NCBI GenBank assembly: GCA_963575745.1
Contig: CAUYUJ010012614.1
Span: 389,390-453,389 of the forward strand
From: Prorocentrum cordatum
Taxonomy: Eukaryota; Sar; Dinophyceae; Prorocentrales; Prorocentraceae
Reading direction: 5' to 3'
DNA: 64,000 bases
Position numbers and translations under genes: made by a program. The notes under the pieces were generated by a model. The model was not told the DNA's origin, searched no databases, and saw only the letters and a list, made by a program, of their open reading frames with translations. Numbering within the stretch: position 1 is the first letter of the stretch; every line of letters begins with the position of its first letter. This document shows, piece after piece, positions 1 to 64,000 of the stretch.

Positions 1-149
1 CAGTGCAAGCACTGATTGGGGAGAAATAGTCAAAAAATAGTCAGGTGACGATTTTGTGGCAGTTCCTGATCATTTTTGAATAGTTGTTTGACTGTTTTTG
101 TTTTTTCTTGCAAAATCCACCTGTAGGAGGAAATGCCCGACCTAAGGTT
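1..149. other. Unassigned lead-in
   Basis: Relatively AT-rich sequence with T-runs near 70-110. No coding region, RNA gene or repeat structure could be supported here. The short open frames across this stretch run into the hexamer repeat that follows and look artefactual. Confidence 0.4.
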
Positions 150-345
150 AGAGGATCGCGCCGCATCGACGATGCATCGCCGATGCATTGTCGATGCAGC
201 TCGATGCGGAGCCCAATCCTCTCCTTGCCGACGCCGCCGATGCTTCGCCGACGTCGCCGATGCGTCGCCAATGCATCGGCGATGCTTCGGCGATGCGGCG
301 CGAGTCTCCGATCCCATGTACTCGGCCCCCATCTAGGAGGCCTCC
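150..345. repeat. CGATGC-type minisatellite
   Basis: Degenerate tandem repetition of CGATGC and CGCCGATG hexamers. It ends near a CCATCTAGGAGGCC border. The same hexamers and a matching border (CCTCCTAGATGGGG, opposite orientation) recur at 24411-24651, so this is a dispersed repeat family and not a one-off. All six frames are open because the unit length is a multiple of three with few stops; the Met/His/Arg/Cys-rich peptides are therefore not evidence of a gene. Confidence 0.75.
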
Positions 346-419
346 ATCGACGGGCCTTGGGACCACCAACAGTCAGGAACGACAGACGAACGTACATGTA
401 ACCGAGCAGGGTCTTTAAT

Positions 420-678
420 GATGCCCCCCCCGCCCCTACGTTCTCGGCTGGCGATGAAACGCGTCCCTCTCCTCCTTGCTCTTCCCCTCATTATCCTCAT
501 CACCATGAGGGGTCCTCATCTCTCCCGCGATCATCAGCGGTTGCCGCCGCGGGGGGAGTAGTGCGAAGGCCTTACGGCCGGTGCCGCCGACCCTGAAGGG
601 AGACGACGACGACAACGACAACGGCGGCGGCGGCGGCGGCAACGACGACAACGCGGACGTGGGCCAGAGTCCTGCGGG
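420..678. other. Low-complexity spacer before element A
   Basis: C-rich then GAC/GGC-rich sequence, with a (CGG)n-like run at about 620-645. It is the 5' flank or possible 5' UTR of the long plus-strand coding ghost that opens near 679. No promoter motif was recognised. Confidence 0.3.
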
Positions 679-2220
679 ATGGTTCTTGGGGTCTCTTCGG
701 AAGTCTTTCGGGGGCCTCTTGGGAGGAACGTCATCGCGGACAACGCTAGAAGAATAGCAGGCGGACCTCCAGCATCCCGCACCGACGTCCCCCACGCCGG
801 AGGATACATTCCCCCCAGGCTGCAGGAGTTCATGATGGAACGGCTCGACCCACACGGCACTCTCCAGAGCAGTATCCTATCGGGTGACAGACGGGCTGTG
901 GAGGCCGGTGCGCGTGTACGAGCGGAGAGGATGCACGACAGACAGGCGGACGAGCAGGCAATGAATAGCAGGACCCTCCGCACCCACGCAGGGCACCGTC
1001 CCTTCGGCAGAAGGAGATCCAGAGCTACTGACCAGAGTCACCATGACGAACAGCGCACCACCACCCCATGGCATGTCGACATCAGGCAGCTGCTGGGCAG
1101 AGGGCCCACCACTAGCCCCTTTGCCGCGTCATTGCCAGCCCTGTGCCCCGACGACGGCACCAGAGACGAGTACCTGGATCGAACCATTTTCTTTCTCGAC
1201 GCCAGACAACGACACGACGAGCAGAACGGTAGGCGCACCACCCATACCCCAGAAGACAGGTCTTCCATCAGCGAGGATCAGGCCCAAAGCTTGGCCCACG
1301 GGATGCTGATCGACGACAGCCCTGGAACAGAACCTGGCAGCTGGATTTCACGGGCCATATGGCTTTGCCTGGCCCCCCACTACCTTCCTCTGCTCCGACC
1401 CGTCCTGCAGGCGAGAGGCACGGACCCAAGGCCCCACGAGGTCATCACCAGATGGCTTCCCCTGGCAGGGGTACACACCCCAGCGGACCTCGTGCTCCGG
1501 CTCAGAGCGGACGGCGACGGTCCCGACCCACTCACTTATGCAACCCTGGATAACGGGCACATCAGGATCCTCCTCAGGAGACTCGGCGGGTCCGCGTGCT
1601 ACACACAGACCGAGGCCAACAAGATGGTCCGTCTACTAATCGAAAGCCTAGCAGAGGGCATCGCCACAGTAGGCGCGCCCCCTGGGGATGCCCCCGCCCT
1701 CCCCAGGGAAGGTAGTGACCCCGTCCCCGTCCCCTCGTGGGACTTCGGGGACGACAGCCCGGTCTGCTTATGCTGTAGCGGAGAACTCTCAGGGATCGCC
1801 GAGGTGCTGATCCCCTGCGGACACAGGTTACGCAGCGACTGCCTTAGACAGTGGCGGCTCTGCCAACCCGCAGTGTTCAGGGACGGGGGCAGGTCCATGC
1901 CCATTCGATGCCCGCAATGTAGGAAAGACGACAGGGGCGGCATCACCGTCAGACTAAGTGAGCCGACTCACAGCACGGGTGGTGGAATGACAGACGACCC
2001 ACTCGAGCTGGTGCAACTCCGCGACGGCGCCATCCCACCGCTCAGACCTGCCATCAGGCTGATGGAACTAGCAGGCGCAATCCATCAGCTCAGCCCGGAA
2101 CTGGATTGTTTGCGCGCCCAGCTGGCTGGTATCCCTCAGGAGGCCCCGCACCTACCTGACCGTCGGAGACATGAGGAACATCCACGACCGCATACAAGAC
2201 AAGAGGCGCAGGCTGGGTAG
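679..2220 (+). CDS. RING-finger-like protein segment at the 5' end of element A
   Basis: An open frame of 513 codons. Around residues 360-415 it has CLCC, then CGHRLRSDCLRQW, then RCPQCR, the layout of a RING-type zinc finger (C-x2-C ... C-x-H ... C ... C-x2-C). The residue normally His or Cys two places after the Leu/Phe (CGHxF[H/C]xxC) is Arg here, codon CGC, so one zinc ligand appears lost. RING domains usually serve E3 ubiquitin ligases; that role is inferred only from the fold. The N-terminal 350 residues are not recognised. The ATG at 679 is simply the first in the frame, so the true start is unknown. The frame ends at 2220 but coding-like sequence resumes in other frames, so this looks like one piece of a longer polyprotein. 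Confidence 0.5.
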   Translation: MVLGVSSEVFRGPLGRNVIADNARRIAGGPPASRTDVPHAGGYIPPRLQEFMMERLDPHGTLQSSILSGDRRAVEAGARVRAERMHDRQADEQAMNSRTLRTHAGHRPFGRRRSRATDQSHHDEQRTTTPWHVDIRQLLGRGPTTSPFAASLPALCPDDGTRDEYLDRTIFFLDARQRHDEQNGRRTTHTPEDRSSISEDQAQSLAHGMLIDDSPGTEPGSWISRAIWLCLAPHYLPLLRPVLQARGTDPRPHEVITRWLPLAGVHTPADLVLRLRADGDGPDPLTYATLDNGHIRILLRRLGGSACYTQTEANKMVRLLIESLAEGIATVGAPPGDAPALPREGSDPVPVPSWDFGDDSPVCLCCSGELSGIAEVLIPCGHRLRSDCLRQWRLCQPAVFRDGGRSMPIRCPQCRKDDRGGITVRLSEPTHSTGGGMTDDPLELVQLRDGAIPPLRPAIRLMELAGAIHQLSPELDCLRAQLAGIPQEAPHLPDRRRHEEHPRPHTRQEAQAG

Positions 2221-2316
2221 CGAAGACAACGGCATGGATGTGGACGACCCCCCTCCGGCCCCAGAGCAGGGGGAGATCAAACTGGCCAGTCTGGCACCAC
2301 CGACCCAGCTCCCCCC

Positions 2317-3127
2317 TTGCCTGTCCCACCACCTCCCCCGAACAGACAGGCCAGAATCAGACAGGTCCCCCTAATCATCCACGGTCGCTGGACTCTCCTA
2401 CTAGGGCGCAACCCGCCAGACGATGAACCGAGGCTCCGAGGCCCGCCCACGTTCCCAATCTCACTCCTTGCCGCAACGGCCAGGGAAGTCGCGGCAGACC
2501 CAGTGGTGTCCAGGCGACCATACTTAGGGCACAGCGCAGGTGATGAAACCGAGGTCACCTACACCCTGGCTGGTCCGAACGCGTGGGAGCAAATCGAATC
2601 CCTGGTCAGCGAGCGCTCCCTTTCCACCAGCGGAGCACTCGCCGGGGCCACCATAAGAATCCTGGCCGACACGCAGGCCTCCCAGACTGAAGCCGCCTGG
2701 GCTGCAGCCTCTGCGGCAGGAGGCCCCATGTAGAATGATGGCCCTGGGATCAGACGGGGCGCCGAGCCCAGGCGGCCCAGACCCAGTGGAAATCACAGCC
2801 ATGGCCCACGCTAGATGGGGGTTACACCAGCAGAATCCCGCACCTGGTCCCGATCGGGAATCCATACAAGACTGGACGCGCACCCCCCCCCCGATGCAGC
2901 AGCTCATCGCAGCGCGGTTCGACATATCAGGCAGACCGGCCTATGCCGTGATCCCGCCCTCCATCGTGGTACGCTGGGGCGCAGCCAGCGCGGATACGTC
3001 AGACGCCCTGCACATCTTGGTACTTGACAGCGGGAACGACTCCGTCGTCGCCCAGATCACCCGATGGCGAGATGAGCTCGCCAGCCTGGAAAGCTCCTGC
3101 ATCCTCGCCGATTGGACCACCACCTAG
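2317..3127 (+). pseudogene. Element A coding continuation, unrecognised
   Basis: Two adjoining frames (2317-2733 and 2735-3127) carry globular-looking protein with balanced composition, for example VPLIIHGRWTLLLG, AGPNAWEQIESLVS and YAVIPPSIVVRWG. They follow the RING segment on the same strand with no obvious regulatory gap. A frameshift between 2210 and 2320, and a stop at 2731-2733 directly before the next ATG, separate them from their neighbours. I do not recognise a domain. Simplest reading: part of the same decayed polyprotein. Confidence 0.4.
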
Positions 3128-4802
3128 ATACAGTTACCGAAAGACGAGCTCCTGCTCGTGCCAGGCCTTGAGCAGCCTTTTCACCGCGTGCTCCGCTGCA
3201 GACCAGCGCGCCCCGAGGTCGGCGCCCGAGGACTTGGGCTACCGCTGGGCAACCTTCAGGCTGCTGCCCAAGCATCCACGATGCATCGCGCGACAGCATG
3301 CACGTGGAGAATGCGCGAAACCAGCGACTCCTTGCACATCCCTGTCCGGAACCCTGCGCTATGCTCGGCATGCGCAATCGCATCCGCTGCAGCCCCCCCC
3401 CTGGGCACCGAGCAGGAATCTGCGCCGCTGGACTTCTCCTGCTCCGGATGCCCGAGAGGGCAGCAGCCCCGGTGCTATGGCGTCTGCGCGACGAGCTGCC
3501 TCGTGTCCTCGGGCGCGGTAATCCGAATCAGGCCCTTGCCCCCGGAAGGGTCCTCCTAGAAGGCGCCTGGGGCGGTGGCCCATCCTTCGCGCGCCTGGCT
3601 GACCTGGAGGACGGGTTTCACCTGGGGTGGAACCTCGCCGACATGGGCCAGTCCCGCCCGGAGGGCGTCCTCGAAGCAATCGAGGCCACCGCGGGGCCAG
3701 GTTCTGTGGGGCGGGTATCGACGGTGTACGCTTGGTTCCCAGATGCCTCGGACTACAGACACGTGGCCCAAGTCCGGATTTGCCTGGCCGCGGCTGACGC
3801 GATGGCAGCCGCCTTCGTGGGGACCTGCCGAATCGCGATCGGTGCGCAGACAGTTCGAATCTTCCCAGTAATCCCCGCCAGGGGCTCCGTCCATCGCAGC
3901 GCCGGGCGCCCCGGGAGCGCCGGGAACGCGCGGGCGCCCTCGCGCGCGACGCAATCAGACACTCGCCCAGGAGCGCCGTGCATTCCCAGATCCTCGAAGT
4001 CACGGTACGGGGCCGCCGTGGAGCACAAATCGGCGGTGCTCAGACCAGGGCCATGAGGGCCGACGCCTGGCTCCCCGGCCACAGCGCCCTCAGACTCTAC
4101 TCTGCGACAGTGGGGTCCGCGGGCAACTTCTCACGAGACTGTGGCCGCTGCCCTGCAGCCCCGACGGAGCGCCCCTCCCCGCGGGTTCGCGAGCATCGCC
4201 GCCCGACGTAACTGACGACTGGCGCCGAGACAACGCCAGGGCCTTGCAAAGGGGAGCTCCCGACGCCGCCCAGCGCAGAGACGACCGACGGGGCGGCCCG
4301 AGGGACTGCGAGACCACGATCCACCCTGGGGAGTATCTCATCGCCACATTGGCGGCGGGCGGAGTCATGTTAGTCAGTGCGAGCGGAGAAACAGGCCTCC
4401 TCCTCGCCGGCGCGCCCGCGCGGGTCGCAATTTTGCCCCCAGCCGACGTCGGACGCGCGGGCAGCCAACAGGGGGGGGGGACAGACCGCAGGCGCGCGTC
4501 AAGTTACAGCTCGCTGCGGGGGCAGTGCATGCCGCGCGCCCGCATGCGCCCCCGGCAGCTGCCCCCTCCCGCGGGTCGGCAAGGGCGCGCGCTAGCCAGC
4601 CAGCGCAGCGCCGATCCCCAGACGCACCGCGGCCGCTCTGAATCCCCTGCCGCGTCCCGCCAGGCCTGCCCAGTACCCGGACCTCGCCGGAGTCCTTCTG
4701 AGAACTTGCCGCGCCGCACAAGGGCAACGTGCACCCCTGGTAAGAGCGGGCCATGACGCCGCGCGCGTAGCGCACGGGATCGCGGGGGGCTTCCTGGCCC
4801 GT
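3128..4802 (+). pseudogene. Element A coding continuation, unrecognised, heavily frameshifted
   Basis: Coding-like stretches shift among frames: a segment in 3298-4056 (WNLADMGQSRPEGVLEAIEA, then HVAQVRICLAAADAMAAAFV) and another at about 4310-4440 (HPGEYLIATLAAGGVMLVSA). Between them lie arginine-rich translations typical of the wrong frame. GC content is very high, which keeps long spurious frames open on both strands. No domain was identified. It is included because it links the RING segment to the next long frame on the same strand. Confidence 0.3.
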
Positions 4803-6065
4803 GTGCCGGAACAGGCCGTGCATGATTTCGCAAGAGCAATTCAAGCTAGGATGGCCCTGGGCATCCGGGGGCACCTCGAAGGGTGGCCGCTGCGCAGATA
4901 CAACTGGGACTTGTTCGCCGCCATCTGGACCCTGCAGCTGGCCAACCCAGCAAACCTCGACCGTGGCCGCCTGTGCCAATTGTTCCGAGAAGTGGGCATC
5001 AGGGACGAAGCCGCAAGGCAGCTCCCTTTCACACAATGGTTTGCCCCCGAACCGGACCCGACATACACCGCCCATCAGGCTTGGCTCGACGCTCCAGGTT
5101 CGAGAGGCACTGACATCGACGCGTCCACCAGTCACGCCATGGAAGAGGGCACCCTGGACAGGTTAGAGCAGCTGACCACGAGACTTGGTGATCTACACTG
5201 GGAAGACAGGCGGAGACAAGACCCCGGAAGAGCGCCTGGGCGCAGGAGAGGCATGACACCGCAAGAGGGCGGTTCGGCCTTCCCTCTTAACTTAAGTGCC
5301 AGCGGCAACAGAAGCAGAAACCGACGCAACATGCCCCCGCCGGCCAGGGCGACCACCCCCCCGGCGGCCGACATCGACGGCACCGCGGGCCCTTCCGCCG
5401 ACAATGCAGGCACATCGTCAGCGGTAGGCAGAAGCGGTGCCCCGATCGGGGGCCACACCCCCGGGCCTCGCAAGGGGGGAGGCAGACGCCCCACGGGCAA
5501 CAACGGCTCGCAAGCCACAAACACGGCCCCCACGGCCCCCACGAGTGGGCACGACTGCCCAGGCGAAGGAGGCGGAGACCCCGCCTCCGTCGACAGCGCC
5601 CACAACACCGCCCCCAGCCAGAGTCCAGGGCCTCCCAGTCCCAGCGACCGGCAGCAGGAGCCCCCACCGAGGACCTCCAACCCGGCGGGGGCTGACCCCA
5701 GCCGCCCGCCAGGAGAAACAACCTTCAGGGCAACGCTCCTGGCGCGACCCGTGCCCGACGCCGCCCTGAGAAACGATCTCGACCCCCTAGGCCGAGGTGG
5801 CGCGCCCAGGGTCGGCGAGAACCTTCCGCCCTGCATGGGGGCCGATTGGAGAAGAGCTCTGGGCGCCCTATCGACCCCCCTTCAGGCGGCGATAGGGGGC
5901 GGTGCAGGCGCCCCGGCTGGTCTTTCCGCAGACTGGCGAAACAACCGTTCCAGCTCCTATCGTCCAACGCTGTCACCGTCATGCTCCGCGTTGATGCGGG
6001 CCCCGAAGGCGCAGGCACCACCGGCGAAATGCCAGGCGGCCACGACGGGGGCGGCGGAGGCCTAA
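4803..6065 (+). CDS. Element A segment: helical N-part plus Pro/Ser/Gly-rich linker
   Basis: An open frame of 420 codons. In-frame coding-like sequence precedes the ATG (GIAGGFLARVPEQAVHDFARA), so the start is arbitrary. Residues 1-150 look globular and helical (YNWDLFAAIWTLQLANPANL, LCQLFREVGI). From about residue 160 onward the protein is a low-complexity Pro/Gly/Ser/Thr/Asn linker. Overlapping frames at 5846-6319 and 6163-6891 continue the coding signal toward the methyltransferase, which implies at least two frameshifts. No known domain was recognised. Confidence 0.4.
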   Translation: MPEQAVHDFARAIQARMALGIRGHLEGWPLRRYNWDLFAAIWTLQLANPANLDRGRLCQLFREVGIRDEAARQLPFTQWFAPEPDPTYTAHQAWLDAPGSRGTDIDASTSHAMEEGTLDRLEQLTTRLGDLHWEDRRRQDPGRAPGRRRGMTPQEGGSAFPLNLSASGNRSRNRRNMPPPARATTPPAADIDGTAGPSADNAGTSSAVGRSGAPIGGHTPGPRKGGGRRPTGNNGSQATNTAPTAPTSGHDCPGEGGGDPASVDSAHNTAPSQSPGPPSPSDRQQEPPPRTSNPAGADPSRPPGETTFRATLLARPVPDAALRNDLDPLGRGGAPRVGENLPPCMGADWRRALGALSTPLQAAIGGGAGAPAGLSADWRNNRSSSYRPTLSPSCSALMRAPKAQAPPAKCQAATTGAAEA

Positions 6066-6162
6066 TCACGCCTGGCGCGCAGAACGAGGGCGCCCCCCGC
6101 CCGCGAGCGGCAGGCAGAAGCCCGGGGCCCGAGCAAAGAGACCCCGACGCCCGCGTCCCTCA

Positions 6163-6834
6163 ATGCTCTCTCCCCCCGCGCCCAGGACAGGAAGGGGCAT
6201 TCCTAGAGCTCCCGCCCGGGCGGCCGCGAGACAAGGAACCCGAAGTTGCAGACGAACCCCCAGATCAGACACTGCAGTGCGGCGACCCGCGCGCGAACGC
6301 TCCAGAAGGCCTCATGTAGCAATCCCTGGCACTCGCTCCCTGAGAGAGCTCTGGGACGGAGGCCCCAGGCGCGACGGCGCACCCCAGCCAAGCGTTGGCG
6401 AACAGTGCAGGGGGGCAAGTCGACCTGCGCAGAGCCCCGCTAACGCCCATGACCACAGGCAACGAAGAGCCAGACGCCGCGTCGTCGAGACCCGTCCGGA
6501 GGAAGCCACCGCAGCCCCAGCCCCGGCGGACGTATTGCAGCAAGTCTGGGCGCGCCGCCGCGACGAGCATGCGGGGCTCTCCACGGTCGCCCCCCCCCCC
6601 CCAGACGCGATCCTGGCCGCGTGCCAGGTCGCAGGTCTCGATGACAGCTTGGTCCCGGGAACCCTTCGATCTCTCCAGGAGCGAGGAACCGTCTCCCGTG
6701 GACCAGCGCACGCTGCCTGGCAAATAACAGGGCAGCTGCGCCTCGAACAAGGCACCAGGGACGACGCGCGGTGGACCTCACTCAGCAAACCAGAGTTCGG
6801 GTCGAAGACCCCAGACCAAACCCCAGCAGCGAGA
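6163..6834 (+). pseudogene. Element A segment immediately upstream of the methyltransferase
   Basis: An open frame in which the later part looks like real protein (PADVLQQVWARRRDEH, then DAILAACQVAGLDDSLVPGT and AAWQITGQLRLEQGT). It ends just as the methyltransferase motif I begins in another frame. It probably represents the N-terminal extension of the methyltransferase region. No domain was recognised. Confidence 0.35.
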
Positions 6835-7975
6835 CAGGGGCAAGCATTCACCTTGTCTCCCTCTTTGACGGCTGCGGACTGGCCAGGCTAGCGGTTGGAG
6901 ACTTGCTGACAAGAATCTCCGCAAGCCAACGGTTCCGAACCTCCGTTTTCGTGGAAATCAACGATGAAACCGCCAGCGCCGTCGAACAATCATGGTTCCA
7001 ACCTACTGCCACGGCCTGCGACAGCGGCCCCCCGCGCAGGCGCCCGTGCAAGGACGTTTGGGACATGTTCCGAGGCAGCGGCACTGACACCCCTTGGTAA
7101 AGACAGGTGAGGTCCCTCGACCCCAACGGCCTGGTCCTCATCGTAGCCGGACCGCCATGAACCAACCTGTCCTCCGCGGGCCGGTCCAGAGGACTCGACG
7201 GCCTGGCGGGTCCCCAGTCAGTGAACTTCTTCGCCGTCCCCCGGCCTGGCCTGGGCGCAGGCTAGCAGGCTCAGATCAGACCTCCGAATCGTCGTGCTGG
7301 CGCCACGATGAACCCAGCGCGCAGACATGTCATGTGCAGCATTGGGGGAGACCCCAGCCGGATGGGCCGTCAAACTCAACGCAGCCAGCGCAGTGGCGAG
7401 TCCCAGGAAAAGTATATGGATCAGCAACTGCCCCCCCCCGCGGAAGACACCATCTCATGCCCGAGGCTCCCATGGCCATGGGGGCGCAGGTGGTCGTTCA
7501 GACCAGACGGCAGGATCCCTACATGGACTCAGTCAAGAGCGCCAGCATCATAACCAGACTCGATACTCCCCAGCTGCTATCAGACGCACCCACGCTGCCT
7601 GCTGTGTGACGAGGACAGCCGGCACATATGGTTCCTACGCATGCTGGGCAATACCAAGGACGGCGTGCGAAGCATCCTCGCAGAGACGAACGCCGAGAGC
7701 TCTTGCCCAGGATGCACGGAGGGGCTCACCCTCGTCATGCAAAGCACGAGAAAGCCACGGAGAGCAAGGTCAAGGCCTGGGCCGCCTGGCTCATGAGTGA
7801 GGGCAGGGCGCGCGGACTCCGAACCCCATCCCCGGACGAGCGCGCCCGCGCGGTCGGACTGGGGGGATGCTGCGCATCCCTGGGCATCGCGGGGAGAAGA
7901 CTCTTCGACGCTGTTGGCATGCGCTTCGACCCGCGCTGCTTGCAGCGCAGGATGGTGTGCGTCATCCTCGCATAG
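6835..7975 (+). pseudogene. DNMT3-like C5 cytosine methyltransferase domain, broken
   Basis: Motifs of a C5 DNA methyltransferase occur in the right order. Motif I is VSLFDGCGLARLAVGDLL (about 6853-6906). The motif IV region reads VAGPP-stop-TNLS then AGRSRGLDGLAGPQS (7141-7225), matching the PCNDLS...GL.G pattern of DNMT3 enzymes. Motif VIII-like SPRKSIWISNCPP lies at about 7400-7440. The C-terminal motif IX/X region reads ERARAVGLGGCCASLG and DAVGMRFDP (7838-7935). The catalytic Pro-Cys is lost: the Cys codon is TGA at 7158-7160. There is another stop at 7098-7100 and at least two frameshifts. Family knowledge: these enzymes methylate cytosine at C5, usually in CpG. This copy cannot be active as read. 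Its place before an endonuclease fits the DNMT-carrying retrotransposons known from dinoflagellates. Confidence 0.72.
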
Positions 7976-8419
7976 AACAGAAACGACCCGCTCCCGGGTT
8001 CGCAACCAAGCGCTCCCAACGAAGGTCACATCCTGGCTGCCTGGCGGACAGCCCATGCCTTTGCTGCGACACAATGCCCCTGTGCGCCTCTCAGGAACTC
8101 CCCCTTCCCAGACGACGTCCTGCGCGCCCTGCAGGGACATGGGCTCTTCCCCAATGGTCCGCCGTTCCCCTAGACTCAGGACATGACCTCGGGGCGCTCC
8201 ACGGAGCCCTGGGGTCGCCCACTGGGCATGCCCTGGTGCCAGGACCTAGGTCCCGCGCGTGCCAGCAAGCGTGCGTCGCGCTCAACAGAGCCCTGGCCCT
8301 GCATTGTAACCACTCCGTGCGGTGCCCTCGATCACTTTGGGCGCTCCTGGAACAACCCCACGTGGGCTGAGCTATGCGCCTCGTTTTCCTTACAGGACCT
8401 GATCGACGCCCTCTCATTG
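7976..8419 (+). pseudogene. Linker between methyltransferase and endonuclease
   Basis: Coding-like sequence with frame changes. The frame ending at 8530 includes WAELCASFSLQDLIDALSLA and WLVGACATLGTQLHA (about 8365-8490), which look like genuine protein. There is no domain assignment. It bridges the methyltransferase C-terminus and the endonuclease start on the same strand. Confidence 0.3.
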
Positions 8420-9012
8420 GCAGGGCCAGAAGCACAGACTCGCCCTGCATGGCTTGTCGGAGCGTGCGCTACCTTAGGAACACAACTGCACGCAAAAATC
8501 AGAGTACGCACGCGGTGCTTTCCCACATGACCAGCAATGGTAGGATCGGCTTCATTCAGGAGACGCATTGGTCGGAGCACGATGCCGCCGTCTGGGCCGC
8601 CATGTTCCCCGCCAGGACCCTGGTGGCTTCCCCGGCCTACGCCGGTCCCGGTGGTGGCTTGGCGGGCGGCGTGGTATCGCCCTGGTGAGTTCAGTCGTCC
8701 TTGTCCCCGGCTGCGCCGCGGCTGCCAGCCTCGCCCGCAGCGGTCACGCTTTCCGCGTGGTCTCCTTCTATCTCCCTCCTTCCAGAAAGGCGGAGACCAT
8801 TGCGGCGATGTACCAAGCCATCGAGACCTGGGACGTCACTCCAACATGCTGGGGCGGAGACGCCAACCTTCATATTGACCATCCCATGGGGCGGAGAGTC
8901 GGAGGACGTCGCGGCCCTCGCCGACCTGCTCAGCAGGGCCGGCTCGTTCATTCCCCACGCTGACGGCCCGGCCAGGGTCGACGCCGACAGCGATGCCGAG
9001 GCACAGCCCTAG
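8420..9012 (+). pseudogene. APE-type endonuclease domain of a LINE, 3'-truncated
   Basis: The frame to 8688 has GRIGFIQETHWSEHD, the catalytic Glu motif of LINE apurinic/apyrimidinic-type endonucleases, then GPGGGLAGGV. After a frameshift it continues RVVSFYLPPSRKAETI and CWGGDANLHIDHP, the GD(F/A)N motif. A second frameshift leads to EDVAALADLLSRAG and the frame ends at 9012. The C-terminal His motif of the fold and the RT domain are missing. Family knowledge: this enzyme nicks target DNA to prime reverse transcription. Truncated and frameshifted, so presumed inactive. Confidence 0.65.
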
Positions 9013-9366
9013 GACGTAAACTCACATTTGCCCCCCTCAACCGCCCCCCCCCCCTGGTTTCAACATGCCCTTCAACTCAATCAAGGTCGCGTTTGCGACC
9101 CCTTCGCGCAGATCCTGCCCCCTACCCCCTACCTCCGCCAGCTATAGATCGAATCGCGTTCGCCAATCTGGACACATGTGTAGCAGGAGCGCCAGCAGGA
9201 GTCCAAGACGGTCCAATATGCCCCCAAGACGTTCCAATAACCCAAGACGGCCCAAGGTGGCCCTAATACGGCCCAAGACGGCCCCAAGACGGCCCCAAGT
9301 CGGCCCAACAAGCTCTCGCCGTCTCATTACTATTGTTATTGCCATGCACCCGCTACCACAAACGTC
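9013..9366. repeat. Short tandem CCAAGACGG-type repeat
   Basis: Between about 9205 and 9305 a degenerate unit close to CCAAGACGGCC recurs every 9-12 bases. It is the reverse-complement theme of the CTTGGGGCC-type array at 51545-52210 and of the intron at 16886-17343, so it belongs to a dispersed simple-repeat family. The rest of the stretch shows no gene. Confidence 0.5.
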
Positions 9367-9391
9367 GGTTCAGTAGCCGCTTGGGCTCATA
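9367..9391 (+). other. Weak spliced-leader-like sequence
   Basis: TCAGTAGCCGCTTGGGCTC resembles the dinoflagellate spliced-leader exon (core CCGTAGCCATTTTGGCTC) with several mismatches. It lies about 165 bases upstream of the first coding segment at 9534. A relic leader from a retroposed mRNA would explain both its position and the lack of clear introns downstream, but the match is weak enough to be chance. Confidence 0.25.
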
Positions 9392-9533
9392 AATATTGCA
9401 TAGAAGCTCGCGGAAGACATTGCGCTCGATCTCCCACAGGAGCAAGATTTGGATGATGACATAGCCCTCGACGTGGCGAGGCCTCGTCGAAGAGGGCCTG
9501 CAGACAAAAAACGATGTTGTAACAGTTGTTCTC

Positions 9534-12496
9534 GTGCTAAACAAACATGGTGCGTGGGGGGGATCTTATGGTGATCCAACAGATGTAGATGACGGCCCGT
9601 GCAAGGGTGACGCTTTTTCCGCGGCCTTGGCTGCGCACAGGTTTGTGCAAAAGATTGAAGACGTCGGATCTGAGCTCGCACCCCGGGCCATGAAATTCAC
9701 AAAAGGGCTGGTGACGGGCTTCGTGGTTTACGAATTATCCAGATGATTGGCATCTATGATGAGCATGCTCTCGATATTCGAACACACCGCTCAGACATAC
9801 ATAGATCGATGATGGGTTTAGAATTCATTTCGTCGGACAAAGTTCAGGAAGTGATTGATCAATGCACGGTTGAGCGACCGCGCAATCAGTACCTAATCCC
9901 TTGGCGAATGTGCAGTAAAGAATGGCTTGGTTTCTTCGGCGAGGGTCGCTGCCGAATATTGCGGGTTGTGGCTTGCACCAACAAGATCAATCGTCAACGC
10001 CTCATCGGAGGCTTTCCCACGGAGAAAGATGGTCAAACATATGAGCCAGGCGAGGTGGTCGAGCTCGCGCGGCCTGCCGTCGCGAGGCCGACGGCCGTCG
10101 ACGGGGATGCATCTACATTTGCAGCGATCCCCGCTCGCCTCATAATCTTTTGGATGAAAGCAACCAAGTATTTGAAACAGTTGGAGCAGGTTAGTGAGGC
10201 GAGCGACGCATGGAAATACTTTCTCGTTGGAGGGCCAGATGTGGAGTTCAAGAAAGTTGGAAGTGAAACACTTCGGAGAGCTAGGGTGCGGGCAGACATC
10301 GCTGCAAATCTTGTGTTCCGTTCCTTCTGGGAAGCCCAGCCCTCCGACAAATCATGGACGTATGTGTGGTGTGACGCTTCGCCTCAGTGGAGAGGGCTTG
10401 ACATGTTCAGTGCCTCGTTTGATCTATGTTGCCTGTCCCTGACGCAACGCCGTCTCATCCCATTGGTGTCGCTGCGGTTCACAGGTACTGACCTGAAAGC
10501 CAAAGGAGTGGCGCTGTTGTGGCAGATATTCTTAATAACGGGGATTGGCTCTATGATATCGTTTTGTTCTCCAATTCGCAGCTTGTGCGCCTGACCTGGG
10601 CGCTGAAAGGCTGATGGCAGACTCGCTAGGAACAATGCTGTGGGACTTTTTCCGCTTCATCGGCGCAGCTCCTCAAGGTCCACCTCCAGCAATGGTTGTC
10701 CCAAGAGCTGTTGTGACGCCTTGGTGGAAACATTGCTGGGATCTGATGCTGAGGCGGGGCGTGTGCCAACTACCATGGTTCCCTGGCTTCCTGGAGGGCC
10801 TCAAACCAATCGTCGAGTTATTTCGGGAGAAGGTGGAAGAGCTCGCGTTCCAGATAGAATAGGTAGGATTCAATGTTTTGGCCTGGTTGATCAATAACGC
10901 CAGGTTACCTCATTTCGCAGATGGGAGATGGACGTCGTTAAAATTATGTTGCGAATCATTGTCGGGCTTCCTGGAAAGCTTCGTTCGACAATTTGATCCT
11001 GCATCTTTGCGGCAGAAAAGCAGAGATACTCAGTTTAAAGATGCGTGTGCTGCGCTCGGGTCGGCCCAGTGGGCGTCCCAATTTAAGTTTACCACGTGGT
11101 TTGCGAGGAGGCGTCGCGAGTGTTCAGCCTGGGGGGATCATGCACCTGTCATCGAGCAGAGATCAGGCAAGGTAAACCGATCACGTGTTTTCATAAGGGG
11201 AGGCTCGTTCGGGATGCACACCAGTTTGCCATGGACACCTTAACAAATGATTGAGGATTGCAAATCTTGGGACGTGAATGCTTGGGGGGGCGAGCTCCAA
11301 AGGCAATGTGTAAGCTGCGGGAGAGCGACCTTCGCACTAGGGAAGGAGGAGCTGGAATTCCTGGACACTGTTCCAATTCTCCTTTGTCGGCCAGCGGAGC
11401 CTGGAGTTCGGGACAGATGCCTCGCGCAATGTGCCACACCGGGTGACCACCATAGAGCGACGCGCGAATTTCTGCGGGAGGGGTCTCGGCATCGGGCGCA
11501 CATTGACGCCATGCTGCCCGGTGGGTCTAACATGTCCGAAGAGCTTGCTTGCGCAATCAAATCGCTGCAAGGCATTCCGCTTGATGACGCTGAGGGGGAA
11601 GCACCACGCAGACGAGCTAAGGCAATCGATGCGCACGCTCGTGCAGTGACTTGGCCATGGATCGCCTCGAGCTTGCGCGTTGATCAAAACATTGGCGATC
11701 TAACTAACATGCTATACCAGGCAAGTTTTGCATTGGAGGATGTTTGGCGACGGCCGTCGTCGATCCTGCAAGTTCGCCGAGAGAAGCGGTTCCAGCGCCG
11801 CAAGCAAATCTGTCAGAACATGTTGAACCAACGAGTGTATACAATGGAGTATTTCCGAACTTTCGAGCTGTTTGACCCAGTGGAAGTACCAGATCCTGGC
11901 GACGCTGGCGATGGGCCAGATGACCAGGGACCTGGTGACGATCCAGGTGATGATGATATGCATGGAGGCGGTGACGATCAGCCTGATGGGCGTGCTGGTG
12001 GCGGTGGTGCATGTCGGATCCTTATGAGGGGGTACTTCGAGACTGCGCCTAGCACGAATATGGGATGCTACGTGTCGCTACAAAGCCAGAAAGATGGGTC
12101 AATCAAAGATTTTTCGCAACTTCTGTCTTGCAACTAAAGGATGTGGTTGTAAAAACATTCCGGAAGAAGAAGGAGTTCGCGCCCAGGCTGACGGTGCAGC
12201 CGTTTGAGATATGGCAGGAGTCTGCTGCAGGAGCAGTCGGCTCTGCTCAGGTCTTCATCGTTTCTGATCCACTTCGCATCTCCCTCCTCGACTTCATCAA
12301 CGGCATCGGCGACAGGGGCCAAACGTGTCGTTGGAGCCCGAGGCCGAGTGACATCGATGGCTGCTTGCTCTTGGACCAGCCTGAGGTTCTCAGGCCGCGC
12401 GTGAAGCTCTCAGATGCATATATGCCCGTCCTCAGCCTGATGGACGAGCTCCGCATGCTCGCCTGGTCCTTCGAGGAGAGGCTTGTCAGGCAGTGA
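9534..12496 (+). pseudogene. Large uncharacterised dinoflagellate-type protein, frameshifted
   Basis: A continuous plus-strand coding ghost of about 3 kb with lower GC and more balanced composition than its neighbours. The pieces are 9534-9746, 9743-10594, 10614-10862, 10878-11243, 11247-12137 and 12065-12496, switching frame at each junction. Distinctive stretches are WTYVWCDASPQWRGLDMFSA, WFPGFLEGLKPIVELFREK, FLESFVRQFDPASL, WASQFKFTTWFARR and, near the end, an acidic Asp/Gly-rich linker (11880-11995). Two CxxC-like pairs are visible (CVSCGR near 11310), but no catalytic motif. From memory it resembles a high-copy family of unknown-function ORFs in dinoflagellate genomes; no function is assigned. 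Frame changes could be small introns, pseudogene decay or assembly errors. It ends just before a GA microsatellite. Confidence 0.5.
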
Positions 12497-12552
12497 GGCG
12501 CAACAAAAAAACACATGGATCGAACCAGAGAGTGCGAGTGACGCAACCGTTG

Positions 12553-12558
12553 AGGGAT

Positions 12559-12590
<32 letters not shown>

Positions 12591-12612
12591 TGGGAGAGAG
12601 AGGGGTACATAC

Positions 12613-12662
<50 letters not shown>

Positions 12663-12794
12663 GCAGCGAAACCGTTCAGGTCGGATCAGCACCCCATCAA
12701 AAGAGTTCGAGCTAGCGCAAGAAGGCAGGAAGGGGGGAAGGAGGGGCAGGAAGAGAGAGAGGGGGATATCGAGAGATGGAGGGAGGGAGAGATG

Positions 12795-12884
<90 letters not shown>

Positions 12885-12897
12885 AAAAGAGAGAGAC

Positions 12898-12930
<33 letters not shown>

Positions 12931-12960
12931 GGGAAAGAGAGAAAACGAGAGAGGCGTACA
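12553..12960. repeat. (GA)n microsatellites
   Basis: Three nearly pure GA/AG dinucleotide tracts (about 12553-12600, 12618-12660 and 12790-12945), separated by short purine-rich spacers. Open frames encoding Arg-Glu or Ser-Leu repeats across this stretch are artefacts of the dinucleotide repeat. Confidence 0.9.
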
Positions 12961-13269
12961 TACCTGCAGAGAGCAGTGAGCCACTAAGGCGGCATCAAGC
13001 TCGTCGTGGGTGGGGCGTCTGGGTCCAGGACATAAGTTGAATATTGCGGAAGTAGGCGTAGGGGAAGGGGGGGGGGCGCGCACTTTGAACAAGTTCCCCT
13101 CAGGCACGACCCAGGCCGAGCGAAGATAGCAGATTCCAGGAGGCCGTCACCTAAGATATGTTATTTCCAGTGTTTGGTGTGCTGGGGCGATGGGTCCAAG
13201 ACTGCGCCGCCCGACGTTAGGAGCGGCAGACCAGGGTATTAGTTCTAACTTCCTCTGAGAGGCAAGATC
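12961..13269. other. Unassigned interval
   Basis: Unique sequence between the GA tract and a short plus-strand open frame, with a G-run at 13066-13076. Nothing further could be supported. Confidence 0.3.
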
Positions 13270-13611
13270 GTGCCAGGTATCGCGAATCAGGAATGCCGAG
13301 CGCTGCTTGCATGCGGGGGCGGCCCTGCACCGCCCCTGCTTGACAAGGAGCTAGCTGTAAAGCAGCCCGTGGGTCCAGCCCCCCCCCCACCCCCCGCCGT
13401 CGTGGGCGATGATGGCGTCGCTTTGGAAATGCCTGCAGGCCCCCTCCCACTTGAAGACGACCCGCCCGAAGACGTCCAGAAGAGCCAGACGGTGCTGCTG
13501 GCGAGCCCGCTGAGCCCGCAGGCCCTGCCCCAGTTGCTGATGTTGCAGTCGATGCTGCGCCGGGTCCCGCGGTTCCCGAGCATCGGCCCACGGTCTGGGG
13601 CATGGGAGTGA
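13270..13611 (+). CDS. Short Pro/Leu-rich open frame, uncertain
   Basis: A 113-codon frame with Pro-rich middle (VGPAPPPPPAVVGDD) and LEDDPPEDVQKSQTVLLASP. Composition is less extreme than in wrong-frame neighbours, and a TGA-TGC-like gene end at 13612 is plausible, but no domain, intron border or homologue in the window supports it. It could be a spurious GC-rich frame. Confidence 0.2.
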   Translation: MPGIANQECRALLACGGGPAPPLLDKELAVKQPVGPAPPPPPAVVGDDGVALEMPAGPLPLEDDPPEDVQKSQTVLLASPLSPQALPQLLMLQSMLRRVPRFPSIGPRSGAWE

Positions 13612-13997
13612 GACTAGAGAAGCGGGCGCGGAACGGCGCCGAATAGCGCGGACTTAGGATGCGTTGCCTTGTTCATGGGGCAGCTTGCGGGAATTATAGG
13701 AGTTTGAGGCTTGGTGTGGGACGCCACGGGCCTAGAGCAACTGCTTTTGTCCTTGCCACTTGGGCGTCGTTCGGTGAGCCCCGATCGGTGGAGGGCCATC
13801 GGCGGCCCCCGACGAACGCTGAGATTGACGATTACATCGCAACATACGGCGACGATGCTCGTTGAGGCTGCAACGGGAACCATATTGACGTTCACCCATG
13901 CCAGCCTTAAATCTGCGAGTCGTTGGGCGCCGACTGTTGATCGCCAAACACACCTGTTTTTCAATATGAAAGTGATGCTACCCAAACTGTGTTGACA

Positions 13998-14270
13998 CCA
14001 GCCGAAGCAATGTTGAAGCAATGTTGAAACAGTGTTGAAGCAATGTTGAAGCAATGTTGACGTTTGGCCGAAAAAGTTGAAGCAATATTGAGGCAATGTT
14101 GAAGCACTGTTGAAGCAATGTTGGCAAGGACAGCGGAAGTTGAAGCAATCGTGAAGCAATGTTGAAGCAACCCCCCAGACGTCGAGGCGACGTTTAAGCA
14201 ACCCTCCAGGCGTCGAAGTACTGTTTAAGCAGGCTCTGAGGTGTTGGAACAGCCGAATACAGTCATGCAG
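13998..14270. repeat. 12-bp tandem repeat GAAGCAATGTTG
   Basis: About 12-15 degenerate copies of GAAGCAATGTTG run from 13998 to about 14175, continuing in looser form (AGCAACCCxCCAGRCGTCGA) to 14270. Because 12 is a multiple of three, the minus-strand frame through it stays open and encodes a Phe/Asn/Ser/Thr repeat; this is not treated as a gene. Confidence 0.8.
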
Positions 14271-14524
14271 GGATGCAGACAGCCAAGAAAATTGCACTTG
14301 TGTGGGGTTGGTGCTCTCTAGGAGGGGCGCTGCGCAAGCGTGCTCTGATGCGCTCGTTGGGGTGCTCGCTGAGAAGAGGCGGCGCAGTTGATAGGGGTGG
14401 TCAACCCGATGAGACGGTGGCCCCAGGCGGGCCCGAGGAAGGCTCGAGGGGAGGGGCGTGGCGGGGGGGGGGGCGACGATGGGAGTAGGAGGAGTGAGGG
14501 GGGAGGGGGGGGGGGGCTCACTCA

Positions 14525-14665
14525 GGGAAAACGTCGGGAAAACGCGAGCACCACAACCAAACATAACATCCTGAACGGAAGTTTACCCGGGTACAATTCA
14601 GAGGGAAACCAGAGATCCAGAGTTAACTCAGAGGTCCAATCAGTAGCCGCTTTGGCCCCGAAGGG
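14525..14665 (+). repeat. Direct repeat, copy 1, flanking the G/TG array
   Basis: This segment and 15360-15500 share CCTGAACGGAA, CAATTCAGAGGG, CCAGAGATC, AGAGTTAAC and CAGTAGCCGCTTTGGCC in the same order. Each copy directly follows a G-run. The shared 3' end (CAGTAGCCGYTTT) resembles the spliced-leader exon weakly. It is either a duplicated simple-repeat flank or a dispersed short element. Confidence 0.6.
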
Positions 14666-14768
14666 ATGCTGGGAGAAGGCCCGCCGATGGCTGCAGAAGA
14701 AGACCCTCCACCACCAGTTGAAGGCTCAGAACTGAGGGGCAAACACACCCCGCATGTTTTTTTGGTTG

Positions 14769-14827
14769 CGGGGGGGGGGGGGGGGGGGGGGGCGGCGGGA
14801 GGAGTAGGAGCGAGAGGGTTTGTGGTG

Positions 14828-14888
<61 letters not shown>

Positions 14889-15124
14889 TTGTGGGTGGGT
14901 GGTGTGTGGGTGGGTGGTGTGGGTGGGGTGGGTTGGGGGTGGGTGGGGTGGGGGTGGGGTGGGTGGGGTTTGGTGGGGTGGGGTGTGGTGGGGGTGGGGT
15001 AGGGTGGGGGGTGGGGGGTGGTGGTGGGTGGTGGGTGGGTGGGGGGTGGGGGGGGGGGGGGGGGGTGGTGGGGTGGGGTGGGGGGGGGGGTGGGGGTGGT
15101 GTGTTGTGTGTGTGTGTGTGTGGG

Positions 15125-15189
<65 letters not shown>

Positions 15190-15278
15190 GGTGTGTGGGG
15201 GGGGGTCGGGTGGGGGGGTGGGTGGGGTGGGGTGGGTGGGGTGGTGTGGGGTGGGGTGGGGTTGTGTGTGTGTGTGTG

Positions 15279-15326
<48 letters not shown>

Positions 15327-15360
15327 TGGTGTGTGTGTGGGTGGGGGGGGGGGGGGGGGG
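14769..15360. repeat. G-run and (TG)n/GGTGG microsatellite complex
   Basis: A G homopolymer (14770-14790) is followed by several pure TG tracts (14823-14885, 15104-15187, 15265-15340) with GGGTGG-rich sequence between them, ending in another G-run (15340-15360). All six frames are open through most of it, which yields long Gly/Val/Cys or Pro/Thr/His frames that are not genes. G-runs of this density could form G-quadruplexes on the plus strand. Confidence 0.9.
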
Positions 15361-15500
15361 CACTTGCGAAAACGCTGGAGAAACGCAAGCGCCAAACACA
15401 AAAAACATTAGCCTGAACGGAAAATGCCCCAATGCAATTCAGAGGGGATCCAGAGATCAAGAGTTAACATGACACAATTCATCAGTAGCCGTTTTAGCCA
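15360..15500 (+). repeat. Direct repeat, copy 2, flanking the G/TG array
   Basis: Second copy of the segment at 14525-14665, with the shared blocks in the same order. It ends in TCAGTAGCCGTTTTAGCC about 90 bases upstream of the ATG at 15590. Confidence 0.6.
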
Positions 15501-16885
15501 AAGCCCGTTGGTGTCACAAGTGACAATTCCAAGCCTCTGCTGCGCGGAGGTATCCTAGACTGAGAAGTGCCGTGCTCGGGCCCGCTCCGATGGCGTCGAG
15601 GGCAAGCTCGAGGGCTCCGTCTGCGGCAGGTAGCGCGTTCGATGAAGATCTTTTCTTCGACGATGCTGTCATGGGGACGGGCGCGTGCTACGCTTGCAAC
15701 TTGGATGAGGTGCTCGCGAACCTCCCCCTGCCGCCGCGACGGGCGCATCTTCCACCAGGGATGCTATGTTGGGGCCAGGGCCCGCTGGCGAAGCATGAGC
15801 ACCTTTTCCGCGGCGAAGGAGGCCAACGAGCAGAACTCCAAGAACGACCCCGTGGCGTGGCGAGCTTCGGTGGCTCCGTTTCCCCCGAGCGCCGAGCCCG
15901 AGGTCAGGGCCCGGGCAGTGGCGAATGCGAAGCGGGGGCCCTCGGAGATCGAGGAGCACGTGGAGAAGCAGCTCGACCAGGAGCTGGATAACGACATGCT
16001 GCTCGCCAAGTCGCAGTACATCGGCTGGGTGCTGACCAACGAGGCGTCGACGAGGACACGCAGGGAGCTCGGGAACGACTTCAACGGGGTCGTGGAGGAG
16101 CAGGGGGACGAGCACAAGAACAGGAAGGGCGAGAGCCGCGTGAAGCATGAGGGAGCATGAGGGGCGTGGGGCGCTGCGGAAGGGCAAGAGCAGAGAAGTC
16201 AAACAAGGCGTGCTGAAGGTCGGCGAGATCGACGTTGAGACCTACAGCCTCAAGCGACGGAGGTTGACTACGAAGACGGCTCCCACGGCTTGGTCAGTGT
16301 CAGGTTCGAGTTCGGGAATGTTCAGCCCTGGGCCCAATGGAGCACCTAGTCCATAATCTAATCTTCCGACCTTTCGCCCCTCGGAGGTCTCGACGTCTGC
16401 GCCGCCAAGGGGCGAGCGCCAGGCCACCACTCCACCATGAAACGACGAGGCTCTCTTGGCGAAGCACCCCCCCCAAGGATCTCTCGGCGTTGGAGTTGCT
16501 CCGCAGGCAATCGATCCTGTCGCGGAAGATCGAGGATGCGCTGAACACCTTGAATGGCGCCGCAGGCGAGAAGACGAAGATGACTACCATGTCGGAGAAG
16601 CTGGCCAGTCTCGATGACAAGCACCAGCTGCCCACCAAGACCGATGCGATCGCCGAGCAGTCTGACGACCAGACGGGGGTCCTGAAGGAGAAGAAAGGTG
16701 AGGTGAACCATTCGACTGTGGAGAACTTGGCGTCGCTCGAGAGGTCCGCCGAGGTCGCCATCGAGCAGCTGGAGATCGCCAAGAGGGCCTGCAAGGACCA
16801 CTACGAGGCCATGGACTGCGTTTTCAAGGACAAGAAGGTCCAGGAGCGCAAGGTCTACCAGGCCGAGCACCACCAGATCATGAAG

Positions 16886-17343
16886 GTGAGCCTGGGGCCG
16901 AAACGCACCAGGCTTAAACATATGTGTTGGGTCCCTCTTTGGGGGCCCAGGGCGGGCCCCTCGCGCTGGGACCCGAAGACGGGCCCCTCTTGGCGGGGCC
17001 GGCTGAGGGGGGGGGCATGGCGGGCCCCATCGGTTGAAGATGGGGCCTCTTGGTGGGCCCAAGGCGGGCCTTTCGTGGTTGGGCCCATGGCAGGTTCCTC
17101 TTAGCGGGCCTGGAAGGGGCCTCTATTGGATAGCCTTGGGGGTCGGAGGCAATTCGGGAAGAAAAACCCGAGTCCAAGATGGGTCCATCTTGGCAGGATC
17201 CAAGACGCCCCCGTTTTTGGGCCAGCCCAGGACGGGCCCCGCCCAAAACGGCCGTCTCGGATCCTGCCAAGATGGATCCGATCCTGGTTCCTCGGATCTC
17301 GACTTTGCTGGTTGTCTTGGTTCTTGTTTCTCGCCCTCGGCAG
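16886..17343 (+). other. Inferred GT-AG intron (458 bp)
   Basis: The donor is AAG|GTGAGC and the acceptor is CGGCAG|GTTGCG, with the reading frame preserved across the junction (HHQIMK then VANSLISGG). The acceptor is followed by G, as is usual in dinoflagellates. The intron is filled with GGGCC-rich degenerate repeats and holds a foldback sequence at 17178-17283. Confidence 0.75.
17178..17283. mobile_element. Foldback (MITE/introner-like) element inside an intron
   Basis: The left arm GATGGGTCCATCTTGGCAGG... and the right arm ...CCTGCCAAGATGGATCCGATC are reverse complements over about 30 bases with few mismatches. An inner pair (CCGTTTTTGGGCC against GGCGCCAAAACGG-like sequence) extends the stem. 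The 106-bp unit is almost all stem. It lies wholly inside the intron at 16886-17343. Inverted-repeat elements that create introns (introners) are documented in dinoflagellates; assignment here is inference. Confidence 0.55.
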
Positions 17344-18211
17344 GTTGCGAACTCCCTGATCTCGGGTGGCTTCAAGAAGAAGCTGGGGGTCGCGGTTGCG
17401 AGAAACATCCGCGGCTACCCGCTGGCGGAGAATAAGCTGACCAATCACGCGCTGGGGGTTGCTGCCCCCGAGGGCGACGAGGCGGAGTACAGCGGGGACA
17501 TCATCCAGATCTTGTGCAGCGCGGGTACTACAATCGAGAAGATGGTCAACCAGTTCATGGCGGAGTCGGCCACGAAGATGGAGGCCAATATCACGACCAT
17601 GGACAACCTCATGCTCAGGGAGGCTAAGGCGCCAGGGGCCATTGGCCGTGTCCAGAGCTCGTTGCAGACGTTCGACTTCGCACCCCTCCCGAATGACATC
17701 ACTCTTGATGCAGATGCCGGTGCCGGCCCCTGGCCGTTCGCAGCTAGGTTCGACGCGTTCAGGTTTGGTGCGGTGGCAGTTCCTCTTCCTGGCGTGGGCT
17801 TCGTCATGAAGAATCGGGCGAGCCAGATGTTCGTGGGCCTCTTCAAGATCGAGAGCCTTCTCGAGGACGGTATCGTGATGCCGAACGCCGCGAAGTTCCT
17901 GGAGACGGACGACGGCGTCAAGTTTTTCGAGCGCTCCGAGTGGGTGGTGGTTCCGCCGAAAAGGGTCTTGAGTGTGCCGCGGGGTTGGGTCGCGATGCCA
18001 GTGTTCTACGAGCCTAAGAAAACGACGGAGTGGGGCCACGCTTGGTTTTTTCGCGAAGTTCTCGGTGACGGAGGCGAAGAGGTGCGGCACCGATGTGCTG
18101 AAGACGATCAAGGCTTTCAACGATGACCACATGAAGGGCTCTGCGGCGGTGCCCATGTGGAAGGCCAGGGCGACGCGGTTCGCGCAATTCATGGAGTCGG
18201 TGTCGACATGA

Positions 18212-18890
18212 TCGGGGCTCGTACCACGGGGAAGGCCGCGAGAAATGGGGGGCGCACGAGTGCACGGTACTCGTGGTTGAGTCGCGCGCTGGCGGCAGCG
18301 CTCACCGAGCGGCCCAGAGAGTTTGAAGTTGAAACGTTCTGCGGAGGTGCAGGTGAACAAAGTACCGGAGGATAGAGGAAGGAGAGGAGGATGGATCAGT
18401 GAGGAGAGGGGTGGAGGGAGTGATGTGACGGGGGGCTGATGGGGAGCATGAGGACGGGGGATGGAGAATAACACGGAGAGGAGGAGAGAAGAAGATGCCT
18501 TGGGAATTCAAGTTCAAGTACGGTATAACGCACATGTTTGACAAGAGGAGGGCGGTGGAGGGAGGGGCAGGGGGAGGGTGAGAGAGGAGAGGAGGTAGCT
18601 GGGAAGAGAAAAAGGAGAGAGGAGGGGCGAGGGGAGAGAAGGGAAGGAGAGGAGGGAGGAGGGAGAAGGAGGACGGAGGGGGGAGTGGGGAGTAGGGAGG
18701 AGTAGGGAGGGGGAGGAGGGAGGGCAGAGGAGTGAGGAGAGGAGGGGGGGGGGGGATAGGGGGCGGCCGTGCGCCGACGTGGTCTTCATCGCGCAGGCGC
18801 CCCCCCGCGCCGATGGCGGGCCGGGCCTCGCGAGAGCGAGTGAGAGGAGGAAGGGGGCGATGATAGGGATGGTGAGGGGGGCTGGAGGTG
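18212..18890. repeat. Purine-rich low-complexity tract
   Basis: From about 18370 to 18760 the plus strand is dominated by GGAGGA, GGGAG and GAGAGG words, a strongly purine-biased strand. No coding region was recognised between the end of the upstream gene (18211) and the trinucleotide array at 18891. Confidence 0.7.
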
Positions 18891-19015
18891 GGATGATGAT
18901 GATGATGGTGATGATGATGATGGTAATGATGATGATGATGATGATGGTGATGGTTATGGTAATGATGATGGCGATGGTGATGATGGTGATGATGATGGTG
19001 ATGATGATGATGGCC
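18891..19015. repeat. (GAT)n/(ATG)n microsatellite
   Basis: Near-pure GAT/GGT trinucleotide array on the plus strand. Plus-strand translation gives a Met/Val repeat that is not a protein. Confidence 0.9.
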
Positions 19016-19308
19016 GTCTTTCTCGTTGTTTACGTGTCATGTTGGCTTATCTGGCTCAAAGCGTGGTTTTCTTGTTCATTTAGGCTGATTGTTGCCTTTG
19101 TGTTTAAGGGTCGTCGCGAGTGTTGAATCCTTTCGCCATTATCCGCTCCCTCTGTTGCAGTCGCGACCCTTCTCCCAAATGGGCGGCGCCCTCCTGTCGA
19201 TTATGATGTCGAGGCCCACCTGTTGGCCCGCCCAGCTGTCCAGACGCCCCGCTGGGAGCAAAAAGCTGTTTATAGTTCGGTTGCCACTGAGTTGTGTCTT
19301 CGCAGGCA

Positions 19309-19781
19309 GCGAGTCCCAGATCGACGTCCTGGCCTGCCCCGCCCGGCAGCTGGGGCTCCACGGCGTGCGCGAAGTCTGGAAGACCACGCTCCCTGACCCC
19401 GCCATCCTTTATCTTGGCCCCGAGGGTGCCCGTCTACGAAGACGCGACAACGTCATCCGGGCTCGTGACATTCGCTCGCTTCCCTCAGAAGCCAGGACGG
19501 AACTCAGACACATGTTCTCCTACCTCGAGGGTATGTTCGACATCCCGGATGCGGGCCTCGCCGGCCTGCTCCAGCCTAGCGACTTGGGTGAGGCCAGCGA
19601 CCCCGGTAGCTTCCCCAATTGGCATTTTGACAATGGCAACGGGGACGTTGAGGTAAACCGTGAGCCACCGCAGCCCCAGGCCGCCGACGCGGAGGACATG
19701 GCGATTCCATTCCTCTCCGCCCTATTGATGCTGGGGCGACACGCGCTGTCTGCAGCTATCCAAGATTGGCGGAGGAAATGA
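19309..19781 (+). CDS. Coding segment upstream of RT in element B, or an independent exon
   Basis: The frame includes SQIDVLACPARQLGLHGVRE, DPAILYLGPEGARLRRRDN and FSYLEGMFDIPDAGLAGLL. It follows TTGTGTCTTCGCAG|G, a good 3' splice-site context for a dinoflagellate, and ends at a TGA at 19779-19781. It may be the region between endonuclease and RT of element B, because the next frame (from about 19790) reads like typical LINE linker. A host exon is the alternative. No domain was recognised. Confidence 0.35.
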
Positions 19782-20618
19782 AGACGCAGCAGAACCACCC
19801 GCTCGCCAGGTACTCTTCTAGCTGCAGCCTCCCGCGCGGAACGCAGCGCCAGACCAGTGGCCCCCCTTGCTGCTTGGCTCACCGAGCGCGGATGGAGCGG
19901 CGGCGACTTCGCGCCGTAGCAGGCTGCGGGCTTGCTACGCAAGTGGGACAGCGACTTGGCCCAGAGACGGGCCTCAAGGCTGACGCCGGTTCGAAGGGGC
20001 CCCTCCGCGGGCCGCCCCGCCCTGGCCGCGCGCTACAGATATGCGTCAAGACGCGCGCCGTCCTCGGTGCGCGCGACGAACAAGGAGTCTGGCACGAAAA
20101 GCCAGACCGTGTCGACGACGTTCTTGGGGGGAGCCGCTCTCACATCTGGCAGGCCGCCCCCCCCCCTGCCCCCCCCCGGGGGTCGCGTCCTACATTGCTA
20201 CGTCCAGGGAAAGGACTTGGGGGGCCGCGCTGCTCACCCCCGGCCCCCTTGGGGGGAAATCGCTTCTCTGGTCCTCGAGCCCAGCGGCAGCGCGCCAGGC
20301 GTGGGCGAGGAACCTTGCGAGGTTTGCCATCCCTGCGCCCGCTTTGTCGCCTGTCTCCTCGGGCAAGCCTGGTACGCTGCGGGCGTCAACCCGTGCCTCA
20401 TCGACGCTGTCCTCGGCAAGTCTGTCGATCTCCAGGTATGGATTGGGAAGATGGCTGCGGCTGAGCAGCCCGGCGACATGCGCCCGCTGCAGCTGCCGAC
20501 GTGCATGCGCACACCTCGGCCCCGCAGTCGAACCGCGGCTTGGCCGGCGTCAAGCTGCCAGAAAGTGAGGTTATTGTGGCCCCAACATCGCCGTCGTGTC
20601 TGGGCACCTGAGCCATGA
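19782..20618 (+). pseudogene. Element B linker and RT N-terminal block
   Basis: Successive frames read SPGTLLAAASRAERSARPVA, LAAWLTERGWSGGDFAP (stop at about 19918), LLRKWDSDLAQRRASRL, then VGEEPCEVCHPCARFVACLL and finally GDMRPLQLPTCMR (about 20473-20511), a match to the conserved block at the N-terminus of LINE RTs. Several stops and frameshifts show decay. Confidence 0.5.
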
Positions 20619-22460
20619 CACCTGCTGACCCCTGGCCCGGCCGATGCTGGCGCGAACTCCTGGGAAGCCGCCATTGCGCGGTCCAGCGGCGTCTCCTAGC
20701 CGCCGAGACACGCCCGGGCGCCGCCCCAAGCCCTGCCGTCATCTTTTGTGACCAGAACAAGGCCTTCGAGAGCATCTCACTCCAGTGGGTTGGTATTCTG
20801 CTACAGAAGTGGCAGCTCCCTCCCTCGCTCCTACACGCTCTGGACGCTCTACTGCACGAACGTCGCGCCCAAACCTGCAAGAGCAAATGCAAGAGCAGAG
20901 CAAGACGCCTGCTCCGCTCGATCGGCATGAGCGGGGCGGCCTCCCCGCTTCTGGTGCATGGGCTACGGCCCGCTGGTGGAAGCCGTCGCCAACATTGCCG
21001 GGGGCGCCAGCCCCGCATACGTCGACGACCTAGCGGCTGTTCTCGCATCCACGGGCCAGGCGCTTCGCGCGGCCATCGCCCCCCTTGGCTCGCCAAAGTG
21101 GCTGGCCGCCAGGTCGAAGCCTGCAGATGCAGAGGGGTCCACAGGCCCTTCGACAGCCGCGCCGCTCTTGCCCCGGCTGAAGTGCCTGTCGCCCTGGAAA
21201 GACGGGACGGCGATATCTGCATCGCGGGCCTGCCCCCCGCTTTCATCCAGGCCCTCATCCTCGTCTCGCTCGGCCCAGCCACGGCGGCTGCTTGCCGCCC
21301 CTGGCCTGCTCCCTGCTCCTGCAACTTCAAAACCGCTCTGGTGCTTGCGAGCAACCGCGAGTGGTGGAGATCGCTCATGGACTTCACTCCCATCGGTGCC
21401 TCGTCAGTGGCGGCCCAGTGGCCGTGCCTCGGCGCCAGCGTGGTCTCCGGAGCCGCCGAAGGAGAAGTGCCCCCCTTCCAGGGGGCTGCTCACCCGAGGG
21501 CAGCGCGAAGCATTCGTTTCCGGTACCTGGGGCAAGCCGCTTCCCAAGATGCGCGATCGTGCTAGGGCCCTACACATTGCAGGTATGTCCACCTCGCGCA
21601 CCGCCCTTGCGTGGAATTCCCACCTCATCTCGCTGGCCCCCTACCCCGCGCACCACGTGGCCCCGGACGTGCTGCAGGAGCGCGCCCGCCAGGCACAGCT
21701 GCGAGTGGCCCTCGGGCTTGCGGGCGCTTCCTGGATCCCTGACCACGTGCTCGCGGGCCTTGGTATCCTGTCCCAGGTGCCTGGGTGCCCCAAATGCCCC
21801 GTCGCCACCGCCTGGGCCATCGCGGCCAGAGCATGCGCTCTAGGGGGTGTGCGGGGCCCCCCGCCCGCCCGCAAGCGCGCCAAGATCAGATGGAACAAGC
21901 TCTGCAAATGGGCCGTGGGTGGCGCCCGACAGCAGGGGCCAGCCAGACCTGGTTCCAAGGTGCTCACGGATAACAGGGCCGCCGAGCTCCCGACCCGCGC
22001 GCTGCGGGAGCCCCGCAGGATCCGGAGCCATTGCTTCGGCAGGGTAGTCTATTCGGCCTCCTGGGCGCAGCTCCACGGGCACTCTATTCAAAACTGGTTC
22101 CGAGTGACCGGCCAGTCCAGGCGCGGGGCGCAGGCAGACGGGGCGGAATGGTCTCTGATCCAGCATTGTGCCTCCTTCACGGTGGCACACCACGTTCTTC
22201 GTTTCCTCGCCAGCGGGCTACCCGGCTCGGCCAGAAGGCGAGGGGCGGTCGATCGCCTCCCAGACCAATGCAATTGCGGAAGACTTCCACACAGAGTCTG
22301 GCTCACCGCCGGACACGACGACCCTGGCTGCGCGTGGTGCAACCGCTGTCGTGGGGCCTGGGCCGGCCAAACCAACCTCTGGCCTCTCTTGGACTTGGTC
22401 TTGCTCCCCAACGAGCTGCGCGCCGACGCCGCCGAATGGAGGGGCGTCCTCGGCCATGTC
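20619..22460 (+). pseudogene. Reverse transcriptase palm and connection region, frameshifted
   Basis: Motif A is VIFCDQNKAFESIS (20738-20780), with Asp as first metal ligand. Motif B-like MSGAASPLLVHG lies at about 20927-20962. After a frameshift motif C is AYVDDLAAVLAS (21015-21050), keeping the catalytic Asp pair. The 20958-22532 frame then covers the connection region, which aligns with element C 40257-41200. It lacks the zinc finger and RNase H found there. LINE RTs copy their RNA at a nicked target. The A-to-C frameshift makes this copy inactive as read. Confidence 0.7.
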
Positions 22461-22484
22461 GACGTGCCGAGTCCCCAGAGGGTC

Positions 22485-22600
22485 TTGACACTCCGGAAAT
22501 GCTTAAGCCTTAAGCATTGGGTCAGCCCTTAAGCATTTTATCCGGGAGACTACAAAAACAACGCCGGGAGAGTCCCCAAATGCTTAAGAAAACGCATCCC
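22485..22600. repeat. TTAAGC palindromes at the 3' border of element B
   Basis: AAATGCTTAAG recurs three times, and CCTTAAGCATT / CCCTTAAGCATTTT form an inverted pair with it (22496-22543). ACTCCGGAAATGCTTAAG (about 22489) and AGTCCCCAAATGCTTAAG (about 22571) look like a direct repeat flanking the palindrome. It may be a small foldback insertion or the end structure of an element. Confidence 0.5.
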
Positions 22601-23215
22601 GCGCGCGCTATTTTTTGGTTTATTTTCACGCGCGAGCGTGATTTTTTCAACGCGCGCGCGCGTTTCTTTGCAATTTTCGCGGGCGCGGCGCGGTTTTGCG
22701 ACGCGCGTGCGCCTTTGTTTTGCAATTTTGACGCGCGCGCTTTTTTTTTGTTGTTAGTCCGCGCGCCCAAGTCGCAATGTATTTTTAATGCTCAGCGCGA
22801 GTTTTCACGCGACCAGGGGATAAACCAGCGCGCGCATCGCTGCGTTTCAACGCAAACGTGTTGTTTTGTTTGTCCGCGCGCCGTATTCGCGCAACTTTTC
22901 GCTCGTGCAATCTGATATTCCAATGCGCGCGCGCTGTTGGTGTTTCTGTTTGCGCGCGCGCATCGCGGCTTCGCAACGCAAGCGCGTTTGTTCTTGCCCG
23001 CGCGTCGCATTCGCGCGAATTTTTGGCGCGCGCATTTGGATATTCCTCAAATGCGTTCGCGTTGTTTGCGTTTCATTTTGCACGCGCGCGCGCGGCTTCG
23101 CAGCGCAAGCGCGCCGTGGTTTTGGTTCGCGCGCTGTATTCTCGCGACGTTTCGAGCGCGCAACTGGACATTTCACTGCGCGCGCTGTTCGCGTTCAGAT
23201 TTTCGCATGGGCAAG
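22600..23215. repeat. CpG-dense tandem repeat, unit about 127 bp
   Basis: Alternating GCGCGC blocks and T-runs. From 22829 three imperfect units can be aligned (about 22829-22953, 22954-23085 and 23086-23210). Each has GCGCGCATCGC/GCGCGCGCGGC, then TTCGCAACGCAAGCGCG-like, then a CGCGCG..TATTCTCGCG/CATTCGCGCG block, then a GGATATTC/CTGATATTCC/GGACATTTC block. The part before 22829 is similar but less regular. Open frames here are artefacts. Alternating CG runs favour Z-DNA and offer many methylation targets. Confidence 0.7.
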
Positions 23216-24410
23216 AAGCGGCTTACGCTAACTTACGCTATGTAACGCCTGTTTGGCGCCACCCGCCCTGAGGTCAAACGTTAAGTCTGGACGGTCCAAA
23301 CGCATTCGGAGAGCGCCGCGGCTGGATTCGATGTGAGATTCTGGTCAGAACACGCCTCGTGGGCTTTTGCCTTGGGTTTTCAATTTTCTGGAATGAGCGG
23401 AGCTCGGCGGCGTTTGTTTCCTCCCGAGAGGGCAGCCCAAGGTATAATATTATGTTTTGTTGTGTCAGAGCGACGGTGCCAGGGTTGTTTTTGTTGCGCG
23501 TGTGCAAACAGCCCCGCCAATTCCCATGCACTCGCGAGCGTCGGCGTTGACACAACCGAGGTTTTCTCAAGGGGCGGGGGGGCCTCATTTCTGAGGGCGG
23601 GGAGCCTCGAGGATTTGTCAAGTTTCTCGGGGTGGAGGCTTCCTGTTTCTGGGGGGGGTGGCCTCGCGAGAAGTCGGTGGCGGTTTTGACGCGAACAGTG
23701 GACAGCTAAAAGTCGGCGAAGCATCGCTGCTGCCGCGCGCGCGCCTTGGGATTGAATTGACGGTTTTCATGTTTTCAGCCTCGCATTTTCTTTTTTGGGC
23801 GTTCTGGGTCTCCATTTATTTTGGGCGGTGGCCTCTCGTTTCTGGGGGCGGGATTCTCGCGTGTTTTTTTTTGTTTCTCGACGGCATGCGTGCGGAAATT
23901 GCAGCTGCGGCTGCTGCGCGGTGCAGTTGCAGGACGCACAGCTACCTGCGGTTGCAGCTGTATGTTGGAGACTCGGGCTTTTCAAGCCTGAGTTCCCAAT
24001 CCTCGTGCGTCGGCGGTGGACACACCTCACTGTAGTAAACCTCTCCTTAGTGAAAACGGCCTGGGACCGAAACCGACGGACCTGGACCCGCAAAAATGAC
24101 GGCCTCGACGCCCTCTCGCGAACCGAAAACGGCCAATTCCTCAATCGACGTGTCAGGGTAGGAGGTCTATCCACTCCCGAGTGCAAGGGGAAAACGCGAG
24201 TCGCACGTATAGCTGCAGTAAGCTATGCGCGACCGCGACCGGATAATATTTGGGAGAGGGGAGGCTCGGAGCAAGGCGGTTTGAGACATTGGGAGTTCGA
24301 AGCCATCTCAAAATCTGTCCCCGGGCCCTTTCCAGGCTCCAAACGCACCAGTTTGTCGCGCTGCGTTCGGCCGTAGCGACGAGGGGCCCCTCCGCAGGCC
24401 AATTGTAGAG
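23216..24410. other. Intergenic interval without a recognised gene
   Basis: Starts with a TTACGCTAACTTACGCTATG copy of the 10-bp motif (23222-23244). At 23560-23880 a loose repeat of GGGGCGGGGGCCTC plus TTTCT recurs about every 40-60 bases. A region rich in TGCAGCTGCGG-type words lies near 23900-23965. Neither strand gave a convincing coding segment. Confidence 0.4.
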
Positions 24411-24651
24411 GCCTCCTAGATGGGGTCGGAGTAGATGGGGTCGAAGTATCGCGCTGCATCGCCAATGCATCGCCGATGTATCGGCGATGCATCGGCGATG
24501 CACTGGCGATGCACCTGCGATGTCGGCGATGCTTTGGCGCCATTGACGTGGCGAAAGTCGGGCTTCGAATCGAGCGGCATCGCCGACGCATCGGCGATGC
24601 GGCGCGATTCTTCGACCACAGCTGCTCCGACCCCATCTGGGAGGCCTAGAA
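24411..24651. mobile_element. Foldback element with CGATGC minisatellite core
   Basis: Terminal inverted repeats: GGCCTCCTAGATGGGGTCGG at the left end (24411-24430) and CCGACCCCATCTGGGAGGCC at the right end (about 24630-24649), reverse complements apart from one or two positions. The core is CGATGC/GGCGATGCAT hexamer repeats, as at 150-345, plus a short unique block (24540-24570). It is probably a non-autonomous element of the same family as the repeat at the window start. Confidence 0.65.
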
Positions 24652-24770
24652 ATTGTCAGTGTCTCCCTCCGCTGAGAGGCGGAATGCGAGTCGGCGGGTG
24701 TCCGTGTCGGCGGCCGTGTCGGCCAGCCGCGTCGGCGCGCACTCGGAGCGCCCGCTTCGGGGCTCTCCTC

Positions 24771-25050
24771 GGACTCGTTGGACTCGAGGGCCCCAGTGTG
24801 CAGGAGCGGGAGGCGGAGGCTCGAGGAGGAGCGGAAGCCGAGGTTTTCCATAGCAGTAGGCTCGGCCCTCGAGCTCAAACAAAAACACGCACACAAACGC
24901 TTGCAGGTCCGGACTCGTCGGACTCGAGGGCCCCAGTGTGCAGGAGCGGGAAGCGGAGGCTCGAGGAGGAGCGGAAGCAGAGGTTTTCCATAGCAGTAGG
25001 CTCGGCCCTCGAGCTCAAACAAAAACACGCGCACAAACGCTTGCAGGTCC
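24771..25050. repeat. Tandem duplication of a 140-bp unit
   Basis: 24771-24910 and 24911-25050 are nearly identical, starting GGACTCGTYGGACTCGAGGG and ending CTTGCAGGTCC, with about five substitutions. On the minus strand the unit encodes part of a coding-like exon (FVRVFLFELEGRAYCYGK). As 140 is not a multiple of three, the duplication shifts the frame of whatever exon it lies in. Confidence 0.85.
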
Positions 25051-25345
25051 GAGCAGGCCGGCCCGATCTTCTCTGGCCGATACCACACGTTCGGCTCAGC
25101 CGACGTCTCGGTCGGCGGGAGGTCGCCGTCTATCTCGGCGAAGATCCGCTCCACCAACGAGGAAGTCGAGGGGGAGGCGAGCGAGGGGAGGAAGGGGCGA
25201 GGAGGGATGACGAGGATGAGGAGGAGGAAGAGGCGAAGGCCTCCTCGACCAAGTCAGCAGTAGCCTGGGCGATATCGCGCACCGCCCGCTCGATCTCTCG
25301 CACCGCCTCCTCGAAGGAAAACGTGTTTTAGGTCCGTTTACTCCT
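24911..25345 (-). CDS. Candidate minus-strand exon, helical acidic protein
   Basis: Reading right to left the minus strand gives FSFEEAVREIERAVRDIAQA then ADLVEEAF, a good amphipathic helix, followed by a Ser-rich low-complexity run. In a second frame it gives VERIFAEIDGDLPPTETSAE, NVWYRPEKIGPACSDL and FVRVFLFELEGRAYCYGK. The composition is protein-like while the plus strand here is not. Splice sites, start and function are unknown. It could be the 3' part of the gene whose other pieces lie at 25400-26230. Confidence 0.35.
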
Positions 25346-25387
25346 CTTCCTCTTTTTCAATCCCCTTCCGCTCCAACTTACGGTATC

Positions 25388-25810
25388 TCACGGTATCTCA
25401 CGGCCTCGCCCTCGGGGGGTCCTCATCTTTTGGATCGCGTTCCTGGGACAGGACCTTCCCCTGGCCCCTGGAACTCGACGTCGCCACGACATTCTGAGTC
25501 TGCACGGCACCAGTGGGAAGACCAAAAAGTACCGATACCGCTGACCCTCTGACCTCTCCAGGGGTGCGTTCTGACCAGAATTTCGAAGCGAATCCAGCCG
25601 AGGCAACGAGGAATCTCCAGGAGGCCCGAGAAGGACAAAAGGGCGCCGTGGTAGCGGCATCGGTACCCTTTCCTCGTAATCCACGTCGGTCATCGAGGGC
25701 GAGTCATATATGACGGTCACGACGTTTTGCACATCATCAGGAAGAATCTGCTGACTCATCGGCCCAGGGCTTCTGCTTCGCCCGCGGTCCATATGGGCCG
25801 AGTCCCCCAC
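25388..25810 (-). CDS. Candidate minus-strand exon with RS-like start
   Basis: A 140-codon frame with GRSRSPGPMSQQILPDDVQN, VVTVIYDSPSMTDVDYEER and RRPFVLLGPPGDSSLPRL. The composition is protein-like. The 3' end runs into copies of the 10-bp motif (CGTGAGATACC) at about 25380-25405, the same arrangement as at several other minus-strand exon ends in this window. The true exon probably ends shortly before that motif. No domain was recognised. Confidence 0.35.
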   Translation of the reverse strand: MGDSAHMDRGRSRSPGPMSQQILPDDVQNVVTVIYDSPSMTDVDYEERVPMPLPRRPFVLLGPPGDSSLPRLDSLRNSGQNAPLERSEGQRYRYFLVFPLVPCRLRMSWRRRVPGARGRSCPRNAIQKMRTPRGRGREIP

Positions 25811-25839
25811 CCTGCCGCCTCAACATAGGCTCGAAACAG

Positions 25840-25960
25840 AAGGAGAGGGGGAAGGCGGGCGGAGGGGAAAGGACGAAAGAGGGAGGGAGGCAGGGAGGAG
25901 GAGGAGGAGGAGGAGCAGGAGGAGGAGGAGGGGGAGGAGGGAATGGAACGGACACTTCAG
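25840..25960. repeat. GGA-rich microsatellite
   Basis: Purine-rich GGAGGA/GGGAGG tract, nearly pure GGA at 25893-25935. On the minus strand it encodes a Pro run inside the frame ending at 25737. Confidence 0.8.
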
Positions 25961-25974
25961 CGGACAAGACAGTA

Positions 25975-26240
25975 CAAATCAGCATGGGCGCGCCACGGGA
26001 TACGACCCAGCCCTCGAACCCCAAGGTGGACCCGAGGGTCCAGAAAGGGGACATAAGGGAAGAGCAGGATCCGCGGGCATAACCACGCCAACCTGCGAGC
26101 CGTAGGATTTAAACTCATCATCACAAGGGGTCTGTAAATTTACAGGCCTGCCCTCAACCGTGTAACCCCCGCAGGCGCTATAGATGACGCAGGAACTGAG
26201 TACGTCAGGTCGGTGTCGCGTCGTCCTTGGCGTTGGTTCC
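25975..26240 (-). CDS. Candidate minus-strand exon, unrecognised
   Basis: The minus strand encodes RPDVLSSCVIYSACGGYTVE, then GRPVNLQTPCDDEFKSYGSQ and VGVVMPADPALPLCP, then PSGPPWGSRAGSYPVARPC. It shifts frame to FEGWVVSRGAPMLICTVLSA before the GGA tract. The protein-like composition is confined to this strand. Further 5' the frame becomes Arg/Glu-rich over a CT-rich tract and is not credible. It may be part of one gene with the exons at 25388-25810 and 24911-25345. Function unknown. Confidence 0.3.
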
Positions 26241-26329
26241 TGGCACCGCGGGAATCGTTCAACCTTGAATGATCGCCTGTTTCCTGGGCCACCGGCGGCG
26301 TTCAACCTTGAACGCCCTTGCGTTGCTTT

Positions 26330-26500
26330 CTGCTTGCATGCCCTCTCTCTCTCTCTGTCATTGTCTCTCCCTTCCCTTCCGTTATCCCTTCCCCCCCTCT
26401 TCTCCATTCCCTCAACGTCGCCTTTTTTTCGCGTTCCCCCCCCTCTCGTTTACCCTTGCCTTTCATCCCCTCCCTCCCCTTTCCTCCCATTTCCTTTCCC
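26330..26500. repeat. CT-rich low-complexity tract
   Basis: Pyrimidine-rich plus strand with CTCTCT, CCCTTCC and TTTTTT runs. The Ser/Leu/Pro-rich open frames through it are artefacts. Confidence 0.7.
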
Positions 26501-26669
26501 TGAGATCCTGACGTCTCACTCTTTGCCAGGTTTCAGGCCCCAGGACCATCGCAGATCGATCTGGCTCGAGAAATGACGCAGAAAGATGGGGTCTAGGGCT
26601 CCGGCTGAGATTTTTCAGGATGTTGCATTTTTTTGCGACGTCGGAGCTCTGGGCCCCTTTCCTCCCGCG

Positions 26670-26795
26670 GGGCGGGCACGCGCGCCAGGGGCGGGCAAGC
26701 ACGCGCGGGGGGCGGGCAAGCACGCGCGGGGGGCGGGCAAGAAAGCAGTGCACGGGCAAGCGCGCGCGGGGGGCGGGCAAGAAAGCAGCGACTTG
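26670..26795. repeat. GCGGGCAAG-type minisatellite
   Basis: The unit GGGCGGGCAAGCACGCGCGG (about 20-40 bases with variants ending AAGCAGTGCAC or AAGCAGCGAC) repeats about five times. It sits immediately before a copy of the 10-bp TTACG motif at 26803-26833. Confidence 0.75.
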
Positions 26796-26833
26796 GCGAC
26801 CTTACGCCATCTTATGCTATCTCACGCTAGCTG

Positions 26834-27105
26834 TCGAGCCTGTCAGGCGGTCCGCCAGACCCTAAACAGCTTCTGCACCGGCGTTCGAAGCGCTCGAAGC
26901 AGACCCGAATCTCGCTGTTCAGGGATCCCCTGCCAAAGCTTACCTCCCCCTTCTCTTCATCTTCTTCATCCTCCTCAAGGGCACCCAGCTTCGCGCTCTC
27001 GCGCCACCCCCAGGGGCGAAGAAACGAATGACGAAGAGGCGTAGCCGAGCCGCCAAGCGCGAATAACTTGCCCCTCCTCCTCGGCCCCCTCTTTCGAGTC
27101 GGAAA
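26834..27105 (-). CDS. Candidate minus-strand coding segment with acidic patch
   Basis: The frame ending at 26827 carries SAKLGALEEDEEDEEKGEVS and LNSEIRVCFERFERRCRSC before running into the TTACG motif (GTGAGATAGC on the minus strand) at 26833. The upstream part of the same frame crosses the foldback element at 27106-27246, so the full frame is not one exon. Function unknown, and possibly spurious. Confidence 0.2.
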
Positions 27106-27246
27106 AACTACACAAACATTAACTTTCGGAGGTCGCCGCGGATTTCTTACGTCGGCGCCAGGCTCCGTTGGCGGCGCCTTTGACGCCACCATTGACGCCG
27201 ATCCAAGAAATCTGCGCGGGCCTCCGAAAGGTATGTTTATGTAGTT
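27106..27246. mobile_element. Inverted-repeat (MITE/introner-like) element, copy 1
   Basis: The left arm AACTACACAAACATTAACTT then TCGGAGGTCGCCGCGGATTT, and the right arm AAATCTGCGCGGGCCTCCGA then AAGGTATGTTTATGTAGTT, are reverse complements over about 42 bases with some mismatches. The 141-bp unit is mainly stem. Elements with similar ACATAAACAT ends occur at 31034-31150 and 38393-38571. It lies between two coding-like minus-strand segments, as expected for an intronic insertion. Confidence 0.6.
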
Positions 27247-27278
27247 GTTGTTTTCATTCAATTTTCTGATGGCCGAGA

Positions 27279-29600
27279 TCAGTCTGCCATCCAGTGCACG
27301 CAATCGTGGATGCGCGTTACTAAGCCAATGGCGTACTTGTGCACGCAACTGTCAACTACAGTCAGGGAATGGCACGACCTCGCTGTTCTCAACATTATGC
27401 CCACCATGTCCTCATCTCCGAAGCAGTGAAAAAAACGGGGATTGTTGCGATCGTCGAGCGCATCAAGTATTAGGTGGTGAAACTGGTGCATCTTTGGGAT
27501 GTGGGACCACATTAGAAGATCGTCGCTTTCCCTGCTCATTTCACTGAACATGTACAAGAACGTGTGTGATGCATGATACAATCGAGGCAACTCGGCCTCC
27601 GTGAAAAAACGGTCAGCTGATTTGATCACGTGAAAATACTCTGCAAGACCCCAAAGACACGAGCTCAACACTCCAGCTTGCCGCTTATCATCATTGTGGC
27701 ATTTTCTGGAGAATTCTAGAGACACATCCGCTAGCCATGCAATCAAGACTGGGCTCTGGGCTGCTTTCGTCCTGAAATGCACGGGGGCACCTCTCGTATC
27801 ACGCTGAAGGGCTGCTTTTGTAAACTTTCTGCACGAACATGTCAACTTGTGGTTCGAACACCATTTCTTGAACCTTAAAAACAAATCGAACAATACCGCG
27901 GACATTGAAGCGTCATTGGGCAGCGCAGTGGCGCCCTCCACAGGCCCTAACTTGTCATATGCCCGGTGTTCCGCCAGAAACCATAAAGCGCATCCGATCA
28001 CCACCCAAGCAATTCCAAGGTTCACGATGTGCATGGAATCTCCGCGCGTCCTCTCCAGTCTCCACCCTGGGATTTTTGTCAGCACGGACTTCTTATCACA
28101 TAACTTGTCGTACGCTTCGTGGGACAGGGTGGTCGTGCGCCAGGGCGCGTTTGGGCCCCAATCCCAGTACGCAAATGTCTCCAAGGTTTTGCTTGCCCAA
28201 TCCCGGTGGCAACAGAAATTATTGCGGTAACCCCTGGGAAGGCGCGCCCGCGAACGCAATGCCCCCTTACGCTATCTTACGCTATCTCACGCCACCGCGT
28301 CGGTTGACGACGGTGGCCGAGCGTAAGATACCGCGAGAAGGCATGGCGCACAGGCGCGCCGTTTGAATCATCCTGAAAATGCAAAGCTGCAGCTGCAACC
28401 CATGATGCGCGTTTTCTTTCCTCCCCACCTTCTCCTCCTCTCCCTCCTCCTCCCTCCCTCCTTCCCCACGGCTTCGTGCCCCCCTTGAGGGGGGGCGGCG
28501 GCGCGGGAGCGGCCCAACTCACGCTATCTTACGGTATCTTACGGCCTCGCCCTCAGGAGGGTAACGATGAGGAGGGCGGGGAGGGCAAGAAGGTGGAGGA
28601 GGTGGAGGAAGAAGATGAGAGGGAGGGGGAGGATGGGGGCCATACCTTCCCACCCTGGGTTGCCTGCTGGCGTTGCATTGCAGGCCTGGCGCGGGCCTCC
28701 ACATAAAAGTTTCGGTGGACCATTCCCAGTCCCCCCGATACTCACTGAACAGTCCCACATAGCCTCCAGCTGTATGCTGATTCTTGGCAAGCTCTGCGCG
28801 GCGGCTGCGACTCGGCCACGGCTTGCCCGTGTGATCTGTGGGAGGGTATCGCCCTGCGGTAAGCCATGACAGTGACCACACAAGTACAGCGTATAATTCT
28901 TCATCAGTTTTTCCTTTTATGAGGTATTCGTCTGGCACGATCGTGAACAAGAACTCGGAAAACAATGTGTCTGACCTGCTCGTTGTGCTACCCCAGGCAA
29001 TATTCAATATTTTGTCTCTGGAAATGTGTTGGCCCTTGTCTGCGTGGACCCCGAGTGGGATGCATTTTTTCGGGTCGTGATGGTGCGTTTTGAATCCAGG
29101 ATGTTCTTTTACCCAGGGCTTGTCCCATTCATGCTTCCAGAACTCCTCTAGAGAATCGGTGTCGCCACCAACGCGCATATATTCGAAAGCCTCGGGACCT
29201 GCATCATATATAGTTCCAAAGACTTCATGTGGATATAGGATGGTGTGCTTCCGCACACACTCACCATGATCCTTGTCCTTCTTAAACGTAATATCAACAT
29301 CAATAGGATCTAAAGAAATTGCCCGAGTTTCACACCATTTGATGAGGTCCCGTTGGCAGTTTGAAATGTGTTCGCCATGCGCACCCAAAGAGGGCCATCT
29401 CGAAGTGGCGTCTTGGTGATCGCCGTAATCGCTTAAAACATCTTGGGCAATTGCTTGGGCCTCCGCAGCCGACAGTCGCCCGCTGCAGTATTTATCCAGC
29501 AGGCGGCGCCCAATCTTGGTGCCCTGATTGAAGATCCCAAAACTGTTCGGGTTCGGGGGGAAGGGTAATTGAATTTTTCTGACAACCGCGATTCCCCCAG
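27279..29600 (-). CDS. Uncharacterised two-exon gene, possibly transposase-derived
   Basis: Exon 1 runs from about 29600 down to 28697: NPNSFGIFNQGTKIGRRLLD, IPLGVHADKGQHISRDKILN, SDTLFSEFLFTIVPDEYL and YVGLFSEYRGDWEWSTETFM. Exon 2 (28233-27279) has NNFCCHRDWASKTLETFAYW, DSMHIVNLGIAWVVIGCALW, LEFSRKCHNDDKRQAGVL and FHCFGDEDMVGIMLRTARSC. The stop is TGA at 27279-27281. The ATG at 29388 is internal, because coding sequence continues upstream; the true start was not found. AT-richer than its surroundings. The layout of conserved His, Asp and Cys residues recalls transposase-like ORFs that are high-copy in dinoflagellates, but I cannot name a family. The two exons read without internal stops, so this may be a functional copy. 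Confidence 0.6.
28234..28696 (-). other. Inferred GC-AG intron (463 bp) containing the 10-bp motif
   Basis: On the minus strand the junction TGTGGAG|GCCCGC ... TTCCCAG|GGGTTACC joins ETFMW to GYRNNF in frame. A GC donor and an AG|G acceptor are both established features of dinoflagellate introns. The intron holds two clusters of the GTAAGATAGC motif (about 28510-28553 and 28264-28300). An alternative donor at GTAAGATACC (about 28553) would leave a Pro-rich exon tail. The GC donor gives the cleaner protein. Confidence 0.55.
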
Positions 29601-30363
29601 GCCCTCCCAGGCCCCTAACTTCGCGCCCTCGATAGGCCGCCCTGGCGAAGTGGGGCTATCTTCGCGCCCCAGGCGGTGACCGCGCTAACCCCCCTCCCTC
29701 AGTTTTCAATCGGGCGATCCTCCGGGAACACTTTCGCGGGCGGATGCAGCGCAGCAGCGGGGGCAGCCGAATCGCGGCGTCGCGCCGCTTCTTGCCGGAG
29801 GGCTGCTAGCCTCTGGACCGACTTGAGCATGTCGGCTGCTGGAGACCCCGAATTTAACTTAACTCAAGGACAAAGCCAAAAGGGCGGGCGAGCGGAATGC
29901 GAGAGAGAAAGGAAACCGTGGAGGGGGGAAGAGAGGAGGAGAGAAAGGGAGGGAGGATGGGGGGGAAGGGATGGGGAGGGAGGAGAGGACGGGAGGAGGA
30001 GGGGGAGGTAGAAAGGACGATTCACGTTCGGAGCAGCAACAAAAATGTAAATTCAATTCGGCCCCTGCCATGCACATGCCAGCTTCGCCGGCCTCTGATA
30101 TAGCTTTCCAGCTATATACATCGCTATCGCAAGCCGACGCGTCCCGACGTGGATGCGGAACAGGAAGGGATGAGGGTGATGATACACATCGGTCGCAAGA
30201 TGTAGGTATAATAATTAAGTAGGAAGGCGCTTGAAATAGATTGCGGTCTGGAAATCCAGAAACACTTGCTTTCAACGACCAGCGAGTAAGGGGTCGGAAT
30301 AATAATAGTAATAATAACAATAATAACATGGATGAAGATAGAGAGAAGGCAGAGGAGGAGATG
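29601..30363. other. Unassigned interval with GGA-rich tract
   Basis: 29880-30015 is GGGAGG/GAGAGG-rich. The minus strand at 30030-30240 encodes YSWKAISEAGEAGMCMAGAE and LNLHFCCCSERESSF, which could be an exon but lacks any other support. At 30295-30335 there is an AATAAT microsatellite. Confidence 0.3.
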
Positions 30364-30812
30364 TGACGCTATCTTACGCTATCTGACGCGCCCTCGTGGA
30401 GGTAGAGTCGGATGTGGAACGGGAGGATAGAAGGATGAGGATGAGGAATAAGAGGAAGAAGAGAGGGATGAGGGCGAGGAGGAGGAGGCAGAGGAGGATA
30501 ATGTACGCTATCTTACGCTATCTGACGCGCCCTCGTGGAGGTAGAGGCGGATGCGGAACGGGAGGAGAGAAGGATGAGGATGAGGAATAAGAGGAAGAAG
30601 AGAGGGATGAGGGCGAGGAGGAGGCAGAGGAGGAGAGCTGACGCTATCTTACGCTAGCTGACGCGCTCCCCTCGAGGTAGAGGTAGATTTGGAACAGGAG
30701 GAGAGAAGGAGGATGAGGATGATGAATATGAGGAGGACGAGAGGGATGAGGGAGGGGAGGAATCAGAGGAGGAGAGATGACCTTATCTTACGCTATCTGA
30801 CGCGCCCACCCT
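30364..30812. repeat. Four-copy minisatellite, unit about 140 bp, with TTACG motif
   Basis: Copies begin at about 30365, 30506, 30642 and 30783. Each starts ACGCTATCTTACGCTATCTG then ACGCGCCCTCGTGGAGGTAG (or a variant) and continues into GGATGAGGATGAGGAATAAG-type purine-rich sequence. It links the 10-bp motif to an ACGCGCCCTC flank, also seen as ACGGCCTCGCCCTC at 25400 and 28545. Confidence 0.8.
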
Positions 30813-30879
30813 TCATGTAGAGGTGGATGCGAAACAGGAGGAGAGGGTGGACGAGGATGAGGAGGAATAGGAGGAAGAC

Positions 30880-30955
30880 ATGGATGATGGTGAGGAGGAG
30901 GAGGAGGAGGAGGAGGCAGAGGAGGAGGAGGAGTTGATGACGAGGACGAGGAGGT
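30880..30955. repeat. GGA/GAC microsatellite
   Basis: Near-pure GGA trinucleotides (30893-30935) with GAC variants. The minus-strand segment just upstream (30956-31030: RPEFYALLWELARRCSGS) may be coding but is too short to support. Confidence 0.7.
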
Positions 30956-31033
30956 CTGGGGCAGGAAACGCGACAGGAGCCTGAACAGCGACGAGCCAGC
31001 TCCCAAAGCAGAGCATAAAATTCAGGACGATCA

Positions 31034-31150
31034 AACAACTACATAAACATAACCTTCGAACACGTGTTTCTCGAGAAGCCTCTAGAGGCTAATTTCGGGC
31101 CGCGGGGCCATCAAACATTGAGCTACGAAAGTTATGTTTCTGCAGTTGTT
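31034..31150. mobile_element. Inverted-repeat (MITE/introner-like) element, copy 2
   Basis: The left arm AACAACTACATAAACATAAC then CTTCG, and the right arm CGAAAGTTATGTTTCTGCAG then TTGTT, are reverse complements over about 27 bases with three or four mismatches. The element is 117 bp. The arm sequence is close to that of copy 1 (27106-27246) and related to copy 3 (38393-38571). Confidence 0.6.
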
Positions 31151-31303
31151 GGCGTTCTTCGCCGTCCGAGCTTGTGCCTACGTCGCCACCGCGACCGCAG
31201 CCTGCTCCTGGCCCGCGCCCGCGGCGGTCTCCGCGGCGGGCTGCGCGGCGGGCTGCTCGGACGGCGCCTCGCTCTTCGACGGGTCCTGGACCGAGCGCGG
31301 GAA

Positions 31304-31471
31304 TCGGGCGTTGCTAGAAGTACCCTTGGTCCAAGGTGCCCCCAGGGTTCTCGGGGTCTCACAGGCGGCATCCAGGGCACCCCTCACGAGGCCCAGAGGA
31401 CCCCAGGGGCTCCAAAATGCTGCGACGAGCTGGGGGAATGTTGGGCCAGGGGCGCTTCTAGCAACACCCGA
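31304..31471. mobile_element. Inverted-repeat element with TCGGGYGTTGCTAGAAG ends
   Basis: The left end TCGGGCGTTGCTAGAAG (31304-31320) and the right end CTTCTAGCAACACCCGA (31455-31471) are reverse complements with one mismatch. The 168-bp unit has a different end sequence from the ACATAAACAT family, so it is a second non-autonomous family. The short plus-strand frame that opens at 31134 with a hydrophobic start overlaps both elements and is not credible as a gene. Confidence 0.6.
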
Positions 31472-31489
31472 GGGAAGGATGGAAGGGAG

Positions 31490-31592
31490 GGAGCTCCTCC
31501 TCCTCCTCCTCCTCCTCCTGCTCCTCTCATTCCTCTCGTCCTCCTCCTCCCCTCGTCCCTCCTCCACGCTCCTCCTCCTCCTCCTCCTCCTT
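31490..31592. repeat. (CTC)n microsatellite in 3' flank
   Basis: CTC/CCT trinucleotide tract directly downstream of the stop codon of the minus-strand gene ending at 31593. It would form part of its 3' UTR. Confidence 0.75.
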
Positions 31593-34500
31593 CACCTCTT
31601 CCTCCCAGTTTCCTTCGGTGGCTCAGGCTCTGATGGCAGCTTGCGCTTCTTGATCCTCAGCATGTCGTCGGCCGTCGCAATGTGGTCGACCGCCCTCTTG
31701 GCCCGCTCCCTGAAGGTTCGATCGTCGAGTTGAGCAGCTCCGCATTGCTGGCGTCGCTGACGAGGCCCATGAAGCTCTCCTTCGACGCCGAGAGGTCAGT
31801 CTGCAGCATCTGCAGCTGCTCGCAGAACGCGTCCTGGAACGGCTTCGCCTTGATCTTGAAGGTCACCTCAGAAATGATGTCCGTGTATGTCTTCGTCAGC
31901 GCCCCCCATTTCTGAACGTAATCTTCAGGCGTCGTAGAGGCGTTCCCCACGCTGGTGCGCGAGGTGCGGCCGCGGCCTTTGCCGCTGCGGCCAGGCTGTC
32001 CACGCCTGCTGCCACGGCCGCCTGCTGCCACGCCTGCAGCATCCGGCAACGCTGGAGCACCTAGAGTTGCCATCCCTGTCGTGGTCTGGTCGAAGAGGGA
32101 CTCCAAGTTGCGCGCCATCTCCAGTGCCACTTGGCCACTCAAGGCCCCGGTCCAGTGGATCGTCTGCGTGTGTTCCTTGATATATGTATATGTCTCCTTC
32201 GTGCTGAGATGCCGCTTGTACTCAACCATGGTCAGGTCGTCAGGGAAATCTGGATGGTAGCGGGCCCTTCCATTGGCGAAGCTGCTGCGCTTCACGAGCT
32301 CCTCGACTTTCTCGGCAGGTAGCTCCTGGAGCAGCTGTGTACGTGTGGCCCACCCTTTGACGTCCTCGTGATGTTCCGCTTTGCGTTTCACAACAGTTTC
32401 GGTTGCTTCCATCTTGCCTACGTCGCCTCCGCACGCCAAGAAGAGTTTGAAGATCTCTGACTTGTGGCTCTTCGAGTCGCCAGCCTCTCGAGATGGTTTC
32501 GCACGCAAAACAACTCTTGCTCCTCGTACGCCTCTTCCTCCTGCTTCCTCCTCCCTCATCCTCCTTTTCCCCTTCCTTCTCCTCCCCATTCTCCCCCGAA
32601 TCATCATCCGTCAGAGGCTGACGCCATCTTACGGTTTCTCACGGTATCTTACTGAACACCCATATGCATGATGTGTACGCATACATATAATGTTAGGTTT
32701 GTAGTGTGGGAGCAGCACGCATACATATTTATATATATACACCCTCGTGAGGTATAGTGCGTATGTCTGTTGGAGGTCAGCATTCTAGTTCAGCAGACAT
32801 GTTTTGTACATCGCATAAGTAAATATATCTGTGTGTGCACGTGTCAGTAGGGGTTGCAAAATATGTGTCTTACGCTATCTTACGGTATCTAACGGTAGCG
32901 CGTGCAGTTTGGCGGACGCGTATGCCATTGTGTTTACATATGTACGCAATGATACATGCATATGTTTGTATAGGTATGTGTGTATATACACATACATAGA
33001 TGCACGTATGTATATCATTTACGATATTTTACGATGTATATTGCAAGCGTTTGAAGTTTCACATAAGGCTTTGCACATACATGAATATGTGCATGCACTT
33101 GCACACAGTCATGTACATGTACACAAGTATGCATTCATACACACGTACGCATATACACACATATATGAATATCAATGTATCGCACGTGTATAGGTGTACA
33201 ATGGTGGAACATGCGTCTTACGCTATCTTACGGTATCTAATGATAGCGCGTACATGTCCGTAGAAACGTAGTACATACACATCTATAACGACATGCAGAT
33301 ATGTATAGTTAATGTGTGTGCGTGTGCATGCACATACACTTACGTATATCACAGAAAGTGTAACTTACGCTATCTTACGGTATTTGATGCTAGGGTGTGT
33401 TGTGGAATTGGGTTTGGACGTGGCATTGATCGAACCAGCTGCCTGCTTCCATTTCTCCGCCAGCAACGGAGGGCACTCCTTGGACTCCGTCTTGCGCTTC
33501 ATGCGCGCGTACAACATGGCCCGATGGGCTTTGTCGAGGCCGTCGTGGGCGCTCACGATTGCTTTCTGCAGGTCGGCGCTGCACACGGTGCCATCGGGCT
33601 GCCTCGGAACTACAAGCTTGAAGGTACCCGCACCCACAGCTTCGGCATCACCAGCACGCGGCTCACTGCTGTTGTCAGGCTGCGGCGTGCGGTCTTGGGA
33701 AGGGCTGGTCCCGGGCTCGGCGACTGCAAATCCGACAAGTGAACGCCTTTACCCCTGCCCGGGCGACGGTCGATCTTCGCGCTGTCCTTGCCCTCGTTGC
33801 CGTTGCCCTTGCCGAGCTGGGCGCCCTTGCCAGGCGCGGTGCCGTCGTTGCCATTGCCGAGCTGGGGGCCCTTGGCGAGCGCGGTGTTGTCGTTGCCCTT
33901 GCCGAGCTGGGCGCCCTTCCCAGGCGTGGTGTTGTCGTTGCCCTTGCCGAGCTGGGCCTGGCCGCTGCTGGAGGTCGCCGTGTCCGAGGCGGCCGCGCAG
34001 GCGGCGGCGCCTGCGGCCGTGGCGGCGCTGCCCGCGGCGGCCTGCTCCGTCTTGCAGCCCTCCTCCTTCTTCACCTTCAGCATGAGCTGCACGCGCCGCC
34101 TCAGCTCAGCCAGCTTACTCTCGACGCTGTCCTGACTCATGTCCCTGCCGCCCTGAGGTCCACCCTGTGGCTGCGCAGCCTGATTAGGCGGAGCAACGCC
34201 AGGCTCTGGTTTCACTGCAACTGCAGCTGGGGTCATCATGATCTTGCCGCGGTAGTCCACCATCACCTAGAAGCTCATCGTCATCATCATCACCGCCATC
34301 ATACAGTCGAGGCGTTGACCTAAGGAACCCTAAATAAGGAACGAGGCCCCTTCTTCCCAATAAGTTCAACCTCGATTTCCCATGGGAAACCGGAGGACAA
34401 CCCGAGGCAAACTTTGACACAATCAAGGAACACCGAACCACTCCCCAACGAAAAGGGTTCCTTCTTCAGCGCCCCGACTGTAATCATCATCAGCATCACC

Positions 34501-34686
34501 ATCATCGTCAACACCATCGTCATCATTATCATCATTGCCGCCACCACCGCCATCATCATCAGCATCAGCATCATCGCCAACAGCATCGTCATCATTATCG
34601 CCATCGCCACAACCATCACCACCATCATTCACCTTCCCCTCGGCGTCCCTGCAGAAGACCATCCGGGCCCGCCCTGGAGCCGCCAT
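31593..34686 (-). CDS. Three-exon gene of an uncharacterised dinoflagellate family (HPDFPDD motif)
   Basis: Exon 1 is 34686-34633 and encodes MAAPGRARMVFCRDAEGK. It joins in frame to exon 2 (34266 to about 33390), which starts VMVDYRGKIMMTPAAV and has SVESKLAELRRRVQLMLKVK, four repeats like AQLGKGNDNT, and a tail LAEKWKQAAGSINATSKPNS. Exon 3 (about 32510-31593) has EATETVVKRKAEHHEDVKGW, PAEKVEELVKRSSFANGRAR, YHPDFPDDLTMVEYKRHLS and ESLFDQTTTGMATLG, and after one frameshift near 31745 ends RAKRAVDHIATADDMLRIKK then RKLPSEPEPPKETGRKR before a TGA at 31595-31593. The basic KKRK tail could be a nuclear signal. One extra frameshift lies in exon 2 near 33712. Function unknown; from memory, HPDFPDD-type proteins are abundant and unannotated in dinoflagellates. 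Confidence 0.6.
32622..33390. repeat. Satellite-like array carrying the TTACG motif
   Basis: CTTACGCTATCTTACGGTAT followed by CTAAYGRTAGCGCGTRCA recurs at about 32868, 33215 and 33364 (short form at 32622). The intervals are filled with ACATACATATGTAT-type AT-rich words. The same composite unit forms the array at 38997-39850. This array lies in the region expected to be the intron between exons 2 and 3 of the minus-strand gene. Confidence 0.7.
34267..34632 (-). other. Inferred GT-AG intron with GAT microsatellite
   Basis: On the minus strand AAG|GTGAATGATGG ... CTTCTAG|GTGATGG joins EGK to VMVDYRGK without shifting frame. Much of the intron (34490-34620) is a GAT/GGT trinucleotide array. The Asp-rich frame reading through it is intronic. 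The duplicated copy has the same intron at 36753-37118. Confidence 0.75.
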
Positions 34687-34919
34687 GGCCAACTTCTTTG
34701 AAGAAGGAGGTTGCTGGGCTTGACAACCTCTCGAGCACAAAGGCTGAAATGCACGTGCTATCATCAGATAGTACCCCGCAATTTCGGATACGAGTGAGGG
34801 GGCGTTTAGGTGGGTCGCGGGGCGGGTCGAAGGGGCGGGTCGAAGGTCGCGGGGCCGGTCGGCGATAAGCCACTCACCCAGGGATGGTGTATAGACCGTT
34901 CGGGCACCCTCACTCTGAT

Positions 34920-35400
34920 CTTCAGCTTGAGATTCAGAACTCACGGTAACTCACAGTAGCTTACGGCCATTCTGAAAGTCAGAACCCACGGCTAACGGCC
35001 TCCAGTGTTCCACAAGTCAGAACATCTAGGGCAATTCACGGTAAATCACCGCCTCTTTTGCTCAAGCACCTGCAATCCATGGCAGTCGAGCGTGGGAAAT
35101 CTGCAACTCACGGTAACTCACGGTAACTCACGGCCTCATTTGCCCCTCATTGGGAGCACCATACGTCGACATGCAACGTTCGAGCGCGGAAGACCTGCAA
35201 TGCATGGCAATCCAGCGTGGGAAGCCTGCAACTCACGGTAACTTACGGTAACTTACGGCGAGAGCCTTGGAAGGATCCAACTGGAAAATTGCAAATCACC
35301 CTTTCTCACATGCGTTCATGCCTGGGGTAGACGCAACTTACGGCAACTTACGCTAACTTACGGCACCTAGGGTGTTTGACCAAATTGCGGTGGCGTTTAA
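34920..35400. repeat. Clustered AACTCACGG/AACTTACGG repeats (copy 1)
   Basis: AACTCACGGTAACTCACGG and AACTTACGGTAACTTACGG recur in at least five short clusters (34940, 35035, 35105, 35230, 35335), separated by 50-90 bases of partly repeated sequence (TGCAATCCATGGCAGTCGAG / TGCAATGCATGGCAATCCAG). They are variants of the 10-bp motif in this window. The same block is repeated in copy 2 at about 37420-37860. Confidence 0.75.
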
Positions 35401-35439
35401 TCTGCACCAACTTTAGAATTGCCAAACACTGTATTACAC

Positions 35440-35580
35440 TACATTATGCTAGCTTACGCTATCTTACGCTATCTTACGCCTGATTACGCTATCTTACGCT
35501 ATCTTACGCTATCTTACGCCGGGGGCGGGCCCTCCTCACGCCATCTGACGCTAACTTACGCTATCTTACGCCGGGGAGGG
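35440..35580. repeat. (TTACGCTATC)n tandem array
   Basis: Six or more tandem units of TTACGCTATC, with TTACGCCTGA and TTACGCCGGGG variants. The duplicate is at about 37925-38062. This is the purest stretch of the 10-bp motif in the window. On the minus strand it reads GTAAGATAGC repeated. Confidence 0.85.
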
Positions 35581-35855
35581 GGGGGGTACACCGCTTTTAC
35601 TCCTCTCCCCCATCATCGCCGTTCTCCTCCGGTTGCGTTTCTCGCCCTCCCAGGCCCGCGAGCGGCCGGGAGAAGGGCAGCGGGAGACCCGGGGGCCCGG
35701 GCATCGATGTTCAGGGACACGGAAGGCGCAGGCATTTTGCCAGGCCCGATCTCTCTTCGTAGTTTTCGGCTGGGCGCAGCTCGAAAAAACTTGGCCAAGG
35801 CGACCCTTGGGGGAGCTGTCCCAGCTGGATAGGCGGTGTGGAGCGCCACCGGGGA

Positions 35856-38342
35856 CTATCTTACGGTATTTGATGCTAGAGTGTGTTGTGGAATTGGGTT
35901 TGGACGTGGCATTGATCGAACCAGCTGCCTGCTTCCATTTCTCCGCCAGCAACGGAGGGCACTCCTTGGACTCCGTCTTGCGCTTCATGCGCGCGTACAA
36001 CATGGCCCGATGGGCTTTGTCGAGGCCGTCGTGGGCGCTCACGATTGCTTTCTGCAGGTCGGCGCTGCACACGGTGCCATCGGGCTGCCTCGGAACTACA
36101 AGCTTGAAGGTACCCGCACCCACAGCTTCGGCATCACCAGCACGCGGCTCACTGCTGTTGTCAGGCTGCGGCGTGCGGTCTTGGGAAGGGCTGGTCCCCG
36201 GGCTCGGCGACTGCAAATCCGACAAGTGAACGCCTTTACCCCTGCCCGGGCGACGGTCGATCTTCGCGCTGTCCTTGCCCTCGTTGCCGTTGCCCTTGCC
36301 GAGCTGGGCGCCCTTGCCAGGCGCGGTGCCGTCGTTGCCATTGCCGAGCTGGGGGCCCTTGGCGAGCGCGGTGTTGTCGTTGCCCTTGCCGAGCTGGGCG
36401 CCCTTCCCAGGCGTGGTGTTGTCGTTGCCCTTGCCGAGCTGGGCCTGGCCGCTGCTGGAGGTCGCCGTGTCCGAGGCGGCCGCGCAGGCGGCGGCGCCTG
36501 CGGCCGTGGCGGCGCTGCCCGCGGCGGCCTGCTCCGTCTTGCAGCCCTCCTCCTTCTTCACCTTCAGCATGAGCTGCACGCGCCGCCTCAGCTCAGCCAG
36601 CTTACTCTCGACGCTGTCCTGACTCATGTCCCTGCCGCCCTGAGGTCCACCCTGTGGCTGCGCAGCCTGATCAGGCGGAGCACGCCAGGCTCTGGTTTCA
36701 CTGCAACTGCAGCTGGGGTCATCATGATCTTGCCGCGGTAGTCCACCATCACCTAGAAGCTCATCGTCATCATCATCACCGCCATCATACAGTCGAGGCG
36801 TTGACCTAAGGAACCCTAAATAAGGAACGAGGCCCCTTCTTCCCAATAAGTTCAACCTCGATTTCCCATGGGAAACCGGAGGACAACCCGAGGCAAACTT
36901 TGACACAATCAAGGAACACCGAACCACTCCCCAACGAAAAGGGTTCCTTCTTCAGCGCCCCGACTGTAATCATCATCAGCATCACCATCATCGTCAACAC
37001 CATCGTCATCATTATCATCATTGCCGCCACCACCGCCATCATCATCAGCATCAGCATCATCGCCAACAGCATCGTCATTATTATCGCCATCGCCACAACC
37101 ATCACCGCCATCATTCACCTTCCCCTCGGCGTCCCTGCAGAAGACCATCTGGGCCCGCCCTGGAGCCGCCATGGCCAACTTTTTTGAAGAAGGAGGTTGC
37201 TGGGCTTGACAACCTCTCGAGCACAAAGGCTGAAATGCACGTGCTATCATCAGATAGTACCCCGCAATTTCGGATACGAGTGAGGGGGCGTTTAGGTGGG
37301 TCGCGGGGCGGGTCGAAGGGGCGGGTCGAAGGTCGCGGGGCCGGTCGGCGATAAGCCACTCACCCAGGGATGGTGTATAGACCGTTCGGGCACCCTCACT
37401 CTGATCTTCAGCTTGAGATTCAGAACTCACGGTAACTCACAGTAACTTACGGCCATTCTGCAAGTCAGAACCCACGGCTAACGGCCTCCAGTGTTCCACA
37501 AGTCAGAACATATAGGGCAATTCACGGTAAATCACCGCCTCTTTTGCTCAAGCACCTGCAATCCATGGCAGTCGAGCGTGGGAAATCTGCAACTCACGGT
37601 AACTCACGGTAACTCACGGCCTCATTTGCCCCTCATTGGGAGCACCATACGTCGACATGCAACGTTCGAGCGCGGAAGACCTGCAATGCATGGCAATCCA
37701 GCGTGGGAAGCCTGCAACTCACGGTAACTTACGGTAACTTACGGCGAGAGCCTTGGAAGGATCCAACTGGAAAATTGCAAATCACCCTTTCTCACATGCG
37801 TTCATGCCTGGGGTAGACGCAACTTACGGCAACTTACGCTAACTTACGGCACCTAGGGTGTTTGACCAAATTGCGGTGGCGTTTAATCTGCACCAAATTT
37901 AGAATTGCCAAACACTGTATTACACTACATTATGCTAGCTTACGCTATCTTACGCCTGATTACGCTATCTTACGCTATCTTACGCTATCTTACGCCGGGG
38001 GCGGGCCCTCCTCACGCCATCTGACGCTAACTTACGCTAACTTACGCTATCTTACGCCGGGGAGGGGGGTGGGTACACCGCTTTTACTCCTCTCCCCCAT
38101 CATCGCCGTTCTCCTCCGGTTGCGTTTCTCGCCCTCCCAGGCCCGCGAGCGGCCGGGAGAAGGGCAGCGGGAGACCCGGGGGCCCGGGCATCGATGTTCA
38201 GGGACACGGAAGGCGCAGGCATTTTGCCAGGCCCGATCTCTCCTCGTAGTTTTCGGCTGGGCGCAGCTCGAAAAAACTTGGCCAAGGCGACCCTTGGGGG
38301 AGCTGTCCCAGCTGGACAGGCGGTGTGGAGCGCCACCGGGGA
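35856..38342. repeat. Tandem segmental duplication, copy 2 (2487 bp)
   Basis: Nearly identical to copy 1, with roughly a dozen substitutions seen by eye and a few indels. Copy 2 has one more C in the GGTCCCCGGG run (about 36197) and one fewer A in GAGCACGCC (about 36680); copy 1 differs at both. Each copy therefore has a frameshift where the other is in frame. The breakpoint lies in a CTATCTTACGG motif, which suggests recombination between motif copies. Confidence 0.9.
35876..37172 (-). pseudogene. Duplicate of exons 1 and 2 of the HPDFPDD-family gene
   Basis: Exon 1 copy at 37172-37119 (MAAPGRARMVFCR-type; the donor is preserved) and exon 2 copy at 36752-35876. Exon 2 is in frame at its 3' part (SPSPGTSPSQDRTPQPDNSS then GAGTFKLVVPRQPDGTVC), where copy 1 is shifted, but is shifted at its 5' part. 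There is no second copy of exon 3, so a transcript from this copy would have to splice past copy 1 to reach it. The long frame that reads through the intron is not the natural product. Confidence 0.6.
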
Positions 38343-38392
38343 GCAAGCCTTTAAATTCTAGCGCGCCCTCGAGCGGCCAGCGAACTGCATCC

Positions 38393-38571
38393 TAGAAACA
38401 ACATAACATTGAACGTTCGGATGTTGTTTGCGCGGGTTTCATGCGTCGGCAGTGCCCGCCCCTAGCACATGGCACGCTTCGCGCGTCATGCGAGCTCGGG
38501 GCGGCCCAGCGCCGAACGCAGGGCAACCCGCGCGGACAACATCCGATCATTCATGTTTATGTGGTTTCTTT
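38393..38571. mobile_element. Inverted-repeat (MITE/introner-like) element, copy 3
   Basis: The left arm AGAAACAACATAACATTGAA then CGTTCGGATGTTGTTTGCGC, and the right arm GCGCGGACAACATCCGATCA then TTCATGTTTATGTGGTTTCT, are reverse complements over about 42 bases with five or six mismatches. The element is 179 bp. The ACATAAACAT block ties it to copies 1 and 2. Confidence 0.6.
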
Positions 38572-38996
38572 CTGAAAAAACTGCGCGCAGCACAGGAGTC
38601 TCTCGACAATGCCGATTGCCTGGAGGCGGAAGGTGGGAGGAGGACATTATCTGCTCTACTATCTCCCTCCTCGCTCCATCCCTCTTCATTCTACCTCTCA
38701 TCCTGGTCGGGGATTGGCAACTCACGGTAACTCACGGTATCTTACGACCGCGTAGGCGGAGAGGGGGAAGGTGAGGATGATGAAAAGATGAGGGGGAAGG
38801 TGAATGAGAGAGGAGGGTGCGCAGTTTAACGACATTTGTTGACATTGAATATTCACATATATATATGCATGTGTATATATACACATCTAGACATTTTTAT
38901 TCAAATGCACATTCACACATGAATGCATGTATCTATATACACAGGTGTATAGATTTGCGTATGTATATACATACGTATACAGTACAGAAATACAAC
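38572..38996. other. Unassigned interval
   Basis: Contains a short ACTCACGGTATCTTACG motif cluster (38718-38750), a purine-rich tract and AT-rich ACATATATATGC-type words. No gene was recognised. Confidence 0.35.
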
Positions 38997-39850
38997 CTTA
39001 CGATATGTTACGACATCTAACGTAAGCGCGTGCAGTGTCTCAGACATGTAACTGCTATTTTTGTATATGTATACATGGATACATCTATAGGTGCGTCGGT
39101 GTATGTGTATGTAAGTTACATGCAGCCAATATTACGCGATCTTCCAGTACATAAGGGTAGCGCGTGCAGTTGTTCAGAAAGGTCAAGTGTGTACACACGT
39201 CTACGCATACATAATTACATACATACATGTGCGCATGTGTTTATAATGTAATGTATGGATTACACACCTTACGTTATCTTACGGTATCTAATGGTAGCGC
39301 GTGCAGTTTCCCAGCAAGATTTTGCACATACACCCATAGATATGTACATACGTGCATGGAACTACTCATATGTTACATACACAGATACACACGCATCCAT
39401 ATGCGGATGTTCATGTAAGTTACAGGCAGCTCATCTTACGCTATCTTACGGTATCTAATGGTAGCGCGTGCAGTTTCTCATAAAGATGGTGCACATACAC
39501 ACGCATTTATGTACATACATATATATGTAACTCTGAATTTGTATACATAAATATGCATACACATATGCACATACATTGATGCGTACATGTACATGCACAT
39601 GTAAGTTACATCATACTTATCTTACGTTATCTTACGGTATCTAATGGCAGCGCATGCTATTTTCACAAACGAATATTGTACACATGCGTGTGTTTGCATG
39701 TATGTATGTATGTGCAACACATTGCTTGTATATGCATATCGATATATAAAGTTCACACATATGTATCTATGCGTTGGCGTGTGTATGCGCATGTACATAT
39801 ACAACAAGCGTATCTTACGCTATCTTACGGTATCTAATGCTGGAGTGTGC
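38997..39850. repeat. Satellite-like array, unit 133-191 bp, with TTACG core
   Basis: Cores at about 38997, 39130, 39268, 39435, 39620 and 39811. The typical core is CTTACGCTATCTTACGGTAT followed by CTAATGGTAGCGCGTGCAGT. Between cores lie ACATACATGTATATGC-type AT-rich words. Spacings are 133, 138, 167, 185 and 191. The plus-strand translation repeatedly gives LRYLTVSNGSACS, which is an artefact of the repeat. Confidence 0.8.
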
Positions 39851-39910
39851 GTTGGAGTTGGGGTTGAGCGGACCATCCTCCATCATTGTCATGGATTGAC
39901 AACTTGCGGC
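39833..39910 (-). CDS. Candidate first exon of a paralogue of the minus-strand gene
   Basis: The minus strand reads MTMMEDGPLNPNSNAHSS just before ATTAGATACCGTAAGATAGC. The last residues and the following motif match the end of exon 2 of the 31593-34686 gene (SKPNSTTHPS then the same motif). Either the two exons are homologous or the repeat itself includes about 25 bases of coding-like flank. The rest of such a paralogue is not visible; element C lies immediately upstream on this strand. Confidence 0.3.
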
Positions 39911-40059
39911 AAATCGAGATGAGGCCAGGCTTATATAAAGCACCCCTGCATGCTCGCATGCAAAGTGCGGCCGAACTTCCCGGGCAGTTCGGCATTCAGA
40001 GCCTGGCCTCCTTGAAAATACGATTGCTATGCGGTTGGCCAAGTGAGTCAGGATAGGGA

Positions 40060-40250
40060 ACTGGGGGGGGGGAAAGGGAGGGGGAGGAAGAGTGGGGGAG
40101 GAAGAGTGGAGGAGGAGAAGAGGAGGCGGCCAGAAGAGCGCGGCCCGATCAAGACAGGCGACCGAGGGGCAGGGGGTTGGGAGGAGGAAGGAGGAGGAGC
40201 GGGGGGGGGGGAGAGCAGAGCGAGGAGGAGGAGGAGGAGAAGGACAATAA
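40060..40250. repeat. GGA/G-rich low-complexity tract at the 5' border of element C
   Basis: Purine-rich sequence with G-runs at 40063-40072 and 40202-40211 and GGA repeats to 40240. It ends ACAATAATCACAATTGG, after which element C coding sequence starts abruptly. Confidence 0.8.
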
Positions 40251-40256
40251 TCACAA

Positions 40257-43200
40257 TTGGCCAAACCTCTCCCCAAGCTGCGGGACCGGGCCATGGCCCT
40301 ACACCTTGCAAGCATGTCTCCCACCAAAACCGCCTTTGCCTGGAACACCTACCTCATCGCGCTCATCCCGTACCCATCCCACTACTCCCTCCCTGACACC
40401 GTGCAAGAAAGGGCACTTCGAGCCCACTTGCGGGTCGCCCTCGGTCTCGCCTCCGCCTCCTGGATCCCAGACAACATTCTCACCGGCCTGGGCATCCGCT
40501 TCCAAGTCCCTGGCTGCCCCAAATGCCCGCTTGCCACCTCACGGGCGATTGCGGCCAGGGCGCACGCCCTAGATGACCTGTGGGGGCCCCTGCAGGCGAG
40601 GCACAAGGCAGGGAGAAGGTGGAACAAACTTGTGAAATGGGCACGGGAATTCACCCCTCGGGACGAGCCACGCAGGCCCGGCTCCAAGGTTCTGACCGAC
40701 GCCAGGGCCGCCGACCTCTTCAATCGTGCCATGAGAGAGCCCCCTCGTCGCCGGGCTCGTTACGTCGGGCGCGTTGTATACGTCGCGGCATGGACGCAGC
40801 TCCACGGGCACGTTGTGAGCACTTGGTGCTCCACAGCCAGCCACGAGCGTAGGTGGGCTCGAACAGACGGTGCGGAATGGTCCCTCCTTGGGCACTGTGC
40901 CTCCCTCACCGAGGCGCATCACGTCCTACGAGTCCTGGCCAATGGACTACCCGGGTCCGCGCGTAGACGAAGTGTTGCTGACAGGATCCCCCACCAATGC
41001 GGCTGCGACAGGGTGGCCAAAAGAGTCTGGCTCACCGCCATGCAACGGGATCGCGGACAGGCTTGGTGCGACTCGTGCCTCGGGCCCTGGACTGGAGAGG
41101 CCTCCCTCTGGCCCCTCCTTGGCGATGACGCGTTGCCCGAGGACTTGCGTCCATTTGCTGCAGAGAGGAGAAGGCAACTCGGCAACATCAGCGTTCCTAT
41201 CTGGCAAGGACTCTACGGAGCCTGCCCTCTCTGCGGCCTGGGGGAAGCCACTACCGAGCACGTGTGGGGCTGGTGCCCCGCCGCTGCCCTTGCCTGGGAG
41301 AAGGCTAGAGGCCCTGACCACCCCAGAGACCTTCCCACCGCGATATGCTCCAGAGGTCAACACCAGAGGCTTGCCTGCCGCCTTTTACACCAGATCTCCT
41401 TCAGATATTGCGTGAACCTGGACTGCGCCCCCATCGGTGCCGACGAAGCTGCCAGGCTCATCGTCCAGGGAATCGCCGTACCAGTTACCGACCTCCAGGA
41501 AGACAATGATGAGGACGACGACATACAAGAAGGGCAGGCCCCTGCTACACCGGCGGACGACACCGCCGTCTGGGCCCCCATGCTGGACCCCTGTCAACAT
41601 TGCAATCCCCAAGGGCCACACCTGCTGCGCATTCAGGGGGCTGCCGGACCGCATCTCGGCAGGCAAGCTCCGCGCGCCCGGGGGGGAATCCGGCGCCTCC
41701 CTGTCACGATCAGGGCCGCGCGGAGCGGGGATCGGCTTGCCGTTCTCCAAACGGGCGACACCAGGGCGAGCTGGATGCCGCCAGGGGTGGGCTGGTTCCC
41801 CTGCCCCAGGACAGACAGGTCCCCCAGTGCCCTCTGGACCAAGACCTACTGCAGACTCTGCGACCTGCATACCCTGGTGCTCAGAGCTAGCAGGGACATG
41901 GAGGCGGGCGAGGAGATCACCGTCGGAGACTCGCCGCTCCCCGCTGCCGACACGGCCCAACGGCCCCTTGAGCTCACCTTCGACGGTGGGGCTCGCCGGA
42001 TCGGGGAAGGTGATAAGGTCTCCGGGGCGGCAGCTGTCCTCTGGAGACACGACCCGCACCGCGGCTACCCGCGCGTCGTCGCGGTCGCCGTCGTTGCCCT
42101 TCCAGGCTGCGACAACGCGCAGACGGCGGACGCTTCCGGGTGCAGAGCGGGCCTTGCCCTGCTCCCCCACCTTGACACCACGCTTCGAGGGGCCCGGGTG
42201 GTCGGCGACAATCTCGCTGCCATCCGGTACGGAGCCGGCACTGGGCGCTATCGCCGGCTCCACCTGGCACAACAGATGGGTCTCGCTCTCCGACAAGCCA
42301 GCGGAGCCGGATGGACCCTCACATGGCAGGCTGTGCGTCGTCGCCTCAATAAAGCAGCCGACCGTCTTGCAACACTAGGGTTTTTTTTCTGGGCCGACGC
42401 TCTTCGACGCGCTGGCGACCTGACAGTCACCTCCTGGATCGTCTGGGACGGCTCCCAGCCGCCCCCCCCCCTCTTCCCTGCCGCGGACGTCGACCTCTGC
42501 GACTTGGACCAGGTTGCGCTGTTCGTTGATGCTCTCGAAAATCTCCCTCCCCCCTCCCCCTCTGATCGCCCCCCGCCGCGGCGCGCTGAGGTCCTGACGG
42601 GTCGCAGCTTCAGCTGCCGCTACAAGACAGCGCAGCCTTCCGCTGCCACCCTGGATCGGTTCCCACCTTGGATAATGCCAAAAAACAACCAGGGCCCCAT
42701 CCGTCGATGGCCCTCTTGCCTACCGTACAGTGGCGACGGGCCGCCAGAGCGCATGGGCACGCGCGTCTTCCTGGCCCGCTTTTGTCATTGGATGCGTTGG
42801 GTCTATTTCCGCGGCGGTTGGCGGCACTGGTGCGAGATCTGCCGGGAGCCCGCCGACGACACAGAGCACATCCTAAGCGAGAAGCACTACGACATGTCGG
42901 TGGCACGATGCCAGGGCGGGTGGCCACACCCGAACACCTTCGTCACTCCTGGGAATCTTTGGTGCAATTGTGGAGGGGAACCCTATGATGCGTTCCACCA
43001 GGTGTCTGTCGTGCGGAAGCCTTGGCACGGCTGGAGGCCCGTCCAGCCCTCGGTTACCCGTGACGGGGTACGCTCGCCCCCTGGCATCTCGATCCCAGAG
43101 GGCGCGCTACACGTGCCCATTACCTACCCCCTCTGGGACGATCCGCCGACGTACAACTGCCCCGGAGGCACCAGGGTGGACCCGGAGAGGGTTCGGACGC

Positions 43201-43637
43201 GCATGATGGACAGGCGGGGCGCCGCAAGAGAAGGCCTCAGGCTGTCCGAGGACGGCGACGGGAACAGGATGCGTGCGAAATCGACCATCGGGCTACACCC
43301 CTCACCTGGACTGGCTACAGGCACCTCGGGGGTGCCTCCCCCTCCACCCCCGCCGCCTTGCCCTCCTCCTGCCTGGGGCCCACCCTGTCAGCCGCGAACA
43401 GTTCTGTTGGCCGAAGACAGCGCGACGGAGGTTGACGCTCTCTCCCCGACAAGCCCAGCTGCCCTGGATGAGTCGCTGGCCATGCAGGCAGCCTCGGAGG
43501 TCGCCAGCCTCTACTCGGTTCCGCTGGGCTCCCCGCACTCTAGGGTCCATCCCAAGGCAGCGCTCGGGGAGCTGATCGGTGCCGTTCGACTCCCCCCACA
43601 AGTGCCTTACTCTGTCCAGGACCGAGGACAAACGTGA
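40257..43637 (+). CDS. RT connection domain, zinc finger, RNase H and linker (1126 codons)
   Basis: The frame is open from the 5' truncation; the ATG at 40257 lacks any claim to be the natural start. Residues 1-310 are the connection region shared with element B. CPLCGLGEATTEHVWGWC (about residues 320-337) is the C-x2-C-x6-H-x4-C finger typical of LINE C-termini. Residues 440-560 hold further CxxC pairs (CQHC, CRLC). RNase H follows at about 570-720: LTFDGGARR (first Asp), DASGCRAGLALL where the usual Glu is not obvious, VVGDNLAAIRYGAG (Asp) and RRRLNKAADRLA (Asn and Asp). It resembles the plant-type RVT_3 RNase H. A third Cys/His cluster is HWCEICREPADDTEHILSEK. A Pro-rich linker leads to a TGA at 43635-43637, beyond which the same frame continues into helicase. 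Confidence 0.75.
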   Translation: MAKPLPKLRDRAMALHLASMSPTKTAFAWNTYLIALIPYPSHYSLPDTVQERALRAHLRVALGLASASWIPDNILTGLGIRFQVPGCPKCPLATSRAIAARAHALDDLWGPLQARHKAGRRWNKLVKWAREFTPRDEPRRPGSKVLTDARAADLFNRAMREPPRRRARYVGRVVYVAAWTQLHGHVVSTWCSTASHERRWARTDGAEWSLLGHCASLTEAHHVLRVLANGLPGSARRRSVADRIPHQCGCDRVAKRVWLTAMQRDRGQAWCDSCLGPWTGEASLWPLLGDDALPEDLRPFAAERRRQLGNISVPIWQGLYGACPLCGLGEATTEHVWGWCPAAALAWEKARGPDHPRDLPTAICSRGQHQRLACRLLHQISFRYCVNLDCAPIGADEAARLIVQGIAVPVTDLQEDNDEDDDIQEGQAPATPADDTAVWAPMLDPCQHCNPQGPHLLRIQGAAGPHLGRQAPRARGGIRRLPVTIRAARSGDRLAVLQTGDTRASWMPPGVGWFPCPRTDRSPSALWTKTYCRLCDLHTLVLRASRDMEAGEEITVGDSPLPAADTAQRPLELTFDGGARRIGEGDKVSGAAAVLWRHDPHRGYPRVVAVAVVALPGCDNAQTADASGCRAGLALLPHLDTTLRGARVVGDNLAAIRYGAGTGRYRRLHLAQQMGLALRQASGAGWTLTWQAVRRRLNKAADRLATLGFFFWADALRRAGDLTVTSWIVWDGSQPPPPLFPAADVDLCDLDQVALFVDALENLPPPSPSDRPPPRRAEVLTGRSFSCRYKTAQPSAATLDRFPPWIMPKNNQGPIRRWPSCLPYSGDGPPERMGTRVFLARFCHWMRWVYFRGGWRHWCEICREPADDTEHILSEKHYDMSVARCQGGWPHPNTFVTPGNLWCNCGGEPYDAFHQVSVVRKPWHGWRPVQPSVTRDGVRSPPGISIPEGALHVPITYPLWDDPPTYNCPGGTRVDPERVRTRMMDRRGAAREGLRLSEDGDGNRMRAKSTIGLHPSPGLATGTSGVPPPPPPPPCPPPAWGPPCQPRTVLLAEDSATEVDALSPTSPAALDESLAMQAASEVASLYSVPLGSPHSRVHPKAALGELIGAVRLPPQVPYSVQDRGQT

Positions 43638-46332
43638 AGGAGGATCGCCTGGGTTGAAAGCCAGGCCTCGGTCGAGACGGTAGACGATGGTAGAGGCCCC
43701 CCACGAGAGGATCTCGCCAGGAGAGGTAACTGCGCACTCGGAGTTCGCGTCTCCAGGATCGATGCCAACACGAGCATGGAGGGCCTGGATGCCTTTCGGT
43801 TGCGGAACGCTATGAACCTACCCGACGGTGAAGAATGTCTGTTGTTGGAGTGGCCCTCAATGCACAAGGTTGCATCCAGACCCTTGGAACGTGACAAAGA
43901 GAGCAGGTGGCTGTATATTTCAGTCACGGGCCCCACAGTAGACAAGATCGCAGACGTCTCAGTCTGGTGGCCTCCCGCTCTGGGAGGTCACATCCACCCC
44001 GAGGACGCTCAAACGCTAGGTCTCAGCCCTTCCGCCAGGTACCCCTCAAACTGGTGCATCGCGGTCTGCAACAGCGGGAAGGGTGGTCAGTTCCACGAAG
44101 ACGAGACCAAGGCGAAACGCCCCCCTAGCGATGATCTTCCCTGGTACCGTGTGGACGAAGCCCCTTCTGCCATCCAGTTCTGGCGGCAATGCTCGGCGCT
44201 CGACCAGATCTACTACCTGCGCCAGAACCCAGCGGATCTGTTTGGCCACCAGCTGTCCCCTGTGACGTACCTCTTGGCCTTTGTACACGCCCCTCGGTCG
44301 GAACGAACTTTGGCCAACGACCTGGGGCGCACTCGTTCCCTGGGGCTGAGCCTTAGGGCCAGGGCGGCCGCCACCCTGGACCAGAGCGTTCCCGACGCCG
44401 ACCGCATGCAGGCTGTCAGAGACGGCATGCTACAGCAGGTGCTGCCTCTCCCCCAAGGCCTGAAGGCGTTCTCTGACGAGGAAATCTCAGATGCGACAGG
44501 CTCTGTCTTTCAGCGAGTGCGTCCCACTCCCGGCCTGGACACCCTCCGCAGAAGTTTGGACAAGCACAGGCCGAACAGCGATGCGACCAGTGCCCTGCAG
44601 GCCACCTTGAGCCACCGTGCCGTTCTAGTGCACGGGCCCCCTGGAACGGGCAAGACCACCTTCTCAGTAGCCTGCCTGGACATGTGGGGCCCCTGCCTAC
44701 GCCCTGGACGCGCGGCCGCTTTGGCAGCAGGGTCCAACGCAGCGGTCGACCAACCAGCTCTGGCAATGATCGAAGCACAACGTCAGCGGCGCCTCGATCA
44801 AGGCACGGGTTTCCCCGACAAGTTCGTGCGCTTGGCAAAGAAGGACCGTGTCAACGAGGCACTTGTCGACCTCGCGCCTGAAGGTCACTACAGAAGCGCC
44901 CGCGGAGATTTCCCGTTCCAGGACGGGGGCAAGAGCCAGGACTTCAGGCCCTACAAGGCGAGCTTACTACGGGAGGCCAGGGTAATCATGTCTACGCGCG
45001 AGGCGTCAGAGGCACTCGGTCAAAAGGACAGCCCCCAAATCGTCCTCCTGGTTATCGACGAGGCTGGACAAGCCACAGAGCTCCACGCGCTCATGTCCAT
45101 GGTAAACCTGATCAACAGTGGTGGGACCGTGGTCCTCGTCGGAGACCCGAACCAGCTGCCCCCCACGGTGCTCTCCAAGCTGGCGAACGACCTAGGGCTC
45201 TGCGTCAGCATCTTCGACAGGATGTTTCACGCACTCCGCGGCCAGGAATCGTCCGTAGTTCACCTTTCAATCTGCTATCGGATGCATCCGCAGCTACTCG
45301 CCTTCCCGAACGCAGCCTATTACGGGAAAGGCATGAAGTCTGGCATCCTGGATCCGCTCAGAGAGCGGCCAATCGTTGAGGGCATCCCCTGGAGAGACAT
45401 TCGCGCTTGGGAACCCGGGCGACTGGCAGCGCTGGCGAGACTCACCGAGTCTGACGAAGGTGACCTCCGCGCCACCCTTGAACCGCTAGACCCGCCGCCA
45501 AGCGCAGACAAGCACCGTTTCCTAATGGTTCACACACCCTCCTGGGAGGTCGCCTCAGAACTACAACCAGGCTTTGCCAATCTTCCGGAGGCGGCTCAGG
45601 CCGTGGACATCGCGCGCTCTTCTGCCGGAGCTCAACAAGGGCACCTCTGTCAGGATTGTGGTCGGCTACCAGCTCCAGACGGCTATTCTCATGGACGGGT
45701 GGCCGCAGGGTCCTCGTCACCTCTCCGGCGTCCTGCGTAACACTAGAGGAGGCGCGAAAGGGCAGCCCGGCAAGGGGAAAGACGGTCCTGGACGCGGTGG
45801 ACAGGACGCACCTGGCCCTGGACAACCCCCTCAAGGCCACAGGGTGGACACTCAGCGCTGGCAACGCGTGTTCCGAGAGGACCATGATGCCCACGCTGCC
45901 ATCAGCTCCTCTTTCCCTGGGCTACGGCAGATTGCGGGCGAGCACCTGAAGAGCGGGGCGCTCAAGCTCACCACAATCGACTCCAGCCAGGGAGGCGAGG
46001 CGGACATCGTAATCGTGTTATTTACCCGGAGCAACGGGAACTACAACTTGGGTTTCGTCGATGACGCCAAGCGCCTGAACGTGGCAATCACCAGGGCTAA
46101 GCGGGACATCCTGATCTTGGGAGACGGTCGCACGTTTGCCGACGCCGCCTGGTCTCAGCCTCGCGTACTCTCAGAGTACGGGCGATTGGCTCGCCTTTGG
46201 GCCCGGTTTCGAGGCCGCGCCCTTGTGGGCCACAGGCTTTCCCTGGGCATCGACGAGAGCTTCGACCCACTCCAGGACCTTGCCGCATGGATACCCTCGC
46301 CCGTCGCCTGGGGCAGTGACGCAAAGGAGTAG
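43638..46332 (+). pseudogene. UPF1-like superfamily 1 helicase, one frameshift
   Basis: The frame of the preceding ORF continues after the TGA (RRIAWVESQASVETVDDG) and reaches MEGLDAFRLRNAMNLPDGEE at 43776. An N-terminal domain (WWPPALGGHIHPED, IQFWRQCSALDQIYYLRQNP) precedes the helicase core. Motif I is VHGPPGTGKTTFS (about 44629-44667), motif II VIDEAGQATE (45053-45082), motif III VGDPNQLPPTV (45139-45171) and motif IV SICYRMHPQLLAFPNA (45269-45316). After a frameshift near 45590, motif V is TIDSSQGGEADIVIV (45972-46016) and motif VI LNVAITRAKRDILILGD (46077-46127). All catalytic residues are kept. UPF1-group enzymes unwind RNA or DNA 5' to 3' using ATP. A role in copying or protecting element RNA is inference. 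A TAG ends the frame at 46330-46332. Confidence 0.8.
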
Positions 46333-47595
46333 AGCGGGCAGAGCGAGCTGGACGTTGCCAAGAAGAAAGCGCGTGACGCCCAGGCCACCGATTTCGCCGA
46401 GCGTTATAACGCACCCCTGGACGAGCGCTTCGACTGGGAGACCCTGGGTAAGCTAATCTCGGGATGGCTCCACGATGTCCTCTCGACGCCTGCCTTTCAT
46501 GTGCTCATATTCCTTATGTCCGGGCTGCGCCCCCACGAATTCACGCTGGCCAATGCACCGCGGCAGCCGGGCATGCTCGACCGCAAGGCTTGGTCGCACC
46601 TGGGCTTCTTGTTTGACATGTCTGTAGGGCTCGATGCGACCAATCTAGTCTACAACGCGCTGTGGGCAGCAATGGTTTGGTCGCTCGGCCTGGGCGCCCC
46701 CTGGGGGGGCGCGAGCTACGCCGTCCCCGACGACTCCCTTCCTCCGTTGCCTCATGCCAATGGCAGGCGTGTAACACTCTGGAAGCGCCGCCAGTGCACC
46801 CCCAAAGGGCTCTTCCGTCAGGTCCCCAAGGCTTGGAGCTCCGCTACCAAGGACTGCTGCAGACACAGGAGGCACCCTGGAATGGCCGGTTTGGGAGAGA
46901 TCCTCCGAGGATGCGGTTCCTCGATGGAAGAGTTCCGCCAGGGAATCATAGACACCGACGGCCTCCCCATGGATTCCTGCAAGGCCCGTTCGCTTCTGGT
47001 TGTCATGATGCTCATGCTCCGCGAACCGCGAGTGTTTCTGTGGCCTTTCTCTCATGCAGAGCAGGCCGGGGACGTCATCGAAGCCATTCTGGGGTTCTGC
47101 GTCCCCTGGCAAGAGGTCCACCAGGATTTCCGAAGCCAGTTCGCCCGTCCCTGGAGCCTCACACTGGACGACCTGGCGGACCTGCACGGCCGCATCGAGG
47201 CGGTTCTACCCCACATCTCCAAGCTCGTGGCATTGGCGCATCACCGCCCGGCTGCGCAGGAAGCCGGCTGCCCGCAGACCTGGAGCGAGATGGACAGGCA
47301 AGACTTCCAGCTAGAAGCACCGATGCTCGTCCTCGAACGGATCGTCCCGGCAGCAACTCGGACCTCCCTGGATACACGCGGCTGCTCAGTGTGTGCGCTA
47401 CACGTCGCGCTGGCGGGGACCGACGCCTCCCTCGGTCCTGACGACCGGGTTGCGGGTCTTTCCTACATTGGCGGCGGACTTGCCCTGTCCCAGACCGACC
47501 TCAATGCTCCTCCACCACCGGCCCCGGCCCCAGGCACCAGACTGGGCCCTCCATTTCATCCCCGACGAGAGGCTCGTGCTCGAGAAGAAGAATAA
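46333..47595 (+). pseudogene. Element C downstream domain, unrecognised
   Basis: The helicase frame continues after the single TAG (SELDVAKKKARDAQATDFAE, then WETLGKLISGWLHDVLSTPA) and runs to 47595 with balanced, partly hydrophobic protein: HVLIFLMSGLRPHEFTLANA, NLVYNALWAAMVWSLGLG, SLLVVMMLMLREPRVFLWPF and ISKLVALAHHRPAAQEAG. No catalytic motif was recognised. Given one stop in 5.9 kb, this must be part of the same polyprotein as the helicase. Confidence 0.5.
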
Positions 47596-48016
47596 CAGAT
47601 ACACGTGCGACAGGTGCGGAAAGGACCAGCTGACTGCCGCCGAGGGTACCTGGATCTCCGACAGCACGCGCCAGATGGTCGCTCAGAGTAGGCCTCAGGC
47701 CTACATCAACGGTGCCAACATGGGTTGGCACTGCGACGTCTGCAGGATACGCCACCTGGAGGACAATGGCCTCCCTACGCCTGCAGGAGCGAAGCTCGCC
47801 GACAGAGTCAAGGAGCATGCGCAGCAGAGGTCGGGGACCAGCAACGACAGAGCGAGCGCCCTCCCTTCCCTGGGGCACCTTCCGCTTGGCTACGGCTGTA
47901 GCCCCCTGGCGGACACGAGGACGTTAGCGGACCTCTTCATGGTGCCGACGGGCATGAAGAGACGAGCGCTTCGGCATCAAAGCCGCGCAGACGCAGACCT
48001 AGTCTGCGCGGTGTGA
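47540..48016 (+). pseudogene. Element C zinc-ribbon-like segment
   Basis: After a frameshift near 47570-47590 (AG-rich GAGAAGAAGAAT) the coding frame reads DWALHFIPDERLVLEKKNNR, YTCDRCGKDQLTAAEGTW and MGWHCDVCRIRHLEDN. Two CxxC pairs about 45 residues apart (CDRC, CDVC) suggest one zinc-binding module. The frame stops at 48016 and coding resumes in another frame. Confidence 0.5.
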
Positions 48017-48039
48017 CACCTGCCCCCAAGGGGCCCCGC

Positions 48040-50049
48040 TTCTCGTTTGGGACCCCGGCTCTCCGCCTCTGGGTTGCTTCATTTGGAAGTTTGCGGAAGG
48101 TATAGGCGTTCCCGAGCAAGATGGGCTGCCCCCCATCGACAAGCGTGCCCTGGCCTGGTGGGGACGCCAATGGAACGCTACATGGTGCTGCCGTCGCTGC
48201 CTGGTTCCGATTTGGAACATAGGCCCGGCCACCCTGGATCACATCCTGGATCGCGACTTCAGATCGTTGTATCCAGAAAAACCTCCTGCCCTTCCCCCGC
48301 TTAGCAGCCAGATAGGGTTCGAGGCGCCTGTGGACAGTGTGGATTCTCTTCCTTGGCTAGTCGTGGACGCCAAGGCCCAGGACCAATTCACCAAGGTCGG
48401 AGCAAACAGTCCCCCTGGACCCAGCGCCACAGGCAGCTCTGGTGCAGCGTCAGAGCCAACCCCCAGGACTCTCGCCCAGCTTTTGGAGCTCCTGCCAGAT
48501 CTTCCACCACCACAGGGCCCGCTCCTGAGCGACAGAGACGTCAACAATCCCATCCTAAGCGCTGAGGATCCCAGCAGGCCTGGCACTGGCGGACTGTCCG
48601 CACGGCGATCGCTGGTATCCTTCCTCCGCGACTTCCATCCTGGACTGGAATACACCTGGAGGCAGTTTTGTATCGCCAACCGCGACAGAAGGGCCCCGGG
48701 GCCCAGCTTCGACGAGACCTCCCTGCCCGACGATTTCCTGTCTGAGTTCCTTAGGACCATTTATGGTGACTACATCCCCGACGACTGTCCCCTTCCCAAC
48801 CGGCGCTTGGAAGGTAAGCGCGTGGCCGCGGCGCGAGTCATAGCGCACCTGGCCAACGGCGAGAGACATAAGGAGCCCTGGAAGGTTTATGCGGAAACGC
48901 GGGCCCCGGCAAATGGCCTCGATCCCATCCGACATGAGATCGGCACGCTGACGGGCTTCCTGCTCAGCCTCGGTGACGATGCCCTCGCCTCGGCGTCCAT
49001 CACCTCCTTGACAGAGTCTCCACCAACAGGCGTGTTGACCATGAGCGACGACAGGCCAGACACTCCCATAGCTGCCGGCACAGACAGGTCCCAGGGCACG
49101 GTGGACAACGACTCGCGTATGGGCCACCATGACCCGCCCGACTACGGCAACGGCGAAAGCGCGGAAGACGGGATCCCCCTTACCAAGATGGAGCCCGACT
49201 TCGGAGAAGACGAACCCGCTCGTCCCCCCACGTGCTCGGAGTCGGCCCAGGACGACGATGATAATCGCTCAGGCGACGAGGCGCCACAGCGAAGCCCATC
49301 GGCGGACAGCTCTGACTCCAGCCGCGAGGATGCCGCGACCTCAGCTGGAGAGGAAGCGCCCTACGCCGACCGCAGAAGCGATCCAGCCCGAGACCCCGCG
49401 AGGGACGAGAGAGCCAGCGACCGAGGTGGCTCGCGGTGCGAGCGCTCTCCCGCGCCCACCCCGCAGCTCCCTGGACAGGGGCCCTATCACCTCGCCATAC
49501 TGGTACATCGGAGCAGGACGCACGGGAGGCGGCCCCATGTACAAAGTCTGGCTTGGCACAGTCGAAATCGAGCGTCCCGACGAGACACCAGCCAGACGCA
49601 TATCCAGGCTTCAGTCGGAGCTGGGCGCAGTCTTCTGCGCGCTGTGGACAGCAAACACGCAGCGCACTCTGCTCCCTGGATGCAGGGCGCCCGAATCCGA
49701 CCCGAAACTATACACGCCCACGGACATCAACAATTTCCTAGAGGCCTGGAAGGACTGTGGGTATGACGCCTACGAGATGAACACGAGGCTGGGCTATGGC
49801 ATCGACTGGGATAGGTTACGAGCCAACTACTTGCGTCACTTCCATACAGACGACAGGAGCAAAGGCGGCTATCGCCACGCGGGCCGGCGTGACCGTGCGA
49901 CAAGTTCCTGGGGCACCTGGGGCAGTTGGCAGGGCGAGTGGCGCGATGGATGGCGTGAAGATCGCTGGCAGACGGGTGGCAAACGCGGCGGAGGTTGCTC
50001 TGGTGATCGGGGCGATAGAGATGGAAAGAGGCTCCGTTGGAGAGACTGA
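48040..50049 (+). pseudogene. Element C C-terminal region with acidic linker and GR/W-rich tail
   Basis: From about 48115 one frame reads LAWWGRQWNATWCCRRCLVP and IWNIGPATLDHILDRDFRSL, then RSLVSFLRDFHPGLEYTWRQ and LSEFLRTIYGDYIPDDCPL, followed by an acidic Ser/Asp/Glu-rich disordered stretch (about 49030-49400). A frameshift near 49500 leads to YWYIGAGRTGGGPMYKVWLG, RISRLQSELGAVFCALWTAN and DINNFLEAWKDCGYDAYEMN. The end is a Trp/Gly/Arg-rich tail (GTWGSWQGEWRDGWREDRWQ, then KRLRWRD) and a TGA at 50047-50049. The basic tail may bind nucleic acid. No catalytic domain was recognised. Confidence 0.5.
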
Positions 50050-51544
50050 GCTCCATCTCCGCTCTCTCCCCGCCCCCAGTGCCTTGCGCCACCACCTACA
50101 CCTTGCGACACGCTGCCGCGGCCCTCCGCCGCTCTCTCCTTCAACCGTGGGGCAGCACCACCGCCCCTCCCCTGGGCGGCACTCCTCCTACCTTTGGGCC
50201 CTGGTGTGCCGTTCAGTAATGCCATCTGCACTCTGCGTGACACCGCGCATCCTGCAGACCAATTTGCCACTGGCATCGCTGCCTTTCTCTTCCGGTGGCC
50301 GCCGCACTCTCGCCGCAAGGCTCCCTCGTTCCTCGCCGTCGGTTTCACTTCCTGAATTCTCTCTGGCGCTGCCTTAGGCCGCGCCGTGGGCCCCTTAATT
50401 GCGGCGCTCTGCCGCCCTCCGCCCGATGCGCGCACCTCCTGCCTTTGGATTCAGGTGCGCGCTTTGGCAATACCGTCCACAGCCCCTCCGCTGTTGGACT
50501 CGCGGCCTCTGGCCTTGCTGTAGATCTCGCCGCCAGGCGTTCCTGGCCCGTGTCAGTGGACCGCGGCTCGCCTGTCCACTGACCCACTCCCTGGATATTT
50601 TTACCAACTGAACGGCCTTCCGCCGTGACCCTGGGTCGTATCGGTTTCGAGGGGCGCGTCTTTGGTTTAAGACGGTCCCGTTCTCGGTTGCTATCTGACT
50701 CGTTTTGGGTAGCTCTGAGACTCGGTTGTGCACTCGTCACGTGGTCTTTCGTTCATCGTGCACACCACGGCCCTTCCTCTTGCTGGTTGGGCTGCCGCAT
50801 CTCAGTGTGGAGGGTTCACTGCCCACATTTCCCATCTTCTGGATGCGTATTCTGACGCCGCGACCTGTTTCGCCGTCAGTCTCTTCCGCTGGACTTGGTC
50901 TCCAGTCCGTCTGTGTTACTCCAGACATTGGATCGACGTCCTCGGGATCGTTCCTACCTGTTCGTACTTGAACAGCTGGGAACGCTTCGCGCCATTTTGG
51001 CTGCGCTCGGTTTCCTCGGTGTCTGCCTTCAGACTCCCTGGATGTACCTTTGCACGTCCTTTCAGGGGCTGTTCTGCAGACTCCCTTGATTGCATGCTGG
51101 ACTTCCTCGGTGCTCGTTTGACTCCCTCGATGCCCCTTTTGCACGCCCGTTCAGGGGCTGCTCCGCAGTCTCCCTGGGCTGCACGTAGGCTCTGACGCCC
51201 TAGGACGCTGCTGCTTGCCGCTTGACCGCGGCCTCGCGCACGCCCGCCGCTAGTCGCGGCCGCAGCCCGCCCGCGACCGCCCGCCGCTGGCGCTTCCGCC
51301 TGCGGCTGTTAAAAAAGTACCCCCCACCAACCCATCCACAAACGATCAGCAGGGGAGTTGGTGAATCAGATGCGGCAGAACGCATGCAGTCGCGCAGCCG
51401 TCTTCGCGAACACAAGCATCACGCATAGCTTCCCGCATTTAAGTTTAATATGGCAATCGGTGCAAATTACGATGGTGTTTCGATGAGAGGTGAGGGGTAT
51501 TCCGATGACTCGTAATGGCTGTTGCACTGATTTGTATCTTAAGC
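50050..51544. other. Non-coding interval, possibly the 3' UTR of element C
   Basis: Pyrimidine-rich plus strand without a convincing coding frame. It contains an imperfect direct repeat of about 95 bases (about 51008-51088 and 51100-51180, sharing TTTCAGGGGCTGYTCYGCAG-like and ACTCCCTSGATG words). A TTAAAAAAGTACCCCCCACC segment at 51309 could mark an element end. No polyadenylation motif is asserted, since dinoflagellates lack a standard AATAAA. Confidence 0.35.
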
Positions 51545-52210
51545 CCGCGTGCGTTCCGAAACTTGGAGGCATCTTGGGGCCCTCTTGGGGTTCTCTTGGG
51601 CCCCTCTTGGGGCCTCATGGGGCTCTTTCTTGGGGCTCTCCTGCTGTCCTCTGAGGGCCTTCTTGGGGCTTCTGGGGGCTCCTTTTGGGCGTCTTGGGGC
51701 CCTCTTGAGGCTCTTCTGGGGGGTCTGGGGGCTTTCTTGGGGCTCTTGGGAGTGGTCTGGGAGGCCTCTTGGGGCCGCCGTAGGCCGCATTGACCAAAAA
51801 GAGGGGCAACGTTAATTCTTGCCCTCCCCTCGGAGGTTCAAGCGTGCCGTATTGGGGCCCTCTTGTCCCGCTCTTGGAGCGCTCTTGGGCGCTGCTGGGG
51901 CCGTCTTGCGTCTCTCTTGGGCCCCTCTTCGGGCTGTCTTGGGCCATTTTGGGGCCATCTTGAGGCCTCAAGAACCCTTCGGAGGCGAACGAGCGAGAAG
52001 GCAAAACACATGGATTTCTTTAGGTTTTTGAATGATTTTGGTCTCTTGAGGGGGTCCTTGGAGGCCTCGGGGGGGACTTGAAGAAACCGTCTTGGGGACG
52101 TCTCGAGGCCTCTTGGACGCGCGTCGGAGGCTTGACCCGTCTACCACTATCTTGGGCCATATTGGAGGCAATCTTGGAGTCTCTGGGGCCCTCCTGGAGC
52201 GATCTTGGGC
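51545..52210. repeat. Decayed (TCTTGGGGCC)n repeat
   Basis: CTTGGGGCCCTCTTGGGG-like words recur about every 10-20 bases from 51570 to 51785 and again from 51850 to 52205. The complementary theme is at 9205-9305 and a GGGCC-rich version fills the intron at 16886-17343. A C-run and a G-run facing each other (52229-52242 and 52263-52287) follow. Gly/Ala/Leu-rich frames here are artefacts. Confidence 0.75.
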
Positions 52211-52659
52211 CAAGAAAGGCGCTCTGACCCCCCCCCCCCCCTCCCTTCCCGTCCAGACGCAGGGGGGGGGGGGGAAGGGGGGGGGTGAACCTCCCGAACA
52301 AGGAAAGGGAGGAGGTTGGAAAAGGAAACGCGCTAGACCACCTGCGCGCGCACGTGGAAGAGGGCTCTCACTGCGTCCACGTGACGAGATCCATTCCAGG
52401 CGCGCCATTGAAACCAACTCATGCAGAACGCGTGGCTGAGATGTTTGCGCTCGCGCGCTGCCCTCGCGCACTTAGGTTCACATCCGACGCGTAATGTTGA
52501 TTGTTTTACACGACATTATGACCTGACTGCATTGTTCTGTTGTTGCGGTCTGGGAAACTGTTTAAACGTTTTACATATTCTTGGGAACGTATGGGTGATC
52601 AATCGTTTTGCCTAAAGGTCTTCGTTCGATCACAGCCGAATGTGCAAGCCTACGTTGCA

Positions 52660-52681
52660 TCCGTAGCCATTTTGGCTCTAG
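52660..52681 (+). other. Relic spliced-leader exon
   Basis: TCCGTAGCCATTTTGGCTC is an exact match to the first 19 bases of the conserved dinoflagellate spliced leader (consensus DCCGTAGCCATTTTGGCTC, then AAG), followed by TAG where AAG is usual. In living cells this 22-base exon is added to mRNAs by trans-splicing, so a genomic copy upstream of coding sequence is the signature of reverse-transcribed and reinserted mRNA. Confidence 0.85.
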
Positions 52682-52750
52682 CCCATTTCGAGGGCGCAAG
52701 CTCATTTTTTTTTGAGCTTGAGCCACAGGGCTCATTTTTTTGAGCCTGAA
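52682..52750 (+). repeat. Degenerate partial spliced-leader copies
   Basis: After the leader relic the sequence continues CCCATTTCGAGGGCGCAAG, then CTCATTTTTTTTTGAGCTTGAG and GGGCTCATTTTTTTGAG. Each resembles the 3' part of the leader (GCCATTTTGGCTCAAG) with T-run expansion. A chain of 3' partial leaders behind one full copy is expected from repeated rounds of trans-splicing and retroposition. The last two copies also form an imperfect palindrome, so the interpretation of those is less sure. Confidence 0.55.
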
Positions 52751-52789
52751 GGACCTCAGGGGATAGGCCGACCAGATGCAGCATCGACA

Positions 52790-53846
52790 TGAGAGGAGAA
52801 GGAGGGTCGCAAGACGCCAAAACCCTCCTGGTCTCGGCGCAGGGCCCCACGGACGGCCAAGTCGCAGAGGCCACGATCAAGTGGCCGCCGACCCTGGGAG
52901 GCAACGTTCCGCAACGGGAATGCGAGACACTGCACCAGATATCCGTCCAACATGTGCATTGTCCTACAACTATGGGAAGTGCGGCCCGTTCCACAAAGAC
53001 ACCTCAAGGGCCGCGCGTCCGGACGAATACGGCGAAGCCCACTGCGGGATTGACCGTGCCCCATCCGAGGTACAATTCTGGAGGCAAGCCATTTCCATCA
53101 GCGACATCCACCACATGAACCAGAGCCCCGAAGAGGTCCTCGGGATTCCGCTCCCCGACGCCACTTTCCTGCTGACCTTCCGCAACGCGTCCAAGGGCGA
53201 CAGGGCCGCCGCCAACGACGCCGCGAGGACAGGCAGGGTCGGCCACTACCTGATGGCCAGAGCGTCTGCCACGCTCCAAACCCCCGTCCCTGACGCCGAC
53301 ATCCAGGCCCTAGGTGCGTCCGACATGCCCCCTTTTCCTGCCCCCCCTCCCCTGGAGATTACCCCCTTCGCCGACGAGGAGGTGACCTCGGCCGTGGGCC
53401 ATGTCTTCCAAAGGGCCAAAGCGAGACCCTCGCCAGGCACCCTGGGGTCAGGAGCAACCAGGCGCGGTCTCAACCCAGACGCCGGGCGCGCCCTACTGGC
53501 GACCGTGGCTCACCGCGTCGCCGTCGTCCACGGCCCGCCTGGCACAGGCCCGACCAAACTGTCCACGGCCGCGCTGGACATCTGGGGGGGGGGGGGGGCG
53601 CTCTCAAAAGTGGGCAGGCAGTCGCGCTGGCAGCTGAACCGAACGCCGCTACAAACCAACCGACGCTCACCATAACGGCGGCGCACCGCATGAACCAGGT
53701 AAACCCTCGCGCCTGCTTTCCTGATTGGTTCGTTCGGCTCGCCAGGAAAGAGATGGTCGACGAAGAGCTGATTTGCCTCACCCCAGAAGGGCACTGCCAG
53801 AACGCCGCGGGACGCTTCCAATTTCCGAGGGCTCCGCTCAGGATTT
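52790..53846 (+). pseudogene. Element D: truncated second copy of the UPF1-like helicase
   Basis: Homologous to element C 43900-44930. Shared signatures: KWPPTLGGNVPQ against WWPPALGGHIHP, EVQFWRQAISISDIHHMNQS against IQFWRQCSALDQIYYLRQNP, ARASATLQTPVPDADIQ against ARAAATLDQSVPDAD, and VVHGPPGTGPTKLSTAALDI against VHGPPGTGKTTFSVACLDM. The Walker A Lys is displaced by Pro, so ATP binding is lost. Several frameshifts follow, with a G-run at 53584-53598. The last recognisable part is FPDWFVRLARKEMVDEELIC, ending at about 53846 where an AAT-type microsatellite begins. Motifs II-VI are absent. It lies 40 bases downstream of spliced-leader relics, consistent with retroposition of a trans-spliced helicase mRNA. 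Confidence 0.75.
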
Positions 53847-55015
53847 TTTACGAGAAGTATACTACTGCTAATTTTAAGTATAACAAGAAGAATGCGAACG
53901 CTACGAGAAGAACAAGACTAAGACACATAATAATAATAACCGCACTAGGAATACGATTACTAATACTAAGAGCACGAAGAATACTACTAATCATAAGAAT
54001 AAGAAGAACACTACGAAGAAACTGCGACGAAACATAACAATAATAATACGGCTACTAATACGTCTTCTAATAATTAGAAGAAGAAGCCGAAGACGAATTG
54101 TATTACCAAGGAGAATCAACATACGAATGCGAATAATAATACTACTCATAATACGAATAAGAAGAACGCGACGAATACTAATACTATTACTAATAATAAT
54201 ATGAAGGCGAACGCCAAGAATACGAAGACGAATCCTAACACTAATAAAACTAACACTAACCATAAAATTATTACTACAAATAATAAGAATACGATTAATA
54301 CGAAGGAGACACACACTAACAAACATACTAATACTTAGAATACTCATAATACGACGGCTAATAATACTACGAAGAATACGAAGAAAACTACGCCTAAGTA
54401 TACGACGAATAATAATACTACGAATAAGTAGAATAGTACTACGACGGAAGCAAAGAAAACAACTGCGAATACGACTATTAATATTCATAAGCAGAATACG
54501 ATGAGTAATACGATTAATACGAAGAATCATAATACTAACCGTAATAATAATACGAAGGAGGAAAAGAATACGAATACTACTAGTAATAATAAGCATACTA
54601 ATACTACCACTGATGCCCATATTACTACTAGTACTAATAATGCCTATACTAGTACTGCTAATAATAAGAAGAATAGGACAAACATGACGAACACTAAGAA
54701 TAATACTAATATTAATAAGAGGACGGATAATAATAATAATAATACCAAGCAGAGTGCGAATAATAATGCTACTAATAATAAGAAGATGGATTCAATACTA
54801 ATAATGCTACTAATAATAATAATGCTACTAATAATAATGCTAATAATAATAATAATAATGCTAATAATAATAATAATAATGCTACTAATACTAATAATGC
54901 TACTAATACTAAGCATAATATTAATACGAATAAGAAGACTACGACGCATAATTATAATACTACCAATAATAATACTACGAATGAGAAGACAGCTGATAAT
55001 ACTCATGCAACGACG
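53847..55015. repeat. Decayed AAT/ACT/AAG trinucleotide array
   Basis: About 1.17 kb made of AAT, ACT, ACG and AAG words in phase, with purer AAT runs at 54735-54745 and 54800-54890. Composition is strikingly AT-rich against the GC-rich surroundings. The Asn/Thr/Ile-rich open frames on both strands are products of the repeat. Confidence 0.85.
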
Positions 55016-56015
55016 CAGCGGAGGAGGAACAATAATATGAGGATGCGGATGATGAGGGGGCGGACGAGGCGGAGGGGGGGGCGGGGGGAGGGGGGGAGGA
55101 GGAGGGGGAGGAAGAGGAGGAGGAGGGGGGGGGGATGGGGGGGGGGCGGAGGGGGGGAGGGGGGAGAGGAGGAGGGGGATGAGGAGGAGACGAGGAGGAG
55201 GATGAGGAGGGGGCGGGGGGAGAGGAGTAGGGGGATGGGGGGAGGGGGGGGGGGGGGGGAGGGATGGGGGATGAGGAGGCGGATGCGGAGGCGGAAGCGG
55301 AGGCGGGGCGGGGGCAGATGAGGAGGGGGGGGGTGGTGGGGGTGGGGGGGGGGGGGGGGGGGGGGGGGGGGAGGGGTAAGGGGCCGGGCGGCGGAGGAGG
55401 AAGCGGGGGGGGAGGGGGGGGGGGGGGGGGGGGGGGAGGAGGACATGGGGGGGGGGGGGGGGGGGGGGGGGGGTGTGGCGGCGGGGAGGAGGAGGCGGAG
55501 GAGGAGGTGGGGGGGGTGGGGGGATGAGGAGGGGATGATGATGAGGAGGAGGAGGAGAGGAGGAGGAGGAGGAGGGGGGAGGAGGAGGAGGAGGAGGAGG
55601 AGGAGGAGGAGGAGGAGGAGGAGGAGGAGGGGCGGGCGTGGCGGAGGAGGAGGCGGAGGAGGCGGGGGGGAGGAGGATGGGGGTTAGAGGAGAAGGAGGG
55701 GCTGGGGCGGAGGCGGAGGGGGGTGGGGGGGGGGGGGGGGGGGGGAAGGAGGGGGCGGCGGGTGCGATGAGGAGGATGGGGGGGGGGGGGGGGGGGGGGG
55801 GGGGGGATGCGGCGGACGAGGCGGAGGGGGCGGAGGAGGCGGAGGAGGCGGAGGAGAGGGGGAGGCGGAGGAGGCGGAGAGGCGGGGGAGGAGGAGGAGG
55901 GGGGGGGGGGAGGAGGAGGATGAGGAGAAAGAGGGGGAGGGGAGGAGGATGAGGATGAGGAGGAGGAGGAGGGAGAGGAAGAGGAGGCGGAGGAGGGGGA
56001 GGAGGAGGAGGAGTA
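55016..56015. repeat. GGA/G-run microsatellite
   Basis: Around 1 kb with almost no pyrimidines on the plus strand: G-runs of 10-30 (for example 55346-55372, 55448-55473, 55781-55806) and pure GGA (55555-55630). It abuts the AAT-type array directly, giving a 2.1-kb compound microsatellite. Potential for triplex and G-quadruplex DNA is high. Assembly across it may be unreliable. Confidence 0.9.
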
Positions 56016-56591
56016 ACGTTTTGGAACGTTTTGGCAAGCAGCATCGCGCAACGAGAGGCGGCAGGGCAAGAGAGGGGGAGATCAGCAAGCAGGAGCGCGT
56101 GTGCCTAAGGCCCCCCCCCCTTTAATCGGAATCGCTGCTAGGGTCGACAGTGAGAGGAACGAGAGGAGCCTCGTCCACCGACGCAGTCAATGCCTCTCCG
56201 ATGCCCTGAGCCACAGCCAATTCCGACGGGATGGGATCTCGCGCTCGAGCTCGCTGATCGGCCGCGGCAGAAACCGAGCGTGGCGGAGCAGGGCGCTCGC
56301 CTTGGACGGGCCTGCGTAACTCGGGTACAAACCACGACGAATTCGGACCATATTTTCAATGCCCTTGCGAGAGGGCACTTCACAGTCAAGCGCCAACTGG
56401 CGCCCGTCCGAAGTAGCCGCGCGGCCGCATCACTGGCAAACGCACAAGCTATGCAAACCCCAAAACGCAAGCTTGCGGGGCGGATGCAAGACCGCTCCAG
56501 ACAAGGTGACGGGGCCAGGGACTACCACGACAACGTCGGCGGGGGGGGGAATCCACCCCCACAGCAGGGATGCACGGCGCCTTGGAGACCT
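56016..56591. other. Interval 3' of element E, possible 3' UTR
   Basis: Between the GGA array and the minus-strand stop codon at 56592. It contains a CTAAGGCCCCCCCCCC run at 56105-56120. On the minus strand this would be the 3' UTR of element E. No gene was recognised on either strand. Confidence 0.35.
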
Positions 56592-57461
56592 CTAAGAGGT
56601 CATTCTTATCACACAGCACCTCGCAACTCCTGCAACGAAGCGCGCTGCCGAAAGTCGCGAACTTGTGGAGGGGGGGGGGGGGGGGGGGGCGCGAAGCGCC
56701 CGATCCAACTTCAAACCCTGCCTCGCTCTCTCCAAGGGCGCAACAGCAGGGCGGGCCTCCCTGGGGTCGGCCGCGGACGAGTCGACCAGGGCGCGCCGCG
56801 CTCTCTTTCTAATTGGGGCGGCCTGAAAATCCCAGAAATCAGTTCGAGGGTCCGTGCGGGCCGAAAGGTGCCAGGAACGCTCCGCGGCCTCTGAGGCCGC
56901 GCGGTCCGCAAGTTGATTTCCAGACCTGAGGGAAACTTGGCGGGCCGTCAGGCCCTCGGCCTCCGTGTCCAAGTGAGAAGCCGTCCACTCCAAGGTTACT
57001 AAACCTTCACTTCGCGAAGCAAGAGCGGTCTTAATTCGGAGCCGCAAGTCCCAATTCCTCCCGCCCACAGCACTAACCCGACCCCGCCCCCAACCAGTAA
57101 TCAAGGGAAAGTGGTCCGTGACATAATGAACGGGGCCAGTGGTACCCTCAAGGCACAGGGCGAAAGCCAACAACTCAGAGCGGGGGGCCGCGTGGGCTCT
57201 TCCCATTAAAATTCCAGAAACGCCCCCGACCGCTTCCCGCGTCGGCGTCCCTGGGGTTGCCCTGACCGAAACAACCGCCGCGCCACAGCGGCCGCGCCGA
57301 GGGTCGGAGGAAAACCGCCCTCCCGAACCGCCCCCAACAACGATCAGGGGACCAGGGCCAAAGAGGGCAGATCGGTCAGGGGCGTCGAGCCGAGAGGTTT
57401 CAACCCTCCGCTTCGGGTGGGTCCACAAACTCAGGGTGAGCATGGTCGGTCGGGGGAACAC
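56592..57461 (-). pseudogene. Element E RNase H domain
   Basis: The frame contains LIVVGGGSGGRFSSDPRRGR at the N-terminal strand. Related elements usually have DGSGG here, so the first catalytic Asp seems replaced by Gly (GGC for GAC). Glu is in PRSELLAFALCLEG, the second Asp in HYVTDHFPLITGW, and the last motif in EWTASHLDTEAEGL and SGNQLADRAASEAAERSW. RNase H removes the RNA strand after reverse transcription. With the Asp lost this copy is probably inactive. The stop at 56592 sits at the end of a long C-terminal tail interrupted by G-runs (56671-56690). Confidence 0.7.
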
Positions 57462-58288
57462 CTCTAAGCCGCGAGGCAGGATTCATATCGCAATTAACGA
57501 GTGCTTGAGACACTGGGGGAGCGGACGAGGAATAATCCTCATGATCCGTATTGCACTCGCACTCCCAGATGCGGTGCCTCAGAGTCTCAGGCGCCTTCAG
57601 ACACCCGGGGCGCCGCTGCTGCTCCTCCGCGCCCTTCGGGAACTGGCGCACCCGCGGCCGCTGCGCTCCAGCGGCCGCGCAAAGTGTCTGGCCAGCCTGG
57701 TCGTGGCCCCCGTTATGCGAGAACTTCGCAAACTCTCGGCGAGCCCAATAGAGATCAGCACCTCCATCGAGATCTTCAGCCCCCTCGTGCTCCGAAGATC
57801 GAGACCAAAGCTGGGCGTGAAAATCAAGCATAACGTCCTCCAGCACTCCGCCCACATCCATCTCATCGCCAGAAAATCCATCCAGAGATGATGTGGGGAT
57901 CTTCCATTCAGCAAATCCACCATGCTCTGGCCGCCACCAGGGAGTAGCTGAGGATGGCTTCCAGCCAGCATCAAGCAACGTGGCAATCACTGCAGACACT
58001 GGTCCCTTGACCAATCGCCATCGCCCTGCCCGCCCCGCAATCTGCAGACGACGAAGAACTTTCGGCCAACGTGTTTCAACTCTCTGATGACATTCAGGGT
58101 GAAGGCGCCAGACCGTCATATACTCAGCCAGAAGCTGGCGTCTCAGCTCCAAGGCGGGGTCTTTCTGACCATACAGTATGGCTAATGTACTGGTCAAGCA
58201 CCTGCCCTTCAACGGGCCTGCTCCTGCAGTAACCGCCTGACGTCGAGGGCGAAGGGGCTGGTAGGGTGCAGGGCCATGCACTTGATGT
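57400..58288 (-). pseudogene. Element E connection region with zinc finger
   Basis: The frame starting at 58458 covers RQLLAEYMTVWRLHPECHQR, WKPSSATPWWRPEHGGFAEW and DLYWARREFAKFSHNGGHDQ. It then has a Cys/His finger of the LINE type, CLKAPETLRHRIWECECN (about 57620-57567), with the first CxxC pair incomplete. It ends near 57400 before RNase H resumes in another frame. Confidence 0.6.
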
Positions 58289-59676
58289 TCATATGCTGCC
58301 TGCGGCAGCGCCCCAGTCTTCCAGGCCCTGTGAGACCTTGCGGAGCCGTGCATGACGCCGAAAACGCTGCAGACGAGCAGCACGGCGAGCCGCGTTAGCA
58401 GCGCACTGGCAATATTCGCGAACCGTCCTCCGTCCACCACCAGTGGCGTCGACACCAAGGTCTACCGCCTCCAAACAATACTGCACTGGAGTAGACTTGC
58501 GACGAAGCTTCTTGGCCAACTTTTTGCCCAAGCTGATCACATTAGAGATGAGCACCGTCTTAGGGGAGACCACCAACCGCATAGTATCCAAACCCTGCTT
58601 GAACTCAGTAGCAGACGCAACCATACGAGTCTTTACCTTATCCTGAGGTCCCTCTGAACGCAACGCAGTATCGTCGGTGAATGTCCAAAAGGTCGTAAAA
58701 TCGGCTCTGGCCTGAGCACGCTGCAACAGCGGGTGCAGGAAGAGCTTAGCTGACCGCGCCCCATGAGGGGAACCCGCCGCCAGCGACCGAGTCGGCAGGA
58801 TGGCATTGGACGCTCCCTTCTGGCCACGAAGAAAGCGGGGACCAGCGCATAACTGCACCTCCAGGCATACCACAATGGGCGGGTACCCCAACTGCTGCTG
58901 CAGCGCAGCCCAAAAGGACCCAGGACAGCGAGTCGTAAAACTTCTCGAAGTCCAGCAGCAGTGTGGCCACCGTGATGCCAAGCACCGTCGCCGTCTCGTC
59001 AAGTAGAGCCCTCAGGAGAGCGGCGCGTAAGGCGCTGCTGCCTGCAATAGCCGTGTCCCAGTGCGCCTCCAAACATTCAGTCCACTCCGAGGTGGCACCA
59101 TCGCGCAGGCGGCTCCAGATCCTAGCAGACTCGGCCAGGGGCCCAATGACCCTTTCCCCTCCCTTGGGTTTGGGAAGGAGAGCGCAAATTGTGCTAAGCA
59201 GCTGCGCTGGCCAAACTCCTTCCTGCTCAACTTGGTCAAGCAGCTCCAGGAATTCCACCCGACCTTGGGGAGGGGCCTTTTGAAGATCACGAGGAGCGAG
59301 ATCATCGACACCTGAGGCCTTCGCAGGAAGCTTGTCCACCACGCGCTCCAAGAGGCTTCAACTCCAAGGGAGGCAAGGGGTCGCGCCGAGATTCGTGATG
59401 CAACAGCTGAAGCGTATGGGTGATGGCCTCAGCATCGTCAACTGCGTCAGCCCACAAGGATCGCCAATCTTTCCGCTTGTCGCTCATGAATTCAGAAGGT
59501 TCCGAGATGACCTGCCCATGACGATAACTATCATGCACCGCGGGCTGAGGATCACGAGCCATAGCATGAAGACGCCCAGGATGTTGACGCCATTGCTCAA
59601 GGGCCCATTTGGTGAACTGTTGCCTGCCCTTTCTGAGAGAGCGCGCCTGCGCCCGATGGGCAAGTCTTTCCGTCAA
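58289..59676 (-). pseudogene. Element E reverse transcriptase domain, one frameshift
   Basis: A linker (59676-59352) leads into the RT N-terminal block KLPAKASGVDDLAPRDLQ and ICALLPKPKGGERVIGPL. Motif A is LLLDFEKFYDSLSW (58964-58923). After a frameshift the second frame (59002-58289) holds SLAAGSPHGARSAKLFLHPL (motif B region), WTFTDDTALRSEG (motif C, catalytic Asp pair, about 58685-58647) and LVVSPKTVLISN (motif D). All catalytic residues are visible, but they are split across two frames. Confidence 0.75.
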
Positions 59677-59772
59677 ATGTGACCAGTCGTCGAGTTCATC
59701 ATGATTGACCGATGGTATGGTGGCCGACCAACAAAGCCAGCGATCGCGCTCCTCCTGACCAGATGTGCCAAA

Positions 59773-61978
59773 CTACTCCGATGTGTCTGATGATTGAAAA
59801 TGAGCAATATGCCGCTGAAGTTGCTGAAAGCAATTGGGCAGCTGCTTGGGGTCGCGCCCATGCTTGGCCAGCGACACCGTCCTTAATACCAGCGTGTGCA
59901 CTCTGTCCCACTGCTCGCCCACTGGGCCAGAGAGATGAGCACGGCCTGGAGCAGCCTGCGACAACTGCCACTTGAGCTGGGGACCTGCACCATGCAGAGG
60001 CTCGAAGTCCTCTTGCTGATGGTGAACACTGAAGGCCATCTCCATCTTGGTAATCCAAGTGTTGCACCTGCTGGTGAGCTGCGACGAGCCCGATGCATTA
60101 ATGCCCCCAAGGAAATGTTGCCTCAGCGTGCGTCGGCTGATCTCCCCGAGCGGTGGCACAGCAATAGCACCTGAGGGCCAAACCTCTTCAGGAAGATAGA
60201 CAGAGACTGAGTCAGCTTCTGCTGCCGTAGCTGCAGCCGCTTTGTGAAGCAGGTCAAATTCAGCTTGAAGATCTTCTGGAAGCTTCGCTCGACGTTGCAA
60301 ACGCGCTTCAGGTTTCTTAACCGAGGCCTCACTGCTTGGGTCAGCTTGCTTTTTGGGACGGCTGACAGTCGGGAACGCTGGTGCCGTGACGAGGCGCTGA
60401 TGCCACCACCTCTGCTTGGGCCCACGGATGTCAACCTGCAAGGCGATGTGCGTCTTCCAAGGAACTGGCGCAAAACCTCGCATACGAAAGCGATGTGTAG
60501 TGCCTTGCTTGACCAAGCCATAGTCGATCAATGTACCTTGAGCCGCCTTGTCGCCTGTGACCTTCACGTCTGGATGCAAAATATCGCCCTGCAGCTTCGA
60601 GGGCCATCCTGAACGAAGAAATGCAGCAGGTTCCAGATTCCAGTCGCCAACAACAATCCAGGGGTCGGCTGACGCCGACAGAAAAAGCACCCAAGCTGAT
60701 CAACATAGACTGGTTGTGGCCTGATGTCGAAAGTCCAGGCCAGAGATAGATGGCACCGACGACTACATTGCCGCTGCTGAGATGCAGGATCATGGGTGCA
60801 AGCCCTCGGAATGGATCCGACTTGCCGAGCCTGACTGCAGCCTGGCGGATACTTTGAAAACTGGTGGAGGCCAGGTGCTTGCGGATAGGACTAAGCTCGC
60901 CGCCAGAAGAGCCTCCTTTGCCCGTAACCTTGCTGCCCGTGTAAGCCGTTTTCCACCCGTCAGCATAAAAGATCTGGCCGACGCCATCAGCAAACCTGGA
61001 CTGTAACACGTGCATCTCAACAAAGCGCACCATGGCAAACGAGGTGGTGTTAAGAAACTTACGAGCTTGTGGACCCCATTCTGAAATATTCCCATACAGA
61101 AAAGGAAATGAACCAACATCTGCAGCGAGAGGAGCAACCATATCAGGTCGACCCGAAAGCTTATGCAGCGCAGGGAGCTGTGGGACTGGGGCCGCATCCC
61201 CCAATAACTTAGAGTCCTCGGCAGCTTCGGCCTCGCTCCTGGGACGTTCCCCTCCTCCTTCTGGAGCCGACGGGCGGAGGGGGTCAGCAGGGCGGCCAGG
61301 GACCTGAGGGCCATCAGGTTGTGGCTCCTCGGCCCCCTCAGTACCTGTGGGCGCGGCGTGAGTGGACTCAGCCGCTTCCGCGTCCAACATGTGATCCAGG
61401 TCATCGAATGGGTCGCGATTTGCGTCGTCCCAGCCCGACGCGAGACCCACCGCCTCTGGCACCGCAGTCATCTGAGTCGAGGGCGGAGTCATCGAAGCAC
61501 CCGTGGAAATGCACCCCGTGCTGGAAGGGCATCCTGTTGACGCCTTCTGAGACCCACTCGCGGTGCCCGAAGCGCAGGTGGTAATCCTAGCAAAACTGGC
61601 CGAACCCGAAAGGGACGCGGAAACTGAGGCCAAACTGCCAGTAGCCGTAGTACTTGTGGGCGAAGGGCTGTGACGACCAGGGGCTGAATCCCTGCGCCCC
61701 TCGCCCAAAGATGAAGCAGGCCGCGGACTTGCCGAAGAGCTCGCGCGGCCAGTCGTCCGACCGAGGGCAGGGGCGCAAGCAACCTGACTGTCCCGGTCGT
61801 GTGGCGCTGCAAGGTGGGGGCGCCCGCAAAAGGGGAATGCCACCTGGAAGCCACCCTGCTCGCGTCGCTGCGGCGCCCGTGTGTCGAGGGTCTCCAGACC
61901 TTCCATGAACGCCATCGCTTGTCGCTGCAGCTCCTCCTGCCACAACTCGTGATCTTCGGACTCCAAGTTCCGCAGCAT
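59773..61978 (-). pseudogene. Element E ORF2 N-terminal part: linker and APE-type endonuclease
   Basis: The ATG at 61978 opens MLRNLESEDHELWQEELQRQ. A Ser/Pro/Thr-rich linker covers about residues 60-290. The endonuclease begins near GNISEWGPQARKFLNTTS and has VRFVEMHVLQS where LINEs usually have ETH, GKGGSSGGELSPIRKH and SGNVVVGAIYLWPGLS. After a frameshift at about 60700 it continues WIVVGDWNLEPAAFL (GDWN motif), GTLIDYGLV and VPWKTHIALQVDI, the C-terminal His motif. A helical linker follows to 59773. The Met in place of Thr in E-M-H is unusual, but Glu and His are kept. Confidence 0.7.
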
Positions 61979-61984
61979 CTGTAA

Positions 61985-63935
61985 CTAGCGAGCACGCTGG
62001 CTGCGCCGAGCGCGCCAAGCGCACTCACACATACGCCTGGCCATGTCAAGAGCTGCAATGGCAGGATTCCCATGACCTGCTGCAGCGGCTGCTTCCGAAA
62101 TAAGCGGACTTTGCAACGGATGAGACAACCACGTCGAGATGAAGGGGACGCAATGCCCTTCCCAGTGAGCCTCGTCAGAGGCCTCGTTCGCTGAGTTAAC
62201 GTCGGGGATCCATCTGGCAGCGAAAGAGCGGATACTCCGCTCAAGTACCTCACGATGGTGAATCGCAGCTCGGCGTTGGGGATCCTGATCTTTAAGCTGA
62301 AGGATGCCCGACAAGGGCTGAGAGTCGGGGAGAAAGTGAACCTCCTCCGCCTCAGTGAGGAAAGTGTCACCATACTGAGTCGTAGGGCACCCCTCGTTCA
62401 ACGTGACCTTGTAGAGATTGGCTAGGTACAACTGCGGATCGAAGGCGAGCTCCTCCGCAGCACTCATGAAGATGTCGCCGTAAAAGGTCGACGGCGAGCC
62501 AGGGTCAGTAGACTTGCTAAAGTCCCTGCTGTGCTGCTCGGGTCGTGTCACAGGACTCCTTGGCGGTGCGCCTGGCGGCAGCCCGAACTTCATCAGGCCC
62601 GTCAGCTGCGCCGTTTGAGGAAGCGCCGCCGTCGTCGCCCTCAGAGCCAGAGGCAGCTGACCCACCAGGCTGAGCAGCAGCACTAGCGCCAGCGCCATCA
62701 CCTGCGCTATCACCACGCCTGCGCTTCGCTTGCGTCCGCAAGGGCGCCTGCTTGGCCTCCGCTCGAAGAGCAGCGAGCTGCTCTGCAGAAGAGCCGAGCG
62801 CCTGGGAGATCTCGGCCTTGATGCCAGCCGCAAGGTTGGTCTTAACTCGCCCCCACTCGCGAAGGTCCGCAGGGTCGAGGTCGAGGCCTTCCGTGCTGAA
62901 CACTGGGCCGCCGACGATGGTGAGCCCCTCGACCTCGCTGTCCTCGCCCAGGAGCGTGGGCAGGTTGAGCGACGATGCCCCTGCAGCAGAGGGTGGGGCC
63001 GCCACTGGCTGCGGGAGCTGCTTCGCACAGGCCTCCTCCCACGAGCGCTTGGCCCCGACAGCAGCCGCGGCCGCAAGGTCTTCAGCATCGCGCGCTTCCT
63101 GCAGCCAGGCCTCACCCTCCAAGACCTTGAGAGAGCAGCGCTCGAGCTAGGACTTTGCTCGACGGTACGCCACCCCCTTGGTTGAGACGTCCTCCGCAAG
63201 GAGCGGCTGCCGCGGTGCAGCAGGAGGCGGGGCTTCCTTCTTGGCGAGGAGAGCCTCCACTGCTGCCAGCGCCTCGGTGCCGTCGTCGCCCAGCTTGGCC
63301 CGCAGGGCCGCCATCGGATCGGCTGACTCGGGTGGAGCTGATGCGCCACCGTACGGGTACCAGCCCTGGTGGTATATCCACGGGCGCCTGTCGACATGGC
63401 CCGCGGAGGCGGCGGCTTTCGCCTTGGCCTTCCCCCGCGGTGGCGGCGGAGCGCCCTTCTTGCCGCGACCTTTGCCTGAGCCCGCGGCGGCTGCCGCTGC
63501 CGCCTGCGACGGCGTCGGGTCGGCGAAGGGAGACCCAGCAGGCTGAACATGGAACGGCGAGTTCGAGAACTGCGGCGGCCCAAAAGCCCACTGCCCAAGC
63601 GGCCGCTTCGAACCGTCTGGCTGCGACACCACGGCCCCCGTGCACTGGTAGCACCAGTGGTTGTTCTTGAAGTTCCATCGGTACCTGCAGTGCGGGCACG
63701 GGTCGTGATACTGCTGACGAGCCTTCCCACCACTGCTGTGCCAGCCATCTTGGGCCATGTATGACCGTGAGTGAAAGCGAGTGAACCCCTCGAAAGAGGG
63801 ACCTCCGTGAGAAAAGGGTGAGACTGACTGGTGCAGGTGCCCAACCCCTGCAGTGAAGGCGAAGAACTTCAAGGTCAAGCCACGGACTGGCGGTAACCGA
63901 TTTCGGCCCCAAGGGAACCAGGCATCTTGAGCCAA
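61985..63935 (-). pseudogene. ORF1-like protein of element E, frameshifted
   Basis: 63935-63147 starts MAQDAWFPWGRNRLPPVRGL and contains YHDPCPHCRYRWNFKNNHWC then YQC, a CxxC...CxxC zinc ribbon at about residues 78-97. A basic Gly/Lys/Ala-rich stretch follows (GKGRGKKGAPPPPRGKAKAK). After frameshifts the protein continues at 63122-62517 (AKRSWEEACAKQLPQPVA, KTNLAAGIKAEISQALGSSA) and at 62520-61985 (FYGDIFMSAAEELAFDPQLY, CAWRARRSQRAR). Two ATGs in one frame (63935 and 63758) are possible starts. LINE ORF1 proteins bind element RNA; zinc ribbon plus basic region fits. The stop at 61987-61985 lies six bases before the ORF2 ATG. Confidence 0.6.
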
Positions 63936-64000
63936 ACTGGTTACGGAGGAGGAGGAGGATGAGGCGGAGGAGGAGGAGGAGGGAGGACGAGGAGGAGGAG
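63936..64000. repeat. GGA microsatellite at window end
   Basis: GAGGAGGAGGAGGATGAGGC-type repeats from about 63945 to the end. It borders the 5' end of element E; the element's own 5' terminus is not resolved. Confidence 0.8.

Follow-up and report, generated by a model that had tools for sequence, protein, structure and literature searches.

The window examined here, a 64,000-nt stretch of Prorocentrum cordatum DNA, contains a decayed, 5′-truncated copy of a helicase-bearing LINE, which we call copy A (Table 1). That the element is a LINE with a helicase is almost certain. The whole explanation that we favor, with a probability of roughly 70%, is that copy A is a dead copy from a lineage of ~25-kb LINEs in which a separate third ORF (ORF3) provides a helicase as replication motor. 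In members of the lineage, a RING finger lies in the 5′ region, ORF2 encodes an APE-type endonuclease, a reverse transcriptase (RT) and an RNase H, and the helicase is encoded separately by ORF3.

There is evidence from both structure and coding content that the element is a LINE. First, the copies share a 3′ end with an A-rich tail and are truncated at variable points in the 5′ direction: interior start points differ among the window copy, L041, L045 and L047, while the window copy and L050, the two copies whose 3′ ends were compared, have the same 3′ terminus with its A-run. Second, an APE-type endonuclease and an RT occur within one ORF in L042 (RVT_1, E = 1.3e-5; Exo_endo_phos_2, E = 0.0013; both below the curated cut-off). 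Pfam found one or both domains in all six copies scanned, with RVT_1 above the cut-off in L043 and Exo_endo_phos_2 above it in L039; the sole PDB match of the RT piece was R2, at E = 0.78. For target-site duplications, two old copies, that of the window and that of C7557, were compared at both ends, and neither has a common word of more than 5 nt there. Because such duplications decay or may be absent, this is weak evidence against a LINE. Among the listed repeats, no LTR or terminal inverted repeat is seen on either side of the window copy; the full copies were read to a point short of their 5′ terminus, near which there is a repeated stretch. The sequence-only reading had given the extent as 40253..50049; the element is indeed there, with bounds that are now corrected at both ends, from the first homologous base at 40259 to the end of the A-run. 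The element part within the window has a GC content of 63%–65%. Tandem units of ~340 bp are seen in the 3′ UTR of some other copies.

Table 1. Features of the window, with the evidence for each
Feature	Position	Strand	Evidence
Copy A, 5′-truncated and decayed helicase-bearing LINE	40259..51316	+	Start common to 9 other loci; shared 3′ terminus and A-run
ORF2 C-terminal RT (connection) and zinc finger	40259..41243	+	77–92% aa identity to fetched copies; 61% to element B; omega 0.11
RNase H-like domain, D-E-D-D pattern	41934..42455	+	RVT_3 in 7/7 members; alignment; omega 0.09
ORF2 end and inter-ORF spacer, indel-rich, frame not conserved	42456..42674	+	Alignment of 9 copies
ORF3 start, conserved ATG (MPKNNQG...), ends at private TGA 43635–43637	42675..43637	+	Start matches P0121
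ORF3 helicase N-terminal part and SF1 motifs I–IV	43638..45500	+	AAA_11, E = 1.4e-27; 85 genomic places
ORF3 helicase motifs V–VI, other frame; stop 46330–46332	45526..46332	+	AAA_12, E = 3.1e-18
ORF3 C-terminal half, broken by frameshifts here	46333..50049	+	Continuous in L049, L050 and P0121
3′ UTR, conserved 3′ terminus and 6-A run	50050..51316	+	Comparison with other copies
Element B, diverged relative	562..22469	+	Homology searches within the window
Element B ORF1 region (homology)	1765–5333	+	
Element B middle ORF	6325–7407	+	
Element B EN	8161–9000	+	
Element B stretch unmatched by the queries used	9000–19296	+	
Element B EN/RT/zinc finger	19296–22469	+	
Second helicase fragment, diverged subfamily, 42% aa identity	52807–53824	+	Homology; 24 other places

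The coding content upstream of the helicase is largely as it had been read from the letters. Within the ORF at 40251–43637, the RT-connection and zinc-finger region shares 61% identity with element B at 21534–22469 in an alignment of 312 aa, which bears out the proposed homology. The claim of an RNase H also holds, with modest support. Its motifs are located at 41979 (FDGGAR), 42207 (DNLAA) and 42345 (NKAADRLA), and the alignment has a visible DEDD pattern, with D in the window copy at a place where all six other aligned copies have E. With E values of up to 10 allowed, the Pfam family RVT_3 matches all seven aligned copies. The best E value is 3.2e-5, and that of the window copy by itself is 0.0033, below the curated cut-off. 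Pfam had no match for the 1127-aa ORF as a whole, and the RNase H alignment, used as a profile against the PDB, had no significant match. RNase H and helicase queries had no match directly downstream of element B, and the subfamily of the second helicase fragment has its 24 other places in the assembly at 57%–74% identity.

Is the neighborhood of RNase H and helicase a property of the family or of this locus? The helicase has 86 matches on at least 85 contigs of the 4.13-Gb assembly, the window included, at 78%–100% identity; these 85 contigs are those scored out of 2,799 first-look candidates. In all 10 copies read at 10 kb, which were picked for long open frames and include the near-identical duplicates L039 and L040, RT connection, zinc finger and RNase H lie upstream of the helicase in the same order, with 1,668–1,713 nt from the start of RNase H to the start of the helicase piece. 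An independent cross-match places the helicase 2,138–2,283 nt after RNase H on the same strand on all 19 shared contigs, and 28 of 40 RNase H places have the helicase or the 3′ region at the expected distance. Spacing is similarly regular over the whole element: 17.7–18.1 kb from the 5′ region to the helicase (12 of 14 shared contigs), 5.1–7.3 kb from the helicase to the 3′ region (12 of 13) and 23.2–24.3 kb from the 5′ region to the 3′ region (5 of 6). The exceptions are C14100, C1074 and C4669, with larger distances, and C16334, where the strands are opposite. Full-length copies are thus ~25 kb, an estimate made without the 5′ terminus. RNase H and helicase are thus neighbors as parts of a single repeat family. 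Neither of the findings named in the sequence-only reading as refuting appears in the copies examined: helicase copies have RT connection and RNase H next to them, and the join at 43600–43780 recurs. The near-constant order and spacing support a LINE that carries the helicase. A host gene cluster was considered and rejected. A motif scan for spliced-leader relics gave one stray match, in L022. Given the thousands of first-look candidates, the family likely accounts for a sizeable share of the genome, and the helicase ORF might be taken for one of the host's own genes.

The arrangement of the reading frames differs from what the window copy alone suggests. RNase H and helicase had been taken to share one frame, but this is peculiar to the window copy. 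Elsewhere ORF3 is a separate third ORF of ~2,500 aa with a conserved ATG. Of 33 distinct other copies, 30 allowed the start site of ORF3 to be mapped: the ATG is present in 28, and 22 have an in-frame stop upstream of it (in a stretch of up to 330 nt, about 300 nt in shorter loci). The RNase H frame was traceable in 10 copies, and in each of them it closes 78–176 nt before the ORF3 ATG. An RNase H–helicase fusion as the ancestral state is rejected. Programmed readthrough of the TGA at 43635 is likewise ruled out, because all 30 mapped copies have a sense codon at that place. By eye, the start of ORF3 carries a C-x2-C...H...H zinc-finger-like motif. The 3.7 kb described as a “coding ghost” is indeed coding and proves to be the C-terminal half of ORF3, with a conserved domain of unknown fold, a low-complexity stretch, two Cys-pair regions that look zinc-ribbon-like by eye, and a basic C-terminus. 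This half is continuous over 1,412 codons in L049, in L050 (with a deletion) and in the metagenomic protein P0121, and two mutually duplicate loci, C13378 and C17285, have open frames of 2,502 aa. AlphaFold models were too poor to use (pLDDT 34.4 for the C-terminal domain and 35.3 for the helicase).

By its motifs and profile matches, ORF3 clearly encodes an SF1 helicase of the UPF1/SEN1-type superfamily. The AAA_11 and AAA_12 scores far exceed that of Viral_helicase1, and the best PDB matches are SEN1 (E = 5.7e-21) and UPF1 (about 6e-16), with which the LINE helicase shares the SF1 core. The full motif set reported for the window is present, although a frameshift at about 45.5 kb splits it, with motifs I–IV in one frame and V–VI in another. 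All six motifs are exact in 10 of 33 copies, and each is exact singly in 22–28 of the 33. P0121, a 2,541-aa protein on a 15.6-kb metagenomic contig (ENA), is a full-length homologue of ORF3: it is 52% identical over 100% of a 481-aa helicase query, has motifs I–VI in order, and shares the ORF3 start and C-terminus; it is known here from the protein alone. Unlike SEN1 and UPF1, it has a C-terminal extension of ~1,400 aa of unknown fold after motif VI, and its motifs IV and V are separated by a glycine/lysine-rich insert. In a quick tree with a single UPF1-labelled row, five LINE copies and P0121 form a clade of their own, outside the SEN1/SETX group. The UPF1 zinc/CH domain is not among the Pfam matches of P0121 at E 0.01, and the SEN1 N-terminal domain PF12726 is missing from its Pfam matches. 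The label “UPF1-like” is therefore apt for the UPF1/SEN1/SMUBP2 superfamily of SF1 but not for UPF1 proper, and SEN1/senataxin proper is rejected as well. A search of 5.8 billion proteins with the C-terminal domain of P0121 returned only P0121 among 7,988 scored candidates of limited length, a phage collection gave a single record with a weak helicase match, and none of 198 pattern matches in IMG/VR was a relative.

Purifying selection acts on the helicase core to a degree similar to RT and RNase H. Median omega is 0.11 for the RT connection, 0.09 for RNase H, 0.13 for the helicase core and 0.20 for the N part of the helicase; constraint is weaker at the ORF3 start (0.34). Over 30 helicase places (435 pairs), omega is 0.18. 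Since protein similarity guided the choice of copies, these values may be biased downward, and the test covers ORF3 outside its C-terminal half. Preservation by selection hints at a need for a motor protein, either in copying the element or in protecting its RNA.

What could such a motor do? In the general view, LINEs depend on host factors and on what their own RT offers in processivity and strand displacement. We propose that the element moves by target-primed reverse transcription and that the ORF3 helicase would join the element's own RNP. There it may travel along the RNA, or along the RNA–DNA hybrid at the target, and remove structure and bound proteins, which would allow the copying of a GC-rich, ~25-kb RNA. 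For this specific role, argued from sequence, we see the chances as evenly balanced. With its selected, element-encoded helicase, a LINE of ~25 kb offers a natural setting in which to ask whether target-primed reverse transcription can be freed of its length limit by a motor.

Other roles fit less well. By analogy, the helicase might unwind double-stranded RNA and thereby blunt host silencing of the element. LINE-borne SF1 helicases with weak silencing suppression have been published, with such a role proposed in insects (in the available part of PMC6338049), and the RING finger of the 5′ region could target host factors; the precedent, however, is a virus-type helicase, unlike the one here, and we regard this role as unlikely. 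A little less likely still is a counter-measure to nonsense-mediated decay, in which the helicase would mimic or displace host UPF1 and shield a multi-ORF LINE RNA. With stop codons early and a long sequence behind them, such an RNA would be a target of decay; where one presumed RNA holds several ORFs, stops lie far from the 3′ end. The helicase is of the UPF1 superfamily, and a related idea has been raised for insect LINE helicases (PMC5563155, as far as the available text goes). Against this stand the separate clade, outside the single UPF1-labelled row, and the zinc/CH domain not found in P0121; moreover, the conservation of the motifs fits a decoy less well than an active motor. A helicase captured once that hitch-hikes without function is very improbable: many copies are broken, the window copy certainly, but omega of 0.13–0.20 at a median dS of 0.29–0.44 for the helicase pieces is close to that of the RT connection and RNase H, and frames of 2,502 aa and 2,541 aa (P0121) are open. 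Chance insertion of a LINE fragment next to a host helicase retrocopy can be dismissed, as the other copies examined have the identical arrangement.

How does this helicase-bearing LINE compare with known systems? The sequence-only reading knew of no described LINE clade with a UPF1-like helicase. SF1 helicases as such do occur in LINEs: a 2015 study (PMC4686597) described insect R1/TRAS elements whose SF1 helicase is C-terminal and of virus type, and Jockey LINEs likewise carry an SF1 helicase (PMC6338049), according to the available parts of both sources. The statement has to be narrowed accordingly; among the matches listed by our searches there was no LINE whose helicase ORF is of the cellular type. 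The R1/TRAS elements share with the lineage described here an endonuclease, an RT and an SF1 helicase 3′ of the RT module; their helicase is tobamovirus-like and an added C-terminal domain of ORF2 (PMC4686597, available part), whereas here it is of the cellular UPF1/SEN1 type (AAA_11/AAA_12), in its own ORF, downstream of RNase H in a ~25-kb element. These differences exclude an R1/TRAS identity. Tentatively, at slightly less than an even chance, we see these giant LINEs as a new lineage whose retrotransposition machinery would permanently include an SF1 helicase of cellular type. The association would be old enough for subfamilies to have diverged and for it to be present in a related organism (with a putative RT linkage there), and the helicase, as the element's own processivity motor, may have enabled the large size. 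In dinoflagellates, the group to which the present host also belongs, SymbioLINE-Dnmt elements offer a parallel: as far as the available text of PMC5890265 describes them, they too hold a captured cellular-type enzyme gene under purifying selection, a cytosine methyltransferase, which lies in ORF1, whereas the helicase here sits in the third ORF. A cellular-type helicase thus joins the genes that LINEs have captured, alongside methyltransferases in dinoflagellates and virus-type helicases in insects.

The sequence-only reading had noticed RNase H and an SF1 helicase together in a LINE, and this pairing is borne out well beyond the window. Queried with a 508-aa stretch of the helicase, the window's assembly (4.13 Gb in 21,875 contigs) gave at least 86 matches on at least 85 contigs, the window's contig counted, at 78–100% identity; these counts are lower bounds, with 85 of 2799 first-look candidates scored. 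Ten copies of ~10 kb each, picked because their reading frames stay open over long stretches and with L039 a near-identical duplicate of L040, all show on a single strand the same order of RT connection, zinc finger, RNase H, linker and helicase, with 1668–1713 nt from RNase H to the helicase piece (1704 in the window). As an independent check, the query was restricted to RNase H-region DNA, and 40 of 510 candidates were scored. On all 19 contigs common to both lists, the window's included, RNase H is followed on the same strand by the helicase, 2138–2283 nt further on. For at least 28 of the 40 RNase H places, a helicase or 3′ region turned up where the spacing predicts one; because the lists take in scored candidates only, the other 12 do not count as lacking it. 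Among 40 helicase loci (L009–L048, with L009 the window's own and five places represented twice), 39 match the first 320 ORF3 codons in part, the exception being L024. The same arrangement in the fetched copies and shared contigs rules out a chance join peculiar to this locus: the association is that of a repeat family.

The helicase is the third ORF of the element. Start sites were surveyed in 33 distinct copies besides the window and mapped in 30 (unmapped: L024, L036, L039). An ATG stands at the ORF3 start in 28 of the 30, an in-frame stop lies upstream of that site in 22 copies (up to 330 nt examined), and the RNase H frame ends 78–176 nt before it in all 10 copies where it could be followed. 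The spacer between ORF2 (the EN/RT/RNase H frame) and ORF3 holds many indels and C-runs. Given this separate start in other copies, the window's single frame is secondary, and RNase H and helicase in one frame is not the element's state. The TGA at 43635 is private to the window; 30/30 mapped copies have a sense codon in its place. The 3.7-kb “coding ghost” after the helicase is indeed coding sequence, now placed as the C-terminal half of ORF3, because P0121, a 2541-aa metagenomic protein, shares the ORF3 start and has its C-terminus at the position homologous to window 50049, and the longest genomic ORF3 frame reaches 2502 aa (contig C13378 and its duplicate C17285). C2H2-like and Cys-pair motifs were read by eye in ORF3.

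Features of the window, with positions and supporting observations
Feature	Position	Strand	Observation
RT-connection/zinc-finger sequence	in ORF 40251-43637	+	61% identity over 312 aa to element B 21534-22469
RNase H signatures	in same ORF 40251-43637, with RT connection/zinc finger	+	D-E-D-D pattern
SF1 helicase, first piece	43638-45740	+	Pfam AAA_11 E=1.4e-27
SF1 helicase, second piece, different frame	45526-46332	+	Pfam AAA_12 E=3.1e-18
Second helicase fragment	52807-53824		diverged, 42% aa; trinucleotide-rich tract after it
Simple-sequence tract, long	53900-56000		AAT/ACG-type trinucleotide mosaic, then G/A-rich
Element B	562-22469	+	diverged relative, same LINE type; homologous, RING-like ORF1 region, middle ORF, EN/RT pieces; ~10 kb inside (9000-19296) unmatched
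GT-rich tract, long	14750-15300
Recurring short motif	32841-39855		around CTTACGCTATCTTACGGTATCTAA, irregular spacing
Tandem duplication	33370-38342		near-perfect, period ~2487 bp, 98-100% in stretches listed
ORFs resembling another LINE	56592-61984	-	by eye; RNase H-like (...LADRAA) and endonuclease-like pieces

The evidence that the element's putative RNase H is one is modest: Pfam RVT_3 matched all 7 aligned copies (lowest E=3.2e-5; 0.0033 for the window's own copy), Pfam on the whole ORF 40251-43637 gave no hit at all, and a PDB search for RNase H found none. Matches to canonical RNase H (PF00075) abound in the assembly (150 scored of 2607 candidates), often in open frames >1600 aa.

The helicase core is under selection. 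Median Nei–Gojobori omega between copies, which retrieval by protein similarity may push down, is 0.114 for the RT connection (27 pairs), 0.148 for the zinc-finger part (9), 0.093 for RNase H (36), 0.337 for the ORF3 start (33), 0.200 for the helicase N part (45) and 0.129 for its core (45), these pieces leaving out motifs V–VI and the ORF3 C-terminal half. Over 30 helicase places (435 pairs) it is 0.185, range 0.09–0.67. Ten of 33 copies keep the full set of six helicase motifs without a mismatch, and each motif taken by itself is exact in 22–28/33.

Where does the helicase belong? Among 7981 candidates scored from 5.8 billion proteins, the best match is P0121 (52% identity over the whole query), followed by one at 35% over 57% of the query. 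In a quick tree (56 rows, 384 columns, the window's broken helicase left out), five LINE copies and P0121 form a single clade (SH-aLRT 100, stem 1.99) outside the SEN1/SETX/UPF1, SMUBP2/IGHMBP2 and dinoflagellate HELZ2 rows; with one UPF1-labelled row and a midpoint root, the tree shows separateness and not a sister group. The label “UPF1-like” holds at the level of the SF1 superfamily; a grouping with UPF1 is not supported by this tree. The second helicase fragment matched 24 places besides itself at 57–74% identity and the rest at 41–56% (150 scored of 4090 candidates), and is a member of a diverged helicase subfamily with at least 24 other places in the higher range.

Upstream ORFs in six scanned copies match RVT_1 and/or Exo_endo_phos_2, some under the Pfam cut-off. 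The window copy starts at 40259, a position interior to other copies, and L041, L045 and L047 start at other interior points. A shared 3′ end, proposed as a check, was found: the window (A-run 51311-51316) and L050 terminate alike (...GGCTGT, one base, A-run) in different flanks. Neither of the two copies inspected shows a target-site duplication. L045:3769-3796 and L047:2355-2382 have different 5′ starts, yet the same 23-nt stretch (21/23 identical) at the 5′ junction; is this a shared target sequence, or a template switch to a common RNA? Tandem units of ~340 bp occur in the 3′ UTR of several copies (equivalent of window 50608-50947).

A 4-kb query taken upstream on contig C3950 (496 candidates) matches at least 34 scored places at 82–96% identity besides itself, some in part only. 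In translation this 5′ region contains a RING finger (zf-RING_2; E=1.1e-7 in L051, 1.8e-5 in L052), and a stretch resembling L053:103-244 recurs just upstream of the region. The region lies 17.7–18.1 kb upstream of the helicase on 12/14 shared contigs, and the helicase lies 5.1–7.3 kb upstream of the 3′ region on 12/13. The starts of the two end queries are 23.2–24.3 kb apart on 5/6 shared contigs, which with ~1.6 kb of 3′ end makes the element roughly 25 kb, unusually long for a LINE. Exceptions to these three spacings are C14100, C1074 and C4669 (larger distances) and C16334 (one pair, opposite strand).

What might ORF3 do for such an element? The helicase most likely acts in the element's RNP during cDNA synthesis. 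The ORF2 product would nick the target and reverse-transcribe the RNA, with RNase H perhaps removing the template, and the helicase would clear structure or bound proteins while a very long, GC-rich cDNA is made; GC over window 40-50 kb is 0.63–0.65. Its activity, binding partner and step in the cycle are as we infer them, and the helicase could instead serve NMD evasion or silencing suppression.

Literature searches (titles and abstract starts, few subscription journals or preprints) gave, among the matches listed, no LINE with a cellular-type helicase ORF and no dinoflagellate LINE with a helicase; the parts consulted of PMC11453091 and PMC11071213 make no mention of a LINE helicase. PMC5890265 describes LINEs of dinoflagellates whose ORF1 is a methyltransferase. 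SF1 helicases do occur in insect LINEs, where, according to PMC4686597, PMC5563155 and PMC6338049, they are tobamovirus-like C-terminal additions to ORF2, whereas the helicase described here is of cellular type and has its own third ORF.
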